From NCBI GenBank assembly GCA_023935145.1, contig CM043699.1, positions 68,488,638 to 68,552,637 on the forward strand: 64,000 nucleotides of DNA, in the 5' to 3' direction. The translations under genes were made by a program, and so were the position numbers. A model generated the notes under the pieces. The model was not told where the DNA came from. It searched no databases and saw only the letters and a program-made list of their open reading frames with translations. This DNA comes from Bretschneidera sinensis (taxonomy: Eukaryota; Streptophyta; Magnoliopsida; Brassicales; Akaniaceae). How positions within the stretch are numbered: position 1 is the stretch's first letter; each line of letters begins with the position of its first letter. Shown one piece after another: positions 1 to 64,000 of the stretch.

Positions 1-645
1 TACCGTAAATGATCAATCACTCAAAATCTTATGCAATTTTATGGAACCTATTATTCTTTTGGAGTAGTACTCTTCCACCAACCATAAAGAAGTACCAACA
101 ACCATAGAGGAAATGTCACTATCTCAATATAAGCCAAGTGTTCCACTTTTGTCTCTTTTTTATTAGTAATTTTTTAACACCTAATGGACAAATAAAAATC
201 TCCAGCTAGGATCAAAGAGGCACTTAGATTTAACAAGAAGGAGGCAGGGGGGCCATTTACAAGATGCAAAGTACCACAAATTTTTTTGGGTGGTATTCAT
301 CTGTGCATTCTCTCATAATTGAGCTTTGTTGTGTTCATCCAAGTCCTCTTTCATATTCCTTTTGCAAATTTATTTTACCCATTGATTACAGATCATACCT
401 TAGATTCCTCCACAACTTGATCTTAATGCTAAAGTAAGCCCCAGGATATGTTATAACTTAAACCATCTCATCTTTTGCATCATATATTCTAAACTAGTGG
501 TGTCTAAAACAACACAAACTCATATACTATATAATAATTTTCATTATGTAATTTTGGCAATTGATGTCTCTAAAGATGTTAATTGTTTTGCTTGAAAGCT
601 TTTCAATAAGAGAGCTTTCAACTTCCTTCAATAGGGCCAACAGGT
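1..645. other. AT-rich stretch without recognisable gene
   Basis: No reading frame of note, no RNA gene and no LTR or Tekay/Athila similarity could be recognised here. It may be the 5' non-coding part of the hAT element whose transposase begins at 997, or older flanking DNA. The left end of the hAT element could not be placed. The small minus-strand frames at 527-812 are translations of the tandem repeat that follows and are not considered genes. Confidence 0.5.
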
Positions 646-812
646 AGCAGCCCTGTGAGGGGATTGCTGTAAAGCAGCACTCGTGAGGGGGGATGCTGCA
701 CAGCAGCACCCGTGAGGAGGGCTGCTGCACAGGCAACACCCGTGAGGGGGGGTACTGTGCAGGCAGCACCTATACAGGGGCTGTTGTGTAGCAGCCCCCT
801 CATAGACAGCAC
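646..812. repeat. 27-30 bp tandem repeat, about six units
   Basis: Units start near 646, 674, 703, 733, 763 and 791. Each begins with a GCAGCAC-like core followed by CCGTGAGG and a G-rich run, then a CTGCTGTGCA-like part. Units differ by several substitutions, so the array is not young. It lies about 190 bases upstream of the transposase start, where hAT elements often carry subterminal repeats bound by their transposase. That role is an inference from position only. Confidence 0.75.
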
Positions 813-996
813 CTATCTTTGACTATTATATAACCAATGTTAACAATAAAAGAAGCTTGTAAGATTTGTTGATTTTAGTTTGCAACTGCTTTACTTCAGT
901 TGAATTAATGTTAGTAGTTTTTTTGCTCTAGATTTTAATTGATACTTGTTTTTTCTTCATCTTATTGACAGTGTAAGTATAATTGAATTAGGAAGC

Positions 997-3828
997 ATGG
1001 GTGAACCTAAAAATAGTCATGGCTTGAAGAAAGATCATGCATGGAAGTATGCAAAGGAAATTCCTGGAAAAAAATACTTCTATTGTCGATTTTGTGATCA
1101 ACATTGTTCTAGGACTATAAACCGATTAAAGCAACATTTAGGGGGCACTCATTTTGGTATGAAACCTTGTTTGAAGGTTCCTGAAAATGTCAAAGAAAGA
1201 GTTGTAGCAACGTTAGCTAGTTTTAATCAACCAAAAGAAGAAAAAGTGAGATGCTTAAAGAGATTGGAATGGGTCCTGGAGGAAGAAGTGAGAGTTTATC
1301 TTCCCCATTAGTTGGAGACTATGGGATCTCAAGTGGCAGTAGCAGTGGCCCATTTACTCAACCAATTTCTACATCTAGAGGGCCAATGGATAATTTCACT
1401 TCTTCACAAGCCCAGCAAGCAACTTTGAATTCCAAATGGAAGCAAGAAGAAAGAAAAGATGTGTGTAGAAAAATTGGACGCTTTATATACAATGGAGCAC
1501 TCCTTTTTAGTTTGATGAATAACCCCAATTGGCTTAGTGCAGTTGAGGCTATTTCTAATTTTGGGCCTAGCTTTAAACCTCTTTCTATGCATGAGGTGCA
1601 GACATCGATTCTTAAAGAAGAGGTTGCTAACATAGACAAAATGATGGAGGAGCACAAGAAGGCATGGAAACAATATAGATGCACTATAATGGCTGATGGT
1701 TGGACAGATAATAAGTCAAGGGTTTTCATCAACTTTCTGGTTAATAGTTCTGCTGGTACATGGTTCTTGAACTCAATTGATGTATCTGACACTATTAAAA
1801 CAGGTGAGTTGATGTTTAATTATCTTGATGAGGTGGTTGAGGAAATTGGAGAAGAGCATGTTGTTCAAGTTGTCACTGATAATGGTTTAAATTTTGTGAA
1901 TGCCAAGAAACGACTTATAGAGAAAAGGACTAGATTATTTTGGACTCCATGTGCTACACATTATATTGATCTCATGCTAGAGAGCATTGCAAAGTTGAAG
2001 GTTCATGCTGAAACAATTGCAAAATCTAAGTAAGTTGTGAAGTTCATATATGGACATGCGTGGGTGCTTGCCTTAATGAGGAAACACACAAAAGATCATG
2101 AGCTTCTTCGCCTAGCAGTAACACGCTTTGCCACTGCTTATCTCACACTTCAAAGCGTTTATAAGCAAAAACAATCTCTTATAGCTATGTTTTCTTTAGA
2201 TACATTTTGCTTTAGTAGATATTTCAAGATGAATGAGGGTACAAAAGCTCGCACAAGCATATTGTTTGATCTGAATTTTTGGCGTAATGTTGCTTTTTGT
2301 ATCAAAAGTGTTCTTCTTCTTGTTCTTGTTTTTAGAGAGGTTGATTCAGAGGAGAGGCCTCCAATAGGATTTATCTACAATTTGATGGATGCTGGAAAAG
2401 AAAAGATTGCTTATAATTATGGAGGAAACGAACACAAGTATGGGCCAATTTTGAAGAGGATAGATGATAGATGGACTCCACAACTTCATCGACCTTTACA
2501 TGCTGCTGCGTTTTACTTAAATCTTCAGTTACATTATACAGAGAAGTTTCTTAAATTTGAGCTAATATTGAGGAAAGGATTGCTTGAATGCATGGAAAGG
2601 ATGATGAGTTATGAAGATCATGTTTCAGCTGATATTCAATTGGACTTATCTGACTATGCACGTGGAGACTTTGGAACCAGAATTGCAATCAATACAAGAA
2701 ATCGACATTCTCCAGGTACTATTTAAGACACACAATCTTAGTACTTACTTAACCTCAGTTTGCTTATTAAATGATTTTTTAATATTTAAGATTTAAGACT
2801 ATAAGGTCCATAATGCTCTAAATTTAATGATTAAAACATCTTGTTTTAGACTTACAGTATCAAACTATCAATCAATGTGCTAGTTAGTATTATCGTTTGT
2901 CACTGCCTAGTATTGTTCTTATGGAATTAGTTTAATTGTGTAAGTAATTAGTGGTTGTGCTTTGGAAGCGACACACCTGAGTTGACAAAGTTTGCTATTT
3001 GAGTCCTTAGGCTCACTTGTAGTGCTTCAGGGTGTGACAGAAATTGGAGCACCTTTGAATCGGTAAAATTTATTTCACTTTCACAATTTAATACGTCTCA
3101 TCTTGTAAAACTGAAACTTATATGTTGATAAAAAATTGATCTTGTAGATCCACACAAAAAAGAGGAATAGGCTTGAACACAAAAGATTGAATGCTTTGGT
3201 TTATGTTAATTACAACACTGCATTGTGAGAAAGAAGTATCAGAAGGAGGCAAGAAAAAATTGATCATATATTGGTGGAGGAGATTGACTCTGATGATGAG
3301 TGGATAGCAGAGATAGAGTCATCTCTTCTCCCTAGTGATCTTTCTTGGCTTGAAGAAGAACAGTTATTTGATGTTGATGCCATTAGGACTATGCCAATTG
3401 AACCTTTGCAGAGAGAGGAGACTCAGACACCTGCTCCTACAATAGAATGTGGTTTTTTTGCCTATGGATTATTAAACAAACAAACACATAAAACAGGGTC
3501 AAGTAAGTATGAAAAAAATATTATCATAGATGGTCACATATCTATGGAATCATTGGTCTTATTATCATGTATTGTTATAATGCACTAATGCTATATAACT
3601 TGTGTAATTTGTTATGTAGGTCAAGAGACTCAAGATCGAAGAAGAGGTAAGCAAACTAGATTAAACCCAATTATGGAAGACATATCACAAAATATGCCCC
3701 CAGGATTTCATTCAAGAACTTTTCCTAGCGTAGATATGTTTAATGAAGATGATGATGATATTGATGAGAGTGCTTTAGAGCCTAATGAAAGATTTTGTTT
3801 GCTATGCTATCTAATTTGTTGCTTTTAA
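997..3828 (+). pseudogene. hAT transposase, intron-containing, broken by frameshift and stops
   Basis: The likely start is ATG 997. Residues about 25-60 form a BED zinc finger (FYCRFC and GGTH, with a final Cys). After a frameshift near 1235-1250 the frame continues as a DUF659-like transposase core to a TAA at 2031-2033, then resumes in the same frame to about 2715 (the KFIYGH region). A probable intron (about 2716-2951) is followed by the hAT C-terminal dimerisation region (motif SASGCDRNWSTFES). A second intron (about 3062-3148) and a third (about 3498-3619) follow, and the tail is acidic and ends at TAA 3826-3828. Two further stops, at 3000-3002 and 3226-3228, are TGA where relatives have Arg, as expected from CGA decay. 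The phase across intron 1 does not match, which suggests one more indel. The product cannot be functional as read. Confidence 0.88.
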
Positions 3829-4235
3829 TAGATTTATATATGTGAATTTGTTATACCAATATAAGTGTGTAAACACTAAACAGTAAACATTTGACACTTA
3901 ACATTGTGTTATTTTTATGTTTGTTGGAATTTGGAATGTGTTTGTGTCTTGTGATGAATAGATAGGTCAATTTGAAAATTGGAATTTGGTTTTTGGAGTG
4001 TGATTTGTGATTTATTGATGAAAGATGAGATGTATGTGAATTTGTTATATTATTGTAAGTTTATAAACAACAACCACTTAACATTGTGTTTGTGATGTTA
4101 ACGTGTGTTTGTGAAATATTTTGATAAATATTCATCTATAGGTCTTAAGTTAGTAAAGTTTATTGATAATTAATTTATTATATTATTTCAAATTTTTAGT
4201 GTTTTTATAATTTAATTAATATTATTTTATTCAAA
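3829..4235. other. AT-rich 3' non-coding part of the hAT element
   Basis: This stretch is strongly AT-rich with TTGTGTTTGTG-like near-repeats around 3895-3955 and 4075-4120. No reading frame or RNA gene is visible. It lies between the transposase stop and the GC-rich terminal segment, so it is taken as the element's 3' untranslated and subterminal DNA. Confidence 0.5.
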
Positions 4236-4345
4236 ATGCCTCAACGTTTCAAAAGGCCACAACATCTCAGAGCTTATGCCCCAACGTCTTGGGGCTTATG
4301 CCTCGCCTCATTGAGGCAAAATGCCTCGCCCAACGCCCTCGCCTC
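4236..4345. repeat. hAT right subterminal GCCTC/GAGGC palindromes
   Basis: The segment contains GCCCCAACGTCTTGGGGC (a 7-bp stem) and GCCTCATTGAGGC (a 6-bp stem), followed by several GCCTCGCC copies. Similar GCCTCG-rich ends occur in several plant hAT families. To the right the sequence becomes, within a few bases, the minus-strand Tekay protease frame, so the transposon boundary is placed at about 4345-4352. The exact terminus was not proven. Confidence 0.6.
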
Positions 4346-5940
4346 TGAAAATAATGGTCTTACATTCTCTTTGAAAATTAAATTCATCTTGTCTAGGTAT
4401 CCCGAACACTACATTCTTCTTAAAATAATCAACCAAGATGTGATACGCCGACAACCAATTCATCCCCAAAATCAAATCAAAATCAACCATATTCAAAGAC
4501 AACAAATCAACTTCGAACTCTCTATCATCTATATGGATTACGCAACCCCGATAAATAGTTCTAGTCATAATTCTATCTTCAATAGGAACCTCAATAATAA
4601 TTTTTTGCATCAAAGAACTAATATAAGCATCAATAGACTTCATAAACACATTGGATGGAAAAGACTGAGTTGCACCAGGATCACTGATATGTTTACCCTT
4701 TCTACATACAAAGCACCTCAAATTAGGATAATACCAGACCAAATGTCCTATCTGATTACATCTGTAATATACCCTGCACTCTCTATCAAACATAACACTA
4801 CCACCTTCCCTAGGTGGTACACTCCCACCTCCCCTAGGTGGTACACTCCCACCTCCCCTAGGTGGTACACTCCTACCTCTACCATATCTTTCAGCTTTCA
4901 CGGACTGTCTCCCAAATCTAGGGGTTCTACTAACATTACTTTGAGTTATAAAAGCTATGGATCTAGCTTGCCTCTAACTCTGCATTATAGGTCTTTTTTC
5001 ACACGGACGACTCCTTTAAGATCGTCTCCAACTATGTACACTCATTCTACCACTACCTCTAGAACCTTCATGTCTAAGCCTTTTCAACCACTATCTCTTT
5101 CCCTTAAACTCCCTCACATCTTTATTAATCTAAAGTACTATATCCACCAACCTAGCATAATTCATATACCTCATGTAAAATAGTTTTGATCTAATCTCAA
5201 AATATAATCCATTTGGGAACCTCTTACACTTCTTCTTCTCTATATCTACCATTTTTTGGTACAAACCTCGACAAGGTTATAAATCTGCTATCATACTAAG
5301 CCATAGTTAACATATTTTACCTCAAATAAATGAAATCTCTCTCCTGTTGGACTTTGAAAGTATATGAGGAATATTTATAAAAGAAAAAGCCTCCTTAAGC
5401 CTACTCTAAATTAAGGGTCTATCAACATATGCACTTACCGTGGGAAGAGTATCCTCCCACCATTCTAAAGCTTCTCCCTCTACCTCTTAGTCACTAGTAA
5501 AACACTAAACGATCTCTCTACATATTTCACCCATAGCTCATGCTAAAAAAGATTCATAGATCCTTTAGACGACAAAACATTCAACTTAATATATCTAATA
5601 AAACAATCTCTCTGCATCTCGTGCATAAACTCACATTTCCTCTCCTGAATGTCTACTATTACTGGATTTGCAACAATCTTAGGCATTGTTCTAGCCTGTT
5701 CATCTAGTCTATGCTGTAGACTATCAACTTTATCATTTTTCACATTCGTTCTCTCAAGAGCATGAGCAAGAGCTTCTCTTAGCTTATCTCTTTCAACTCC
5801 AGATTCTCTCACACCCCTACTAGTATCAATTGTACTATCAATGCGTTCCCTTCTAGGAGCCTCAATTTGACTCAACCTCCATTTCAATCTCATCTCATCT
5901 ACAAATTGGGGGCCTACCACGCCCTCTTTGGTTAGCAACT
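4346..5940 (-). pseudogene. T1 gag and protease fragment
   Basis: The N-terminal gag part is visible at 5938-5543, a charged helical-looking region with the motif MHEMQRDCF. The next 640 bases are gag remnants with stops. An arginine/glycine-rich repeat (4880-4801) then leads to a zinc knuckle of CX2CX4HX4C type that has lost its first and last Cys (YRCNQIGHLVWYYP). A second CFVC knuckle follows, then an aspartic-protease active site DPGATQSF and the downstream motif ILGMNWLSAYH. This order is typical of Tekay/Del chromoviruses. The frame runs into hAT sequence near 4346, so RT is missing. Confidence 0.8.
4801..4880. repeat. 24-bp coding minisatellite, three copies
   Basis: Units begin at 4809, 4833 and 4857 and share CCTAGGTGGTACACTCCCAC. 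On the minus strand they encode SVPPRGGG repeats, directly in front of the zinc knuckle of T1. Each unit is 24 bases, so copy number can change without shifting the frame. T2 and T3 do not show the same three-copy array at this site. Confidence 0.9.
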
Positions 5941-6057
5941 CTCACTCTAGGTTTACCACGTCTATGTGACATCCTCAAATTATACATTAAGATATAATTT
6001 ATTTTAATCTTCCACTTTCTTACCTTTAATACAGTCTACATAATCATAAAACCGAAT

Positions 6058-6069
6058 GCTCTGATACCA
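6058..6069 (-). other. T1 primer binding site (initiator Met tRNA)
   Basis: On the minus strand the bases read TGGTATCAGAGC, the complement of the 3' end of plant initiator methionine tRNA. The site begins four bases after the end of LTR a (6074), as expected for a Ty3-gypsy 5' LTR. It fixes the orientation of T1. Confidence 0.9.
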
Positions 6070-6073
6070 AAAT

Positions 6074-7640
6074 TGTAACGACCCATCTCAGGTTGGCCAC
6101 CCCTGAGACGGTGTTGTCACGTTTTGTCATTCGAGCATGACATATATGCAACAATATAAAAACACATGAATTGAAATTAATAATTACATCCAATCCTCAA
6201 CTTTTTTCAGAGACGATACAACATCATTCTCCTATTAGAAATAATATATAAATATAACAAAATGCATGAAAAGATTTTATTAAAAAATTTCTTTCTTCTT
6301 TCTAACAATGTCTATGGACATGACCACGAGACTTACTTAAGGAAATTACTCTGATATCAGCTTTAAACTCTATCTCTACTACCCGTTGCCTGAAAATTTC
6401 AACAATGAGGAGTGAGCTTCACAAGCTTAGTGAATTAAATTTACTAGAAGTACTCGATTGTATACTTCCAGTAACATCTTATAATTCAAACATTTCTAAT
6501 TCATCAATATTAATCATCTATTTCTTCACATATAATAATTCAATCTTTCAAATAATCTTCTAATTTTCATTAATATATTATCTCATATAATCAATAATAA
6601 CATTCTATTATCACTACTCATATCATAATTCCAACTATTTATTAATCTCTTCTTAAATTACTCATCAAACATGTCAATTTTTCTTCTTATATATTTAATC
6701 ATCTCGAGATTATCAATTCAACATAATCATTTACCTCTTTATGAGGTTCACAACCTATAATCAATCAATCAAATAATTTTATCATATCATCCTTTCATAT
6801 TTCTTTCTCATCATATATGTCTCTCTATGAGACTTATTTGTCTATCAATAATTTCATAATCAAGATTAATGCTTTAATATCTCAATCAATAATAATAAAA
6901 TAACCAAATAAATAAATGCATGTATTTAAATCATCTTTCTTTTTTTCTCATCACATCATCTCATTATTTCATATTATCATCTAGGAACGTCTTCTCACAT
7001 GTCGACATGTTTTAGACAGACCAGCTACCTTCCTAATCTACCCTTTATGCACATGTTCAATAAAATGCAAGCAAGCATACATCAAAGCATTCAATTCAAC
7101 TATCTCTTTCTCAAAATTATTATTTTATCATATACATATTAAATTGTCTCCTTATATATCATATCAATTTATCAATCATTACTTTCAAAAAATTTATTTA
7201 TCATTTTAGTATATATTTCATCAATCTATTATTTCAATAATATTGCGTTTCTTCTGATAAATTTTCAACATATGAATTATTCATATATTATCAACCAACC
7301 AACTATTATATATCATCTAATCATTATAATTCAATGACTAATTTAAATATCATCATTTTATATTTCACATTTATCTTGATTACTAAAAGTAAATTTAACT
7401 CACCACATAGCATTTAAAGCTACCCGTTGATCACCTCCTTACATTTTCTGCTCATTTTAACAATTTTTTTTTTCGATTGTTGATCACCAATACCCAAAGA
7501 TGATAAAATCTTGGTATTGAAGTTTGGTGACTATACTTATCTAAAAATATCAAAGAAATTATTTTGTCTGAACTTTTGCTAAAGAGAAATTGAAGAAAGG
7601 AAGAGAAACCAAACAAATATGAGAAATAACGAACAGAAAA
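6074..7640 (-). repeat. T1 5' LTR (LTR a), truncated
   Basis: It begins TGTAACGACC on the plus strand, that is, the LTR end on the minus strand. It aligns along its length with LTR b (8422) and LTR c (32525), including the GGTTGGCCACC block, the TGTCGACATG motif and the CACTTAGAGCTACCCG-like segment near 7410-7425. Similarity stops near 7640, about 500 bases before the LTR would end, where organelle-like sequence begins. Confidence 0.85.
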
Positions 7641-8421
7641 AACATAAGAACAAACATGCAAGATGCCAGCGGAATGATAAGCTAGACAGAGGCTAGGGCG
7701 GCTTCCTTCCCACCGCGTCCTTTCTTGTGTGTCAGAGATGTAAAGCGAGTGCACCGGAAAAGAACAGGAACTGGGTCGATCTATTCTATGGTGAAGCATT
7801 TGAAGCATAACTGCACACTTACACGATCTTTGCCAAGAGAGAGGAGCATTCGGTGGAACTGGTGAACTACACTTGTTCCTGGATAGATGTGTGGGATAGA
7901 GGGCTTGTGGTACCAGCTGCCCACCCTTCCTCCTATGCTTTGAGAACTATGTGAACGGAGAGTGAGCAGAAGGGAAAGAGGTCCTCATACAAAGAAAATA
8001 AGGGAATGGGTCACTCCCCTAGGGCCGACAAAATAACAAACGAAGCTTTACAACTATAGGGCTTTGATTGGTATTTCTTTTTTCTTAGTGATTGAAAAAG
8101 AGAGCATCCAGGTATGTTATAGAAAGGGAAAGTAGAGGTAGTACTTCGAATGGCGAAGAAAGGTGGCTCAACAAGGAAAGAATTGGAAATCGTGACTTCT
8201 TTGTTTTATTGGTGAAATGAAGGGCTAAATAGCACCAGTGGTTCTCTGAGTCGGTCTAGAGTTCCAACGCCTCAAGAATCTAGTCGAGATAGATGACAGC
8301 GACTTTTTCCTCTCTTCCTTGTCGGGAGAGAAATATTTTTTTATGGTCTTTACCTCCTGCCCGACCCGAAAATAGAACCTAACCCCCTTCTGATCCGTTC
8401 ATTTCTGCAAGCAGGGGGTCC
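7641..8421. other. Organelle-like insert, probably mitochondrial (NUMT candidate)
   Basis: This block of about 780 bp is clearly richer in G and C than the flanking LTRs and has no repeat partner elsewhere in the window. Its purine-rich, low-CG-decay texture resembles plant mitochondrial intergenic DNA. No gene could be named. It sits between truncated LTR a and the exact first base of LTR b (8422). Alternatives are unrelated nuclear single-copy DNA or an unrecognised transposon. The mitochondrial origin is an impression, not a match. Confidence 0.4.
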
Positions 8422-9189
8422 TATAATGACCTATCCGGAGTTGGCCACCCGCGAGACAGTGTTGTTACATTTTGAAAATCCCAGCACAACACATATATGT
8501 AACAATAAAAATAACACCAACTGTGATTATTACATGAATCCTCAACCCTCAACAGGGGAGATGCATCATTCAGATTTTGACTTAAACATTATATACAACG
8601 TAATATGCATGAATATTTACAAATATTTTTTTTTCCATTAGTCTGAGAATGTGAACTATATGGATTACAGATAATGACTTCATCTGAATCTCAACTCACT
8701 AAACTATCTGTCCTGCCTACTACCTAAAATCATTATACAATGAGGAGTGAGCTTCACAAGCTCAGTGAATTAAACTTACTAGAAGTATTCAATTTGTATA
8801 ATTAGTCTTCCAATATTCATTCATCTATATCTCATATATTTTGATAATAACATTATATTATCATTACTCATATCAAATCCCCATCCTTTAAAAATCTCTT
8901 ATTCTCATATAATTAATCATCATCTTGAGATTATCAATTCTATCTCATAATTACCTCATTATGAGGTTCATAGCATATAGTAAGTCACCCAGATGACTCT
9001 TATCATTTCATATTTCCAAATTTCTTCTCAGCATAATTGTCTCTATGTGAGACTCATTCATTTATTAATAATTTACAATCATTAATATCACTTTAGCATC
9101 TCAATAATAAAATTAATATTTAAAACAGATACAATACATGAATTATTAATTGGGAACGTCTTCCCACATGTCGACATGTTTTAGCTTAG

Positions 9190-9375
9190 ACCGGTTGCCC
9201 TACCGGTTCTTTTATTTTATTTAGATCGACTGCCTTCCCGGTTCTTTTATTTCCAGCATATATCGACTGTCACAGTTTTTATTAGACCGGTTGCCCTCCT
9301 GGTTATTTTATTTTCATTTAGACCAGTTGCTTTCCCGGTTCTTTTATTTTCATTTAGATCGGCTACCTTCCCGGT
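9190..9375. repeat. Degenerate 35-60 bp tandem boxes inside LTR b
   Basis: Four to five copies of a block containing TTAGACCGGTTGCC and CCGGTTCTTTTATTT follow one another with substitutions. LTRs c (33300-33425) and d (51238-51325) carry fewer copies, so the number varies among Tekay LTRs. The block may belong to the LTR promoter region, but no function is shown by the sequence. Confidence 0.65.
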
Positions 9376-10133
9376 TCTTCTATTTCATGCATATGCATAT
9401 GAATAATGGTATGAAATATGCTATTTAAATTAGCTATCCTGATTATTCTCAAATTATTATTTGAAAAATTCCATTAAATTCCTCTCATCATAAATCATAT
9501 CAAATCATCAACCATAGCTCGTCAAGAATTTCACCTATCACCCTTATTATTAAATCGACTCATTATTCCAATAATATTATTTCTCATTAAATAATTCTCT
9601 ATACATCCATTATTCCTATCATACCTATCAACCAACTTTCATCTATCACCAAATCATAAGTTAATGATTTATTCAAATACTATCACCATATATTTCATAT
9701 TTATCTTGATTATTTAAAGTAAATCTAACTCACCCCGTAGCACTTAGAGCTACTTGAGGATCACCTCCTTGCCTTTCCTGCTACTTTCAGAAATTTTCCT
9801 CGGTTGCTGATCATCAACACCTGACATAATATTTATATTAAATTTCTAATTTATTCTTCAATTCCTCTATAATTCACATCCTTTGAAAATTCCCACATTG
9901 AATTTCGGGAATTTCATGTATGCTAAATTTCAAAAATAAACTTTACGTTATTACCTTATGTTTTTCTTAGAGCTTCCCGCGACTCTCTATAAAATTCTCC
10001 CGTAAACTCCTTCAAAATTTTACTCTTTTAATCTTTCTTTCGGTCCCCAAGTGTTTAAAGAAATAGAGTAGTTTGAATTGAGGAAAGGAGAAAACCAAAC
10101 AGGATTTGGTAAGTAATGAATAAATAAAAGAAA

Positions 10134-10138
<5 letters not shown>

Positions 10139-10208
<70 letters not shown>

Positions 10209-10222
10209 CACACACACACACA
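10139..10222. repeat. (TA)n-(CA)n microsatellite in LTR b
   Basis: About 30 TA units are followed by about 12 CA units. The overlapping minus-strand frames with long Tyr-Ile runs are translations of this repeat and not genes. LTR c has only a short TATATATA at the corresponding place and a longer (TA)n about 300 bases further on (34554-34601). Confidence 0.95.
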
Positions 10223-10488
10223 TACAATCATCGCCCCCTGCCACCATTTCTAATTGTTTGCTTAGTGTCAAGTGATGCAACACCTGGACTTCCAGGTGTT
10301 GCACGCCCTTTTTCTTTTCTTTTCTTTTCTTTTTCTTTGTATCCACACCATCATGCGTCCAATTTTTTTTCAAAAGAATTATTTTATTTAAATAATAAAC
10401 CTTTTACGTATATATTATTTTATTTTAAATCCATATCGTATTTATCAAATTATTTCTTTACCTATACTTTAAGAACACGAGTATTACA

Positions 10489-10687
10489 ATACCCACCTTA
10501 TAAAAATTTCGTCCCCAAAATTTCCTTACCTAACTCATGAAACAATTGTGAATAATATTTCTTCATAGTTGCCTCGTGCTCTCACGTAATCTCTTCAATA
10601 TATTTATTCCGTCACAGAACTTAAATTAATGGAATTACTTTATTACACAAGACTTTTTCTTTTCTGTCTAAATTTCTCATTGGTACT
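10489..10687 (-). pseudogene. T2 integrase C-terminal/chromodomain-like end and polypurine tract
   Basis: On the minus strand this stretch reads through several stops as the last part of a Tekay integrase (LDRKEKVL... with a later MKKYY segment). It is the continuation of the frame cut off at 28743 on the far side of A1. The purine-rich AAGGTGGGTA near 10490-10500 immediately precedes the LTR and serves as polypurine tract. T3 has the same region uninterrupted at 34675-34880, which supports the reading. Confidence 0.75.
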
Positions 10688-11945
10688 TGATTACGCTCAA
10701 ACTAATAGGTGGTTATTGTGTACAGTTGAGGTGTCGATCCCACAAGGAAAAGCGAACTACAAAGAAAAGTGTAGTCTTTAACACAAACGATAAAGATCAA
10801 GTGAGAAAATTTGTGTTTTGATAGTGAAGTAATATGAGAAAATTGTGTAAATAGATTAAAGAATATAATAGAGAAACAACAAGGTTTCGGAAATCCTCCC
10901 TAGGTTCGTTGCCTTATTCCAATCTTGATTCAATTGTTTTTATCTCGATTGCTAGTTTCACATCCCAAACAGACAATCGGCAAATATTCAATCAAGCACA
11001 TGTAAACCCGAATGTAATTGATATGAATTACTCTTTACTTTCGATTTAAGCACACATGACCTATCCTATAGATTTATCAAGAAATGACAATATATCTTAA
11101 TAACAATATCGTAGTAATGGACAAACCTAAAAGATAAATCTACCGGACTCAATCACATCTAACAATCTTGACATAAGAAGAGCATGACTAGACTTATATC
11201 AAGGGGAAAGATACAATCACTGGATTAAGAGAAAATCTTCTAATTAAATCAAAGAGTAAATCAATGTTTTGACAATAAATCCAAACTAAAACTGAACCAA
11301 TAATGGAAAATAAGAACAACTAAACCTAGGGATTCATCTCTTCGCCTTGCTTGGAGATTAGTTGGCCATGGGGTTCATGCTTGAACACTTTGATGGAGAG
11401 CGTGGTAGCCTTCTTAAGTTTTCTAGCCTTAATATTATTTTTATCAAACTCTAAGTGATCTATTTATAATACAAAGGTCCAAGGGTGGTTTAGGTCTAAA
11501 CAATCAACTAAAACCCTAATTAGAAAAACAGGGGTTCGTGTGCGCACCGTGGCTCTCACTTACTCGCGCCGAGGCTCTGTCTGGTCTTTGGTTAAGTGAG
11601 CTTCTGGACGCCGCGGCCCTGCCTGGTCCAGGCTACGGCGCACACTGGTGGTGGCAACCTCTGAATGTTTCTGGAGGCCGCGGCTCAGTCCTTCTGTGCT
11701 GCAGTGTGGAGCAGTTCTGAAACCACTCCTTCACCTCGGTATGCATGGAATCTTAGTGCTTCAAGCAACGATAGCTTTTCCATCTCTTTTAAACTCAAAG
11801 TACATGAAAATGCACCGAAATAAGTCAATGATCCAAGAATATCACTTTAGAGTTGTTTAAGGTATAAAAGTGTAATTCAAACCTCGATCAACCCTAAAAT
11901 ACTAAGAAATAAGTACTGTTAAGATGCATTTTATGACTCTCATCT
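10688..11945 (-). repeat. A1 3' LTR
   Basis: It matches the 5' LTR at 27474-28737 over its full length. On the minus strand the TATA-like box is TATAAATA at 11468-11461. Upstream of it in transcription sense is a GC-rich segment (about 11530-11720) with GGCCGCGGCTCAG. The inner end reads CATCT where the 5' LTR has CATCA, so the terminal CA has mutated. The flanking TTAACCCCCAAC is the polypurine tract on the minus strand. Confidence 0.92.
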
Positions 11946-13667
11946 TAACCCCCAACTAGCTTATTGCTAGTCCCTAGCAATTCAAGCGAAAACAAGACAA
12001 TATGAAATGAATTCTTTGGTAGGAATCAAACAAAGTAAAGCAATGTCAGCGTTAATCCAAGAGTAATTCACTTTTTGTTTCAAAAATCGTACATAACACA
12101 CAACACATAGAATCATTAAATATCACCCAAGTCCAAAAGTAATCCAAATATCAATCTTAAAATTGTTATCGACTCTTAACATCCATCTTACCACAATCCA
12201 TTAATCCGAACACTCGGATGATTTTATGCATAACATTCATGAATACAAGTCTTGGCCTATAAAATATTTAATTTGCGTGATATCAATCACAAAAACAAGC
12301 TCCATAGCCTCACTTTTCAAATCACTTTCCACTATTGTAGAAAAATCACACTACCTTGGATCAATAGGTCTTCAATAAGCTTGTAACGTTAGGCTAAAGT
12401 AAAGGTTAAGAAAGAACAGGAAGGTTTCAACAAATAAAAGAACTTAATCTATTAGTTTAAACACAACCTACTTTAAGCACTAGATAACCTTACTTCAACA
12501 CCCAACTCTTTCAAGCATTTTTCGAGCATTTTTCTCAATAAATCACCATTTTTTTTTCTTCTTTCTTTGCCATAATTCACTTCTTTTTTTATTTTTTTAT
12601 TTTGGTATAGGACCATTCACCTTCTTTTTCATTTTTTTTCTCTTTTCTTTTCCACAACCCCCAACTTATCTCCTTTAATGTACTTTGGTTAAGGCAGTAA
12701 TATTTTTTCATATTTCCATCCTTACTCCTCTCAAGTGCTTCTCAACAAATGTGTATGACTAAGTTCTCTTAAAAGAAAGATAAGGATAGAATATTTTTAG
12801 GCTCATAAAGGTGAATAAATTGGTTATCAAAAGAAACAATGCTCAAATTTTTTTTTCAAGAAAAAGGCTCAAACAGGTGACTAGCAATAAATATAGCAAG
12901 GGTAATTTTGAAAGGCTCAAACGGTCCAAAAATGGCCTATATCATATCCTAAGTAATGTGCATTCTAGGAATTCACCTCAAGTGATTATTAAATAAGTTC
13001 TAGAGCTTGTCGAGACCACAAAAGTATTCACAAAACAATCACACATAAAACTTCTTTAAATGTTTTAGACTAATCTTGCAATCTTACCGCAAACCAAAGT
13101 CTCAAACCAAATGAAGATTGAAACTTAAATTATTCTCAAACCGAAGCAAGATTTAACTTCTTCTAAATGCTATATGCTATCTCAATTAAGCTCATGTCAT
13201 TGACATGTGAATTAATTCTAAGGCTTGACACAAAGCATTCTAAAAACAAACAAAAAGGAAAAATGACACCAAACAGTTCAATGAAAAAGAAATACGTTTC
13301 CTCCACCCCCAACTTAAAAATAGCATTGACCTCCATGTGAAAGAAAAAGTTAAGGAAACTCTCTTTGTAAGCAAAAGTGCATAGAAGCTAAAAATTGTGC
13401 ACCACCATATGAACTGCATGTCGTGCTTCTTGCTGAAATTTCGATCTATAACATAGAAGAAAACAAACAAAAAGAAAGCAACTGTGGTGTAACATTAAGA
13501 TTCCCACCATATGTTAGGTTAACACATGAAATGGAAATAACTAAAAACGAAAATAAAGTATGAAAATAAAATAACGAAAAGGAATACATAATAAATGTTG
13601 GTACAGTTATCCGATAATAATAATAAAAAAATAAAATAAAAAGGGACAAATAAGATAGAACCCAAAA
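11946..13667 (-). other. A1 long 3' non-coding region
   Basis: No plausible protein is encoded. The region matches the A2 segment 15399-17000 almost end to end. It contains three ACCCCCAACT motifs (near 11948, 12657 and 13309), which are polypurine-like on the minus strand, and a perfect ATCCGA/TCGGAT hairpin near 12206. T- and A-rich tracts lie at 12540-12640. Long 3' untranslated regions are usual in Athila elements. The short frames here are chance. Confidence 0.75.
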
Positions 13668-13977
13668 CTAATCTTCTATGTCTTCATCCTCCTCTTCATT
13701 CTTTTCACCTTCCTCAGGAGCTGGATCAAATGATGAACCCGTATAGGATGGCAAAGTGGGAAAGTGATTCATGTCACATCCAGTAGCGGAGGCAAGGTGT
13801 TGGTACATCTGACCAAAAGAAGAGTATACCCTCGCTTGATAATCAGTTTGCCTAGCCAAGAATCATTCTTGACGATTAAATCTATCATGCAAGAATTTTT
13901 TATGCTCGTCAAAATGAATCTCTAAACGCTCAAGGCGCTCGACAACAGTGAAATGCCTAGAGGGAGGAGGGGGGTGG
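13668..13977 (-). pseudogene. A1 second ORF, C-terminal part
   Basis: The minus-strand frame ends with an acidic tail (EEGEKNEEEDEDIED) at 13668. Upstream it reads through one stop into a segment cut at 13977 by element A2. Its continuation is 20326-21133. The second ORF of Athila elements is often called env-like, but here only the Transposase_32-like N-terminal domain and the acidic tail can be seen. No transmembrane segment is evident. Confidence 0.65.
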
Positions 13978-15398
13978 TGATTACACCCAAAGTATAACAC
14001 GGTAGTTGTAGCACAGCTTTGGGGTGTCGATTCCACAGGGAAACAAGTTAACTACAAAAGAAGGTGTGAACCTTAACACAAACGATAAAAGATTAAATGA
14101 GAGAATCTGAATTGTGAGAAAATTGTGTAGATAATATGATGGATAGATAACAAGGTTCCAGGAATCCTCCCTAGGTTCGTTGCTCTATTCCTATCTTGAT
14201 TCAATTGTTTATCTCGATTGCAAGTTTCACATAGGCAATCGACAAATATTCAATTAAAGTGCATATGTAAACCCTAATGTAATTGTTATGAAATACTTTT
14301 TACTTTTAAGCACACATGACCTAACTTATAGATTATCAAGAAACGATAATATATCATAATGACAATACTACAGTAATGGACAAATCTATAAGAGAAATCT
14401 ACTGGACTCAATCACACCTCAACAACATCACATAAGAAGAGCATGACTAAACTTATATGGGGGAGAAAGATGCAATCACTGGATTAAGGGGAAATCTTCT
14501 AATTAAATTGAAAAATAAATCATAATAATGTTTAACGATAAATCTACATTACAACTGAATCAAGAAAAGAAAATAAGAACTACATCTAGGGATTCATCCC
14601 TTTGCATTGCTTGGAGATTAGACGGCTATAGGGCTCCTCCTTGAGTCTTTGGACCCTTATCCAGCTTCCAAAAATATGTTTTATCAAACCCTAAGTGGCC
14701 TATTTATATTACAAAAGTTCCAAGGGTGCTTTAGGGTTTAAAAAGCCATTTAAAATCCTAATTAGGTCAAAACTCGGAGAAGAAAAGCGTGTGCGCGTTG
14801 CAGTGCTAGGCATAATTTGGCTGGGCAAGCTTCTGGGCACCACGGTGCTGATGAGGAGCACCGTGGTGCTCACTGAATCTTCAAAACATGGCAGTTTTTG
14901 GGCACCGCGGTGCTGGCTGGTGCTGTTCTAGCCTGATCTTTGTCTACTAAAACTTCCATAACGTTCTCTAGGAAAATCATTTTGACAAGCCGTAAAATTC
15001 TCCAGAAAATAGACTTCCGGATATTTCTAAGCATATATGGCTCATCTCCTGGTTTCTCTTATGTCAATACAGTTTAATTTGCAAAGATAATTGATCTGTA
15101 TAGGCAATTTTGGCAATTTATAATTGATCTGTATAGGCAATTTTGGCAATTTAGTGAAACTTCTTTCCAAGTGCTTGTGAACCTTTACTCCGGTGTTCAT
15201 CGAGTCATTGTACTTCAAGCAATGATAGCTTTTCCATCTATTTTGAACTTAAAGTACCTAAAAATGCATCAAAATAGATCAATAATCCAAGAATGACATT
15301 TTAGAGTTGTTAAGGTATAAAAGTGCAATTCAAACTTAGAACAACCCTAAAATGCTAACAATTAAGTACTGTAAAGATGCATTTTATGACTCTCATCA
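13978..15398 (-). repeat. A2 3' LTR
   Basis: It begins TGATTACACCC and ends CTCTCATCA, and matches the LTR at 18977-20325. It carries a GC-rich promoter-proximal part with GGGCACCGCGGTGCTG palindromes near 14895-14915 and a TATA-like TATAAATA on the minus strand at 14708-14701. A tandem duplication of about 36 bp (15080-15153, GATCTGTATAGGCAATTTTG twice) is absent from the partner LTR. The following TAACCCCCAAC is the polypurine tract on the minus strand. Confidence 0.92.
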
Positions 15399-17062
15399 TA
15401 ACCCCCAACTAGCTTATTGCTAGTCCCTAGCAATTCAAGCAAAAACAAGAGATGAATTCTACGGTGGGAATCAAAACAAAGTCAAGCAATGTTAGTGTTA
15501 AACCAAGAGTAATTCACTTTTGTCTCAAAAATCACACATAGCACACGGCACAGAGAATCATTAAATTTCACCAAAGTCCAAAAGTAATCTAAACATCAAT
15601 CTTAAAATTGTTATCAACTCTTAACATCCATCTTACCACAATCTATTAATCCGAACACCCGGATGATTTTATGCATAACAATCATGAATACAAGTCTTAG
15701 CCTCTAAAAACATAAATTGTGTGACATCAATCACAAAAACAAGCTCCATAGGCTCACTTTTCAAATCACTCTCCATTATTGTAGAAAAATCACACTACAT
15801 TGGATCAATAGGTCTTTACTAAGCTTGTAACGTTAGGCTAAGGTAAAGGTTTAAGAATGAATGGGAAGGATTCAACAAGTAAAAGAACTTAATCTCTTAG
15901 TTTTGAACACAACTCTTTAAGAAATGGATAACCTTACTTCAATACCCAACTCTTCCAACCATTTTTCGAGCATTTCTTTCAACAAATCACCATTTTTTTT
16001 TCTTTCTTTCTTCTTTCTTTGCCATAATTCACTTCTTTTTTTTTTTTTTTTATTTTGGCACATAAGACCATTCACTTCCTTTTTCATCAAATTTTTTTCT
16101 TTTCCACAACCCCCAACTTATCTCTTTTCATTTATTTGGGCTATGGTAGTAATATTTTTTTTTTCTCATACTTTCATCCTTACTCTTCTTGAGTGCTTCT
16201 CAACAAATGTGTATAACTAAGTTCTTTTAAAAGGAAGGTAAGAATAAAATATTTTAGGCTCATAAAGGTGAGGAAATGGGCTATTGAAAGAAACAAGGCT
16301 CAATTTTTTTTTCAAGAAAAAGGCTCAAATGGGTGACTAGTGATAATTATAGCAATGGTAAGTTTGGAAGGCTCAAACGGTTCAAAAATGGCCTATATCA
16401 TATCCTAAGTAGTGTGCATCCTAAGAATTTGCCTCAAGTGATTATCAAATAAGTTCTAGAGCTTGTCAAGACCGTAAAAGTATTCACAAAGCAATCACAC
16501 ATAAAACTTCTCTAAATGTTTTTAGACTAATCATACAATCTTACCACAAACTAGAGTCTCAAACCAAGTGAAGATTGATACTTAAATTAATTTCAAACCG
16601 AAGCGAGATTTAACTTCTTCTAAATGCTATATGTTATTTTAATTTAGGCTCATATCATTGACATGTGAATTAACTCTAAGACTAACACAAAGCATGCTAA
16701 AAACAAACAAGAAGGGAAAAATGAGACCAAACAGTTTAATGAAAAACATGAAAACAGGAATATGTTTCCTCCACCCCCAAATTAAAATAAGCATTGTCCT
16801 CAATGTAAAAGCAAAAGTTAAGGAAACTCCCTTTGTAGCCAAAAATGCACATAAGCTGAAAATTGTGCACCACCATTTGAACTGCTTCATATTTTTGTCC
16901 CTGAAAAAGAAATACGAAAGTAAAACTGGAAAACAGCAAAATAATAATAATAAACAAGAAAAAGAAATATGAAAAATAGTAAAAAATAAAATGATATGTT
17001 GTGGGTTGCCTCCCATAAGCGCTAAGTTTTACGTCTTCAGCCAGACGCTTTTATTCCCTCTT
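15399..17062 (-). other. A2 3' non-coding region with conserved post-pol motif
   Basis: This region matches 11946-13650 of A1. Near its inner end, at 17046-16998 on the minus strand, it has the motif GTCTGGCTGAAGACG, then AAACTTAGCGCT, then GGGAGGCAACCCA, which recurs after pol in A3, A4, A5 and A6. It is followed by a pyrimidine-rich tract and TTTTTCAGGGACAA (near 16900). No protein is encoded. The frames at 16639-17016 are AT-rich artefacts. Confidence 0.75.
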
Positions 17063-18763
17063 TCAAAAACATAGGTTGAATGCACCAACCACTGCTTCAC
17101 TACCAAATTCAGTGCTCGTATGCTTTGGAGAGGCCTCAAGGATGTCATCAGTAACATCTGTAAATTCTAGCTCGATATATGCTCTTGTGAAGCCATTGGT
17201 GAGGGTGGACTCTAATGGATTAAGGTGCTTGACCTTTTCCATGAATGAGTCAATCATGTATGCTTGGTGGGTTTCATCCACATCCTCTGATTTTTTCGTT
17301 GTTGGGATGTGTAATAACTTACCACTTAGTGTCTCAATGGCATTCACCTCCTTTATATTCTTTTGTGCTAGGTGTTGACCATGGGGTGTGGACTGAGCTT
17401 GAGAAGGGAACTTACCTTGCTCAGTCACACTCAATTAGTTCATCAACTTGGACATTTGGCTCTTTAAATCCTTATGTTCTTCAACAACCTGCACAATTAA
17501 AGATTCAAGCCTTTGATTAGTCTTCCCCTGTGCCTCAATAAGAGCATGTAAAGTGTCTTCTAAAGGACTCCTAGAAGATACAGGTGTATGATATGTTTCA
17601 AGACATGGCGCAGGGGGTTGTGCAAGCTGCTGGTTTTCAGACTTCCAGCTGAAATTGGGGAGATTTCGCCATCCCGGATTATAAGTATCAGAGAAGGATG
17701 CTAAAGGCTTCTTGTACATACCTAAGGCATTACATTGTTCCTCATACATCTCTCTCATCTCAACAAATGTGGGGCACTCTTGGGCGAGATGATCTACCCC
17801 GCCACACACAAAACATGGTTCAAAAGACTTTGCATTATTAGCTACGTGTGTTGGCATTAAGCTCTTCGTTTTTAACTCCTCTAGTTCCCTAGTGAGCATC
17901 TCCACCTTGGCCTTAAGGTTATCCTCTTCCCTAAGATGGTAAATTCCACCACCATTTGGGTTCCCTATAGGTCGTGACCTATTTGTGCTTTCAGTAGCAC
18001 TAGGTCCAGTCTAAGTGTGAGCTTTTTCAGCAAGCTCATTGAGGTACTCTATGGCCTCATCAGAATCTTTCTCTAAAAACTCACCATTACACATCATCTC
18101 TACGAATTGGCGCTCTCTATATGTAAGTCCCTCATAAAAATAGCTCACTAAGTGCTAACTCTCATACCCATGGTGAGGGCACATACTCAATAACTCCTTA
18201 AATTTCTCCCAGGACTGATACAAAGTCTCGTTGTCCTTTTGTGCAAAGGTGGAGATTTATCTTTTTAAAGCATTGGTCTTATGTTGAGGAAAGTATTTAT
18301 TAAAGAAAATTCGAGTCATCTCAGCCCACGACCTAATAGATCATGGTCTCAGTGAGTATAGCAAACTCTTAGCTCTATTCTTCAAGGCGAAAGGAAAGAA
18401 CTTAAGTTTAATAATGTCATGAGTTTCATCTTGGCTATGAAAAGTTGCAACTACTTCCTCAAACTCTCTAATGTGCACATATGGGTTTTCATTTTCCAAG
18501 CCATAGAATGTAGGAAGTAACTGTATTATCCCTGTTTTAAAATCTTGTTGGTGAGTATTGGCTGGAAACATGATGCATGATGGTGTGGCTGTGCGTGTAG
18601 GGTTGAGGTAATCCTGAAGGGTCCTAGGGGGTTGATATTCATGTTCACTCATGTCTTCGGGACTAGATGGATTGTCAAATAAGGGATTTAGAAAGGAATT
18701 TAATTTTGACTCTAGCAAAGGCCTACTAGGAAATCTACCCAAATCATCTCTATGTCTTTGCAT
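17063..18763 (-). pseudogene. A2 gag, truncated and fused to pol remnant
   Basis: The likely start is ATG 18763. The first 140 residues (to 18341) include the Athila gag segment FKTGIIQLLPTFYGLENENP. A stretch with stops follows, then 17905-17435 with a CX2CX4HX4C knuckle (CFVCGGVDHLAQEC). After a TAA the same product continues (17434-17063) with SVTEQGKFPSQAQ. It then jumps at SEDVDETHQAYMI into sequence that lies after the protease in A1, so the protease coding region is deleted. RT, RNase H and integrase are absent altogether. Confidence 0.85.
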
Positions 18764-18953
18764 TCAAGGTAACAAAATAATGAAAATAAATACTATAAAA
18801 AGAAAGAATAAATTAAGATAAAAAAAAATTAATGCAGCAAGCTAAAAGAGGGAACGAAGTTACCGCATTTACAAACTGCTAAAAGAAAAAACTATTTACA
18901 ACTCTTCTACCGTCATGTCTTAGAGTTGACAACTTCCTTGTAAGTAAGCTGTC

Positions 18954-18971
18954 TCCACGGCAACAGCACCA
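18954..18971 (-). other. A2 primer binding site, decayed Asp type
   Basis: On the minus strand it reads TGGTGCTGTTGCCGTGGA. Compared with the Asp-tRNA complement seen in A1 and A5 (TGGCGCC...), two CG dinucleotides have become TG, in line with methyl-C deamination after insertion. Confidence 0.85.
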
Positions 18972-18976
18972 AAATT

Positions 18977-20325
18977 TGATTACGCCCAAAGTATAACACG
19001 GTAGTTGTAGCACAGCTTTGGGGTGTCGATTCCACAGGGAAACAAGTTAACTACAAAAGAAGGTGTAAACCTTAACACAAACGATAAAAGATTAAACGAG
19101 AGAATCTGAATTGTGAGAAAATTGTGTAGATAATATGATGGATAGATAACAAGGTTCCGGAAATCCTCTCTAGGTTTGTTGACCTATTCCTATCTTGATT
19201 CAATTGTTTATCTCGATTGCAAGTTTCACATCCCAAACAGACAATCGGCAAATATTCAATTAAAGCGTATATGTAAACCCTAATGTAATTGTTATGAAAT
19301 ACTTTTTACTTTCAAGCACACATGACCTAACTTATAGATTATCAAGAAACGACAATATATTATGATGACAATACTGCAGTAATGGACAAATCTATAAAAG
19401 AAATCTACCGGACTCAATCACACCTCAACAACATCACATCAGAAGAGCATGACTAAACTTATATGGGGGAGAAAGATACAATCACCGGATTAAGGGGAAA
19501 TCTTCTAATTAAATTGAAAAGTAAATCATAATAATGTTTAACGATAAATCCACATTATAACTGAATCAAGAAAAGAAAATAAGAACAACTACACCTAGGG
19601 ATTCATCCCTTTGCCTTGCTTGGAGATTAGACGGCCATGGGGCTCCTCCTTGAGTCTTTGAACCCTTGTCTAGCCTTAAAAAATATGTTTTATCAAACTC
19701 TAAGTGGCCTATTTATATTACAAAAGTTCCAAGGGTGTTTTAGGGTTTAAAAAGTCATTTAAAATCCTAATTAGGTCAAAGCTCGGAGAAGAAAAGCGTG
19801 TGCGTCCTGCGGTGCTGCTGTATGGGCACTCCGGTGCTAGGCATAATTTGGCTGGGCAAGCTTCTGGGCACCGCGGTGCTGGCTGGTACTATTCTGGCCT
19901 AACCTTTGTCTACTAAAACTGCAATAACTTTCTAGGAAAATCATTTTGATAAGCCGTAAAATTCTCTAGAAAATAGACTTCCAGATCTTTCTAAGCATAT
20001 ATGGCTCATCTCTTGGTTCTTCTTGCAGCAATATAGTTTAATTTGCAAAGATGATTGATCTGTACAGGAAATTTTGGCAATTTAGTGAAACTCCTTTCTA
20101 AGTGCTTGTGAATCTTTACTCCATCATCGAGTCATTGTACTTCAAGCAATGATAGCTTTTCCATCTCTCTTGAACTTAAAGTACTTGAAAATGCATCAAA
20201 ATAGATCAATGATCCAAGAATGACACTTTAGAGTTGTTAAGGTATAAAAGTGCAATTCAAACCTAGAACAACCCTAAAATGCTAATAATTAAGTACTGTA
20301 AAGATGCATTTTATGTCTCTCATGA
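18977..20325 (-). repeat. A2 5' LTR
   Basis: It starts TGATTACGCCC and ends CTCTCATGA, where the partner LTR ends CTCTCATCA. The TATA-like box on the minus strand is at 19717-19710, with GGGCACCGCGGTGCTG near 19867. The part from about 19900 to 20095 is the U3 module also found in the A3 and A4 LTRs (TTGTCTACTAAAACTGC, then CATATATGGCTCATCT). Confidence 0.92.
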
Positions 20326-21133
20326 GGCGACAATTGCTGTTCTCTCTCCCGAAGCTGGCGGCCTTGAGGCTTTAATCAAAGTGAGCATGCCATCATCGAT
20401 GGGCTTCTTGGGTTACTGGGCTTCCTCATTAGGATTGTACTGGACACCAGCTTGGATGCATAATTGGGTAATTAATGAAGGGAAGTACAATCCAAGCTTT
20501 TGTCGCACAGTGTGCATGATAGAATTAAATATGATTTGGCCCCCATCAAAATGGCATAAATTAGAACAGCTCTCTCAACAGCAAGGTCACTATAGTGCAT
20601 AGTGGGGATCAATCTCTGACATACAAAATATTGCCAAGCTCGAGCATTGACAGTCAGAGAAGTACCGGGCAAGGTTATAGGGATATCACCCGTCATTTTC
20701 CATGTAGTACCCAAAATACAGAGAGTATTGCAAATCTTTTCATAATTAATATTAGACACATATGCAGTATACTCACTATTTTCTATGTCAGGTAGCCCAT
20801 AGAATCTATTGATAGATGTGCTGCTAAAAGAAACTATTTTTCCTCTCACCCTCACTTTACCATTCCTATGTTCTTCTGCATTAGCATAGAATTCTCTAAC
20901 CACATTTGTTAGAGAATGAGATGGTTATCTAGCAAATGTATCCCAATGCCTATCAATAATCATTCTAAACAAGTTTGGGTTTCCCCTATCTGCGATAGTG
21001 AATCCTCTCTCAGGAATGGGTTTTCTAGCTTGCATCATCCTAACATACCTCTCACTAGCCTTAAAACTAACAAATTTGCTCTCACCAAATTCTTGAAGTT
21101 GTTTCCCCCTTTGTCTCTTAGTCTTAGGGGCCA
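20326..21133 (-). pseudogene. A1 second ORF, N-terminal part (Transposase_32-like domain)
   Basis: The frame starts at ATG 21133 with a basic segment (MAPKTKRQRGKQ). It runs to a TAG at 20931-20929 and resumes through VREFYANAEEH and NRFYGLPDIE to about 20472. This is the domain annotated in plants as 'putative plant transposon protein' (Pfam Transposase_32), common in the second ORF of Athila-like elements. Beyond 20472 the frame is broken, and it is cut by A2 at 20326; the remainder is at 13977-13668. The biochemical function of the domain is unknown. Confidence 0.82.
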
Positions 21134-21911
21134 TTTGAATCAAATGTATAGAACAGTAGAGCTAATTCAAAATCAACCACCCAAATAGCACAAATGAACA
21201 ACAAGGAGAAGAAATTGGTTTTACTTGATGCCCAAAGTTAGAGAAAAGAAAGAGTACCCACCAACTTGAAATCTTCTTGAATAGCCCAAAATCCTCTTAG
21301 AACCAAGATTTGTGGAGAAATTTCCAGCAAAATCTGCAATATTAGTGCTAAATCCTCCAAGAAATGATGTTAGAATCAAGAAATTTTGAGTAAAAGTGAG
21401 TAGGTAAGTGAGAGTTTGGAGAGAGGATGAGAGAGAGAGAAGTGTGCTTTGTTTCTCAAAGTTGAAATATAGAAGATAATGCAAATTTTGGTTTAAAATG
21501 ACCAGTTCATGTGTTGGCAGATCAGGTGGAGCCGCGGCTCAGCCTAGTGGGCATCGCAGTTTGAAGGCGTGGGCGTGCTCGGCTGGATTGCTAGGCAATC
21601 CGGCATGGACTGATTTGGGGCATGGCGCTGGATCGTGCCCTATTCCTGGTGTGTTTCTGCTAGGCGAGGTGCGCTCTGGTTGGGCCAAAGCGCACGAGCT
21701 GCTGGGCTGGTGCACTTCTTGGTGGGCAAGGCGCGCTAGACTGGGCCTAGGCGTGACCTGGCCTGTTTTCGGTGAAAAATCTTGTTTGTGTGCCAAATAA
21801 AATTAATGAAAATAAATGTTAAACTAAAAATTAGATTAAATCAAACTAGAAAAAGAACTAAAAATTAAAAACAAAATAACAAAAGAAAAAAAACATACCT
21901 TTGTGGTGTGG
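21134..21911 (-). promoter_or_regulatory. A1 spacer between pol and second ORF: GC-rich island and CT-rich leader
   Basis: About 21520-21775 is a GC-rich island in otherwise AT-rich DNA, with the perfect palindrome GAGCCGCGGCTC (21535 region) and several GCGC boxes. It shares CCGCGGCTCAG with the GC-rich part of A1's own LTR. Downstream on the minus strand come a weak TATATTT (21471-21465), a CT-rich run (21443-21416) and about 280 bases of leader to ATG 21133. This resembles a promoter and 5' untranslated region for the second ORF, but no transcript evidence exists. Confidence 0.45.
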
Positions 21912-23149
21912 TCAAGGTGAATAGACTGGATCCATAAGTGGAATGTTTTTCACTTCCGGATCTTGCCTATCAATTAAGATTTTAAGGCATTGACCATTCA
22001 CTTTAAAAATCCAACCATCTCTAGTATCCTTTATTTCTACCGCCCCATTTGCAAAAACATTCTTTACTACAAAAGGACCGGTCCACCTCGACCGAAGTTT
22101 TCCTAGATGCTTGTGGAGTCTAAAATCATATAAGAACACCCGATCATTAGGCTTAAATGTTTTCCTCAAAATATTTTTATCATGAAACACTTTCATTCTA
22201 GCCTTATAGATTCTAGAGTTCTCATAAGCATCATTTCTTAACTCTTTTAACTCATTCAACTGAAATTTCCTTAAGCTTACCCGCTTGTCCTATGTCAAAA
22301 TTGAAAGACTTGAGGGCCCAATAAGCTCGATGCTTGAGCTCCATAGGTAAGTGGCAAGGCTTTCCAAAAACAAGCCTATAAGGTGACATACCTAAGGTGG
22401 TTTTGAAAGCTGTACGGTAAGCCCAAAGCGCATCAACTAGTCTTAAAGACCAATCCTTGCGATCCGGGTTGACCGTTTTTTCTAGAATTTGTTTAATTTC
22501 CTTATTTACAAGTTCTACTTGTCCACTTGTCTGAGGGTGATAGGCAGTAGAGATCTTATGTAACACCCCATATTTTCTCATTAAAGCTTCAAAAGAACGG
22601 TTGCAAATGTGTACCTCGATCACTAATTATAGCACGTGGTGTACCAAATCGAGATAACACATTTTCTTTGAGGAATTTAATTACCATTTTGTTATCATTG
22701 CTTCGATAAGCTGCTGCCTCTACCTATTTTGACACATAATCTATTGCCACATTGATATATTGATATTTGAAAGAAGGAGGAAATGGTCCCATAAAATCAA
22801 TGCCCCAACAATCAAAGATTTCAATCACTAAAATTGGATTTAAGGGCATCGTATTACAACAAGACACAGCTCCTAACTTCTGACACTTTTCACATGAGTG
22901 ATAATAGATGTTTACATCTTTAAACAAGGTAGGCCAATAAAATCCACACTACAAAATTTTTGCAGCGGTTTTTTTCATTGAAAAGTGGCCTCTACAAGGT
23001 TGGGAGTGACAAAATTCCAAGATGCTGGCAATCTCTTCATTAGGGATGCAACGCCTTAAAATTTGGTCAAGACAGTACTTGAAAAGACAAATGTTATCCC
23101 AATAAAAAGTACATACCTCATTCAAGAACTTCCTCTTGTCTTGAGCGCT
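21912..23149 (-). pseudogene. A1 integrase
   Basis: Read on the minus strand from about 23149, the zinc-binding part has CEKCQKLG. The core follows with GIDFMGPF (first Asp), then ISDRGTH (second Asp, in a broken stretch), and HPQTSGQVE retaining the catalytic Glu. The C-terminal part runs to a stop at 21912 (LMDPVYSP). Interruptions include a TAG where WVEAAAY would begin (near 22727) and a one-base deletion near 22610-22620. A TAG also lies in KIL*CGF near 22950. The enzyme would have joined cDNA to host DNA. Confidence 0.88.
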
Positions 23150-23864
23150 CTAATCCGTTGGTATCTCACCGGTAGCCAAATAATTCACGATATGAGCAAA
23201 CCATGGTAGAGAAGTAATAAAGAGTAATTGCTCATCGGGAAAATCATCCTTGATTGGCATGTCATCAAAGTTGTCCTCAAATGTGAGCCTCGAGAGATGG
23301 TCAGCCACTACATTCTCTACTCCTTTCTTATCTTTGATGGTGATGTCAAGTTCTTGTAAGAGTAGGATCCATCGTATTAGTCGTGCCTTAGCATCCTTCT
23401 TTGTAAGAAGGTACTTAAGGGCTGCATGATTTGTGAAGATAAGAATAGGAGAACCAATTAAATAAGCACAAAATTTGTCCAAAGTAAATACTACAGCTAG
23501 CAATTCTTTTTCAGTAGTGGAGTAATTCATTTGAGCACTATTTAGAGTATTACTAGCATAGTAAACGACAAAAGGTTTCCCCTCCCTTCGCTGTCTAAGA
23601 ACAGCACCTACAACAAAGTCACTTACATCACACATTATTTCAAAAGGTAAAGTCCAATAAGGTGACTGCATTATGGATGCTGAAGTAAGCTTTCCAATCA
23701 GCATTTTAAAGGCCTCTTGACAAGATTGTGTCCACTCAAATGGGGCATCTTTAACTAGGAGGGCATATAGTGGTCTAGATATGTTGGAAAAGTTTTATAC
23801 GAACCTCCTATAAAAACCAGCATGACTAAGAAAGGATCTCACATCCTTTACTGTCTTAGCATGA
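23150..23864 (-). pseudogene. A1 RNase H domain and RT connection
   Basis: The frame 23704-23150 contains the RNase H acidic residues in MCDVSDF, TEKELLAVV and TNHAALKYL (the third motif has Asn where A6 has Asp) and the closing VVADHLSRL. The linking stretch 23705-23864 holds the RT thumb and tether with stops. This domain removes RNA from the RNA-DNA hybrid during replication. Confidence 0.86.
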
Positions 23865-24722
23865 CTAAGAATTTAATTCAATCTTAGATTGATCAACCTC
23901 TATCCCCTTAGAAGAAACAATATGCCCTAAGACAATACCTGAAGGTACCATGAAATGGTATTTTTCCCAATTTAAGACTAATTCCTTTTCTTTACAACGA
24001 ATTAATACTCTCTTTAAATTCAATAAGCATACATCAAATGAAGATCCAAAAATAGTCAAGTCATCCATAAAAACTTCCATGCAATTTTCAATCATATCAC
24101 TAAAAATGCTCATCATGCAACATTGAAAAGTGGCAGGTGCATTACACAATCCAAATGGCATTCTATGAAAAGCATAAGCGCCAAAAAGACAAGTGAAAGT
24201 GGTTTTATCCTGGTCTTCTAATGTAATTTCAATTTGATAATAACCAGAATAACCATCTAAAAAACAATAAAAAGGATGACCAGCTACACACTCAAGAATT
24301 TGATCGATAAAAGGGAGTGAGAAATGGTCTTTTTGGGTGGCAGCATTTAATTTTCTATAATCACTGCACATTTGCCACCTAGTCACAAGTTTTTTAGGGA
24401 CTAACTCTCCTAGGTCATTCTTTACCACAGTGACACTGGACTTTTTAGGAACGACTTATGTAGGACTTACCCATTTACTATCAGCTATGGGATATATAAT
24501 ACCCGCATCTAACAGTTTCAACACTTCATTTTTCACTACTTCTTTCATAGTGGGGTTAAGTCTATGTTGAGGATCTCTACGAGGACTGGTTCCTTCATCC
24601 AAATTTATCTTATGAGAATAGATTAGGGGACTAATACCTTTTAAATCAGCCATGCTCCAACCTAAGGCTGATTTATGTTCATTTAGGGTCCGAATTAATT
24701 TCTCACCTTGAGACTCGAACAA
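23865..24722 (-). pseudogene. A1 reverse transcriptase
   Basis: The fingers (24722-24456) read EHKSALGWSMADLKGISP and GIIYPIADSKWVSPT. A frame interruption follows near 24430-24455. The palm (24428-23865) has SDYRKLNAATQKDHF, the catalytic FLDGYSGY and the FMDDLTIFGS catalytic pair (near 24070), both retained. Sequence and order fit the Athila lineage. The polymerase itself still has its key Asp residues, but the polyprotein is broken. Confidence 0.9.
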
Positions 24723-25612
24723 TTCAGATGAGATAATAACAGGAAAAGTATCACCTGGACCGAGAAGACATGCTTCAAACCCTTAGGTAGTGGCTTCGAT
24801 TCAACTTTGAGTGCTTCCACACTTGAGATGATTTGTTTCTCGCTTCTCTCAGGCAACTCCTCAAACTTCGATTGCCATGCTCGAGTGCCATAATCCTGAG
24901 ATTTATAAAAAACAACACAAATATCAATTATATCAGATTTATCATTAATTGAATCAAACTCAGAATTAATAAGAAAATACTTAAGAGGATCAAAATCATG
25001 AGCTATGGAAACTCCATTATCGATGAGTGACTCGATCATGTATAACTGGTGGTTCTCGTCCTCATCTTCGGGCTGTTTTGCAACATTGAAGATGTTCACC
25101 TCGAGGGTCATGTTTCCAAAGGACAGCTTCATGAGCCCATTCCTACAATTAATTAGAGCATTTGCAGTTGCAAGGAAAGGTCTACACAAAATCAAAATAA
25201 TTTTAGAGTTAGTGTCAACAGCCGAAGTAGCATCAAGGATTAGGAAATCAACAGGATAAAAAAATTTATCAATTTGAATTAAAACATCCTCTACCACACC
25301 CCGGGGTACTTTGACTGATCGGTCAGCCAATTGCAATACCACAATGGTTGGTTTGATTTCTCCTAAACCGAGCTACAAATAAACAGAAAGTGGCATCAGA
25401 TTTACACTAGCTCCTAAATCTAGCAATGCTTGTCCAACCTCATGATTTCCAATGCTACATGCAATGGTTGGACTGCTAGGATCCTTGTATTTGGGGGGAA
25501 TCCTTTGCTCAATTAAAGCACTAACTTGCTCTATTAGGAATGCTGTTTTCTTTACACGGTGCTTCCTCTTAATGGTACACAAATCCTTGAGAACTTTTGC
25601 ATAAGTAAGAAC
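24695..25612 (-). pseudogene. A1 aspartic protease and linker
   Basis: The protease begins around 25582 with a basic segment and has the active-site motif LLDLGASVNLMP (near 25400). A stop at about 25373 separates it from 25342-24695, where the flap and second half are seen (VLQLADRSVKVPRGVVEDVL, then RPFLATANALINCRNG). A linker rich in acidic residues leads to RT. The Athila form uses DLGAS instead of DTGAS. The protease would cut the Gag-Pol polyprotein. Confidence 0.88.
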
Positions 25613-27318
25613 TTATTTAATCACATGCAAAAGAGGAAGATTAAGTTTTACTTGCCTTAGGTTCTCTAGGATTTCATTGTTTAGGTCTAGATTTTTCTTG
25701 TTTGATTTTAAGGCTTGAGGGAATGGTGCCTTAACAGGGCTCTTGGTAAGCTCAGGGTCCTTTGGCAGCTCGGTATCACTACTACCTTGACTCTTTTCCA
25801 CATCCTCTGATTTGTTTGTTGTTGGGATGTGTAATGACTTACCACTTCTTGTCCCAACGACATTCACATCTTTCAGATTTACTTGTGCCATGTGTTGACC
25901 ATGGGGTGTGGACTGAGCTTGGGAAGGGAACTTACCTCGCTCATTCACACTCAAGGAGCCCATCAGTTTGGTCACTTAGCTCCTTATTTCCTTATTCTCT
26001 TCAACAACCTGTGTAATTAATGTTTCGCACCTTTGGTTTGTCTTACCCTGTGCCTCAATAAATGCATGCAAAGTGTCTTCTAAAGAACTCCTAGAGGATG
26101 AGGGTGCATGATATGGTGCAGGGTATGATCTAGGGGGTTGTGCAAGCTGCTGGTTCTCAGACTTCCAGCTGAAGTTGGGGTGATTGCGCCATCCCAGATT
26201 ATAGGTGTTAGAGAAGGGTGCAAGAGGCTTCTTGTATATGCCTAAGGCATTACATTGTTCTTCATACATCCCTCTCATATCAACAAATGTGGGGCACTCT
26301 TGAGCGGGATGGCCTACCCCACCACACACAAAACATGGTTCCAAAGATTCAACTTGATAAGCCATGTGTGTTGGCTTTGAGCCTTTAGTTTTTAATACAT
26401 CTAACTCCCTAGTGAGCATCTCGACCTTAGCTTTTAGGTTGTCTTCTTCCCTAAGATGGTATATTCCACCACCATTTGGGTTTCCAACAGGTCGTGACCT
26501 AATGGTGCTTTTAGTAGTACTAGGTCTAGTCCAAATGTGAGCTTTTTCAGCAAGCTCGTTGAGGTATTCTATGGCCTTATCAGGATCTTTTTGCAAAAAT
26601 TCACCATTGCACATCATCTCTACAAATTGGCGCTCTCTATATGTAAGTCCTTCATAAAAATAACTCACTAAGCACCAATTCTCATACCCATGGTGAGGAC
26701 ATATACTTAACAGCTCTTTAAATTTCTCCCAAGACTGATACAGAGTCTCATTGTCCTTTTGTGCAAAGGTGGAGATTTGTCTTTTTAAAGCATTGGTCTT
26801 ATGTTGAGGGAAGTATTTATTAAAGAAGACCTGGGTCATCTCATTCCAGACCCAATAGATCATGGCCTCAGCGAATATAGCTAACTCTTAGCTTTACCCT
26901 TCAAGGAAAAAGGAAAAAACTTGAGTCTCACGATATCATCAGTTGCATCTTAACTATAAAAAGTTGCAATTACTTCCTCAAACTCCCTAATGTGTACATA
27001 TGGGTTTTCATTTTCCAAGCCATGAAACGTAGGGAGTAATTGTATCATCCCTGTTTTAAAATCTTGATGGCGAGTATTGGTTGGAAACATGATGCATGAT
27101 GGTGTGGCTATTCGGCTAGGATGTAAGTAATCCTTAAGTGTCCTAGCAACATTTTCATTAGGGTTATCAGCTATGTTAACAAAATCCTCTAAGTTCTCGT
27201 TTGGGTGTACACTATGGTTTGATCTAGGCGAGGTTTCACTAATGGACGAGGAAGGAGAGGGTAACTCTATTTTGCGTCCTTTAATGAATCTACCTCACGA
27301 ATCTCTCAGTCTAAGCAT
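25613..27318 (-). pseudogene. A1 gag
   Basis: The start is likely ATG 27318, followed after seven codons by a TGA. More stops occur up to 26864. The best-preserved frame, 26863-25976, has the capsid-like segment (ALKRQISTFAQKDNETLYQSWEKFKELL) and a CX2CX4HX4C knuckle (CFVCGGVGHPAQEC). After a TAG the C-terminal part 25975-25613 continues with NERGKFPSQAQSTPHGQ. The product packages the element RNA into virus-like particles in the cytoplasm. Confidence 0.87.
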
Positions 27319-27450
27319 ACACCAAATGAGTTAAAGGGGAAATTAATAAAACAGAATAATAAAAAAAATAAAAAAATCAAAACTTAGAGAAAGGAACAAT
27401 ATCACTGTCTTGTCTCAAAGTTGACAATCTTCCTTGTACTTAAGCGCGTC

Positions 27451-27468
27451 TCCCCGGTAACGGCGCCA
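27451..27468 (-). other. A1 primer binding site (Asp tRNA)
   Basis: On the minus strand TGGCGCCGTTACCGGGGA lies five bases inside the 5' LTR end. It matches the 3' end of plant Asp tRNA as used by Athila elements. One position (A for G) differs from the commonest form and is shared with A5. Confidence 0.9.
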
Positions 27469-27473
27469 AAATT

Positions 27474-28737
27474 TGATTATGCTCAAACTAATACGCGGTT
27501 ATTATGTATAAGTGAGGTGTCGATCCTACGAGGAAAAGCGAACTACAAAGAAAAGTGTAAACCTTAACACGAACGATAAAAATCAAGTGAGAAAAATTGT
27601 GTTTTGATAGTGAAGTAATATGAGAAAATTGTGTAAATAGATTAAAGAATATAATAGAGAAACAACAAGGTTCCAAAAATCCTCCCTAGGTTCATTGCCT
27701 TATTCCAATCTTGATTCAATTGTTTTTATCTCGATTGCAAGTTTCACATCCAAAACAGGCAATCAACAAATATTTAATCAAGCACATGTAAACCCTAATG
27801 TAATTGATATGAATTACTCTTTACTTTCAATTTAAGCACACATGACCTATCCTATAGATTTATCAAGAAACGACAATATATTTTAATGACAATATCACAA
27901 TATTGGACAAACCTAAAAGATAAATCTACCGGACTCAATCACATCCAACAATCTTGACATAAGAAGAGCATGACTAGACTTATATCAAGGGGAAAGATAC
28001 AATCACCGGATTAAGAGAAAATCTTCTAATTAAATCAAAGAGTAAATCATAACAATGTTTTGACAATAAATCCAAACAACAGCTGAACCAATAATGGAAA
28101 ATAAGAACAACTACACCTAGGGATTCATCCCTTCGCCTTGCTTGGAGATTAGTTGGCCATGGGGTTTATGCTTGAACACTTTGATGGAGAGTGTGGTAGC
28201 CTTCTTGAGTTTTCCAACCTTAATGATTATCTTTATCAAAACCTAAGTGATCTATTTATAATACAAAGGTCCAAGGGTGATTTGGGTCTAAACAATAAAC
28301 TAAAACCCTAATTAGGAAAACAGGGATTCGTGTGCACGCCTCGGCTCTCACTTACTCGCGCCAAGGCTCTGTCTGGTCTTTGGTTAGGTGAGCTTATGGG
28401 CACCGCAGCCCTGCGTGGTCCAGGCCACGACGCACACTGGTGGTGGCAACCTCTGAATGTTGTTGGAGGCCGCGACTCAGTCCTTCTGTGCTGCAGCGTG
28501 GAGCAGTTCCGAAACCACTCCTTCACCTCGATATGCATGGAATCTTAGTGCTTCAAGCAACGATAGCTTTTCCATCTCTTTTAAACTCAAAGTACCTGAA
28601 AATGCACCGAAATAAGTCAATGATCCAAGAATATCACTTTAGAGTTATTTAAGGTATAAAAGTGTAATTCAAACCTCAATCAACCCTAAAATGCTAACAA
28701 ATAAGTACTGTTAAGATGCATTTTATGACTCTCATCA
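27474..28737 (-). repeat. A1 5' LTR
   Basis: It matches 10688-11945. The TATA-like box on the minus strand is TATAAATA at 28260-28253. The GC-rich promoter-proximal part is at 28325-28510. The outer end CTCATCA is followed by the GTACT duplication. Differences between the two LTRs are scattered and mostly transitions, so the insertion is not recent. Confidence 0.92.
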
Positions 28738-28742
28738 GTACT

Positions 28743-29930
28743 TGTATAAAAGTCAAACCTTCCTTAATTTCTATAGCTTGGCTCGAAATGTTATGAGATT
28801 CATCATGTAAACACTTTCTCGAAAGTGAAACATGAAACACATTGTGTAATTGCTTCAATATTGGAGGCAATTCTAAGCTATACGCGACTAGCCCAACCTT
28901 CTCAACAACCTCATGGGGTCCAACACACCTCATACTCAACTTTCCTTTCCTGTTTAAATATCAATACACATTTTCAGGGAGATATTTTTAAATACACCCA
29001 ACCACCTATTTGAAACTTCAGAGGTATTCTCCTAGTTGTTAACTCAATAATTTATGGACCAAATATATTTCTCTCTCCCATTTCTTCCCAACATATAGGA
29101 GTTCTACACCTCCAACCATACAATGTCTCAATCGGTGCCATTCCATTACTAAATTGATGTTGATTGTTATAAGCAGATTCCATCAATGGCAAGTAAGCAT
29201 CCCAACTTACTGAGAAACTCATCATATTTGCCCTTAACATATTTTCTAGTACTCTAATAATCCTTATTGTCTGCTCAACTGTTTGAGGATGAAAAGTTGT
29301 AATAAACTGCAACTATGTACACATGGCTTTTTGAAAGCCTCTCCAAAACCAAGATGTAAATATAACATCTCTAAATGACACTATGTTCAATAGTACTCCA
29401 TACCACCTCACAATCTCCGCTACATACAGTTCAACCAACTTTTTAGGATTCCAATTAGTTTTAATTGGAAGAAATTAGAATGACTTGAAAAGTCTATCTA
29501 CTATCACTTACACTGTATCGTGACCTTTATGAGTATGGGAAAATCCACACTCACATGTTTTTCTATGGTCATTCAAGCATAGGAAGAGGCCGTACTAAGC
29601 TTCCCAGACGTTTATTCTCTAACTTCACTTACGACCAAACCAAACATCTAGAAATATATTCAACTACATCCCTCATCAATCTTGACCACCAGTAATTCTT
29701 TCTTAATCCTCTATACATCATTATGTACCTCTCTCAATATCTTCTTTCTCAACTCCGTATTATTGGGAACACAAATCTTATGTTCCAATACCAAAATACC
29801 CTCATTTCAAATTTTGAACTCATATTGCTTTCTAGTAAGCACTCAATACTTAATCTTTTCTATCTCTTCATCTCTACCTTGGATCTTTAACAAGTATTTT
29901 TCTATGGATGACTGTACAACCATATTTGTT
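28743..29930 (-). pseudogene. T2 integrase
   Basis: The C-terminal part, 28939-28743, reads GPHEVVEKVGLVAYSLELPP and AIEIKEGLTF, typical of Tekay integrases just before the chromodomain. It is cut by A1, and the continuation is 10687-10489. The core segment 29312-29052 contains HPQTVEQTIRIIRVLENML, DAYLPLMESAYNN and YGWRCRTPICW. Further remnants up to 29930 are full of stops. The catalytic Asp motifs are too decayed to assess. Confidence 0.8.
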
Positions 29931-31330
29931 AACAATAATCCGCTATCACTGATATTCAACTTCATTCTTATCTCTCTTAATCTATCATCAATTACACATC
30001 ATTACTTTCAATAGCAATCAATCTTCTTGTAGATTTTCTATTCAATGCATCAGCTACCACCTTCACATTTTATAGATGATAGTGAATTGTACAATCATAA
30101 TCACTAATCAACTACATCCACCATCTTTGCCTCAAATTCAACTTTATCTGGGTAGGTAAGTATGTCAAACTCTTATGATCAATGAATATCTTACAAGTGG
30201 CTCCATACAGATGATGTCTCCAATCTTTAAAGTAATCACTATGGCAGCCAACTCTAAGCTATGGTTGGTGTAATTTCTATAATGATTCTTCAATTGCCTA
30301 GAAGTATAGGCCACAACTTTGCCACGTTACGTTAACACACATCCTAACCATTTATGGTATGCATCACTATGCACCACAAATCTTTCATCACCAGAAGGTA
30401 GCACCAATACTGGAGTTGTAGTCAATTTCTCCTTTAGTAATTGGAAAAATTTCTCACACTTCCCACACCATACAAATCTCAACTCTTTCCTGTCCAGTCT
30501 AGTCAATATTACTACAATAATAGAAAATTCTGAAATAATCTTCTATAATAACTAGCTAACCCCAAGAAGATTCTAATCTCACTAACATTAGTTGGTCTCT
30601 CCCAACTTAACGTTGCCTATACCTTTTGTGGATCAACTGTTATGCCATTTCTAGATATTACGTGCCCCAAAAAAGTTATCTTATTCAGCCAAAATTCACA
30701 TTTAGAAAATTATAGCATACAATCTCTCTTTTATCAAAATCTCCAACACAATTTCTAAATGTTTTACATGCTCTTCCTTAGTTTTAGAATACACCAAGAT
30801 GTTATCAATGAACACAACCACAAGATTATCAAGAAATGGTTTAAACATTTTATTATCAAGTCCATGAATGTTGCTAGAGCGTTAGTCAATCCAAATGACA
30901 TCATAAGAAACTTATGACCATAACGTGTCCTAAAAGTAGTCTTAGGCACGTCTCCCTTCTCTATCCTCAATTAATGATAACCTAATCTTAGATCTATTTT
31001 TGAAAATACCCTTGCTCCATACAACTTCTCAAATAAATCATCTATCATGGGTAAAGGATATTTGTTCTTAATGGTTATTTTATTCAACTATCTGTAGTTT
31101 ATATATAATCTCATCATTTCATCTTTTTTATTCACAAACAACATAGGGCTCCCCAAAGCGACACACTAAATTGAATAAATTGTTCATCTAACAACTCTTG
31201 AACTTTCAACTCTCTTAACTCAGTGGGTGTCACTCTGTAGGGTGCTATAGATATATATGATGAATCTAGTATCACATCAATAAAGAATTTAATCTCCCTA
31301 CTGGGAGTTAAACTAGACAACTCATCAAGA
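29931..31330 (-). pseudogene. T2 reverse transcriptase and RNase H
   Basis: RNase H remnants lie at about 30130-30520 on the minus strand, matching 41950-42280 of T3. RT remnants follow: 30970-30764 has [20 protein letters not shown], and 31320-31132 has the RT N-terminus (SREIKFFIDVILDSS, YRVTPTELRELK). Many frameshifts and stops are present. The site TATCACTGATATTC (29940 region) is the uninterrupted counterpart of the place where A3 entered T3. Confidence 0.78.
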
Positions 31331-32524
31331 ATTATATCAAAAAAAATCTTTCACTACTATGATTTCTTCAAATTTTCTACTATCATTTCTAAAATCCACC
31401 ACATATGTCAAATACCCCTCACATCATTTCCTTGACCATTTACTCGTAGTCAGAGCAAAAATAAGATAGTTTAAGAGTATCTTATGTTCTTTATGAAAGT
31501 TAAACTCTTCATGTCCATATCTTGAACACTACATTCTTTCTAAAACAATCAACTATATTCAAAGATAATAAATCAGCTTCAGATTCTCTATCGCTGATAC
31601 AAATCACACAACCCTTGTAAACATTTATGATTATCACTCTATCTTTAGTGGGAACTTCAACAATACTATTATGCATCAAAGGACTAATACATGCATCAAT
31701 AAAATTTATAAATACATTGGATGCAAAAGAATGGGTTGCATCAGGATTAACCAACATTGATATGTCCACCTTTTCTACATACAAGGCATCTCAAATTAGA
31801 ACAATTCTGGGATAAATATCTTATCGGATTACATCTATAACACATTATAGTATTTTTATCACTTTATCACATACTCTACGTAGTACACTCCCACCTTTAC
31901 CATAACTTTCAGTTCTTATAACCTATCTCTCAAATCTAGGGGTCCCACCAATATAACTTTGAGCTACAAAAGCAACAGATCCTGTTTGCTTCTGACTCTG
32001 TACTACAGTTCCTTATGGCAAGGAATGCTCCATCTGGGATGGTCTCTCACCTTGTACATTCATACTACCACTACCTCTAGAATCTTTATGTCTAAGCCTC
32101 TTTAACCATTCTTTCTCTTTCACTTAAACTCCATAAGATCTTTCCCAATCTGAAGTGTTATATCCACTAACCCGACATAATTCATATACCTCATGTAAGA
32201 TAATTTCAATCAAATCTTAAAACATAGTTCATCTTTGAACCTTTTATACTTCTTCTCCTCTAGGTCTACTATTTTCGGTACAACCATTGACAAGACCACA
32301 AATCTGCTATCATACTGAGCCACAGTCAACACATTTTTACCTCAAATAAATGAAATCTCTCTTCTGTTGGGCTATGAAAGTATATGAGCAATATTTATAA
32401 AAGAACAAGCCTCCTTAAACTTATTCCAAGTTAAAGGTTTATCAACATATACACTTACCCTAGGAACAACATCCTCCCACCATTCTAAAGCTTCTCTTTT
32501 TAACTTAAATGAAGTAAAGGTGAC
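31331..32524 (-). pseudogene. T2 protease and gag remnant, 5' part deleted
   Basis: The frame 31784-31509 has the protease motif NPDATHSFAS (normally DPGATHSF) and DRESEADLLSL. Zinc-knuckle and gag remnants follow to 32524 with stops. Compared with T1 and T3, about 600 bases (gag N-terminus, leader and primer site) are missing, because gag sequence near 32517 is joined directly to LTR c at 32525. A deleted primer site means this copy could no longer be reverse transcribed. Confidence 0.8.
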
Positions 32525-34553
32525 TATAATGACCAATCCCATGTTGCCACCCCCGAGACGGTGTTGTCACATTTTGAAAATCCCAGCACGACACATATAT
32601 GCAACAATAAAAAAAAAACCAACAATTTTTTTTTTTTACATCAATCCTCAACCCTCAACAGGGGAGATACATCACTCTGATCATGACTTAAACATTATAT
32701 ACAATGTAAAATGCATGAATATTTAAAAATAATTTTTTGTTTTATTTTCTCACTAGTCTGAGGATGTGGACACGTACGTGGCTTACAGATAATGATTTAG
32801 TCTAAACCTCAACTCACCAAACTATTTGTCCTGCCTGCTACCACAAATCATTGTACAATGAGGGATGAGCTTCATAAGCTTAGTGAATTAAATTTACTAG
32901 AAGTATTCAATTTGTAAAAATTGTCTTTTAATATTTAATCATTTATATCTCATAAAATTTGACAATAGCATTCTAATCACTACACATATCATAAGTCTCA
33001 TTCTTTATCAATCTCTTCTTCTTATATATATTTTTTACCTTAAAACCATTAATTATCTCATAATTACCTCGTTATGAGGTTCACAACATAAAGTCTACCA
33101 TTTAGATGGTTCTTATCATATCATACTTATATGTTTCTTTCTCACCATAACTGTCTCTCTGTGAGACTCATTCATCTATAAATAAATTTACAATAACAAA
33201 CAACACTTCAGCATTACAGTAATACAATCAATATTTAAAACAGATGTAATGCATGAATTATTATTAGGGAACATCTTCCTACATGTCGACATGTTTTTAT
33301 CTTAGACCGGCCCCCTCCCGGTTATTTTATTTCTAGCATATACCGACTGTCACAGTTTTCATTTATTTCCAACATATACCGGTTGTCACGGTTTTTCAAT
33401 TAGACTGGCCCCCTCCAGGTTCTTTTATTTCATGCATATGCATATGCATATGAACAATAATATAAAAGCAAACATGAATTCAAATATTTAAATTAGCTAT
33501 CCTGATTATTCTCAAATTATTATATGAAAAATTTCACTAAATTCCTCTCCTCATAAATCATATCAAATCATCATTCATAGCTTTTCGAGATCCACTAAAT
33601 TTCATCTCCTCATAAATCATATCAAATCATCAACCATAGCTCATCAAGAATTTCACTTATCGCTTTTATTATTAAATCGACTCATTATTCCAATAATATT
33701 ATTTCTCATAAAATAATTCTCTACACATCCACTATTCCTATTACACCTATCAACCAGCTTTCATCTATCACCAAAGCATAAGTTAATAATTTATTCTAAT
33801 ATTATCACTAAATATTTCATATTTATCTTGATTACTTAGAGTAAAGCTAACTCACCACGTAGCACTTAGAGCTACCCGTGGATCATCTCCTTGCTTTTTC
33901 TTCTCCTCTTAGCAATTTTCCCCCGGTTGCTGATCGTCAACAACTGATATAATATTTATATTAAAATTTCTAATTTATTCTTCATTTCCTTCATAATTCG
34001 CATCCTTCGAAAATTCCCACTTTGAATTTCGAGAAATTTCATGTATGCTAAATTTCAAAAATAAACTTCACGTTATTACCTTTTGTTTTTCTTAAAGCTT
34101 CCTGTGACTCTCTATAACATTCTCCCATAAACCCCTTCAAAATTTTACTATTTCAACCTTTCTTTCGGTCCCAAAGTGTTTAGAGAAATAGAGTAGTTTG
34201 AATTGTAGAAGAAAGAAAATCAAACAGGATTTGAGAAGTAATAAATAAACTGAAACTATATATATACACCAAACCGCACACCACATGCCACCAAAATTTA
34301 CATTTATAATGCATGCAAAGGTTTGAAAATATTTTGACAACACCTGGACTCCAGGTGTTGTCACACTTTAAGTTTTTTTTAAAAAAACAAAACTTTTTTT
34401 CTCTTTTCTTTTCTCTTTGTTTTTTCTTCTTCTCCATGCTGGACGTGTCCAGATTTTTTTTGTTTGTTTTTTATTTTCTTTGTAACTATGCCCCCACGCG
34501 TCCAGTTTTTTTTCCTTCAAAATAATTATTTTATTCAATACTAAATCCTTCAC

Positions 34554-34605
<52 letters not shown>

Positions 34606-34674
34606 TTAATCTAATTTCATATCATATTTATTAAATTATTTCTTTACCCTTACTTTACGAATACGGGTATTACA
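32525..34674 (-). repeat. Tekay LTR c, shared by T2 (5') and T3 (3')
   Basis: The plus-strand ends are TATAATGACC and GGTATTACA. On the left it is joined to T2 gag; on the right it is followed by the polypurine tract and chromodomain-like end of T3 (34675 onward). One LTR thus serves two element bodies, the mark of unequal recombination between LTRs. The palindrome CACCTGGACTCCAGGTG is near 34342. A repeated segment with ATAAATCATATCAAATCATC occurs twice (near 33554 and 33614). Confidence 0.88.
34554..34601. repeat. (TA)n microsatellite in LTR c
   Basis: About 24 TA units are seen inside LTR c. LTR b has TATATATTATTTTA at the corresponding place, so the expansion is specific to this copy. 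Confidence 0.95.
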
Positions 34675-35930
34675 ATTCTACCCACCTTATAAAAATTTCA
34701 TCCCCGAAATTTCCTTACCTAACTCAAGAAACACTTATGAATAATATTTCTTCATAGTTGTTTCACGCTCTCACGTAATCTCTTCAACATCTTTCTTCTG
34801 CCACAGAACTTGAACTAATTGAATTATTTTATTACACAAGACTTGTTCTTTTTGTCTAAAATTCTCATTAGTACTTGTATATAAGCCCAATCTTTTTGAA
34901 TTTATATAGCTTAGCTCGAAATATTTTAATATTCATCATGTAAACACTTTCTTAAAAGTGAAACATGAAATAAATTATATAAATGTTTTAATCCTGGAGG
35001 AAAATCTATGCTACTTACAACTAGCCCAACTTTCTTAACGACCTCATTGGGTCCCACATACCTCAGATTTAGCTTTCCTTTCATGTTTAAATCTCAATAT
35101 ACCTTTTCATTGAGATATTTTTCAATACACCCAATCATCTACTTGAAACTCTAGAGGTCTTCTTTTATTATCAACATAGCTATTCGGTATACTCTGTGCT
35201 GCTTTACGGTTATCTTTAACAAATGTGATCCTCTCAGTTGTTAATTCAATAATTGATGGACCAGATATAATTCTCTCTCCCATTTTTTCCCAACATATAG
35301 GAGTTCTACACCTCATATCATACAATGTCTCAATCGGTACCCTCCTAATACTAGTTTGATACTAATTATTATAAGCAATTTCAATCGATGGCATATAAGC
35401 GTCCCAACTTACTGAGAAACTCATCACATTTGCCCATAAGATATCTTTTAGTACTCTAATAATCCTTTCTGTTTGAGCATGAAAAATTATATTAAATTGC
35501 AACTGTGAACCCGTGGCTTTTTGAAAGCCTCTCCAAAACCAAGATGTAAATTTAGCATCTCTATTTAACACTATGCTTAATGGTGCTCCATACAACCTCA
35601 CAATCTCAACTATATCCCTCTTCAATCCTGACCACAAGAAATTCTGTCTCAATCCTCTATACATCTTATTGTTACTTGGTTGCATCGAATCTACATCATC
35701 ATGTGCCTTTCTCATTATCTCATTTCCGAACTCCATATTATTAGAAACACAACTCCTATGTTCCAATACCAAAATACCCTTAGTTCAAATTTTGAACTCA
35801 TATCGCTTTCTAGTAAGCACTTCCTGCTTACTCTTCTCTATATCTTTATCTCTACATTGCATCTCTAATAAGCATTTTACTATGGATGACTGTACAACCA
35901 TATTTGTTAACAATGATCCTCTATCACTGA
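34675..35930 (-). pseudogene. T3 integrase and chromodomain-like end
   Basis: On the minus strand the frame 35772-35362 has the second catalytic Asp region (LNRDAKFTSWFW) and FHAQTERIIRVLKDIL, but the zinc-binding middle and the first Asp region are missing (internal deletion). 35325-35122 carries CRTPICWEKMGER and KAAQSI. Remnants to 34880 form the C-terminus, and 34880-34690 the chromodomain-like end. The polypurine tract AAGGTGGGTA precedes LTR c. The sequence GTACTTG near 34871 is the empty site for A1. Confidence 0.8.
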
Positions 35931-36306
35931 TGATGAGTGAAAAATATTGCATATTTTGGCCACTTAATTTACATTTGTTAGCTTAGGAATTTGTTACTTT
36001 GAGTTGTTTTCATTGTTTTTCAGGTTTACAAGCACTAGGAAAGGAGTTTCACTAAAATTGCCAGAATTACCCGTACAGATCAATCATCTTTGAAAATTAA
36101 ACTGTATTGATTCAAGAAGAACCAGGATATGAGCCATATATGCTTAGAAAGATCCAGAAGTCTATTTTCTAGATAATTTTATGGCTCATAAAAATGATTT
36201 TTCTACAGAGAGTTATGGCTGTTTTAGTAGACAAAGGTCAGGCTGTGTGGGCTGTGCGGGATTTCAGCGTGAACAAAAGTTTTGAAGGGCATGTGAAGAC
36301 TTAAAT

Positions 36307-36375
36307 CCCATATCCCACATCGGTTGGAAACTCATTTCTATATTCCGCATCCCACATCGGATTGGAAACATATTA
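36307..36375 (+). promoter_or_regulatory. Direct repeats with TCCCACATCGG upstream of TATA
   Basis: Two copies of ATCCCACATCGG(A)TTGGAAAC follow each other within 70 bases and end about 20 bases before the TATA box. The 3' LTR repeats them at 40831-40903. A4 and A6 LTRs have single or variant copies (TCCGATGTGGGATA on the plus strand near 44360; TATCCCACATCGAA near 60943). They are likely promoter-proximal elements. The binding factor is unknown. Confidence 0.6.
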
Positions 36376-36392
36376 CCCTCGTGGTATTTGCC

Positions 36393-36399
36393 TATATAA
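36393..36399 (+). promoter_or_regulatory. A3 LTR TATA box
   Basis: TATATAAG lies about 465 bases into the LTR, after the TCCCACATCGG repeats. Both A3 LTRs have it (36393 and 40920), and A4 and A6 have it at the equivalent place. It probably sets the transcription start of the element. Confidence 0.65.
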
Positions 36400-37224
36400 G
36401 ACCCACTCCACTTCATCATTCAGTGTGCAATTCTTGAGCCATTTGGAGTTAACCGGTGGATGTCTCCTGGCATTCTGGTGGATCCCGAAGGCCTAGCTAC
36501 CACGAGGGGAAGCGCCGCCCATCAGTGAGTGGAATTTCTCCCATGTAAAGTTATTTATTTATTTTTATTTAGTTGTTTTAGTTTAATATTTAGCACTTCT
36601 ATTATGAATAGTAGTTTCATAGTTATGAGTGGCTAGAATCTTCAGCTAAGGTTGAAGATGAAGCCTCGCCGTTGTTTGGCATAGTAGTTCAGATTTGCTT
36701 GTACAAATCTAATATTTTTTAGTATAAATATTCCGTTAATTATTTGAGTAAAATCTTATGATTGATTGAGTTTAAATTGTTATGTTGGATATTCCTTGTG
36801 TTTCATCTGATGGATACATCGAATTGTTTTCGATTAAATTGGATTTCCTTTGTGATTTGTTAAGAGCGGATACATAGGATGCTTTTGGTTTAATTGGGAT
36901 ATTCTTTGTTTTTTTGTCTTAATTTGGATTCATTGAATTTTTTTGATAGGCTATCTTTAGAACATTGAGATATATGCTTAACTTTGGCGGGGTGGATTCA
37001 GAAACCTTAGTCTTTTTATTAGTTTTTAAAATCAATTTAGTTCAGCTTTTATTTATTTTGCAACATATAATTACAAATTTGGAACTAGGTTAAAATAGAC
37101 TTAGTTTAGATAAACTTATATTTTCACAACGCAATTCCCTATGGATTCGAACTTGCACTTGCACAACGCTATACTGCAAACGACTCGTGCGCTTGCGAGT
37201 AATTTAAAACTCACAACAAGTTTT

Positions 37225-37242
37225 TGGCACCATTGCCGGGGA
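37225..37242 (+). other. A3 primer binding site, decayed Asp type
   Basis: TGGCACCATTGCCGGGGA starts six bases after the LTR. It differs from the Asp-tRNA complement of A4 (TGGCGCCGTTGCC) by two G-to-A changes at CG sites. Confidence 0.9.
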
Positions 37243-37336
37243 ATTGTTCTGTTTGTGAAATTTTTTTGTCTGAATTGATATTATTTTTCTACTAGTTAGT
37301 TATCATTTTTTTATATAAAAAAAAGAGAAAAAATAA

Positions 37337-39061
37337 ATGTGGATGAATCCAGCGCCGGTTTCACAGTCTTTAGAGGACACCATTAAGGAGTACATGAAAA
37401 TGACCGGCCCGTCCATCAATGCTGCCAACACATTCAATGTTGATAGCTGTTCCATCTGTGCTAGTCCTATGCATTTAGCACAGCATTGTCCATCAATGCC
37501 GGTTTTTGCCGAGTATCCCATGGAACAAATGAATGCTTTCAATGACTGTTGTTGGCAATCAAATGGATCTTACTCCGAAACATACAATCCAGGGTGGTGG
37601 GACCACTCTAATTTTTCATGGACGCAGAACCAACTGAGGAATCAGGGAAGAGCCCCTTATCATGCTCACAATCAATACCCACTCGAATTTTCTATGCTAG
37701 TTCCAAGTTATAGTCACTTAGCCTATCCAGCACCATTACCTGCTTACCAAGCTCCCATTCAAACACCAGCGCCAGTTTCACTGTCACTTGAGGACACCCT
37801 TAAGGAGTACATGAAAATGACTAGCCAATCCATGAGCGAAGTGATGAGTGCAACAATAGAAAACACCCAAGCGATTGCCAAGCTAGAGAGTCAAATTGAT
37901 CAAATCGCAAGTTACGTGGGTGAAGGAGAGGAATGAGAGTTCCCTAGTCAACCTGAGCCTAACCCAAAGGAACAGTTTGCAGTGGGAAATTCATCAACTC
38001 CTATGCATTGGCAGGAACAAGTGCAATCAACTATCCCATACTTGTCTGGGAGACAAGTGGACAATCAAGTGGAGGAGAACACTGCTATGCAACAAGGGCA
38101 AGAAAGTGGCAACAAGGAAAAGAGAGATACTGAGCCATCTACAGCCACACTTATTATTAAGGATCTCTCTAGGTCGTTTTTACCTAAAACGCCTTACCCT
38201 GAGAGACTACAAGCGCCCAAGAAAGAAAGGAAGTCTGAGGACATTATGGAGGTAGGCTTTGCTCAGTTTGGAGAGGATTTAGACTTAGATAAGTTACTTG
38301 AGTAAGCAATTACTATCTTGGAGTCTGCTCCTCGGGAGAGTAGTAAGACAGAGGAGACTATGGATGAATCCCGCATTGAGGACCCCCTGGAGGCATGCTT
38401 TTCTCACTCTGGAGAGGACTTGGGCTTAGATAAGTTACTCAGGGAAGTGGATGTCATTTTAGAGTCTGATCCTCAAGAAAGCAATGAGATGGAGGAAATT
38501 ACAACACCTGAACCCCCCAAGAAGGAAATTAAGCCTTTACCGGACAATCTTAAGTATAAGTTCCTAAGTTCAGCAGATTCTTTGCCTATAATTATAGCTT
38601 TAGATTTGGGTGATGCTCCAGAGGAGAAATTTTTGGACATCTTAAGAGAGCATAAGGAAGCTATAAGCTGGACTATTGAGGATGTCAAGGGAATCAACCC
38701 CTCGTTGGTAATACACACGATACAGTTGGAGGAGAATGCCAAGCCATCGAGGGAGCCACAAAGAAGGCTCAACCCTGTTATGCAAGAGGTTGTGAGGGCA
38801 GAAGATATTAAGCTGTTAGAGGCAGGGATCATTTATCCCATCTCTGATAGCAAGTGGGTGAGCCTGATTCAAGTTGTGCCCAAACATGCTGAATTAATGG
38901 TAGTGAAGAATGAGGACGACGAGTTGGTGCCAACTCGTGTTCAGTCAGGAGAGAGAGTGAGTATTGACTACCGTAAGTTGAATGCTGCTACTAGGCCTGA
39001 TCATTTTTCATTCCTATTTATTGATCAGATGGTGGAGCGCTTAGTTGGGCATGTTTACTAA
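37337..39061 (+). pseudogene. A3 fused gag-RT fragment, two stops
   Basis: The frame opens at ATG 37337 and remains in one frame to TAA 39059-39061, with only TGA 37934-37936 and TAA 38303-38305 inside. Residues 38-51 form a CX2CX4HX4C knuckle (CSICASPMHLAQHC). The gag N-terminal capsid part is missing, and the phrase with PAPVS.SLEDT.KEYMKM occurs twice (residues 5-22 and about 150-160). The protease is deleted, and the acidic segment GEDLxLDKLL occurs twice. The RT fingers region follows (REHKEAISWTIEDVKGINP, IDYRKLNAATRPDHF) and ends before the catalytic Asp motif. The product, if made, could bind RNA but not polymerise. Confidence 0.88.
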
Positions 39062-39742
39062 TGTTGGGTCTGGCTGAAGACGTTAAACTTAGCGCTCATG
39101 GGAGGCACCCCACAGCTTATCTTTTCTGTTTATTTATTATTTCGCATTTTTATGATTAATGTTTGTTTCTAGTATTTTTTGTTTTCCAGTTTTTTATTTT
39201 TTTTTATTTTTCAAGGACAATGCGTACTTCAGTTCAAGTTTGGGGGTATGCTATGAGCCATACCAGTCCAGATAGTTCTCCATATCTCAGGTCAGCTATT
39301 TCCATATTAGTCACACATTGGGGTCAATGTGTAATTTAAGTTTGGGGGTATGGGAGACATCACACACTTTGTCCTAATTTGTTATCTTTTTGTCATAAAG
39401 ATAAATGCATGTTCATGTTCGTCTAAAAATTTTGGTTGTTATGAAAAATTGTGATGTGATTTCATTGGTGAGTTTAAAACTTTGAACACATGATCTGATG
39501 ATAAAGTTTAAACTTTAGTTACTTACGTTTGGCATTTTCAAGAATTCACATGTTTGATCTAATCTAACACGAGCACATCAGCACATATTTGTGTGAGGTA
39601 TGACAAGTAAGTTGAATGTATACGTTTCCTTGTCTTAACTGAAACTGGATGACTTGTTGGATAAACAATTGGGCATATATATAAAATAAAATAAAATAAA
39701 AACAACTAATACTACTAATATTTATAATGATCATCATCAATA

Positions 39743-39900
39743 AACTTTCCACTGAGTAACTGGACCTCTTGCCTCAGTAAGCAGTGAGTGTTCACGTCAA
39801 AAGGTGAGAATTTTATTCATAATGATCATTGCGAAACTTTTTGCTAAGTAACTGGACCTCTTGTCTCAGTAAACAGTGAGTGTTCAAGTCAAAAGGTGAA
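39743..39900 (+). repeat. Duplicated 60-base structured module in A3
   Basis: Copy 1 (39743-39805) and copy 2 (39836-39898) both read CTGAGTAACTGGACCTC or close, then CTCAGTAA and GTGAGTGTTCA, and end TCAAAAGG. ACTGAG and CTCAGT can pair as a 6-bp stem in copy 1. Copy 2 is more diverged. A4 and A6 have one copy, and the A5 tail has two nearly identical copies. Confidence 0.8.
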
Positions 39901-39970
39901 ATTTTGCTTGGTAGTATTAAGGCCGGTTTAATTTCGTAGCCTTTTTTACTCGAGTTAGTAAGTCCTTAGG

Positions 39971-40023
39971 GGTGTCTTTACACCTAATGCCCTAAAACCA
40001 TCTGGTTTGGGAGTCATTGACTC
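39971..40023 (+). promoter_or_regulatory. Row of three perfect hairpins in A3 3' RNA
   Basis: GGTGT-CTTT-ACACC (39971-39984), AAACCA-TC-TGGTTT (39995-40008) and GAGTCA-T-TGACTC (40011-40023) follow each other within 53 bases. All three stems are perfect. A4 (45258-45206, minus) and A6 (60096-60148) keep all three, and the A5 tail keeps the first two. A cis-acting RNA role (packaging, export or stability) is inferred. Confidence 0.7.
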
Positions 40024-40455
40024 AACACTCATTTCATGGGTCAATTAGAAAGCTTAAGGGAACTAAACATAGCAGAGCCTTATGTTAAAAAAAAAAAAAA
40101 CTATGCCTTCATTGTTCTTTCCGACGAGAAATTCTATGGATCTTGAGATTTGAATACCTTGTACATTGAAGTTATTTGGAAATCTCATCTGTATATGCTA
40201 ATTCACTTTACACTGATTCAAGCTTGTGATGTCTTACCATGCCTCTTGTAAGTAATTAATTTTTAAATTATTATTCATTGTGAAGATGGGTTTGACTTAT
40301 TTAAGCTTGCTCATGAATGAATCTCATGATTTTGAATGCTCCTTAAATTTTTGGATACCATGAATACTGAACTTATCTTTATAATCTTTGTTGTTCATTT
40401 AGTTTTTTTATTTTGTTTTGCTAAGGGACTAGCAAAATGTAAGTTTGGGAGTATT

Positions 40456-41745
40456 TGATGAGTGAAAAATATTGCATATTTTGGCCACTTAATTTACATT
40501 TGTTAGCTTAGAAATTTGTTACTTTGAGTTTTTTTTTATTGTTTTTCAGGTTTACAAGCACTGGGAAAGGAGTTTCACTAAAATTGCCAGAATTGCCCGT
40601 ACAGATCAATCATCTTTGAAAATTAAACTATATTGATTCAAGAAGAACCAGGATATGAACCATATATGCTTAGAAAGATCCAGAAGTCTATTTTTTTGGA
40701 GAATTTTACGGCTCATAAAAATTATTTTTCTACAGAAAGTTATGGCCGTCTTAGTAGACAAAGGTCAGGCTGTGCGGGCCGTGCGGGATTTCAGCATGAA
40801 CAGAAGTTTTGAAGGGCATATGAAGACTTAAATCCCACATCCCACATCGGTTGGAAACACATTTCTATATCCCACATCCCACATCGGATTGGAAACACAT
40901 TGCACTCGTGGTATTTGCCTATATAAGACCCACTCCACTTCATTATTAAGTGTGCAATTCCTGAGCCATTTGGTGTTAACCGGTGGATGTCTGCTGGCAT
41001 TCTGGTGGATCCCAAAGGCCTTGCTACCATGAGGGGAAGTACTGCCCATCAGCGCGTGGAATTTCTCCCATGTAAAGTTATTTATTTATTTTTATTTAGT
41101 TGTTTTAGTTTAATGTTTAGCACTTTTATTATGAATAGTAGTTTCATAGTTATGAGTGGCTAGAATCTTCAGCTAAGGTTGAAGATGAAGCCTCGCCATT
41201 GTTTGGCATAGTAGTTCAGATTTGCTTATACAAATCTGACATTTTTTAGTATAAATGTTCCATCAATTATTTGAGTAAAACCTTATGATTGATTGAGTTT
41301 AAATTGTTCTGTTGGATATTTCTTGTGTTTCATCTGATGGATACATCGAATTGTTTTCGATTAAATTGGATTTCCTTTGTGATTTGTTAAGAGTGGATAC
41401 ATAGGATGCTTTTGGTTTAATTGGGATATTCTTTGTTTTTTTGTCTTAAGTTGGATTCATGGAATTTTTTTGATAGGCTATCTTTAGAACATTGAGATAT
41501 ATGCTTAACTTTGACGGGGTGGATTCAGAAACCTTAGTCTTTTTATTAGTTTTTAAAATCAATTTAGTTCAGCTTTTATTTATTTTGCAACATATAATTA
41601 CAAATTTGGAACTAGGTTAAAATAGACTTAGTTTAGATAAACTTATATTTTCACAACGCAATTCCCTGTGGATTCGACCTCGCACTTGCACAACACTATA
41701 CTGCAAACGACTTGTGCGCTTGCGAGTAATTTAAAACTCACAACA
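40456..41745 (+). repeat. A3 3' LTR
   Basis: It matches 35931-37218. U3 module 40600-40775, TCCCACATCGG repeats 40831-40903, TATA box 40920-40926. It ends AACTCACAACA and is followed by the ACTGA duplication and by T3 RNase H sequence. Confidence 0.93.
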
Positions 41746-43501
41746 ACTGATATTCACCTTCATTCTTATCTCTCTTAATCTATCATCAATTACACGTTAT
41801 GACTTTTAATAGCAATCAATCTTCTTGTAGATTTTTTGCTCAATACATCTGTTACCACATTCGCTTGCCCTCGATGGTAGTGAATTTATATAATCATAGT
41901 CACTAATCAACTCCATCCACCGCCTCTGTCTCAAATTCAACTCTCTCTCGGTAGGTAAGTATGTCAACTCTTATGATCAGTGAATATCTCACAAGTGGCT
42001 CTATACAGACGATGTTTCCAAATCTTTAAAGCAAATACTATGGTAGCCAACTCTAACTCATGGGTAGGGTAATTTCTCTCATTATTCTTCAATTGAATAG
42101 AAGCATATGCCATTATCTTCCCATGTTGCATCAACACATATCTCAACTCTTGATGGGATGCATCATTATATACTACAAATCCTTCATCACCAGAAGGAAA
42201 CACCAATACTAGAGCTGTAGTCAATTTCTCTTTTAGTAATTTGGAAACTTTTCTCACGCTTCCCACACCATGCAAATCTCATCTCTTTCCTGGTCAATCT
42301 AGTCAAAAATATTACAATACTAAATTTTTTTTGAAAGAATCTTCTTTAATAACCATCTAACCCCAAGAAGATTCTAATCTCACTCACATTAGTTGGTCTC
42401 TCCCAACTTAACATTGCCTCTACCTTTAGTGGATCAACTGTTATGCCATTTCCCGATATTACATGTTCTAAGAAGGTCATTTCTTTCAGCCAAATTTCAA
42501 ATTTAGGAAATTATAGCATACAATCTCTCTCTCCTCAAAATCTCCAACACAATTTCTAAATATTTTACATGCTCATCCTTAGTCTTAGAATACACCAAGA
42601 TGTTATCAATGAACACAACCGCAAGATTATCAAGAAATGGTTTAAACATTTTATTCATCAAGTCCATGAATGTTGCTAGAGCATTAGTCCACTCAAATAG
42701 CATCACAAGAAACTTATGACTATAACGTGTCCTAAAAGCAGTCTTAGGCACCTTCTCTCTCCTTTATCCTTAACTGGTGATAACCTGATCTCAAGTTTAT
42801 CTTTGAAAACACTCTCACTCCTTGCAACTGCTTAAACAATTCATTTATCCTAGATAAAAGATATTTGTTCTTATTCAAAAATCTGTAGTTTATACACAAT
42901 CTCATCATTCCATCTTCCTTCTTCACGAACAACACAGGGGCTCCCCAAATACATTAGGTCCGATAAATTGTTTATCCAAAAATTCTTAAAATGGTACGTT
43001 CAATTCTCTCAATTCAGTTGGCGTCATTCTATATGGTGCTATTAGATATATGTGATGAACCTAGTATCACATCGATAGAGAATTTAATCTCCCTACTAGG
43101 AGGCAACCTAGAAAATTCATCAACAAATACATCAGAAAAAAAATCTGTCATTACTAAGATTTCTTCTAACTCCCTATTTTCCTTTTTAGAATCCATTATA
43201 TATGTTAAATACTCCTCATAACCCTTTTTCAACCATCTACTAGTAGTCAGAGAAAAATAAGATAGTTTGAGAGTATCTCATATATTCTCCCTGAAAGTTA
43301 AACTTCTCATGTCCATATCTTGAACACTACCTTCTTTATAAAACAATCAACCATATTCAAAGATAATAAATCAGCTTCAGATTCTCTATCACTGATACAA
43401 ATCACACAACCCTTGTAAACATTTATGATTATCACTCTATCTCTAGTGGGAACTTCAACAAAAATATTTTGCATCAAAGGACTAATACATACTTCAATAG
43501 A
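41746..43501 (-). pseudogene. T3 RNase H, reverse transcriptase and protease
   Basis: RNase H (42275-41964) has [36 protein letters not shown] and the closing FTDHKS. RT (42935-42503) has [33 protein letters not shown] and [11 protein letters not shown]; the second catalytic Asp of the usual IDD pair is Asn. The RT N-terminus is at 43232-43029 (LPPSREIKFSIDVILGSS). A protease remnant starts at 43501, where A4 is inserted; its other half is at 49094. Several frameshifts separate the pieces. Confidence 0.84.
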
Positions 43502-44894
43502 TGTTGTGAGTTTTAAATTACTCGCAAGCGTACGAGTCGTTTGCAGTATAGCGTTGTGCAAGTGCAAGGTCGAATCCATAGGGAATTGCGTTGTGAAAGT
43601 ATATTTTCAATCTAAACTAACTCTATCTTAACCTAGTTCCAAATTTCAGATGATAATTTGCAAAAGAAATTAAAATTAAATTACATTGATTTTTAAAAAC
43701 TAATAATTAAAACACTAAGGTTTCCAAATCCACCCCACTGAAGTTAAGCATATATGTTCTAAAAATATAGCCTATCAAAATATTCCATGAATCAAACTAT
43801 AAGACAAAAAACAAAGAATATCCCAACTAAACCAAAAGTATCCAATGTATCCGCTCTCAACAAATCACAAAGGAAATCCAATTTAATCGAAAGCATTCAA
43901 TATATCCATCAGATGAAACACAAGGAATATCCAACAGACAATTTAAACTCAATCAATTATAAGATTAACTCAAATAATTGACAGAACATTTATACTAAAA
44001 CTTGTCAGATTTGTACAAGCAAATCTGAACTACTACGCCAAACAATGGCAAGGCTTCATCTTCAACCTTAGCTGAAGAGTCTAGCCACTCATAACTATGA
44101 AACTACAATTCATAATAAAAGTGCTAAACATTTAAACTAAAACAACTAAATGTAAAAGAAATAAATAAATAACTTTACATGGGAGAAATTCCACTCGCTG
44201 ACGGGCGGCGCTTCCCCTTGTGGTGACAAAGCCTTCGAGATCTACCAGAATGCTAGCAGACGTCCACCGGTAAACACCAAAGTGGCTCAGGATATTTACA
44301 TTAAAGATGAAGTGAAGAAGGGCTTATATAGGGAAATATCACAAGTGCAATATGCTTCCAATCCGATGTGGGATACTGCAGATTCCAGTTTTTTCTCTTT
44401 GACCTTTGTCTACTAAAACTACCATAACGTTCTCTAGAAAAATCATTTTATTGATCCATAAAATTCTTCAGAAAATAGACATCGGGATCTTTCCAAGCAT
44501 ATATGGCTCATCTCGTGGTTCTTCCTGAATCAATACAGTTAAATCCTCAAAAATGGCTGATCTGTCACGCTGAAATCATGCACAGCCTGACCTTTGTCTA
44601 CTAAAACTGCCATAACTTTCTCTAGAAAATTCATTTTATTGATCCGTAAAATTCCCCAGAAAATAGACATCTGGATCTTTCCAAGAATATATGGCTCATC
44701 TTTTGGTTCTTCCTAAATCAATACAGTTTAATCCTAAAAAATGACTGATCTGCACGAGCAATTCTGGCAATTTAGTGAAACTTCTTTCCAAGCTTGTAAA
44801 CCTGTAAAACAACGAAAACAACTCAAAGTAACAAATTCTTAAGATAACAAATGTAAATTAAAGGGCCAAAATATGCAATATTTGGCACTCATCA
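43502..44894 (-). repeat. A4 3' LTR with duplicated U3 module
   Basis: It begins TGTTGTGAGTTTTAAA and ends GGCACTCATCA on the plus strand. The U3 module starting GACCTTTGTCTACTAAAACT is present twice (44401 and 44589, period 188). The TATA box on the minus strand is TATATAAG at 44330-44323. Flanking TACCCCCAAACTT (44897-44909) is the polypurine tract. Confidence 0.93.
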
Positions 44895-46031
44895 AATACC
44901 CCCAAACTTACAATTTGCTAGTCCCTTAGCAAAACAAAATAATAAAAAAAAACCTAAATGAAAAACAAAGAACATAAAGATAAGTTCATCACTCATGGTA
45001 TCCAAAAATTTAAGGAGCACACATCACCATGATATTCATTCATGAGCAAACTTAAGGTCTCAATGTCTCAAGATTCACCGAATTTCCCATCAAAATGAAT
45101 GAAAAAGGTATAGTTTTTTTTTTTTTTTTATTATTTATTTTTTTTATAAGGCACGGCTATGTCTAGTTCCCTTAAGCTTTCTAATTGACCCATGTAGCGA
45201 GTGTTGAGTCAATGACTCCCAAACCAGATGGTTTTAGGGAATTAGGTGTAAAGACACCCCTAAGGACTTATTAACTCGAGTCAAAAAGGCTACGAAATTA
45301 AACCGGCCTTAATACTACCAAGCAAAATTCCACCTTTTGACGTGAACACTCACTGCTTACTGAGGCAAGAGGTCCAGTTAATCAGCGGAAAGTTGTAGTA
45401 ATTTTTTTTTTCATTTTTTTTTCTTTATGCCCAAGTGTTCATCCAACAAGTCATCCAGTTTCAGTTAAGATAAGGAAAAATACACATTAAAATCACATGT
45501 CATACCTCACATAATGTGTGCTAATGTGCTCGTGTTAGATTAGGTCAAACATGTGAATTCTCAAATGCCTAAGGTAAGTAACTAAATTTTAAAATTTATC
45601 ACCAGATCATGTGTTCAAAATGTTAAGCTCACCAATGACATCACATCACAGAAAATGTTTAGATCAACCAAAATTTCATGATAACATGAGTATGCATTTA
45701 TCTTTACGACGAAAAGACAGCAAATTAGGACAAAGTGTGTGATGTGTCTCCCATACCCCCAAACTTAAATTACACATTGACCCCAATGTGTGACTAATAT
45801 GGAAAGAGCTGACCTGAGATATGGAGAACTATCTGGACTGGTATAGCTCATAGCATACCCCCAAACTTGAACTGAAGTACGCTTTGTCCCTGAAAAATAA
45901 AAACTGGAAAAAAAAAACACTAGAAACAAACATTAATAATAAAAATGCGAAATAATAAATAAACAAAAAAAGATAAGCTGTGGGGTGCCTCCCATGAGCG
46001 CTAAGTTTAACGTCTTCAGCCAGACCCAACA
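44895..46031 (-). other. A4 3' non-coding region with conserved RNA modules
   Basis: Reading on the minus strand: post-pol motif (46024-45973), pyrimidine tract with TTTTTCAGGGACAA (near 45885), polypurine-like copy (45868-45856), hairpin (45791-45772) and second polypurine-like copy (45766-45754). The single CACTGA.../CTCAGTAAG module is at 45392-45331, with the Tyr-free spacer to 45259 and the three hairpins at 45258-45206. An A/T homopolymer zone at 45115-45150 follows. The final polypurine tract meets the LTR at 44895. No protein is encoded. Confidence 0.8.
45206..45258 (-). promoter_or_regulatory. Row of three hairpins in A4 3' RNA
   Basis: Plus-strand coordinates of the stems are 45245-45258 (GGTGTAAAGACACC), 45221-45234 (AAACCAGATGGTTT) and 45206-45218 (GAGTCAATGACTC). 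All are perfect and occur in the same order and spacing as in A3 and A6 when read in the sense of the element. Confidence 0.7.
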
Positions 46032-47612
46032 TTAGTAAACAGGCCCAACTAAGCACTCCACCATCTGATCAATAAATGGAAATGGAAAATGATCAGGCCT
46101 AGTGGCAGCATTCAATTTACGGTAGTCTAGACATTTTCTCCATCTTGACTGCACTCGAGTTGGGACCAACTCGTCATCTTTATTTACTACAGTCAATTTA
46201 GCACGTTTGGGCATGACTGGAATCAGGCTCACCCACTTGCGATCAGAGATGGGATAAATGATCCCTGGCTCTAACAGCTTAATATCTTCTGCCCTCACAA
46301 CCTCTTGCATAAGAGAGTTGAGCCTTCTTTGTGGCTCCCTCGATGGCTTGGCATTCTCCTCCAACTGTATCATGTGTATTACCAACGAGGGGTTGATTCC
46401 CTTGACATCCTCAATAGTCCAGCCTATAGCTTCCTTATGCTCTCTTAAGATGTCTAATAATTTCTCCTCTGGAGCATCACCCAAATCTAAAGCTATCATT
46501 ATAGGCAAAGAATCTGCTGGACCTAGGAACTTATACTTAAGATTGTCCGATAAAGGCTTAAGTTCCTTCTTGGGGGGTTCAGGTGTTGTGGTTTCCTCCG
46601 TCTCACTGATCTTTTGAGGAGCAGACTCCAAAGTAGCATTTGCTTGCTCAAACAAATTATCTAAATCCAAATCGTCTTCAAATTGAGCAAAGCATGCCTC
46701 CAAAATGTCCTCAGACTTTCCTTCTTTCTTGGGCACTTGTAGTCTCTCAGGGTAAGGCGCTTTAGGTAAAAATGACCTAGAGAGATCATTAATAATAGGT
46801 GTGGCTGTAGATGGCTCAGCATCTCTCTTCTCATTGTTGCCACTTTCTTGCCCTTGGTGCATAGCAGGGTTCTCTTCCACTTGATTGTGCACTTGTCTCC
46901 CAGACCTCAATAGGACAATTGATTGCACTTGTTCCTGCCAATGCATAGGAGTTGATAAATTTCCCACCGCAAACTATTCCTTTGGGTTAGGATCAGTTTG
47001 ACTGGGGAACGTTCCTTCCTCTCCTTCACCCACGTCACTTGCGATTTGATCAATTTGACTCTCTAGTGTGGCAATCGCTTGGGTGTTTTCTATTGTTGCA
47101 CTCATCACTTCACTCATAGATTGGCTAGTCGTTTTCATGAAATCATTGAGAGCGTCCTCCAATGACTGTGAAACCGACGCTGGTGCTTGAATGAGAGCTT
47201 GGTAAGCGGGTGATGGTGCTGGATAAGCTGAGTGACCATAACTTGGAATTGGTGGAGGAGATCCAGGAGGGTATTGATTGTGAGCATGATAAGGGTCTCC
47301 TCCCTGATTCCTCAGTTGATTCTGCGTCCATGAAACATTAGAGTGGTCCCACCACTCTGGATTGTATGTTTCAGAGTAAGATCCATTTGATTGCCAACAA
47401 CACTCATTGAAAGCATTCATTTGTTCCATGGGATACTTGGTAAAAGCCGGCATTGATGGACAATTTTGTACTAAATGCAGAGGACTAGCACAGATGGAAC
47501 AGCTATCAATATTGAATGTATTGGCAGCATTGAGGGACGGGCCGATCATTTTAATGAAATCCTTGAGGGCGTCATCTAAAGACTGTGAAACCGGTGCTGG
47601 ATTCATCAACAT
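46032..47612 (-). pseudogene. A4 fused gag-RT fragment, one stop
   Basis: A single frame runs from ATG 47612 to TAA 46032, with only a TAG at 46976-46974 (Gln in the A3 relative). The CX2CX4HX4C knuckle is CSICASPLHLVQNC near residue 38. As in A3, the capsid N-terminus and the protease are missing. Here the GEDLDLD-type acidic segment is present once. The RT fingers follow (REHKEAIGWTIEDVKGINP; LDYRKLNAATRPDHF) and end VGPVY, before the catalytic Asp. Conservation of an open frame across the deletion joints is notable. Confidence 0.88.
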
Positions 47613-47695
47613 TTTTTTTTGTTTTTTTAAATTGATAACTAACTAGTAGAAAAATAAAATCAATTCAGACAAAAAATTTTCGCAAACCAAACAAC

Positions 47696-47713
47696 TCTTC
47701 GGCAACGGCGCCA
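47696..47713 (-). other. A4 primer binding site (Asp tRNA)
   Basis: The minus strand reads TGGCGCCGTTGCCGAAGA six bases inside the 5' LTR. The first 14 bases fit Asp tRNA; AA replaces GG near the end. Confidence 0.88.
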
Positions 47714-47719
47714 AAAACT

Positions 47720-49093
47720 TGTTGTGAGTTTTAAATTACTCGCAAGCCCACGAGTGGTTTGCAGCGTTGTGCAAGTGCGAGGTCGAATCCACAGGGAATT
47801 GCGTTGTGAAAGTATATTTTCAATCTAAATTAACTCTATCTTAACCTAGTTCTGAATTTCAGATGATAATTTGCAAAAGAAATTAAAATTAAACTAAGTT
47901 GATTTTTAAAACACTAAGGTTTCCAAATCCACCCCACCGAAGTTAAGCATATATGTTCTAAAAATATAGCCTATCAAAATATTCCATGAATCCAACTATA
48001 AGACAAAAAACAAAGAATATCCCAACTAAACCAAAAGCATCCAATGTATCTGCTCTCAACAAATCACAAAGGAAATCCAATTTAATCGAAAAGCATTCAA
48101 TGTATCCATCAGATGAAACAAAAGGAATATCCAACAGACAATTTAAACTCAATCAATTATAAGATTAACTCAAATAATTGACAGAACATTTATACTAAAA
48201 ATTGTCAGATTTGTACAAGCAAATCTGAACTACTACGCCGAACAACGGCGGGGCTTCATCTTCAACCTTAGCTGAAGAGTCTAGCCACTCATAACTATGA
48301 AACTACAATTCATAATAAAAGTGCTAAACATTTAAACTAAAACAACTAAATGTAAAGAAATAAATAAATAACTTTACATGGGAGAAACTCCACTCGCTGA
48401 CGGGCGGCGCTTCCCCTCGTGGTGACAAAGCCTTCGAGATCCACCAGAATGCTAGTGGACGTCCACCGGTAAACACCAAAGTGGCTCAGGAATTGTACAT
48501 TAAAGATGAAGTGAAGAAGGGCTTATATAGGGAAATGTCACAAGGGCAATATGCTTCCAATCCGATGTGGGATACTGCAGATTCCAGTTTTTGCTCTTTG
48601 ACCTTTGTCTACTAAAACTGCCATAACTTTCTCTAGAAAAATCATTTTATTGATCCGTAAAATTGTCCAAAAAATAGACATTGGGATCTTTCCAAGAATA
48701 TATGGCTCATCTCGTAGTTCTTCCTGAATCAATACAGTTAAATCCTAAAAAATGGCTGATCTGTCACGTTGAAATCATGCACAGCCTAACCTTTATCTAC
48801 TAAAACTGCCATATCTTTCTCTAGAAAATTCATTTTATTAATTCGTAAAATTTCTCAGAAAATAGACATCCGGATTTTTCCAAGCATATATGGTTCATCT
48901 TCTGGTTCTTCCTAAATCAATATAGTTTAATCCTCAAAAATGGCTGATCTGCACGAGCAATTCTGGCAATTTAGTGAAACTTCTTTCCAAGCTTGTAAAC
49001 CTGTAAAACAACGAAAACAACTCAAAGTAACAAATTCCTAAGCTAACAAATGTAAATTAAAGGGCCAAAATATGCAATATTTGGCACTCATCA
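47720..49093 (-). repeat. A4 5' LTR with duplicated U3 module
   Basis: It matches 43502-44894. U3 module copies start at 48600 and 48788 (period 188, as in the other LTR), so the duplication predates insertion. The TATA box on the minus strand is at 48529-48522. It is followed by the ATAGA duplication. Confidence 0.93.
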
Positions 49094-50400
49094 ATAGACT
49101 TCATATAAATACTGGATGAAAAATAATGGGTTGCACCAAGATCAACTAACATTGATATGTCCACCTTTTCTACATACAAAGCACTTCAAATTATGACAAT
49201 TATGGGATAAATATCTTATATGAATACATCTATAACAAACTTCTGTCTCTTGATCATACATCAGATTACCACTTCCCTTTGGTGGCATACTTACTTCCTC
49301 TGCCATGACTCCTAGTTCCCATAACATGTCCCCTAAATCTAAGTGTCCCACCAATATTAATCTGAGCTATAAAAGCAACAAATTTTACTTTTCTTTAACT
49401 TCGTACTACAGTTCCCTATGACAATGAATGCCTCCTCTGGGTGGTCTCCTACCCTGCACACTCATACTAGTACCACCTCTTGGTTCCTCAAATCTAGACC
49501 TCTTCCGCTAATTCCTTATACCTCTAATTCCCATCACATCCTTCTCAATCTGAAGTGCTATATCCACCAACCTGACATAATTCATATGCCTTATATAAGA
49601 TAGATTTGATCAAATCTTAAAATATAGTTCATCTATGAACCTCTTACACTTCTTCTCATCTAGGTCTACCATTTTCGGTATAATCATTGACAAGACCATA
49701 AATCGCTATCATACTGAGCCATAGTCAACATATTTGCCTCAAATAAATAAGAGCCCCAAATAAATAAAATCTTTATCTTGTTGGGCTCTAAAGGTCTAAG
49801 GAAAGTATTTATCAAGGAAAACCTCCTTAAACCTACTCCAGGTTAAGGGTCTATCAACATTTGCATTTACCCTGGAAGGAATTTCCTCCCACTATTCCAA
49901 AACTTTTCCTTCTAATTCAAACGAAGCAAAGGCAACCATTTGCCTATCAGTTACTGGTAAAATACCAAATAATCTCTCTAAATGTTTCTCCCAAAACTTA
50001 GACTTAAAAGGATTCATAGATCCTTTAAACAACAGGGCATTTGACTTAATATATCTAACAAAACAATCTCTCTGCATCTCGTGCATAAACTCACTTTTCC
50101 ACTTTTGAACATTTACCATTACTGGATTTACAACAACCTCAGGCACTGCCCTAGCCTGTTCATCAAGTCTATGCTATAGGCTATCAACTCTATCATTTGT
50201 TACATTCATTTTCTAAAGAGCATGTGTAAGAGCATATCTTAGGTTATCTCTTCCAACTTCAGATTCTCCCACACCTTTACTAATACCAATTATCCTGTCA
50301 ACACGTTCCCTTCTAGGAACCATAGATTCAGACTCAACCTCGACTTGTCAAAAATATTGGAGGCCTACCATGCCCTCTCAAATCAATAACCCTAACTCTA
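49094..50400 (-). pseudogene. T3 gag and zinc-knuckle/protease start
   Basis: The frame 49354-49142 has a degenerate knuckle (CYRCIHIRYLSHNC) and CFVCRKGGHINVS leading to the protease motif. The gag middle (49360-49890) has many stops. 50146-49892 reads EFMHEMQRDCFVRYIKSNAL, closely matching T1. The remaining N-terminal part to about 50400 is recognisable by comparison with T1 5700-5960. Confidence 0.78.
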
Positions 50401-50504
50401 GCTCTAACACGTCAACGTGTCATCCTCAGACTTTTAAAATATAATTTATTTTAATCTTCCACTTTCTTACTTTTTATGTAGTCTACAGAATCATAAAACC
50501 TAAT

Positions 50505-50516
50505 GTTCTTATACCA
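50505..50516 (-). other. T3 primer binding site, decayed Met type
   Basis: The minus strand reads TGGTATAAGAAC where T1 has TGGTATCAGAGC, two changes. It starts four bases after the LTR end at 50521. Confidence 0.8.
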
Positions 50517-50520
50517 AAAT

Positions 50521-51809
50521 TGTAACGACCTATCCTGGGTTGGCCACCCCCGAGACAGTTTTGTTACATTTTGAAAATCCCAGCATGACACATATATGTA
50601 ACAATAAAAAATACCAACATAATTTTTTTACATCAATCCTCAACCCTTAACAGGGGAGATACATCACTCTGATCTTGACTTTAACATTATATATAACGTA
50701 AAATGCATGAATATTTACAAAATAAATTTTTGTTTCATTTTCTCATTAGTCTGAGGATGTGGACACGTATGTGGCTTACAGATAATGATTTCATCTAAAC
50801 CTTAACTCACCAAACTATTTGTTCTGCCTGCTACCTGAAATCATTGTACAATGAGGAATGAGCTTCACAAGCTCAGTGAATTAAATTTACTAGAAGTATT
50901 CAATTTGTATAAATAGTCTTTTAATATTTAATCATTTATATCTCATAAAACTTGACAATAGCATTCTACTATCACTACACATATCATAAGTCCCATTCTC
51001 TATCAATCTCTTCTTCTTATATATTTGTTTACCTTAAAACCATTTAGATGGTTCTTGTCATATCATACTTCTATGTTTCTTTCTCACCATAACTGTCTCT
51101 CTGTTAGACTCATTCATTTATAAATAAATTTACAATAACAAACAACACTTCAGCAATACAATCAATATTTGAAATAGATGCAATGCATGAATTATTATTA
51201 GAGAACATCTTCCTACATGTCGACATGTTTTTATCTTAGACCAGCCCCTTTCCGGTTATTTTATTTTCAGCATATACTGGCTGTCACGGTTTTTCAATTA
51301 GACCAGCCCCCTCCTGGTTCTTTTATTTCATGCATATGCATATGCATATGAACAATGATATGAAATATGCATATGAACAATAATATAAAATCAAACATGA
51401 ATTCAAATATTTAAATTAGCTATCCTGATTATTCTCAAATTATTACTTGAAAATTTTCACTAAATTCCTTTCCTCATAAATCATATCAAATCATCAATCA
51501 TAGCTTGTCAAGATCCACTAAATTTCCTCTCCTCATAAATCATTTCAAATCATCAACCATAACTCATCAAGAATTTCACTTATCGCTTTTATTATTAAAT
51601 CGACTCATTATTCCAATAATATTATTTCTCATAAAATAATTCTCTACACATCCACTATTCCTATCACACTTATCAACCAATTTTCATCTATCACCAAAGC
51701 ATAAGTTAATAATTTATTCTAATATTATCGCTAAATATTTCATATTTATCTTGATTACTTAGAGTAAATCTAACTCACCAAGTAGTACTTAGAGCTACCA
51801 GTGGATCAC
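50521..51809 (-). repeat. Tekay LTR d, interrupted by A5
   Basis: It begins TGTAACGACC and is collinear with LTRs b and c through the CTTAGAGCTACC segment, then is cut at GGATCAC by the TGATAAGTGC start of A5. The remaining 800-900 bases must lie beyond the right edge of the window, after A5. Confidence 0.87.
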
Positions 51810-51989
51810 TGATAAGTGCTTAAATAGTCATATTTAAGCCCCTTAATTTACACTTGTTAGGCTCTTTATTTTTCTATTTCTATGGATTCTACTTCATTTT
51901 CATGTTTTATGTGTTTTTCACAGGACTTGGACAAAAAGATGATAATTTGGAGCTTTTAGAATCAAAAGTCAAGATTTGCCATCCAGCAA

Positions 51990-52105
51990 ATTGCGCTCGA
52001 GCGCACCCATTGAGATCGAGCACATAAGAGCACGAGCGCACTTGAAGAAGGCTCGAGTGCACACTTGCGCTCGAGCGCATCCTGCATACGCTCGAGTGCA
52101 ATCAC
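51990..52105 (+). promoter_or_regulatory. Cluster of CG-rich palindromic boxes upstream of TATA (A5 5' LTR)
   Basis: About seven boxes of the type GCTCGAGCGCAC or GATCGAGC.CA occur in 115 bases, ending about 85 bases before the TATA box. The 3' LTR has the same cluster at 63507-63617 with more CG retained. A6's LTR has a different palindrome (GCGATCGATCGC) in the equivalent place. A binding site for a dimeric factor is a reasonable inference. Confidence 0.6.
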
Positions 52106-52187
52106 TCTAGAGGTGGCAGAGCCAGATATGGAAAGAAGTCTTTTGACTCCAAAAAGGACTTAGGGTTTCAGGACACCAAGAGGACCC

Positions 52188-52195
52188 TATAAATA
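52188..52195 (+). promoter_or_regulatory. A5 5' LTR TATA box
   Basis: CCCTATAAATAGCCC is a strong plant TATA context, identical in the 3' LTR at 63704-63711. Confidence 0.75.
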
Positions 52196-53100
52196 GCCCT
52201 GTAAAATACATAAACCGGACCTTTTGTTCTAGATTCGAAGTAAAGAGCTTAGGAGAGGAATTGACGACTCGTCTCCCGAGTCTTCTTCGGTTTTAGTTTT
52301 CTGTTTTTATTTCATTATGTTTAGAATGTTTAGTTTACTTAGCATGTGTAACTAAACTCTTATAGGGCTCGATTGAAGCCCTAGGTATGCTTTTCCACAT
52401 GTTCATTCATTGATTATCTTTGCTATAGCCTTGTTAGAATATTTAACTAGATTAATACCTGTTTGTATTTACATTCCTCATATGTATGTGCCTGATCAAC
52501 GTATGCATGTGGTATGGATAAGTTAGTCGAATTAATTTGGATGACCGAGTCCTGGGTTCGACATTAGTAACAAAGGATATCCACACTGAATTCTCGGGTT
52601 AATCAACATAAGAAACCGGGAGCGGACCAAGCCCTAGGTCCCGTGTGGTTGCCGATCTCTATAACCCTCATGCTCTCTTAAGGAACAACTCAGTATACAC
52701 CCATGCCGAATCCTTTAAGAGAGAAAAGAGTTAGAGTATACACCATGCCTAACTCGTTATATAGGGAGATCAATAGCCTAAGGTGTGGACCAATACCTTA
52801 GGTTGGCAACCATTAGATATTCATGATAAGGCTAGAGCATTGAAGCTTTACTTAGTGGGAAAGTATAATTAGGGTGGATATCGTAGTCCTATGTTCCCAT
52901 TATTGTTATTTACTCACAATCAAACTGCTATTTCTCTTTTTAAACTTGAAGAAACTAATTCTAAAACGAAATTTACCAATCTCTGTGGAAATGATCTCGC
53001 ACTTGCACACTATGCTACCATAGACCTTGTGCACTTGCAAGTAAAACTCGGACGGTTATTTGCATATTTATTTAGGTAGATAATCGCTCCAACAAGTTTT

Positions 53101-53118
53101 TGGCGCCGTTACCGGGGA
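53101..53118 (+). other. A5 primer binding site (Asp tRNA)
   Basis: TGGCGCCGTTACCGGGGA lies six bases after the LTR and is identical to the A1 primer site. Confidence 0.92.
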
Positions 53119-53401
53119 TTGCTCTAAAATTTATTTTTAGAATTAATTTCTCATTTAATTTAATTTTTGTTATTTCCTTTTTATTCGATTCTTAATTATT
53201 GTGTTTATCTTATTTTTTTCGCTTCATTAAAAACCCTAATCAATTTCCTTTTTTTTTTTTTTCCTGTTTCAAGTACTCCAGGAGAGCTTTCTGTGCTACT
53301 TGCGATCGAGCGCACCCTCTGTGCAATCGAGCACAATTGAGGCAGAGAGTAATCTGAGTAGCAGTGTTTGACTGCTGCACTCAAGTAACTGCCACCGATT
53401 C
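53119..53401 (+). other. A5 leader
   Basis: This is the AT-rich leader between primer site and gag start. It contains TGCGATCGAGCGCACC followed by GTGCAATCGAGCACA (53302-53332), the same box type found in the A5 and A6 LTRs, here outside any LTR. No reading frame of interest is present. Confidence 0.6.
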
Positions 53402-53689
53402 ATGCACGGACGACGATTCAAGCATCCTGATCCCGAGCTAGAGAGAACTATTCGACAAAGACTTAGAGACAACTCGGAAGAAGAAGAAGGAGGAGTTAAG
53501 GAAGAGATACCAATGGCAGAACAGATAGCTGAACAGCAACCACCTGAGCGAAGGCTGATGAAGCAATCCTTCATCCAGCAGAACCTCGATCAACCATCGT
53601 GCATCATGTATCAACCTGAGGCAGAAGGAAACTACTATATATCTCCACAGATACTCGATCAACCTCGATTAATTTTATTTTTCTACTAG
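53402..53689 (+). pseudogene. A5 gag N-terminal fragment
   Basis: The frame starts at ATG 53402 (MHGRRFKHPDPELERTIRQR) and includes a segment like the N-terminus of Athila gag (LDQPSCIMYQPE). Its end departs into the leader of A6 at about 53665, recognisable by TATTTTTCTACTAGTTAGTT, which in A3 follows the primer site. The rest of A5's gag and all of its pol are absent. Confidence 0.7.
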
Positions 53690-53831
53690 TTAGTTAGCAA
53701 TATTGTTGTTTGATTTTTCTGTTTGCAATTTTATTTGTTTCTATTTGCATTGTTAAATAAAAAATAATAAAAAAAAAACATTTTTGCAAATTTCTGCGGG
53801 TTAGGTTATTTTAGTGCTTTTTGTGCGGTGT

Positions 53832-55312
53832 ATGCTTGGTCGGAGATCCCTGAATTTAGATTTGATACATTTAGATCCCGACATAGAAAGAACTCTTAGG
53901 AGACAGAAAAGAGCACTAGTTGAAAGAGAGACAATTGAAATGGGAGAAAATTTTAGGAATGCAAATCATCCGGAACATATAGAGCAACCTAGAGCTTGGA
54001 ACGTGGACTCCACTACATCCCTTAGGGATTTGTTCGCAACCGTTGCGACTAATTCATCCTCTTGCATAGTGTTGCCACCTACCAATGCCACCCATTTTGA
54101 TTTAAAGCCACATATCATCCAACTTCTACCCTCATTTCATGGCTTAGATCTTAAGAACCCTTATAGTCATGTGAAGAAGTTAAAAGATATTTGTGCTACA
54201 TTCGAATTCCAGAACTTCTCTGAGAAGTCAGTCCATCTTCGATTCTTCCCTTTTTCTCTTCACGATAGAGCTAGGGCGTGGTTGGATTCCAACACGCTCG
54301 GGTCTATCACATCTTGGGAAAACCTGCTTAGTAAATTTTATCATAAGTTTTTCCTAATGTCTAGAGTGAATGAGTGCCAAAAGGAGATTAGTTCTTTCAC
54401 TCAGGACGAGGATGAGAAGTTCTCTAAGAGTTGGGAGCGCTTCAAAGAGTTACTGATCAGATGCCCTCCACATGGATATGAAAAGTGGAGACTCATTCAG
54501 TTCTTTTATCAAGGGTTGACTCAACCCAACCGTAGCATAATCGAGTCTATGAATGGGGGGCATTCTTGAGTCTGACGGGGGAGGAAGCATACAAGGCATT
54601 GGACAAGTTGTCCGATAACTCGGAACAGTGGAATTTTTCAAGCTGTCGAGATAAATCGACTCATGCTCCCAAGAGAGGACGCATCTATGAGGTAAAGGAG
54701 GACACTGACCTGAGGATGAAGTTAGATGCTCTCACTGTGGGCCAGTCCATCAATGCTGCCAACACATTTAATGTTGATAGCTGTTCCATCTGTGCTAGTC
54801 CCATGCATCTAGCACAAAATTGTCCATCAATGTCGGCTTTTTCCGAGTATTCTATGGAATAAGTAAATGCTTTCAATGTATATTAGAGGCAATCGAATGG
54901 ATCGTACTCCGAGACGTACAATCCAAGGTGGTGGAACCACCCAAATTTTTCATGGAAGTAGAACCAACCAATGAATCAGGGAGGAGCCCCTCATCATGCT
55001 CACAATCAGTATCCTCCCGGATTTTCCCCAAAAATTCCTAGTTATGGTCGTTATACCCATCAAGCACCATCACCTGCTTATCAAGCACCCATTCAAACTC
55101 CAGTGCCAGTTTCACAGTCGCTAGAGGACACCCTTAAGGAGTTCATGAAGACGACTAGCCAAAATATGAGTGATGTGAGGAGTGCAACAGTGGTAAACAC
55201 CCAAGCAATTGCCAAGCTGGAGAGTCAAATAGGGCAAATTGCAAGTCACCTGGGTGAGAGAGAGAAATGAAAGTTCCCCAATCAACCCGTGCCTAACCCG
55301 AAGGGATAATTT
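53832..55312 (+). pseudogene. A6 gag
   Basis: ATG 53832 is the likely start (MLGRRSLNLDLIHLDPDIER). The capsid-like part runs to 54569 (FDLKPHIIQLLPSFHGLDLKNP, then ENLLSKFYHKFF and SFTQDEDEKFSKSWERFKELL). A frameshift at a run of six G near 54554 changes to the frame used by all downstream domains. The knuckle CSICASPMHLAQNC follows at about 54779-54820. Stops are at 54860 and beyond. TGA 55268-55270 is at the same place as the TGA in A3. The A3 and A4 frames begin inside this gene. Confidence 0.86.
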
Positions 55313-56353
55313 ATGGTTGAAAATTCTTCACATCTTACGCACGGGGAGGAACAAGTGCAATCGATTGTTACATTAAGGTCTGGGAGACAAGTGGACAATC
55401 GAGTAGAAGAGACCCCTGCTGTGCAGCAAGGGGAAGAAGGTGACAATAAGGAGAAGAGAGATGCTGAGCCATTTACAGCCACATCTACTGTGAAAGACCC
55501 TCCTAGGTCATTTATACCTAAAGTGCCCTACCCTGAGAGATTACAAGTGCCCAAGAAAGGAGGTAAGTATGAGGAAATTTTGGAGGTATTCAAGCAAGTC
55601 CAAATCAATATCCTATTTTTGGATGCCATCCATCAAGTACCGTCATATGCTAAGTTTTTAAAGGACTTGGTTACTATCAAGAGAAGGACGAATGTCTCGA
55701 AGAAAGCATTTTTGACCGAGTAGGTTCGCTCAATCCTTTAGTGTAAGCTACCTATCAAGTATAAGGACCCGAGGAGTCCTACCATCTCTTGCACGATAGG
55801 AGTCAGCCAGATCGAGAGGGCTCTATTGGATCTAGGAGCAAGTGTGAATCTTCTGCCTTACTCAGTCTATCTGCAATTAGGGTTAGAAGAATTAAAGCCC
55901 ACAAACACAATGCTTCAATTGGCTGACAGGTCAGTGAAAATACCACGGGGAATAGTTGAGGATGTTTTGACAAAAGTAGATAAGTTCTATTTCCCAGTGG
56001 ATTTTATTGTGCTTGACATAGAGCCGGTTCAGAATGTAGGGATTCAGATACCGGTTATTCTAGGGCGATCATTCTTAGCCACGCCTAACGCCCTGATCAA
56101 TTGTAGGACAGGGGTGATGAAGATTTCATTCGGAAATATGACAGTGGAGTTAAACATCTTTGATATCACTAGGCAACCACTGGAGTATAATGAAATGAGA
56201 AATGTATGCTTGATAGAAGAGATTCTTGAGGAGACTATGAACGAATCAAGCATTGAGGATCCCCTAGAGGCATGCTTTGCTCACTTTGGAGAGGACTTGG
56301 GCTTAGATAAGTTACTCGAGCAAGTGAATGCCATTTTGGAGTCTGATCCTTGA
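55313..56353 (+). pseudogene. A6 protease region
   Basis: The frame 55313-55723 is the gag-protease linker (TLRSGRQVDN, IPKVPYPERLQVPKKGG). Two TAG stops follow. The protease frame starts about 55740, with the active site LLDLGASVNLLPYSVYLQLG near 55826-55880, then MLQLADRSVKIPRGIVEDVL and the second half GRSFLATPNALINCRTG. An acidic tail (GEDLGLDKLL) leads to RT. This domain is the one removed in A3 and A4. Confidence 0.88.
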
Positions 56354-57238
56354 GAAAGCAATGAGAAAGAGGAGACGGTAGCACCTGAACCCCACAAGAA
56401 TGAACTTAAGCCTTTACCGGATAATCTTAAGTATAAGTTCCTAGGTCCAGCAGATTGTTTGCCTGTGATTATAGCTTCAGATTTGGGTGAGGCTAAAGAG
56501 GAGAAATTATTAGATGTTTTAAGAGAGCACGAGAAAGCTATCGGCTGGACCATTGAGGATATTAAGGGGATCAGCCCCTCGGTGGTAATGCATAAGATAC
56601 ATTTGGAGGAGAATACCAAGCCATCGAGTGAGCCACAAAAAAGGCTCAACCCAACTACGCAAGAGGTTGTGAGGGCAGAAATAATTAAGCTGTTAGATGC
56701 AAGGATCATTTATCCCATCTCTGATAGCAAGTGGGTGAGCCCGATTCATGTCGTGCCCAAGCGAACGGGATTGACGGTAGTAAAGAATAAGGACGACGAG
56801 TTGGTGCTAACTCGTGTTTAGTCAAGGTGGAGAGTGTGTATAGACTACCGTAAGCTGAACGTTTCCACAAGAAAGGATCACTTTCCACTTCCATTTATTG
56901 ATCAGATGGTGGAACGTTTGGCTGGGCACGAGTATTATTGCTTTTTAGATGGTTATTCTGGATATAACCAGGTCCCCATGGACCCCGAAGATCAGGAAAA
57001 GACGATGTTTACATGTCCTTTTGGGACATTCACCTGCCGTCGCATACTCTTTGGGTTATGCAATGCACCCGCTACTTTTCAGCGGTGCATGGTCAGCATA
57101 TTCTCTGACATGGTAGAGCAGATCTTAGAAATTTTCATGGATGACTTCTCTGTCTTCGGTTCATCATTTGAGGAGTGCCTGCACCGTCTCACCTTGGTTT
57201 TAGTGTGGTGCAAGGAGAAGAACCTAGTGCTTAATTAG
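56354..57238 (+). pseudogene. A6 reverse transcriptase
   Basis: The fingers (56459-56821) have REHEKAIGWTIEDIKGISP and ARIIYPISDSKWVSPIHV. After a TAG (Gln in the A3 relative) the palm (56834-57238) has CIDYRKLNVSTRKDHFPLPF, the catalytic FLDGYSGYNQ and FMDDFSVFGS, all intact, and ends at a TAG in place of a Trp (LVLN*EKYHF). The A3/A4 deletion starts just before FLDGYSGY. Confidence 0.92.
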
Positions 57239-58090
57239 GAGAAGTACCATTTTATGGTCAAGCAATGAATTGTACTGGGGCATATCATATCTCATCGAGG
57301 GATTGAGGTCGACAAAACAAAGGTGGACTTGATTTTCAACCTTCCACCCCCACGTACGGTGAAGGAGGTTCGTTCTTTTCTGGGCCATGCAGGTTTCTAC
57401 AAGCGATTTATCCATAATTTCAGCAAAATCACCAGGCCCTTGTGCAAGTTATTGTTGAAGGATGCCCCATTTATATTTGATGAGGACTGTAAGAAAGCAT
57501 TTTGGGATCTGAAGAAGATTCTGACGTCCACACCCATTATTTAGCCACCTAACTGGGGTGTGCCTTTTGAGATTATGTGTGACGCATCAGACTATATTGT
57601 TGGAGTTGTTTTGGGGCAGTGTGTTGATAAACTTCCCCATGTTATCTATTATGTAAGTCGAACTCTAAACGGCGCACAACTTAATCACTCTACCACTGAG
57701 AAGGAGTTGTTAGCAGTCGTTTTTGCATTAGACAAGTTCAGATCCTACTTGTTAGGGTCTAAGGTCATTATCTGCTCGGATCATGCAGCCTTGAAGTATC
57801 TTTTCTCTAAAAACGATGCTAAATCTCGTTTCATCCGATGGATCTTGCTACTTCAAGAGTTCGACATCGAGATTCGGGATAAGAAAGGTTCAAAAAATGT
57901 GGTGGCAGATCATTTGGACAAATTGATTGTGGGTTTCACTGAGGCCGCCACTCCCATTTCTGAGACCTTTCCTGATGAGTAATTGATGCATATTGCTCAC
58001 AGTCCCGCGCCGTGGTTTGCTGATATAGTGAACTATTTTGTCACCGGACACATGCCTTTGCATTGGGGGCGGCAAGATAAATAAAATTTT
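57239..58090 (+). pseudogene. A6 RT thumb and RNase H
   Basis: The tether (57323-57544) has SFLGHAGFYKRFIHNFSKI. After a TAG the RNase H part (57560-57982) carries MCDASDYIVG, TEKELLAVVFALDKF, SDHAALKYL and VVADHL, so all four acidic positions are present. A TAA at about 57980 and another near 58081 interrupt the link to integrase (HSPAPWFADIVNYF). Confidence 0.9.
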
Positions 58091-59305
58091 TTGGCCATGG
58101 TAAAACACTTTTTCTGGGACAATCCTTACCTGTTCAAGTATTGTCCCGATCAGATCATCAGAAGGTGTATTCTTGAGCATGACCAATCTAATGTCATCGC
58201 CTTTTGTCATGATCATGCCTATGGAGGCCATTTCAGTGCTAAAAAGACTACTGCAAAGATTTTACAGTGTGGATTTTATTGGCCTACCCTGTTTCGAGAC
58301 TCTTATACCTACTGTGTATCTTGTGAGCATTGTGAAAAGCTAGGGAGTCTTTCTAGGAGGAATATGATGCCCCTCAACCCTATTCTGATTATTGAGATTT
58401 TTGACGTGTGGGGCATTGATTTTATGGGACCGTTCCCAAACTCCTTTGGCTACTTGCATATTCTAGTTGCTGTGGACTATCTATCCAAGTGGGTGGAGGC
58501 CGTTGCGTGCAAGACCAATGACCACAGAGTTGTGGTCCAGTTTTTGAAGGACACTATTTTTGCTCGATTTGGTATGCCTCGAGCAATCATAAGTGATGGA
58601 GGTAAGCACTTTTGCAACCGGATTTTTGAGCAGTTGATGAAAAATTATTTCATCATACACAAGGTTGCCACCCCGTATCACCCGCAGACGAGTGGACAAG
58701 TGAAAATTTCTAATCGCGAGATCAAACATATTTTAGAGAAAACTATGAACCCTAGTAGAAAGGATTGGTCTCTGCGATTGACTGATGCACTGTGGGCATA
58801 TCGGACAGCCTTTAAGACGCCAATTGGCATGTCTCCCTATCGTATTGTGTATGGAAAGGCATGTCACCTTCCGGTTGAATTAGAGCATAGAGCCTATTGG
58901 GCTATCAAGCAGTTGAACTTCAATCTTTCGAAGGCTGGCACACAAAGGAAGCTCCAACTCAATGAATTAGAGGAGCTACGGAATGATGCATACGATTGTG
59001 CACGGTCCTACAAGGCACAAATGAAGAAGACTCATGACCAACACATTTTGAGACGAGCTTTTGAGCCAGGTCAAAAAGTTCTTCTTTACAATTCACGTTT
59101 GCATCTTTTTCCAGGCAAGCTCATATCTCGTTGGACAGGCCCATTTATTATTCGGTCGATTTTTTCGCATGGGGCCATCGAGATTGAGGATCCAAATAAT
59201 GGTAACACTTTCAAGGTAAATGGACAGAGGCTAAAACCATTCTTGGAGTTGAGGAGTCTGGACATAGAGACAATATTATTGGAGGATCCTAGTTACTCAG
59301 ATTGA
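58091..59305 (+). pseudogene. A6 integrase, open 404-codon frame with a catalytic change
   Basis: This is the longest intact frame of the window. The zinc-binding part has [10 protein letters not shown] and [11 protein letters not shown] (residues 40-82). The catalytic core has Asp110 (WGIDFMGPF) and Asp169 (IISDGGKHF), but the residue expected to be the catalytic Glu is Lys205 ([12 protein letters not shown]; codon AAA at 58703-58705), whereas A1 has Glu. The C-terminal part has [20 protein letters not shown] and [19 protein letters not shown]. It has the usual Athila length and ends LLEDPSYSD at TGA 59303-59305. Joining activity should be lost. Confidence 0.9.
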
Positions 59306-60593
59306 GTGTCGTCTACTAGGGGGAGTCTGGCTGAAGACTTTAAACTTAGCACTCATGGGAGGCACCCCACAGCTTATCTTTTCTGTTTGTTTATTATTTT
59401 ATATATTTATGATTAATGTGTGTTTCCAGTATTTTTTGTTTCCCAGTCTTTATTTTTCAGGGACAACGCGTACTTCAGTTCAAGTTTGGGGGTATGCTAT
59501 GAGCAATACCAAGTCAACTCTTTCCATATTATTCACACATTGGGGTCAATGTGTAATTTAAGTTTGGGGGTATGGGAGACACATTACACACACTTTGTCC
59601 TAATTTGTTGTTGTTTTTCTTCATATATATAAAAAAAAGAAGGTAAATGCATGCTCATGTTATCTTGAAATTTTGGTTGATTTAAACAATTTCTGTGATG
59701 TGATTCATTGGTGAGCTTAAATTTTGGAGCACATGATCTGTTGATAAAGTTTTAAAATTTAGTTATTTACTTGAGGCATTTGAGAATTCACATGTTTGAT
59801 CTCTAATCTAACACGAGCATATTAGTACGCATTATGTGAGGTATGACATGTGATTTTAATATGTACGTTTCTGTCTTAACTGAAACTGGATGACTTGTTG
59901 GATTAACACTTTGGCATATATATATAAAAAAAATGAATGAAAATGATGATCATAAATAAACTTTCCACTGAGTAACTGGACCTTTTGCCTCAGTAAGCAG
60001 TGAGTGTTCACGTCAAAAGGTTGGAATGTTGTTTAATAGTATTAAGGCCAGTTTAATTTCGTAGCATTTTTGACTCGAATTAGTAAGTCCTAAGGGGTGT
60101 CTGTACACCTAATGCCCTAAAACCATCTGGTTTGGGAGTCATTGACTCAACACTCGCTACATTGGTCAATTAGAAAGCTTAAGGAAACTAAACATAGCAG
60201 AGCCTTACAAAAAAAAAAAAGAGAGAAGAAAATAAAAACTATGCCATTTTCGTTCATTCTGACGGTAAATGCGGTGAATCTTGAGACATAGAGAACTTAC
60301 ATATTGGACTCATTCGGAAGCTTCATTTTTATTTGCTAATTCACTTTACACTGAGTCAGACTTGTGATGCCTTAACCTGCCTTTTATAAGTAATTAGATT
60401 TTAACATTTCTATTCATTGCGAAGATGGGTTTATCTTTTTAAGCTTGCTCATGAATAAATATCATGGTGGTGTGTGCTCCTTAAATTTTTGGATAACATG
60501 AGTGATGAACTTATCTTTATGTTCTTTGTTTCTCATTTAGTTTTTTTGTTTTGTTTTGCTAAGGGACTAACAAAATATAAGTTTGGGGGTATT
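59306..60593 (+). other. A6 3' non-coding region with conserved RNA modules
   Basis: The order is post-pol motif (59324-59374), pyrimidine tract with TTTTTCAGGGACAA (near 59452), polypurine-like copy (59482-59494), hairpin ACACATTGGGGTCAATGTGT (59535-59554) and second polypurine-like copy (59560-59572). These are followed by a single CACTGAG/CTCAGT module (59960-60022), three hairpins (60096-60148) and the final polypurine tract (60579-60591). No protein is encoded. Confidence 0.8.
60096..60148 (+). promoter_or_regulatory. Row of three hairpins in A6 3' RNA
   Basis: Stems are GGTGT-CTGT-ACACC (60096-60109), AAACCA-TC-TGGTTT (60120-60133) and GAGTCA-T-TGACTC (60136-60148). The loop of the first differs from A3 (CTTT) and A5 (CATT), while the stem is unchanged. 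Confidence 0.7.
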
Positions 60594-60750
60594 TGATGAA
60601 TCTTAAATATTGCATATTTAAGCCCTTTAATTTATATTTGTTAGGTTCTTAACTTGTATTATTTCATTTTATTTTATGTGTTTTCTGTATTTTTATAGGT
60701 TTGTGGAGAAAATGAAGCATTTCGAGAGATGTCAAGCTTCAAGAGCATTA

Positions 60751-60925
60751 GCGATCGATCGCACCGTGCTGCAATCGAGCGCATGGTCAATATCCCACAT
60801 CGAAATCTTTGCAGTGTAGTGTTCTTACGATCGATCGCACCTGACTCATGATCGAGCGCACAGGCGATTGTGTGCACAAGACCTACGATTGAGCGCAAAT
60901 GCGATCGATCGCACTATTCTGCGAT
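60751..60925 (+). promoter_or_regulatory. GATCGATCGCAC palindrome cluster in A6 LTR
   Basis: Perfect GCGATCGATCGC palindromes occur at 60751-60762 and 60901-60912, with close variants in between (ACGATCGATCGCAC near 60828, ATCGAGCGCA near 60774 and 60851). The cluster lies just upstream of the TATA box at 60989. Confidence 0.65.
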
Positions 60926-60988
60926 CGAGTGCACTCGGGGCAGTATCCCACATCGAATCTGAAACCTATAGTGCTTCGAGACTCCCCC

Positions 60989-60996
60989 TATATAAA
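60989..60996 (+). promoter_or_regulatory. A6 LTR TATA box
   Basis: CCCTATATAAACACC stands where the other A-element LTRs have TATATAAG or TATAAATA. Confidence 0.65.
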
Positions 60997-61805
60997 CACC
61001 ATCTGACTTCATCATTTGGTGTGCAATTCCTGAGCCATTTGGTGTAATCCGATGGATGTCTGCTAGCATTCTGGTGGACCCCGAAGGCTTTGCTACCATG
61101 AGGGGAAGCGCCGCCCAACAGCAAGTGGAATTTCTCCCTTGTATAGTAAATATTTCTTATCATTTTGTTTTGTTTAGTTTAAATGTTTAGTACTTTTATT
61201 ATGAACTTTAGTTTCATAACTATGAGTGGCTAGAATATTTAACTAAGGTTGAAAATGAAGCCTCGCCGTTGTTTGGCATATTAGTTTCAGTTTTGTTTAT
61301 GATGTTTTAGTATAAATGTTCTATCAATTATTTGAGTAGAATCTTAGGATTGATTGTGTTTAAATTGTTCTGTTGGATATTCCTTGTGTTTCATCTGATG
61401 GATACATCGAATCGTTTTCGATTAAATTGGATTTCCTTTGTGATTTGTTAAAAGCGGATACATTGGATGCTTTTGGTTTAATCAGGATATTCGTTATTTT
61501 TTGTCTTAAGTTGGATTCATAGAATGTTTTGATAGGCTATTGTTAGAACATTGAGATATATGCTTAACTTCGGCGGGGTGGATTCTGAAACCTTAGTGTC
61601 TTTATTATTAGTTTTAAATCAATTTAGTTTAGTTTTTATTTGTTTTGCAACATATAATTCAAAACTCGGAACTAGGTTAAGATAAGTTTAGTTTAGATAA
61701 AATTACATTTTCACAACGCAATTCCCTGTGGATTCGACCTCGCACTTGCACAACACTATATTGCAAACGACTCGTGCGCTTGCGAGTAATTTAAAACTCA
61801 CAACA

Positions 61806-63324
61806 CAGACCATCCTTGACCGCCTACCTCCTGCACTCGGTACCCTCCTCGATTGCACCCACAGATGATCAGCAGTGAGAGGATACCCCGTCTGGCTAAA
61901 GATATAAAACTTAGTGCTAATGAGAGGCACCCCAGACATATCTTTTTTCATTTTAGTACTTTTCATTTGTTTATAGTTATATTTACATGTCTATTATTTA
62001 TATTTTGTTTTCCAGAACAATGTTTATTTTTCTTTGTCAGGTACTTCTTGCGTGCATCCAATTCAAGTTTGGGGGCGCGTACAAGCAAGCAACCTAGTTC
62101 TCCATCTCCCAGGTCAGATCTTTCCATGCCACACACACATTGGGGACAATGTGTATTTTAAGTTTGGGGGTAGTGGGAGATACTAGATACTATTGCACAC
62201 ACACACTTGAAACACGTGCACGCACTAAATCCCAGTTTTTTTTTTTTTTTTAGAAAAGATAAATGTATGTTCATTTGGTAACAAAAATGTTGGTTGATTT
62301 AAAAATTTGATAACATTTCATTAGTAAACTTAAAAACTAGAACACATAGTCTTGTATTAGGAATTTTACAAAGTTAGTTACCTATCTCAAGGCACCAAAG
62401 AATTCACAAGTTTGATCCAAATTTGCACAAGCACATTTAGCATGCATTTATGTGGGGTATGACACATAATTCTTTTATATATGTTTCCATAACCTAACTA
62501 TAATCGGAGAACTTGCTAAAAAGAACACTTTGGCATAAGGAAAATAAAGAAAAATGTTCATCATGCAAAAAAGTGATTAAAAAGCTTCTAATGATCATTA
62601 AAAACTTTCCACTGAGTAACTGGGCCTCTTGCCTCAGTAAGCATTGAGTGTTCACATCAAAAGGTGGGAAGTAAGACTTTAATGATCATAATAAAAATTT
62701 CCACTGAGTAACTGGGCCTCTTGCCTCAGTAAGCATTGAGTGTTCACATCAAAAGGTTGGAATTTCATTTAGGGGCATTAAAACCTATTAGTTTTGTAGC
62801 CTTTTTGATTCGAGTTAGTAAGTCCTTAGGGGTGTCATTACACCTAATGCCCTAAAACCATCTGGTTTGGGAGTCATTGGCCAACCGCTCGTTACAAGAG
62901 TTAAATAGAAAGCTCGATGGAACTCAACATGGCAAAGATAGCATGACAAAAGAAAAAGAAAGAAGAAGCAAATATTATGCCATTTTGTTCTCTTTGATAA
63001 GAAATTCGATAAAGGTTTGGGCACCGAAACACTATACACTAAAATTATGTGGAAGCCCCATCTTATATGTGCTAAGTCATCACACACAAATCAAACTTGC
63101 GATGCCTTAGGCCAGCCTTAGGTAAGTAATATGAGCTTTTGAAAATCCTTTTTCAATACAAAAATGTGTTTTTATTTTAAGCTTACTCATGAACGGTTAT
63201 CATAGTTTTATGCACAACCCAGATTTTTGAATATCATGGAAATGAATTTATCTTTAAATTTTGTTCTAACACAGTCTTTAGTTTTGTATTGCTAAGGGAC
63301 TAGAAATATATAAGTTTGGGGGTA
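61806..63324 (+). other. A5 3' non-coding region with conserved RNA modules
   Basis: The first 85 bases may be the last remains of A5 pol. Then come the post-pol motif in a diverged form (61890-61936) and a pyrimidine tract ending TTTGTCAGGTACTT (near 62035). A polypurine-like copy (62065-62077), the hairpin with GGGA loop (62135-62154) and a second polypurine-like copy (62160-62172) follow. Two nearly identical 60-base modules (62602-62664 and 62697-62757), hairpins 1 and 2 (62831-62844 and 62855-62868) and the polypurine tract AAGTTTGGGGGTA (63312-63324) complete the region. The third hairpin is disrupted here. The frames at 62815-63110 are not genes. Confidence 0.78.
62602..62757 (+). repeat. 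Recent tandem duplication of the 60-base module in A5
   Basis: Two copies with CACTGAGTAACTGGGCCTC, CTCAGTAAGCATTGAGTG and CACATCAAAAGG are about 95 bases apart and nearly identical, so this duplication looks younger than the one in A3. Confidence 0.85.
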
Positions 63325-64000
63325 TGATAAGTGCTTAAATAATCATATTTAAGCCCCTTAATTTACACTTGTTAGGCTCTTTATTTATCTATTTCTATGG
63401 ATTCTACTTCATTTTCGTGTTTTATGTGTTTTTCACAAGACTTGGACAAAAAGATGATAATTTGGAGCTTTTAGAAGCAAAGGTCAAGATCTGCCATCTA
63501 GCAAATTGTGCTCGAGCGCACTCCATTGAGATCGAGCGCACAAGAGCACGAGCGCACTTGAAGAAAGCTCGAGCGCACACTTGCGCTCGAGCGCATCCCG
63601 CATACGCTCGAGCGCAATAACTCCAGAGGCGGCAGAGCCAGATATGGAAAAAAGTCTTCCAACTCCAAGAAGGAATTAGGGTTTCAGGACACTAAGAGGA
63701 CCCTATAAATAGCCCTGTAAAACACATAAACTGGACCTTTTGTTCTAGATTCAAAGTAGAGAGCTTAAGAGAGAAATTGACGACTCGTCTCCCGAGTCTT
63801 CTTCAGTTTTAGTTTTCTGTTTTTATTTCATTATATTTAGAATGTTTAGTTTACTTTGTATGTGTAACTAAACTCCTACAAGGCTCAATTGAAGCCCTAG
63901 TTATGCTTTTCCACATGTTCATTCATTGATTATCTTTGCTATAGCATTGTTAGAATATTTAACTTGGTTAATACCTGTTTGTATTAAATTCCTCATATGT
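63325..64000 (+). repeat. A5 3' LTR (partial, runs off the window)
   Basis: It aligns with 51810-52506. The CG-rich box cluster is at 63507-63617 and the TATA box at 63704-63711. Several boxes keep CTCGAGCGCA where the 5' LTR has CTCGAGTGCA. The frame 63369-63620 only translates these boxes. Confidence 0.93.

Follow-up and report, generated by a model that had tools for sequence, protein, structure and literature searches.

The window analysed here, 64,000 nucleotides of contig CM043699.1 of Bretschneidera sinensis, holds four copies of a short non-coding block, in elements designated A3, A4, A5 and A6, and raises the question of what has kept this block so alike. The original prediction was that a row of three perfect hairpins (H1 to H3) is conserved there as a cis-acting RNA signal of Athila-like elements, and its placement of the copies at positions 39971-40023 (A3), 45258-45206 on the minus strand (A4), 60096-60148 (A6) and from 62831 (A5) was confirmed throughout. 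A 26-nt heart of the block occurred four times at zero mismatches compared with no occurrence in 100 shuffles, which rules out a chance origin of the four copies. In a four-way alignment of the linkers, the non-coding stretches in which the block lies, the best 60-column window (39960-40019) was 93.3% invariant, versus 64.8% over all 1122 ungapped columns. The linkers of A3, A4 and A6 shared 85.4-90.0% identity with one another, and that of A5 shared 71.5-73.0% with these three. Segmental duplication as the origin of the copies was excluded by the unlike target-site duplications of A3 and A4 and by the 71.5-90% linker identity among the four.

The surroundings of the four copies are Ty3/gypsy elements. 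The two LTRs of A3, each of 1.3 kb, are 95.1% identical and those of A4 94.1%, and the target-site duplications are of 5 bp (ACTGA for A3, TCTAT for A4), a length usual for plant LTR elements and not specific to a lineage. A primer binding site of the TGGCGCCGTTGCCGGGGA type, which we take to be that of tRNA-Asp, was found at four places with at most two changes; A3 and A4 have such a site. The non-chromoviruses, according to passages of PMC6317226, do not use primer binding sites of the tRNA-Met type but those of tRNA-Asp and others. The open reading frames (ORFs) of A6 encode Retrotrans_gag, Asp_protease_2, Integrase_H2C2 and rve domains, with no chromodomain detected in the integrase ORF by a domain scan that covered ORFs, the RT and RH region of A6 being without an ORF of at least 150 codons. 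The A6 linker begins directly after the integrase ORF, which is followed by no extra ORF in this element, and all four linkers are 1.1-1.4 kb in length and devoid of ORFs of at least 150 codons. Passages of PMC6317226 attribute to most OTA elements a large non-coding region, often with an extra ORF, and name an archaeal RNase H as the marker of Tat. For integrase relatives such as P0004 and P0005, as distinct from the window element, the domains listed were two RT_RNaseH models plus those of integrase, with RNase H having no other entry. Within the 120 top-ranked of 7968 integrase relatives, the named proteins were from plants, except P0066 (labelled Modestobacter), and their names were uninformative on clade. 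As judged from sequence features, the host element appears to belong to an abundant Athila-like Ty3/gypsy lineage.

Two stretches of A6 (~55589-56228 and 56929-59324) are absent from both A3 and A4, and the alignment of A3 with A4 runs through both deletion junctions. Because the deletions are shared and their junctions alignable, A3 and A4 probably derive from a single deleted form, but they are separate insertions. The original prediction regarded the retention of the block in these deleted elements as a mark of selection; the block is indeed present in both, but it was the whole linker that was kept, not the block in particular. A3 (35931-41745) and A4 (~49093-43502) probably represent a non-autonomous subfamily moved in trans. 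Elsewhere in the window, the stretch 51810-64000 is chimeric, in that two LTR-like stretches of one family (51810-52485 and 63325-64000, 93% identical and starting TGATAAGTGC) flank the linker and LTR of another family (starting TGATGAATC, at ~60594), through nesting or recombination.

Table 1. Coordinates within the window of the features described in the text.
Feature	Position	Strand	Remarks
5' LTR of A3	35931..37218	+	preceded by target-site duplication ACTGA (35926-35930)
Primer binding site of A3	37225..37242	+	presumed tRNA-Asp type, two changes
Internal PPT-like tract AAGTTTGGGGGTA	39236..39248	+	no hairpin upstream
Hairpin ACACATTG-GGGT-CAATGTGT	39313..39332	+	precedes internal PPT-like tract 39338-39350
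Second constrained linker stretch	39831..39900	+	milder than core; 19+5 internal and 76+25 terminal changes in 43+23 columns
63-nt hyperconserved core, copy A3	39957..40019	+	0 internal-branch and 60 terminal changes, 36 copies
H1, GGTGT-CTTT-ACACC	39971..39984	+	within core; 64 of 87 copies have five Watson-Crick pairs, rising to 71 once wobble is allowed
H2, AAACC-ATCT-GGTTT	39995..40008	+	within core; 65 of 85 copies have five Watson-Crick pairs, rising to 72 once wobble is allowed
H3, GAGTC-ATT-GACTC	40011..40023	+	fully paired (five pairs) in 24 of 86 copies, 26 with wobble
Hairpin TTTTGCTA-AGGGAC-TAGCAAAA	40416..40437	+	precedes terminal PPT; 18-nt heart is the sampling anchor
Terminal PPT of A3	40441..40453	+	adjoins 3' LTR at 40456
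3' LTR of A3	40456..41745	+	target-site duplication ACTGA at 41746-41750; 95.1% identity with 5' LTR
Core, copy A4	45210..45272	-	profile match
Core, copy A6	60082..60144	+	profile match
Core, copy A5	62817..62879	+	profile match; 3' arm of H3 lost

Further copies were retrieved from the genome of this one species (1.21 Gb, 550 contigs) with the 18-nt heart of the hairpin adjoining the terminal polypurine tract (PPT), an anchor picked so that the feature under test plays no part in the sampling; it does enrich copies with an intact terminal hairpin. The anchor, TTGCTAAGGGACTAGCAA, was found with at most one mismatch at 14,863 sites, which serve as a gauge of the abundance of this lineage, and its reversed-letter control at none. 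A total of 90 anchor loci were utilized, comprising 30 long and 51 short loci at the canonical anchor and nine at a variant anchor, the 60 short stretches (51 canonical, nine variant) being of 125 bases each. All 81 canonical loci lie within the first 18.5 Mb of contig C1, and the nine variant-anchor loci on contigs C2, C3, C4, C6 and C8. A compensatory variant of the terminal hairpin was found at nine sites as an exact match versus 14,863 canonical ones at up to one mismatch, a comparison across unlike mismatch limits. In 29 of the 30 long loci, the heart of H2 (at most four differences) precedes the anchor by 411-457 nt; in the remaining one, L044, a deletion has removed both H1 and H2. A profile of the 63-nt core matched 89 of 96 copies, namely 83 of the 90 anchor-chosen stretches, including all nine with the variant anchor, and the six from the window or its vicinity. 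Partial matches made up six of the 89, with the one in L044 covering just 20 nt. In the other seven anchor-chosen stretches, the 125 bases fetched held no match to the core. Over 264 kb (the window and its surroundings), the profile retrieved six copies at 76-87 bits, four in the window and two beside it, and nothing further above 8 bits; the other Ty3 families in this region, of which integrase-like stretches were found, therefore lack the core.

To follow the history of the core, a tree was built from 36 copies, namely the 30 long loci plus the four window copies and their two neighbours. The core was left out of its construction; the six window-associated copies had been located via the block itself. 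Columns with fewer than 30 letters were dropped from the family and branch counts. Across the 63 columns of the core, no change fell on an internal branch and 60 fell on terminal branches. For the 68-column block 39951-40018 there were two internal and 69 terminal changes, versus 388 and 638 in 430 columns of the flanks (Fisher p=1e-11), and with L024, L047 and L044 removed the counts were 0 and 56 in 62 columns versus 362 and 578 (p=4.7e-12). Windows of 62 columns along the linker (n=1093) averaged 51.6 internal changes (sd 20.4); apart from those overlapping the core, the lowest count was 16. The longest other stretch free of internal change measured 17 columns, and the longest in 2000 column shuffles 23. 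When the linkers were grouped by family (six clusters, taken as four after two singletons, L024 and L047, were merged; median identity 75%), the 68 core columns contained 0 fixed differences and 30 singletons, versus 256 and 657 in 1086 columns (p=9e-5). Since the core mutates after insertion and the transposing lineages have kept it unchanged, it is under purifying selection in the active element, and in this respect, selection on a non-coding and presumably cis-acting signal, the original prediction was supported.

Terminal changes per column were fewer in the core than in the flanks (0.95 versus 1.48, about two thirds). This is expected under selection because the terminal branches are in part active time; a somewhat lower mutation rate is also possible, and a lower rate alone could not yield zero internal changes. 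A mutation cold spot was considered as the main cause and rejected on account of the 60 terminal changes in 63 columns. It might also be proposed that no selection is involved, the core being common to the families through recent recombination, template switching, gene conversion or lower mutation, and the reduced terminal rate and the chimeric stretch 51810-64000, which suggests nesting or recombination of such elements, are in keeping with this. We regard it as very unlikely, however, given that the site demonstrably mutates, that a tract with identical sharp borders in every family would not be expected to arise in this manner, and that internal changes in the immediately adjoining flanks already number 40 over 49 columns and 36 over 61.

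Next to the core in degree of constraint is a stretch that lies in a segment of ~90 nt, CACTGAGTAACTGG...CAGTGAGTGTTCA, which is single in A4 and A6 and forms a tandem pair in A3 (39719-39905), A5 (62589-62769) and a neighbour (L012, ~4613-4889).

The hairpins themselves fared differently. Stems of 6 bp had been proposed for the second and third, AAACCA/TGGTTT and GAGTCA/TGACTC, which would leave loops of 2 nt and 1 nt, respectively; the 5-bp forms are foldable. Stems were scored in 88 copies (L044 excluded), with gapped copies dropped for each stem (leaving 87 for H1, 85 for H2 and 86 for H3). The sequences of H1 and H2 occur in all four linker families. H3 has its 5' arm and loop inside the core and four of the five letters of its 3' arm outside; this arm deviated in 80 of 430 cells, carried six internal changes in five columns, and reads GACTC in one family only among the 36 copies assigned to families. 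The predicted row of three hairpins thus fails at H3, all pairs of which are present in only 24 of 86 copies; H3 does not belong to the conserved signal and is refuted as a shared element for this sample.

Stems no better kept than their spacers had been named in the original prediction as an outcome that would refute it, and deviating cells were indeed as frequent in the stems of H1 and H2 (55 of 1753, 3.1%) as in the unpaired core (95 of 2979, 3.2%; p=1.0). The apparent pattern of a varying loop upon a fixed stem proved to be a small-sample effect, with 30 of 878 cells deviating in the H1 stem versus 18 of 352 in its loop (p=0.19), and p=0.85 for the same comparison in H2. Three double changes were observed in H1 and H2, one of which keeps the pair (L054) and two of which break it (L041 and L032). 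At the G-C pairs of the stems, C-to-T changes, which would leave a wobble, numbered 15, versus 20 of the pair-breaking G-to-A changes; the order was reversed at unpaired core sites, with 35 and 21 changes, respectively, of 616 each. Covariation was uninformative because no stem column of H1 or H2 changed on an internal branch. Selection for a three-hairpin RNA structure as such, although H1 and H2 appear in the predicted minimum-energy folds and in every linker family, is consequently quite unlikely on these counts: H3 is mostly incomplete, the stems are kept no better than the unpaired core letters, wobble-leaving changes are not in excess, and a single double change preserves pairing. The three-hairpin row cannot be upheld as the selected feature, whilst H1 and H2 as small hairpins are possible. 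The motifs TTAGGG (39966-39971) and CCCTAA (39990-39995) form an inverted pair around H1 which would compete with H1 and H2 and which resembles plant telomere repeats.

Folding predictions place the stability of the core RNA within the range of shuffles. Relative to shuffles, sense-strand z-scores were -1.33 (H1-H2), -1.43 (H1-H3), -0.43 (39951-40018) and -0.98 (126 nt), and antisense z-scores were -1.65, -1.54 and -0.77 for the first three of these pieces; a 120-nt piece extending further 3' (39951-40070) reached z=-2.06, with 12 of 500 shuffles equally stable. The minimum-energy folds predict both H1 and H2, with the pairing of H2 shifted in the 68-nt piece. This ordinary stability on either strand would also suit a regulatory element acting at the DNA level, such as a transcription-factor, insulator or antisense-promoter site whose palindromic stems are protein half-sites. 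Such an element is the leading alternative, because conservation does not differ between paired and unpaired letters, as expected for DNA read by a protein. In one family, H3 supplies a GAGTC/GACTC inverted repeat. Even so, the core is positioned in the internal region, outside the LTR, and 63 unbroken constrained columns would be long for a cluster of such sites, so we consider regulation at the DNA level somewhat unlikely.

Invariant runs in the four-copy linker alignment also include PPT-like tracts, AAGTTTGGGGG. Scanning of the 264 kb identified 17 such tracts of three kinds, with a perfect hairpin preceding none of the five of the first kind, four of the seven of the middle kind and three of the five of the terminal kind; among random places, 9% were preceded by a stem of 6 bp or more. 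In A3, AAGTTTGGGGGTA tracts are repeated along the linker (39236-39248, 39338-39350 and 40441-40453), with matching places in A4, A5 and A6, and two of the three kinds are preceded by a hairpin with a G-rich loop (GGGT/GGGA, AGGGAC), apparently as a repeated hairpin-plus-tract unit. On the minus strand, the two units are predicted to fold more stably than shuffles, with z-scores of -4.4 (39305-39360) and -4.2 (40410-40456), which does not hold for the sense orientation (-1.3 and -1.5).

The core contains GGTTTGGGAG, a purine run similar to the terminal tract, and may accordingly be viewed as a degenerate extra PPT, with hairpins ahead of it, that would take part in reverse transcription by priming the plus strand or aiding strand transfer. 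The other tracts of the linker, two of whose three kinds have a hairpin before them, are consistent with such a role, as is the extra PPT described for the linkers of Athila4 and Calypso in passages of PMC2829016. Nonetheless, this explanation is unlikely: the run is short and accounts for a small share of the 63 columns under constraint, the greater part of the core is non-purine, and hairpins of the loop-GGGAC type found at the other tracts are absent from it.

No ORF of at least 150 codons overlaps the core. On the minus strand, a frame of 20 codons from ATG to TAA covers most of it (39951-40019), probably by chance. A micropeptide encoded by a frame of this kind has the presence of the antisense frame in its favour; the frame is, however, far below a convincing length, and we consider the probability negligible. 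Rfam covariance models gave no match up to E=1 in 39060-40560, and exact-pattern scans, aimed at stray plant sequence, returned no match in viral contigs or in prokaryote genomes. Complementarity between the core and the 5' leader (p=0.2, 0.125 and 0.76), and between the core and tRNA-Asp (p=0.78), was within that of shuffles, and no self-complementary stretches of 6, 8, 10 or 12 nt were present in the core of A3, A4 or A5.

Our preferred explanation, to which we give about an even chance, is that the core is a 63-nt sequence-conserved, non-coding, cis-acting element of the 3' linker, separated by ~410-460 nt from the downstream hairpin at the terminal PPT and functioning as an RNA-level signal read mainly by sequence. 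Its conservation under selection, its position and its presence in deleted copies are observed directly; that it acts as RNA, with what partner and at which step, we infer. The core would act in the genomic RNA as a signal needed in cis, in packaging by Gag, export or the fate of the unspliced RNA, and would be recognized mainly through its letters, which H1 and H2 may present in two small hairpins; deleted elements would likewise need the signal in cis. The narrower proposal of a dedicated, sequence-specific packaging or export signal, common to coding and deleted elements, is put forward only tentatively. Counting against an RNA signal are the ordinary fold stability, the lack of an Rfam match, the lack of complementarity and the 5' location of known signals, since the packaging, dimerisation and cyclisation sequences of Ty1, Ty3 and HIV-1 are placed at the 5' end in passages of PMC11381356.

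If the narrower proposal is true, the packaging or export signal would be what lets deleted elements travel along with coding ones, and would be equivalent in plants to the psi or transport elements of retroviruses. A strongly constrained short block in a many-copy element provides a concrete 63-nt target for tests of export and packaging, and the contrast between internal and terminal branches offers a cheap route to working cis-signals in dead repeats. In the open PubMed Central literature, no such block was described in the titles and abstract openings of the best-ranked matches. Passages of a 2025 review (PMC12786077) state that there are no direct studies of the RNA export of plant LTR retrotransposons, and the packaging sequences of yeast Ty3 are described in passages of PMC11381356 as not yet precisely defined.

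Several known systems bear comparison with the core. The constitutive transport element of simple retroviruses is located close to the 3' LTR. The RTE of IAP and the MTE of MusD are cis-acting RNA elements within their own transcripts, as the core putatively is; passages of PMC12786077 describe a partner or structure for them, whereas for the core it is sequence conservation that is shown. Ty3, itself a Ty3/gypsy element, has cis-acting sequences that include a 3' PBS (passages of PMC11381356), and the core differs from the latter in having no complementarity to tRNA-Asp beyond that of shuffles. Athila4 and Calypso, with their additional linker PPT, are possibly of the same lineage, with the same linker, as the elements described here, in which internal PPT-like tracts are present too, but the passages of PMC2829016 that deal with them mention nothing like the 63-nt core. 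The closely analogous linker of Sireviruses, which are Ty1/copia elements, likewise carries conserved non-coding motifs and repeated PPT-like tracts in a fast-changing region before the 3' LTR; the motifs there, according to passages of PMC2829016, are PPTs and an inverted repeat at the junction of PPT and 3' LTR. The core, in contrast, is a 63-nt block ~410-460 nt upstream, is not mainly purine, and belongs to a Ty3/gypsy element.
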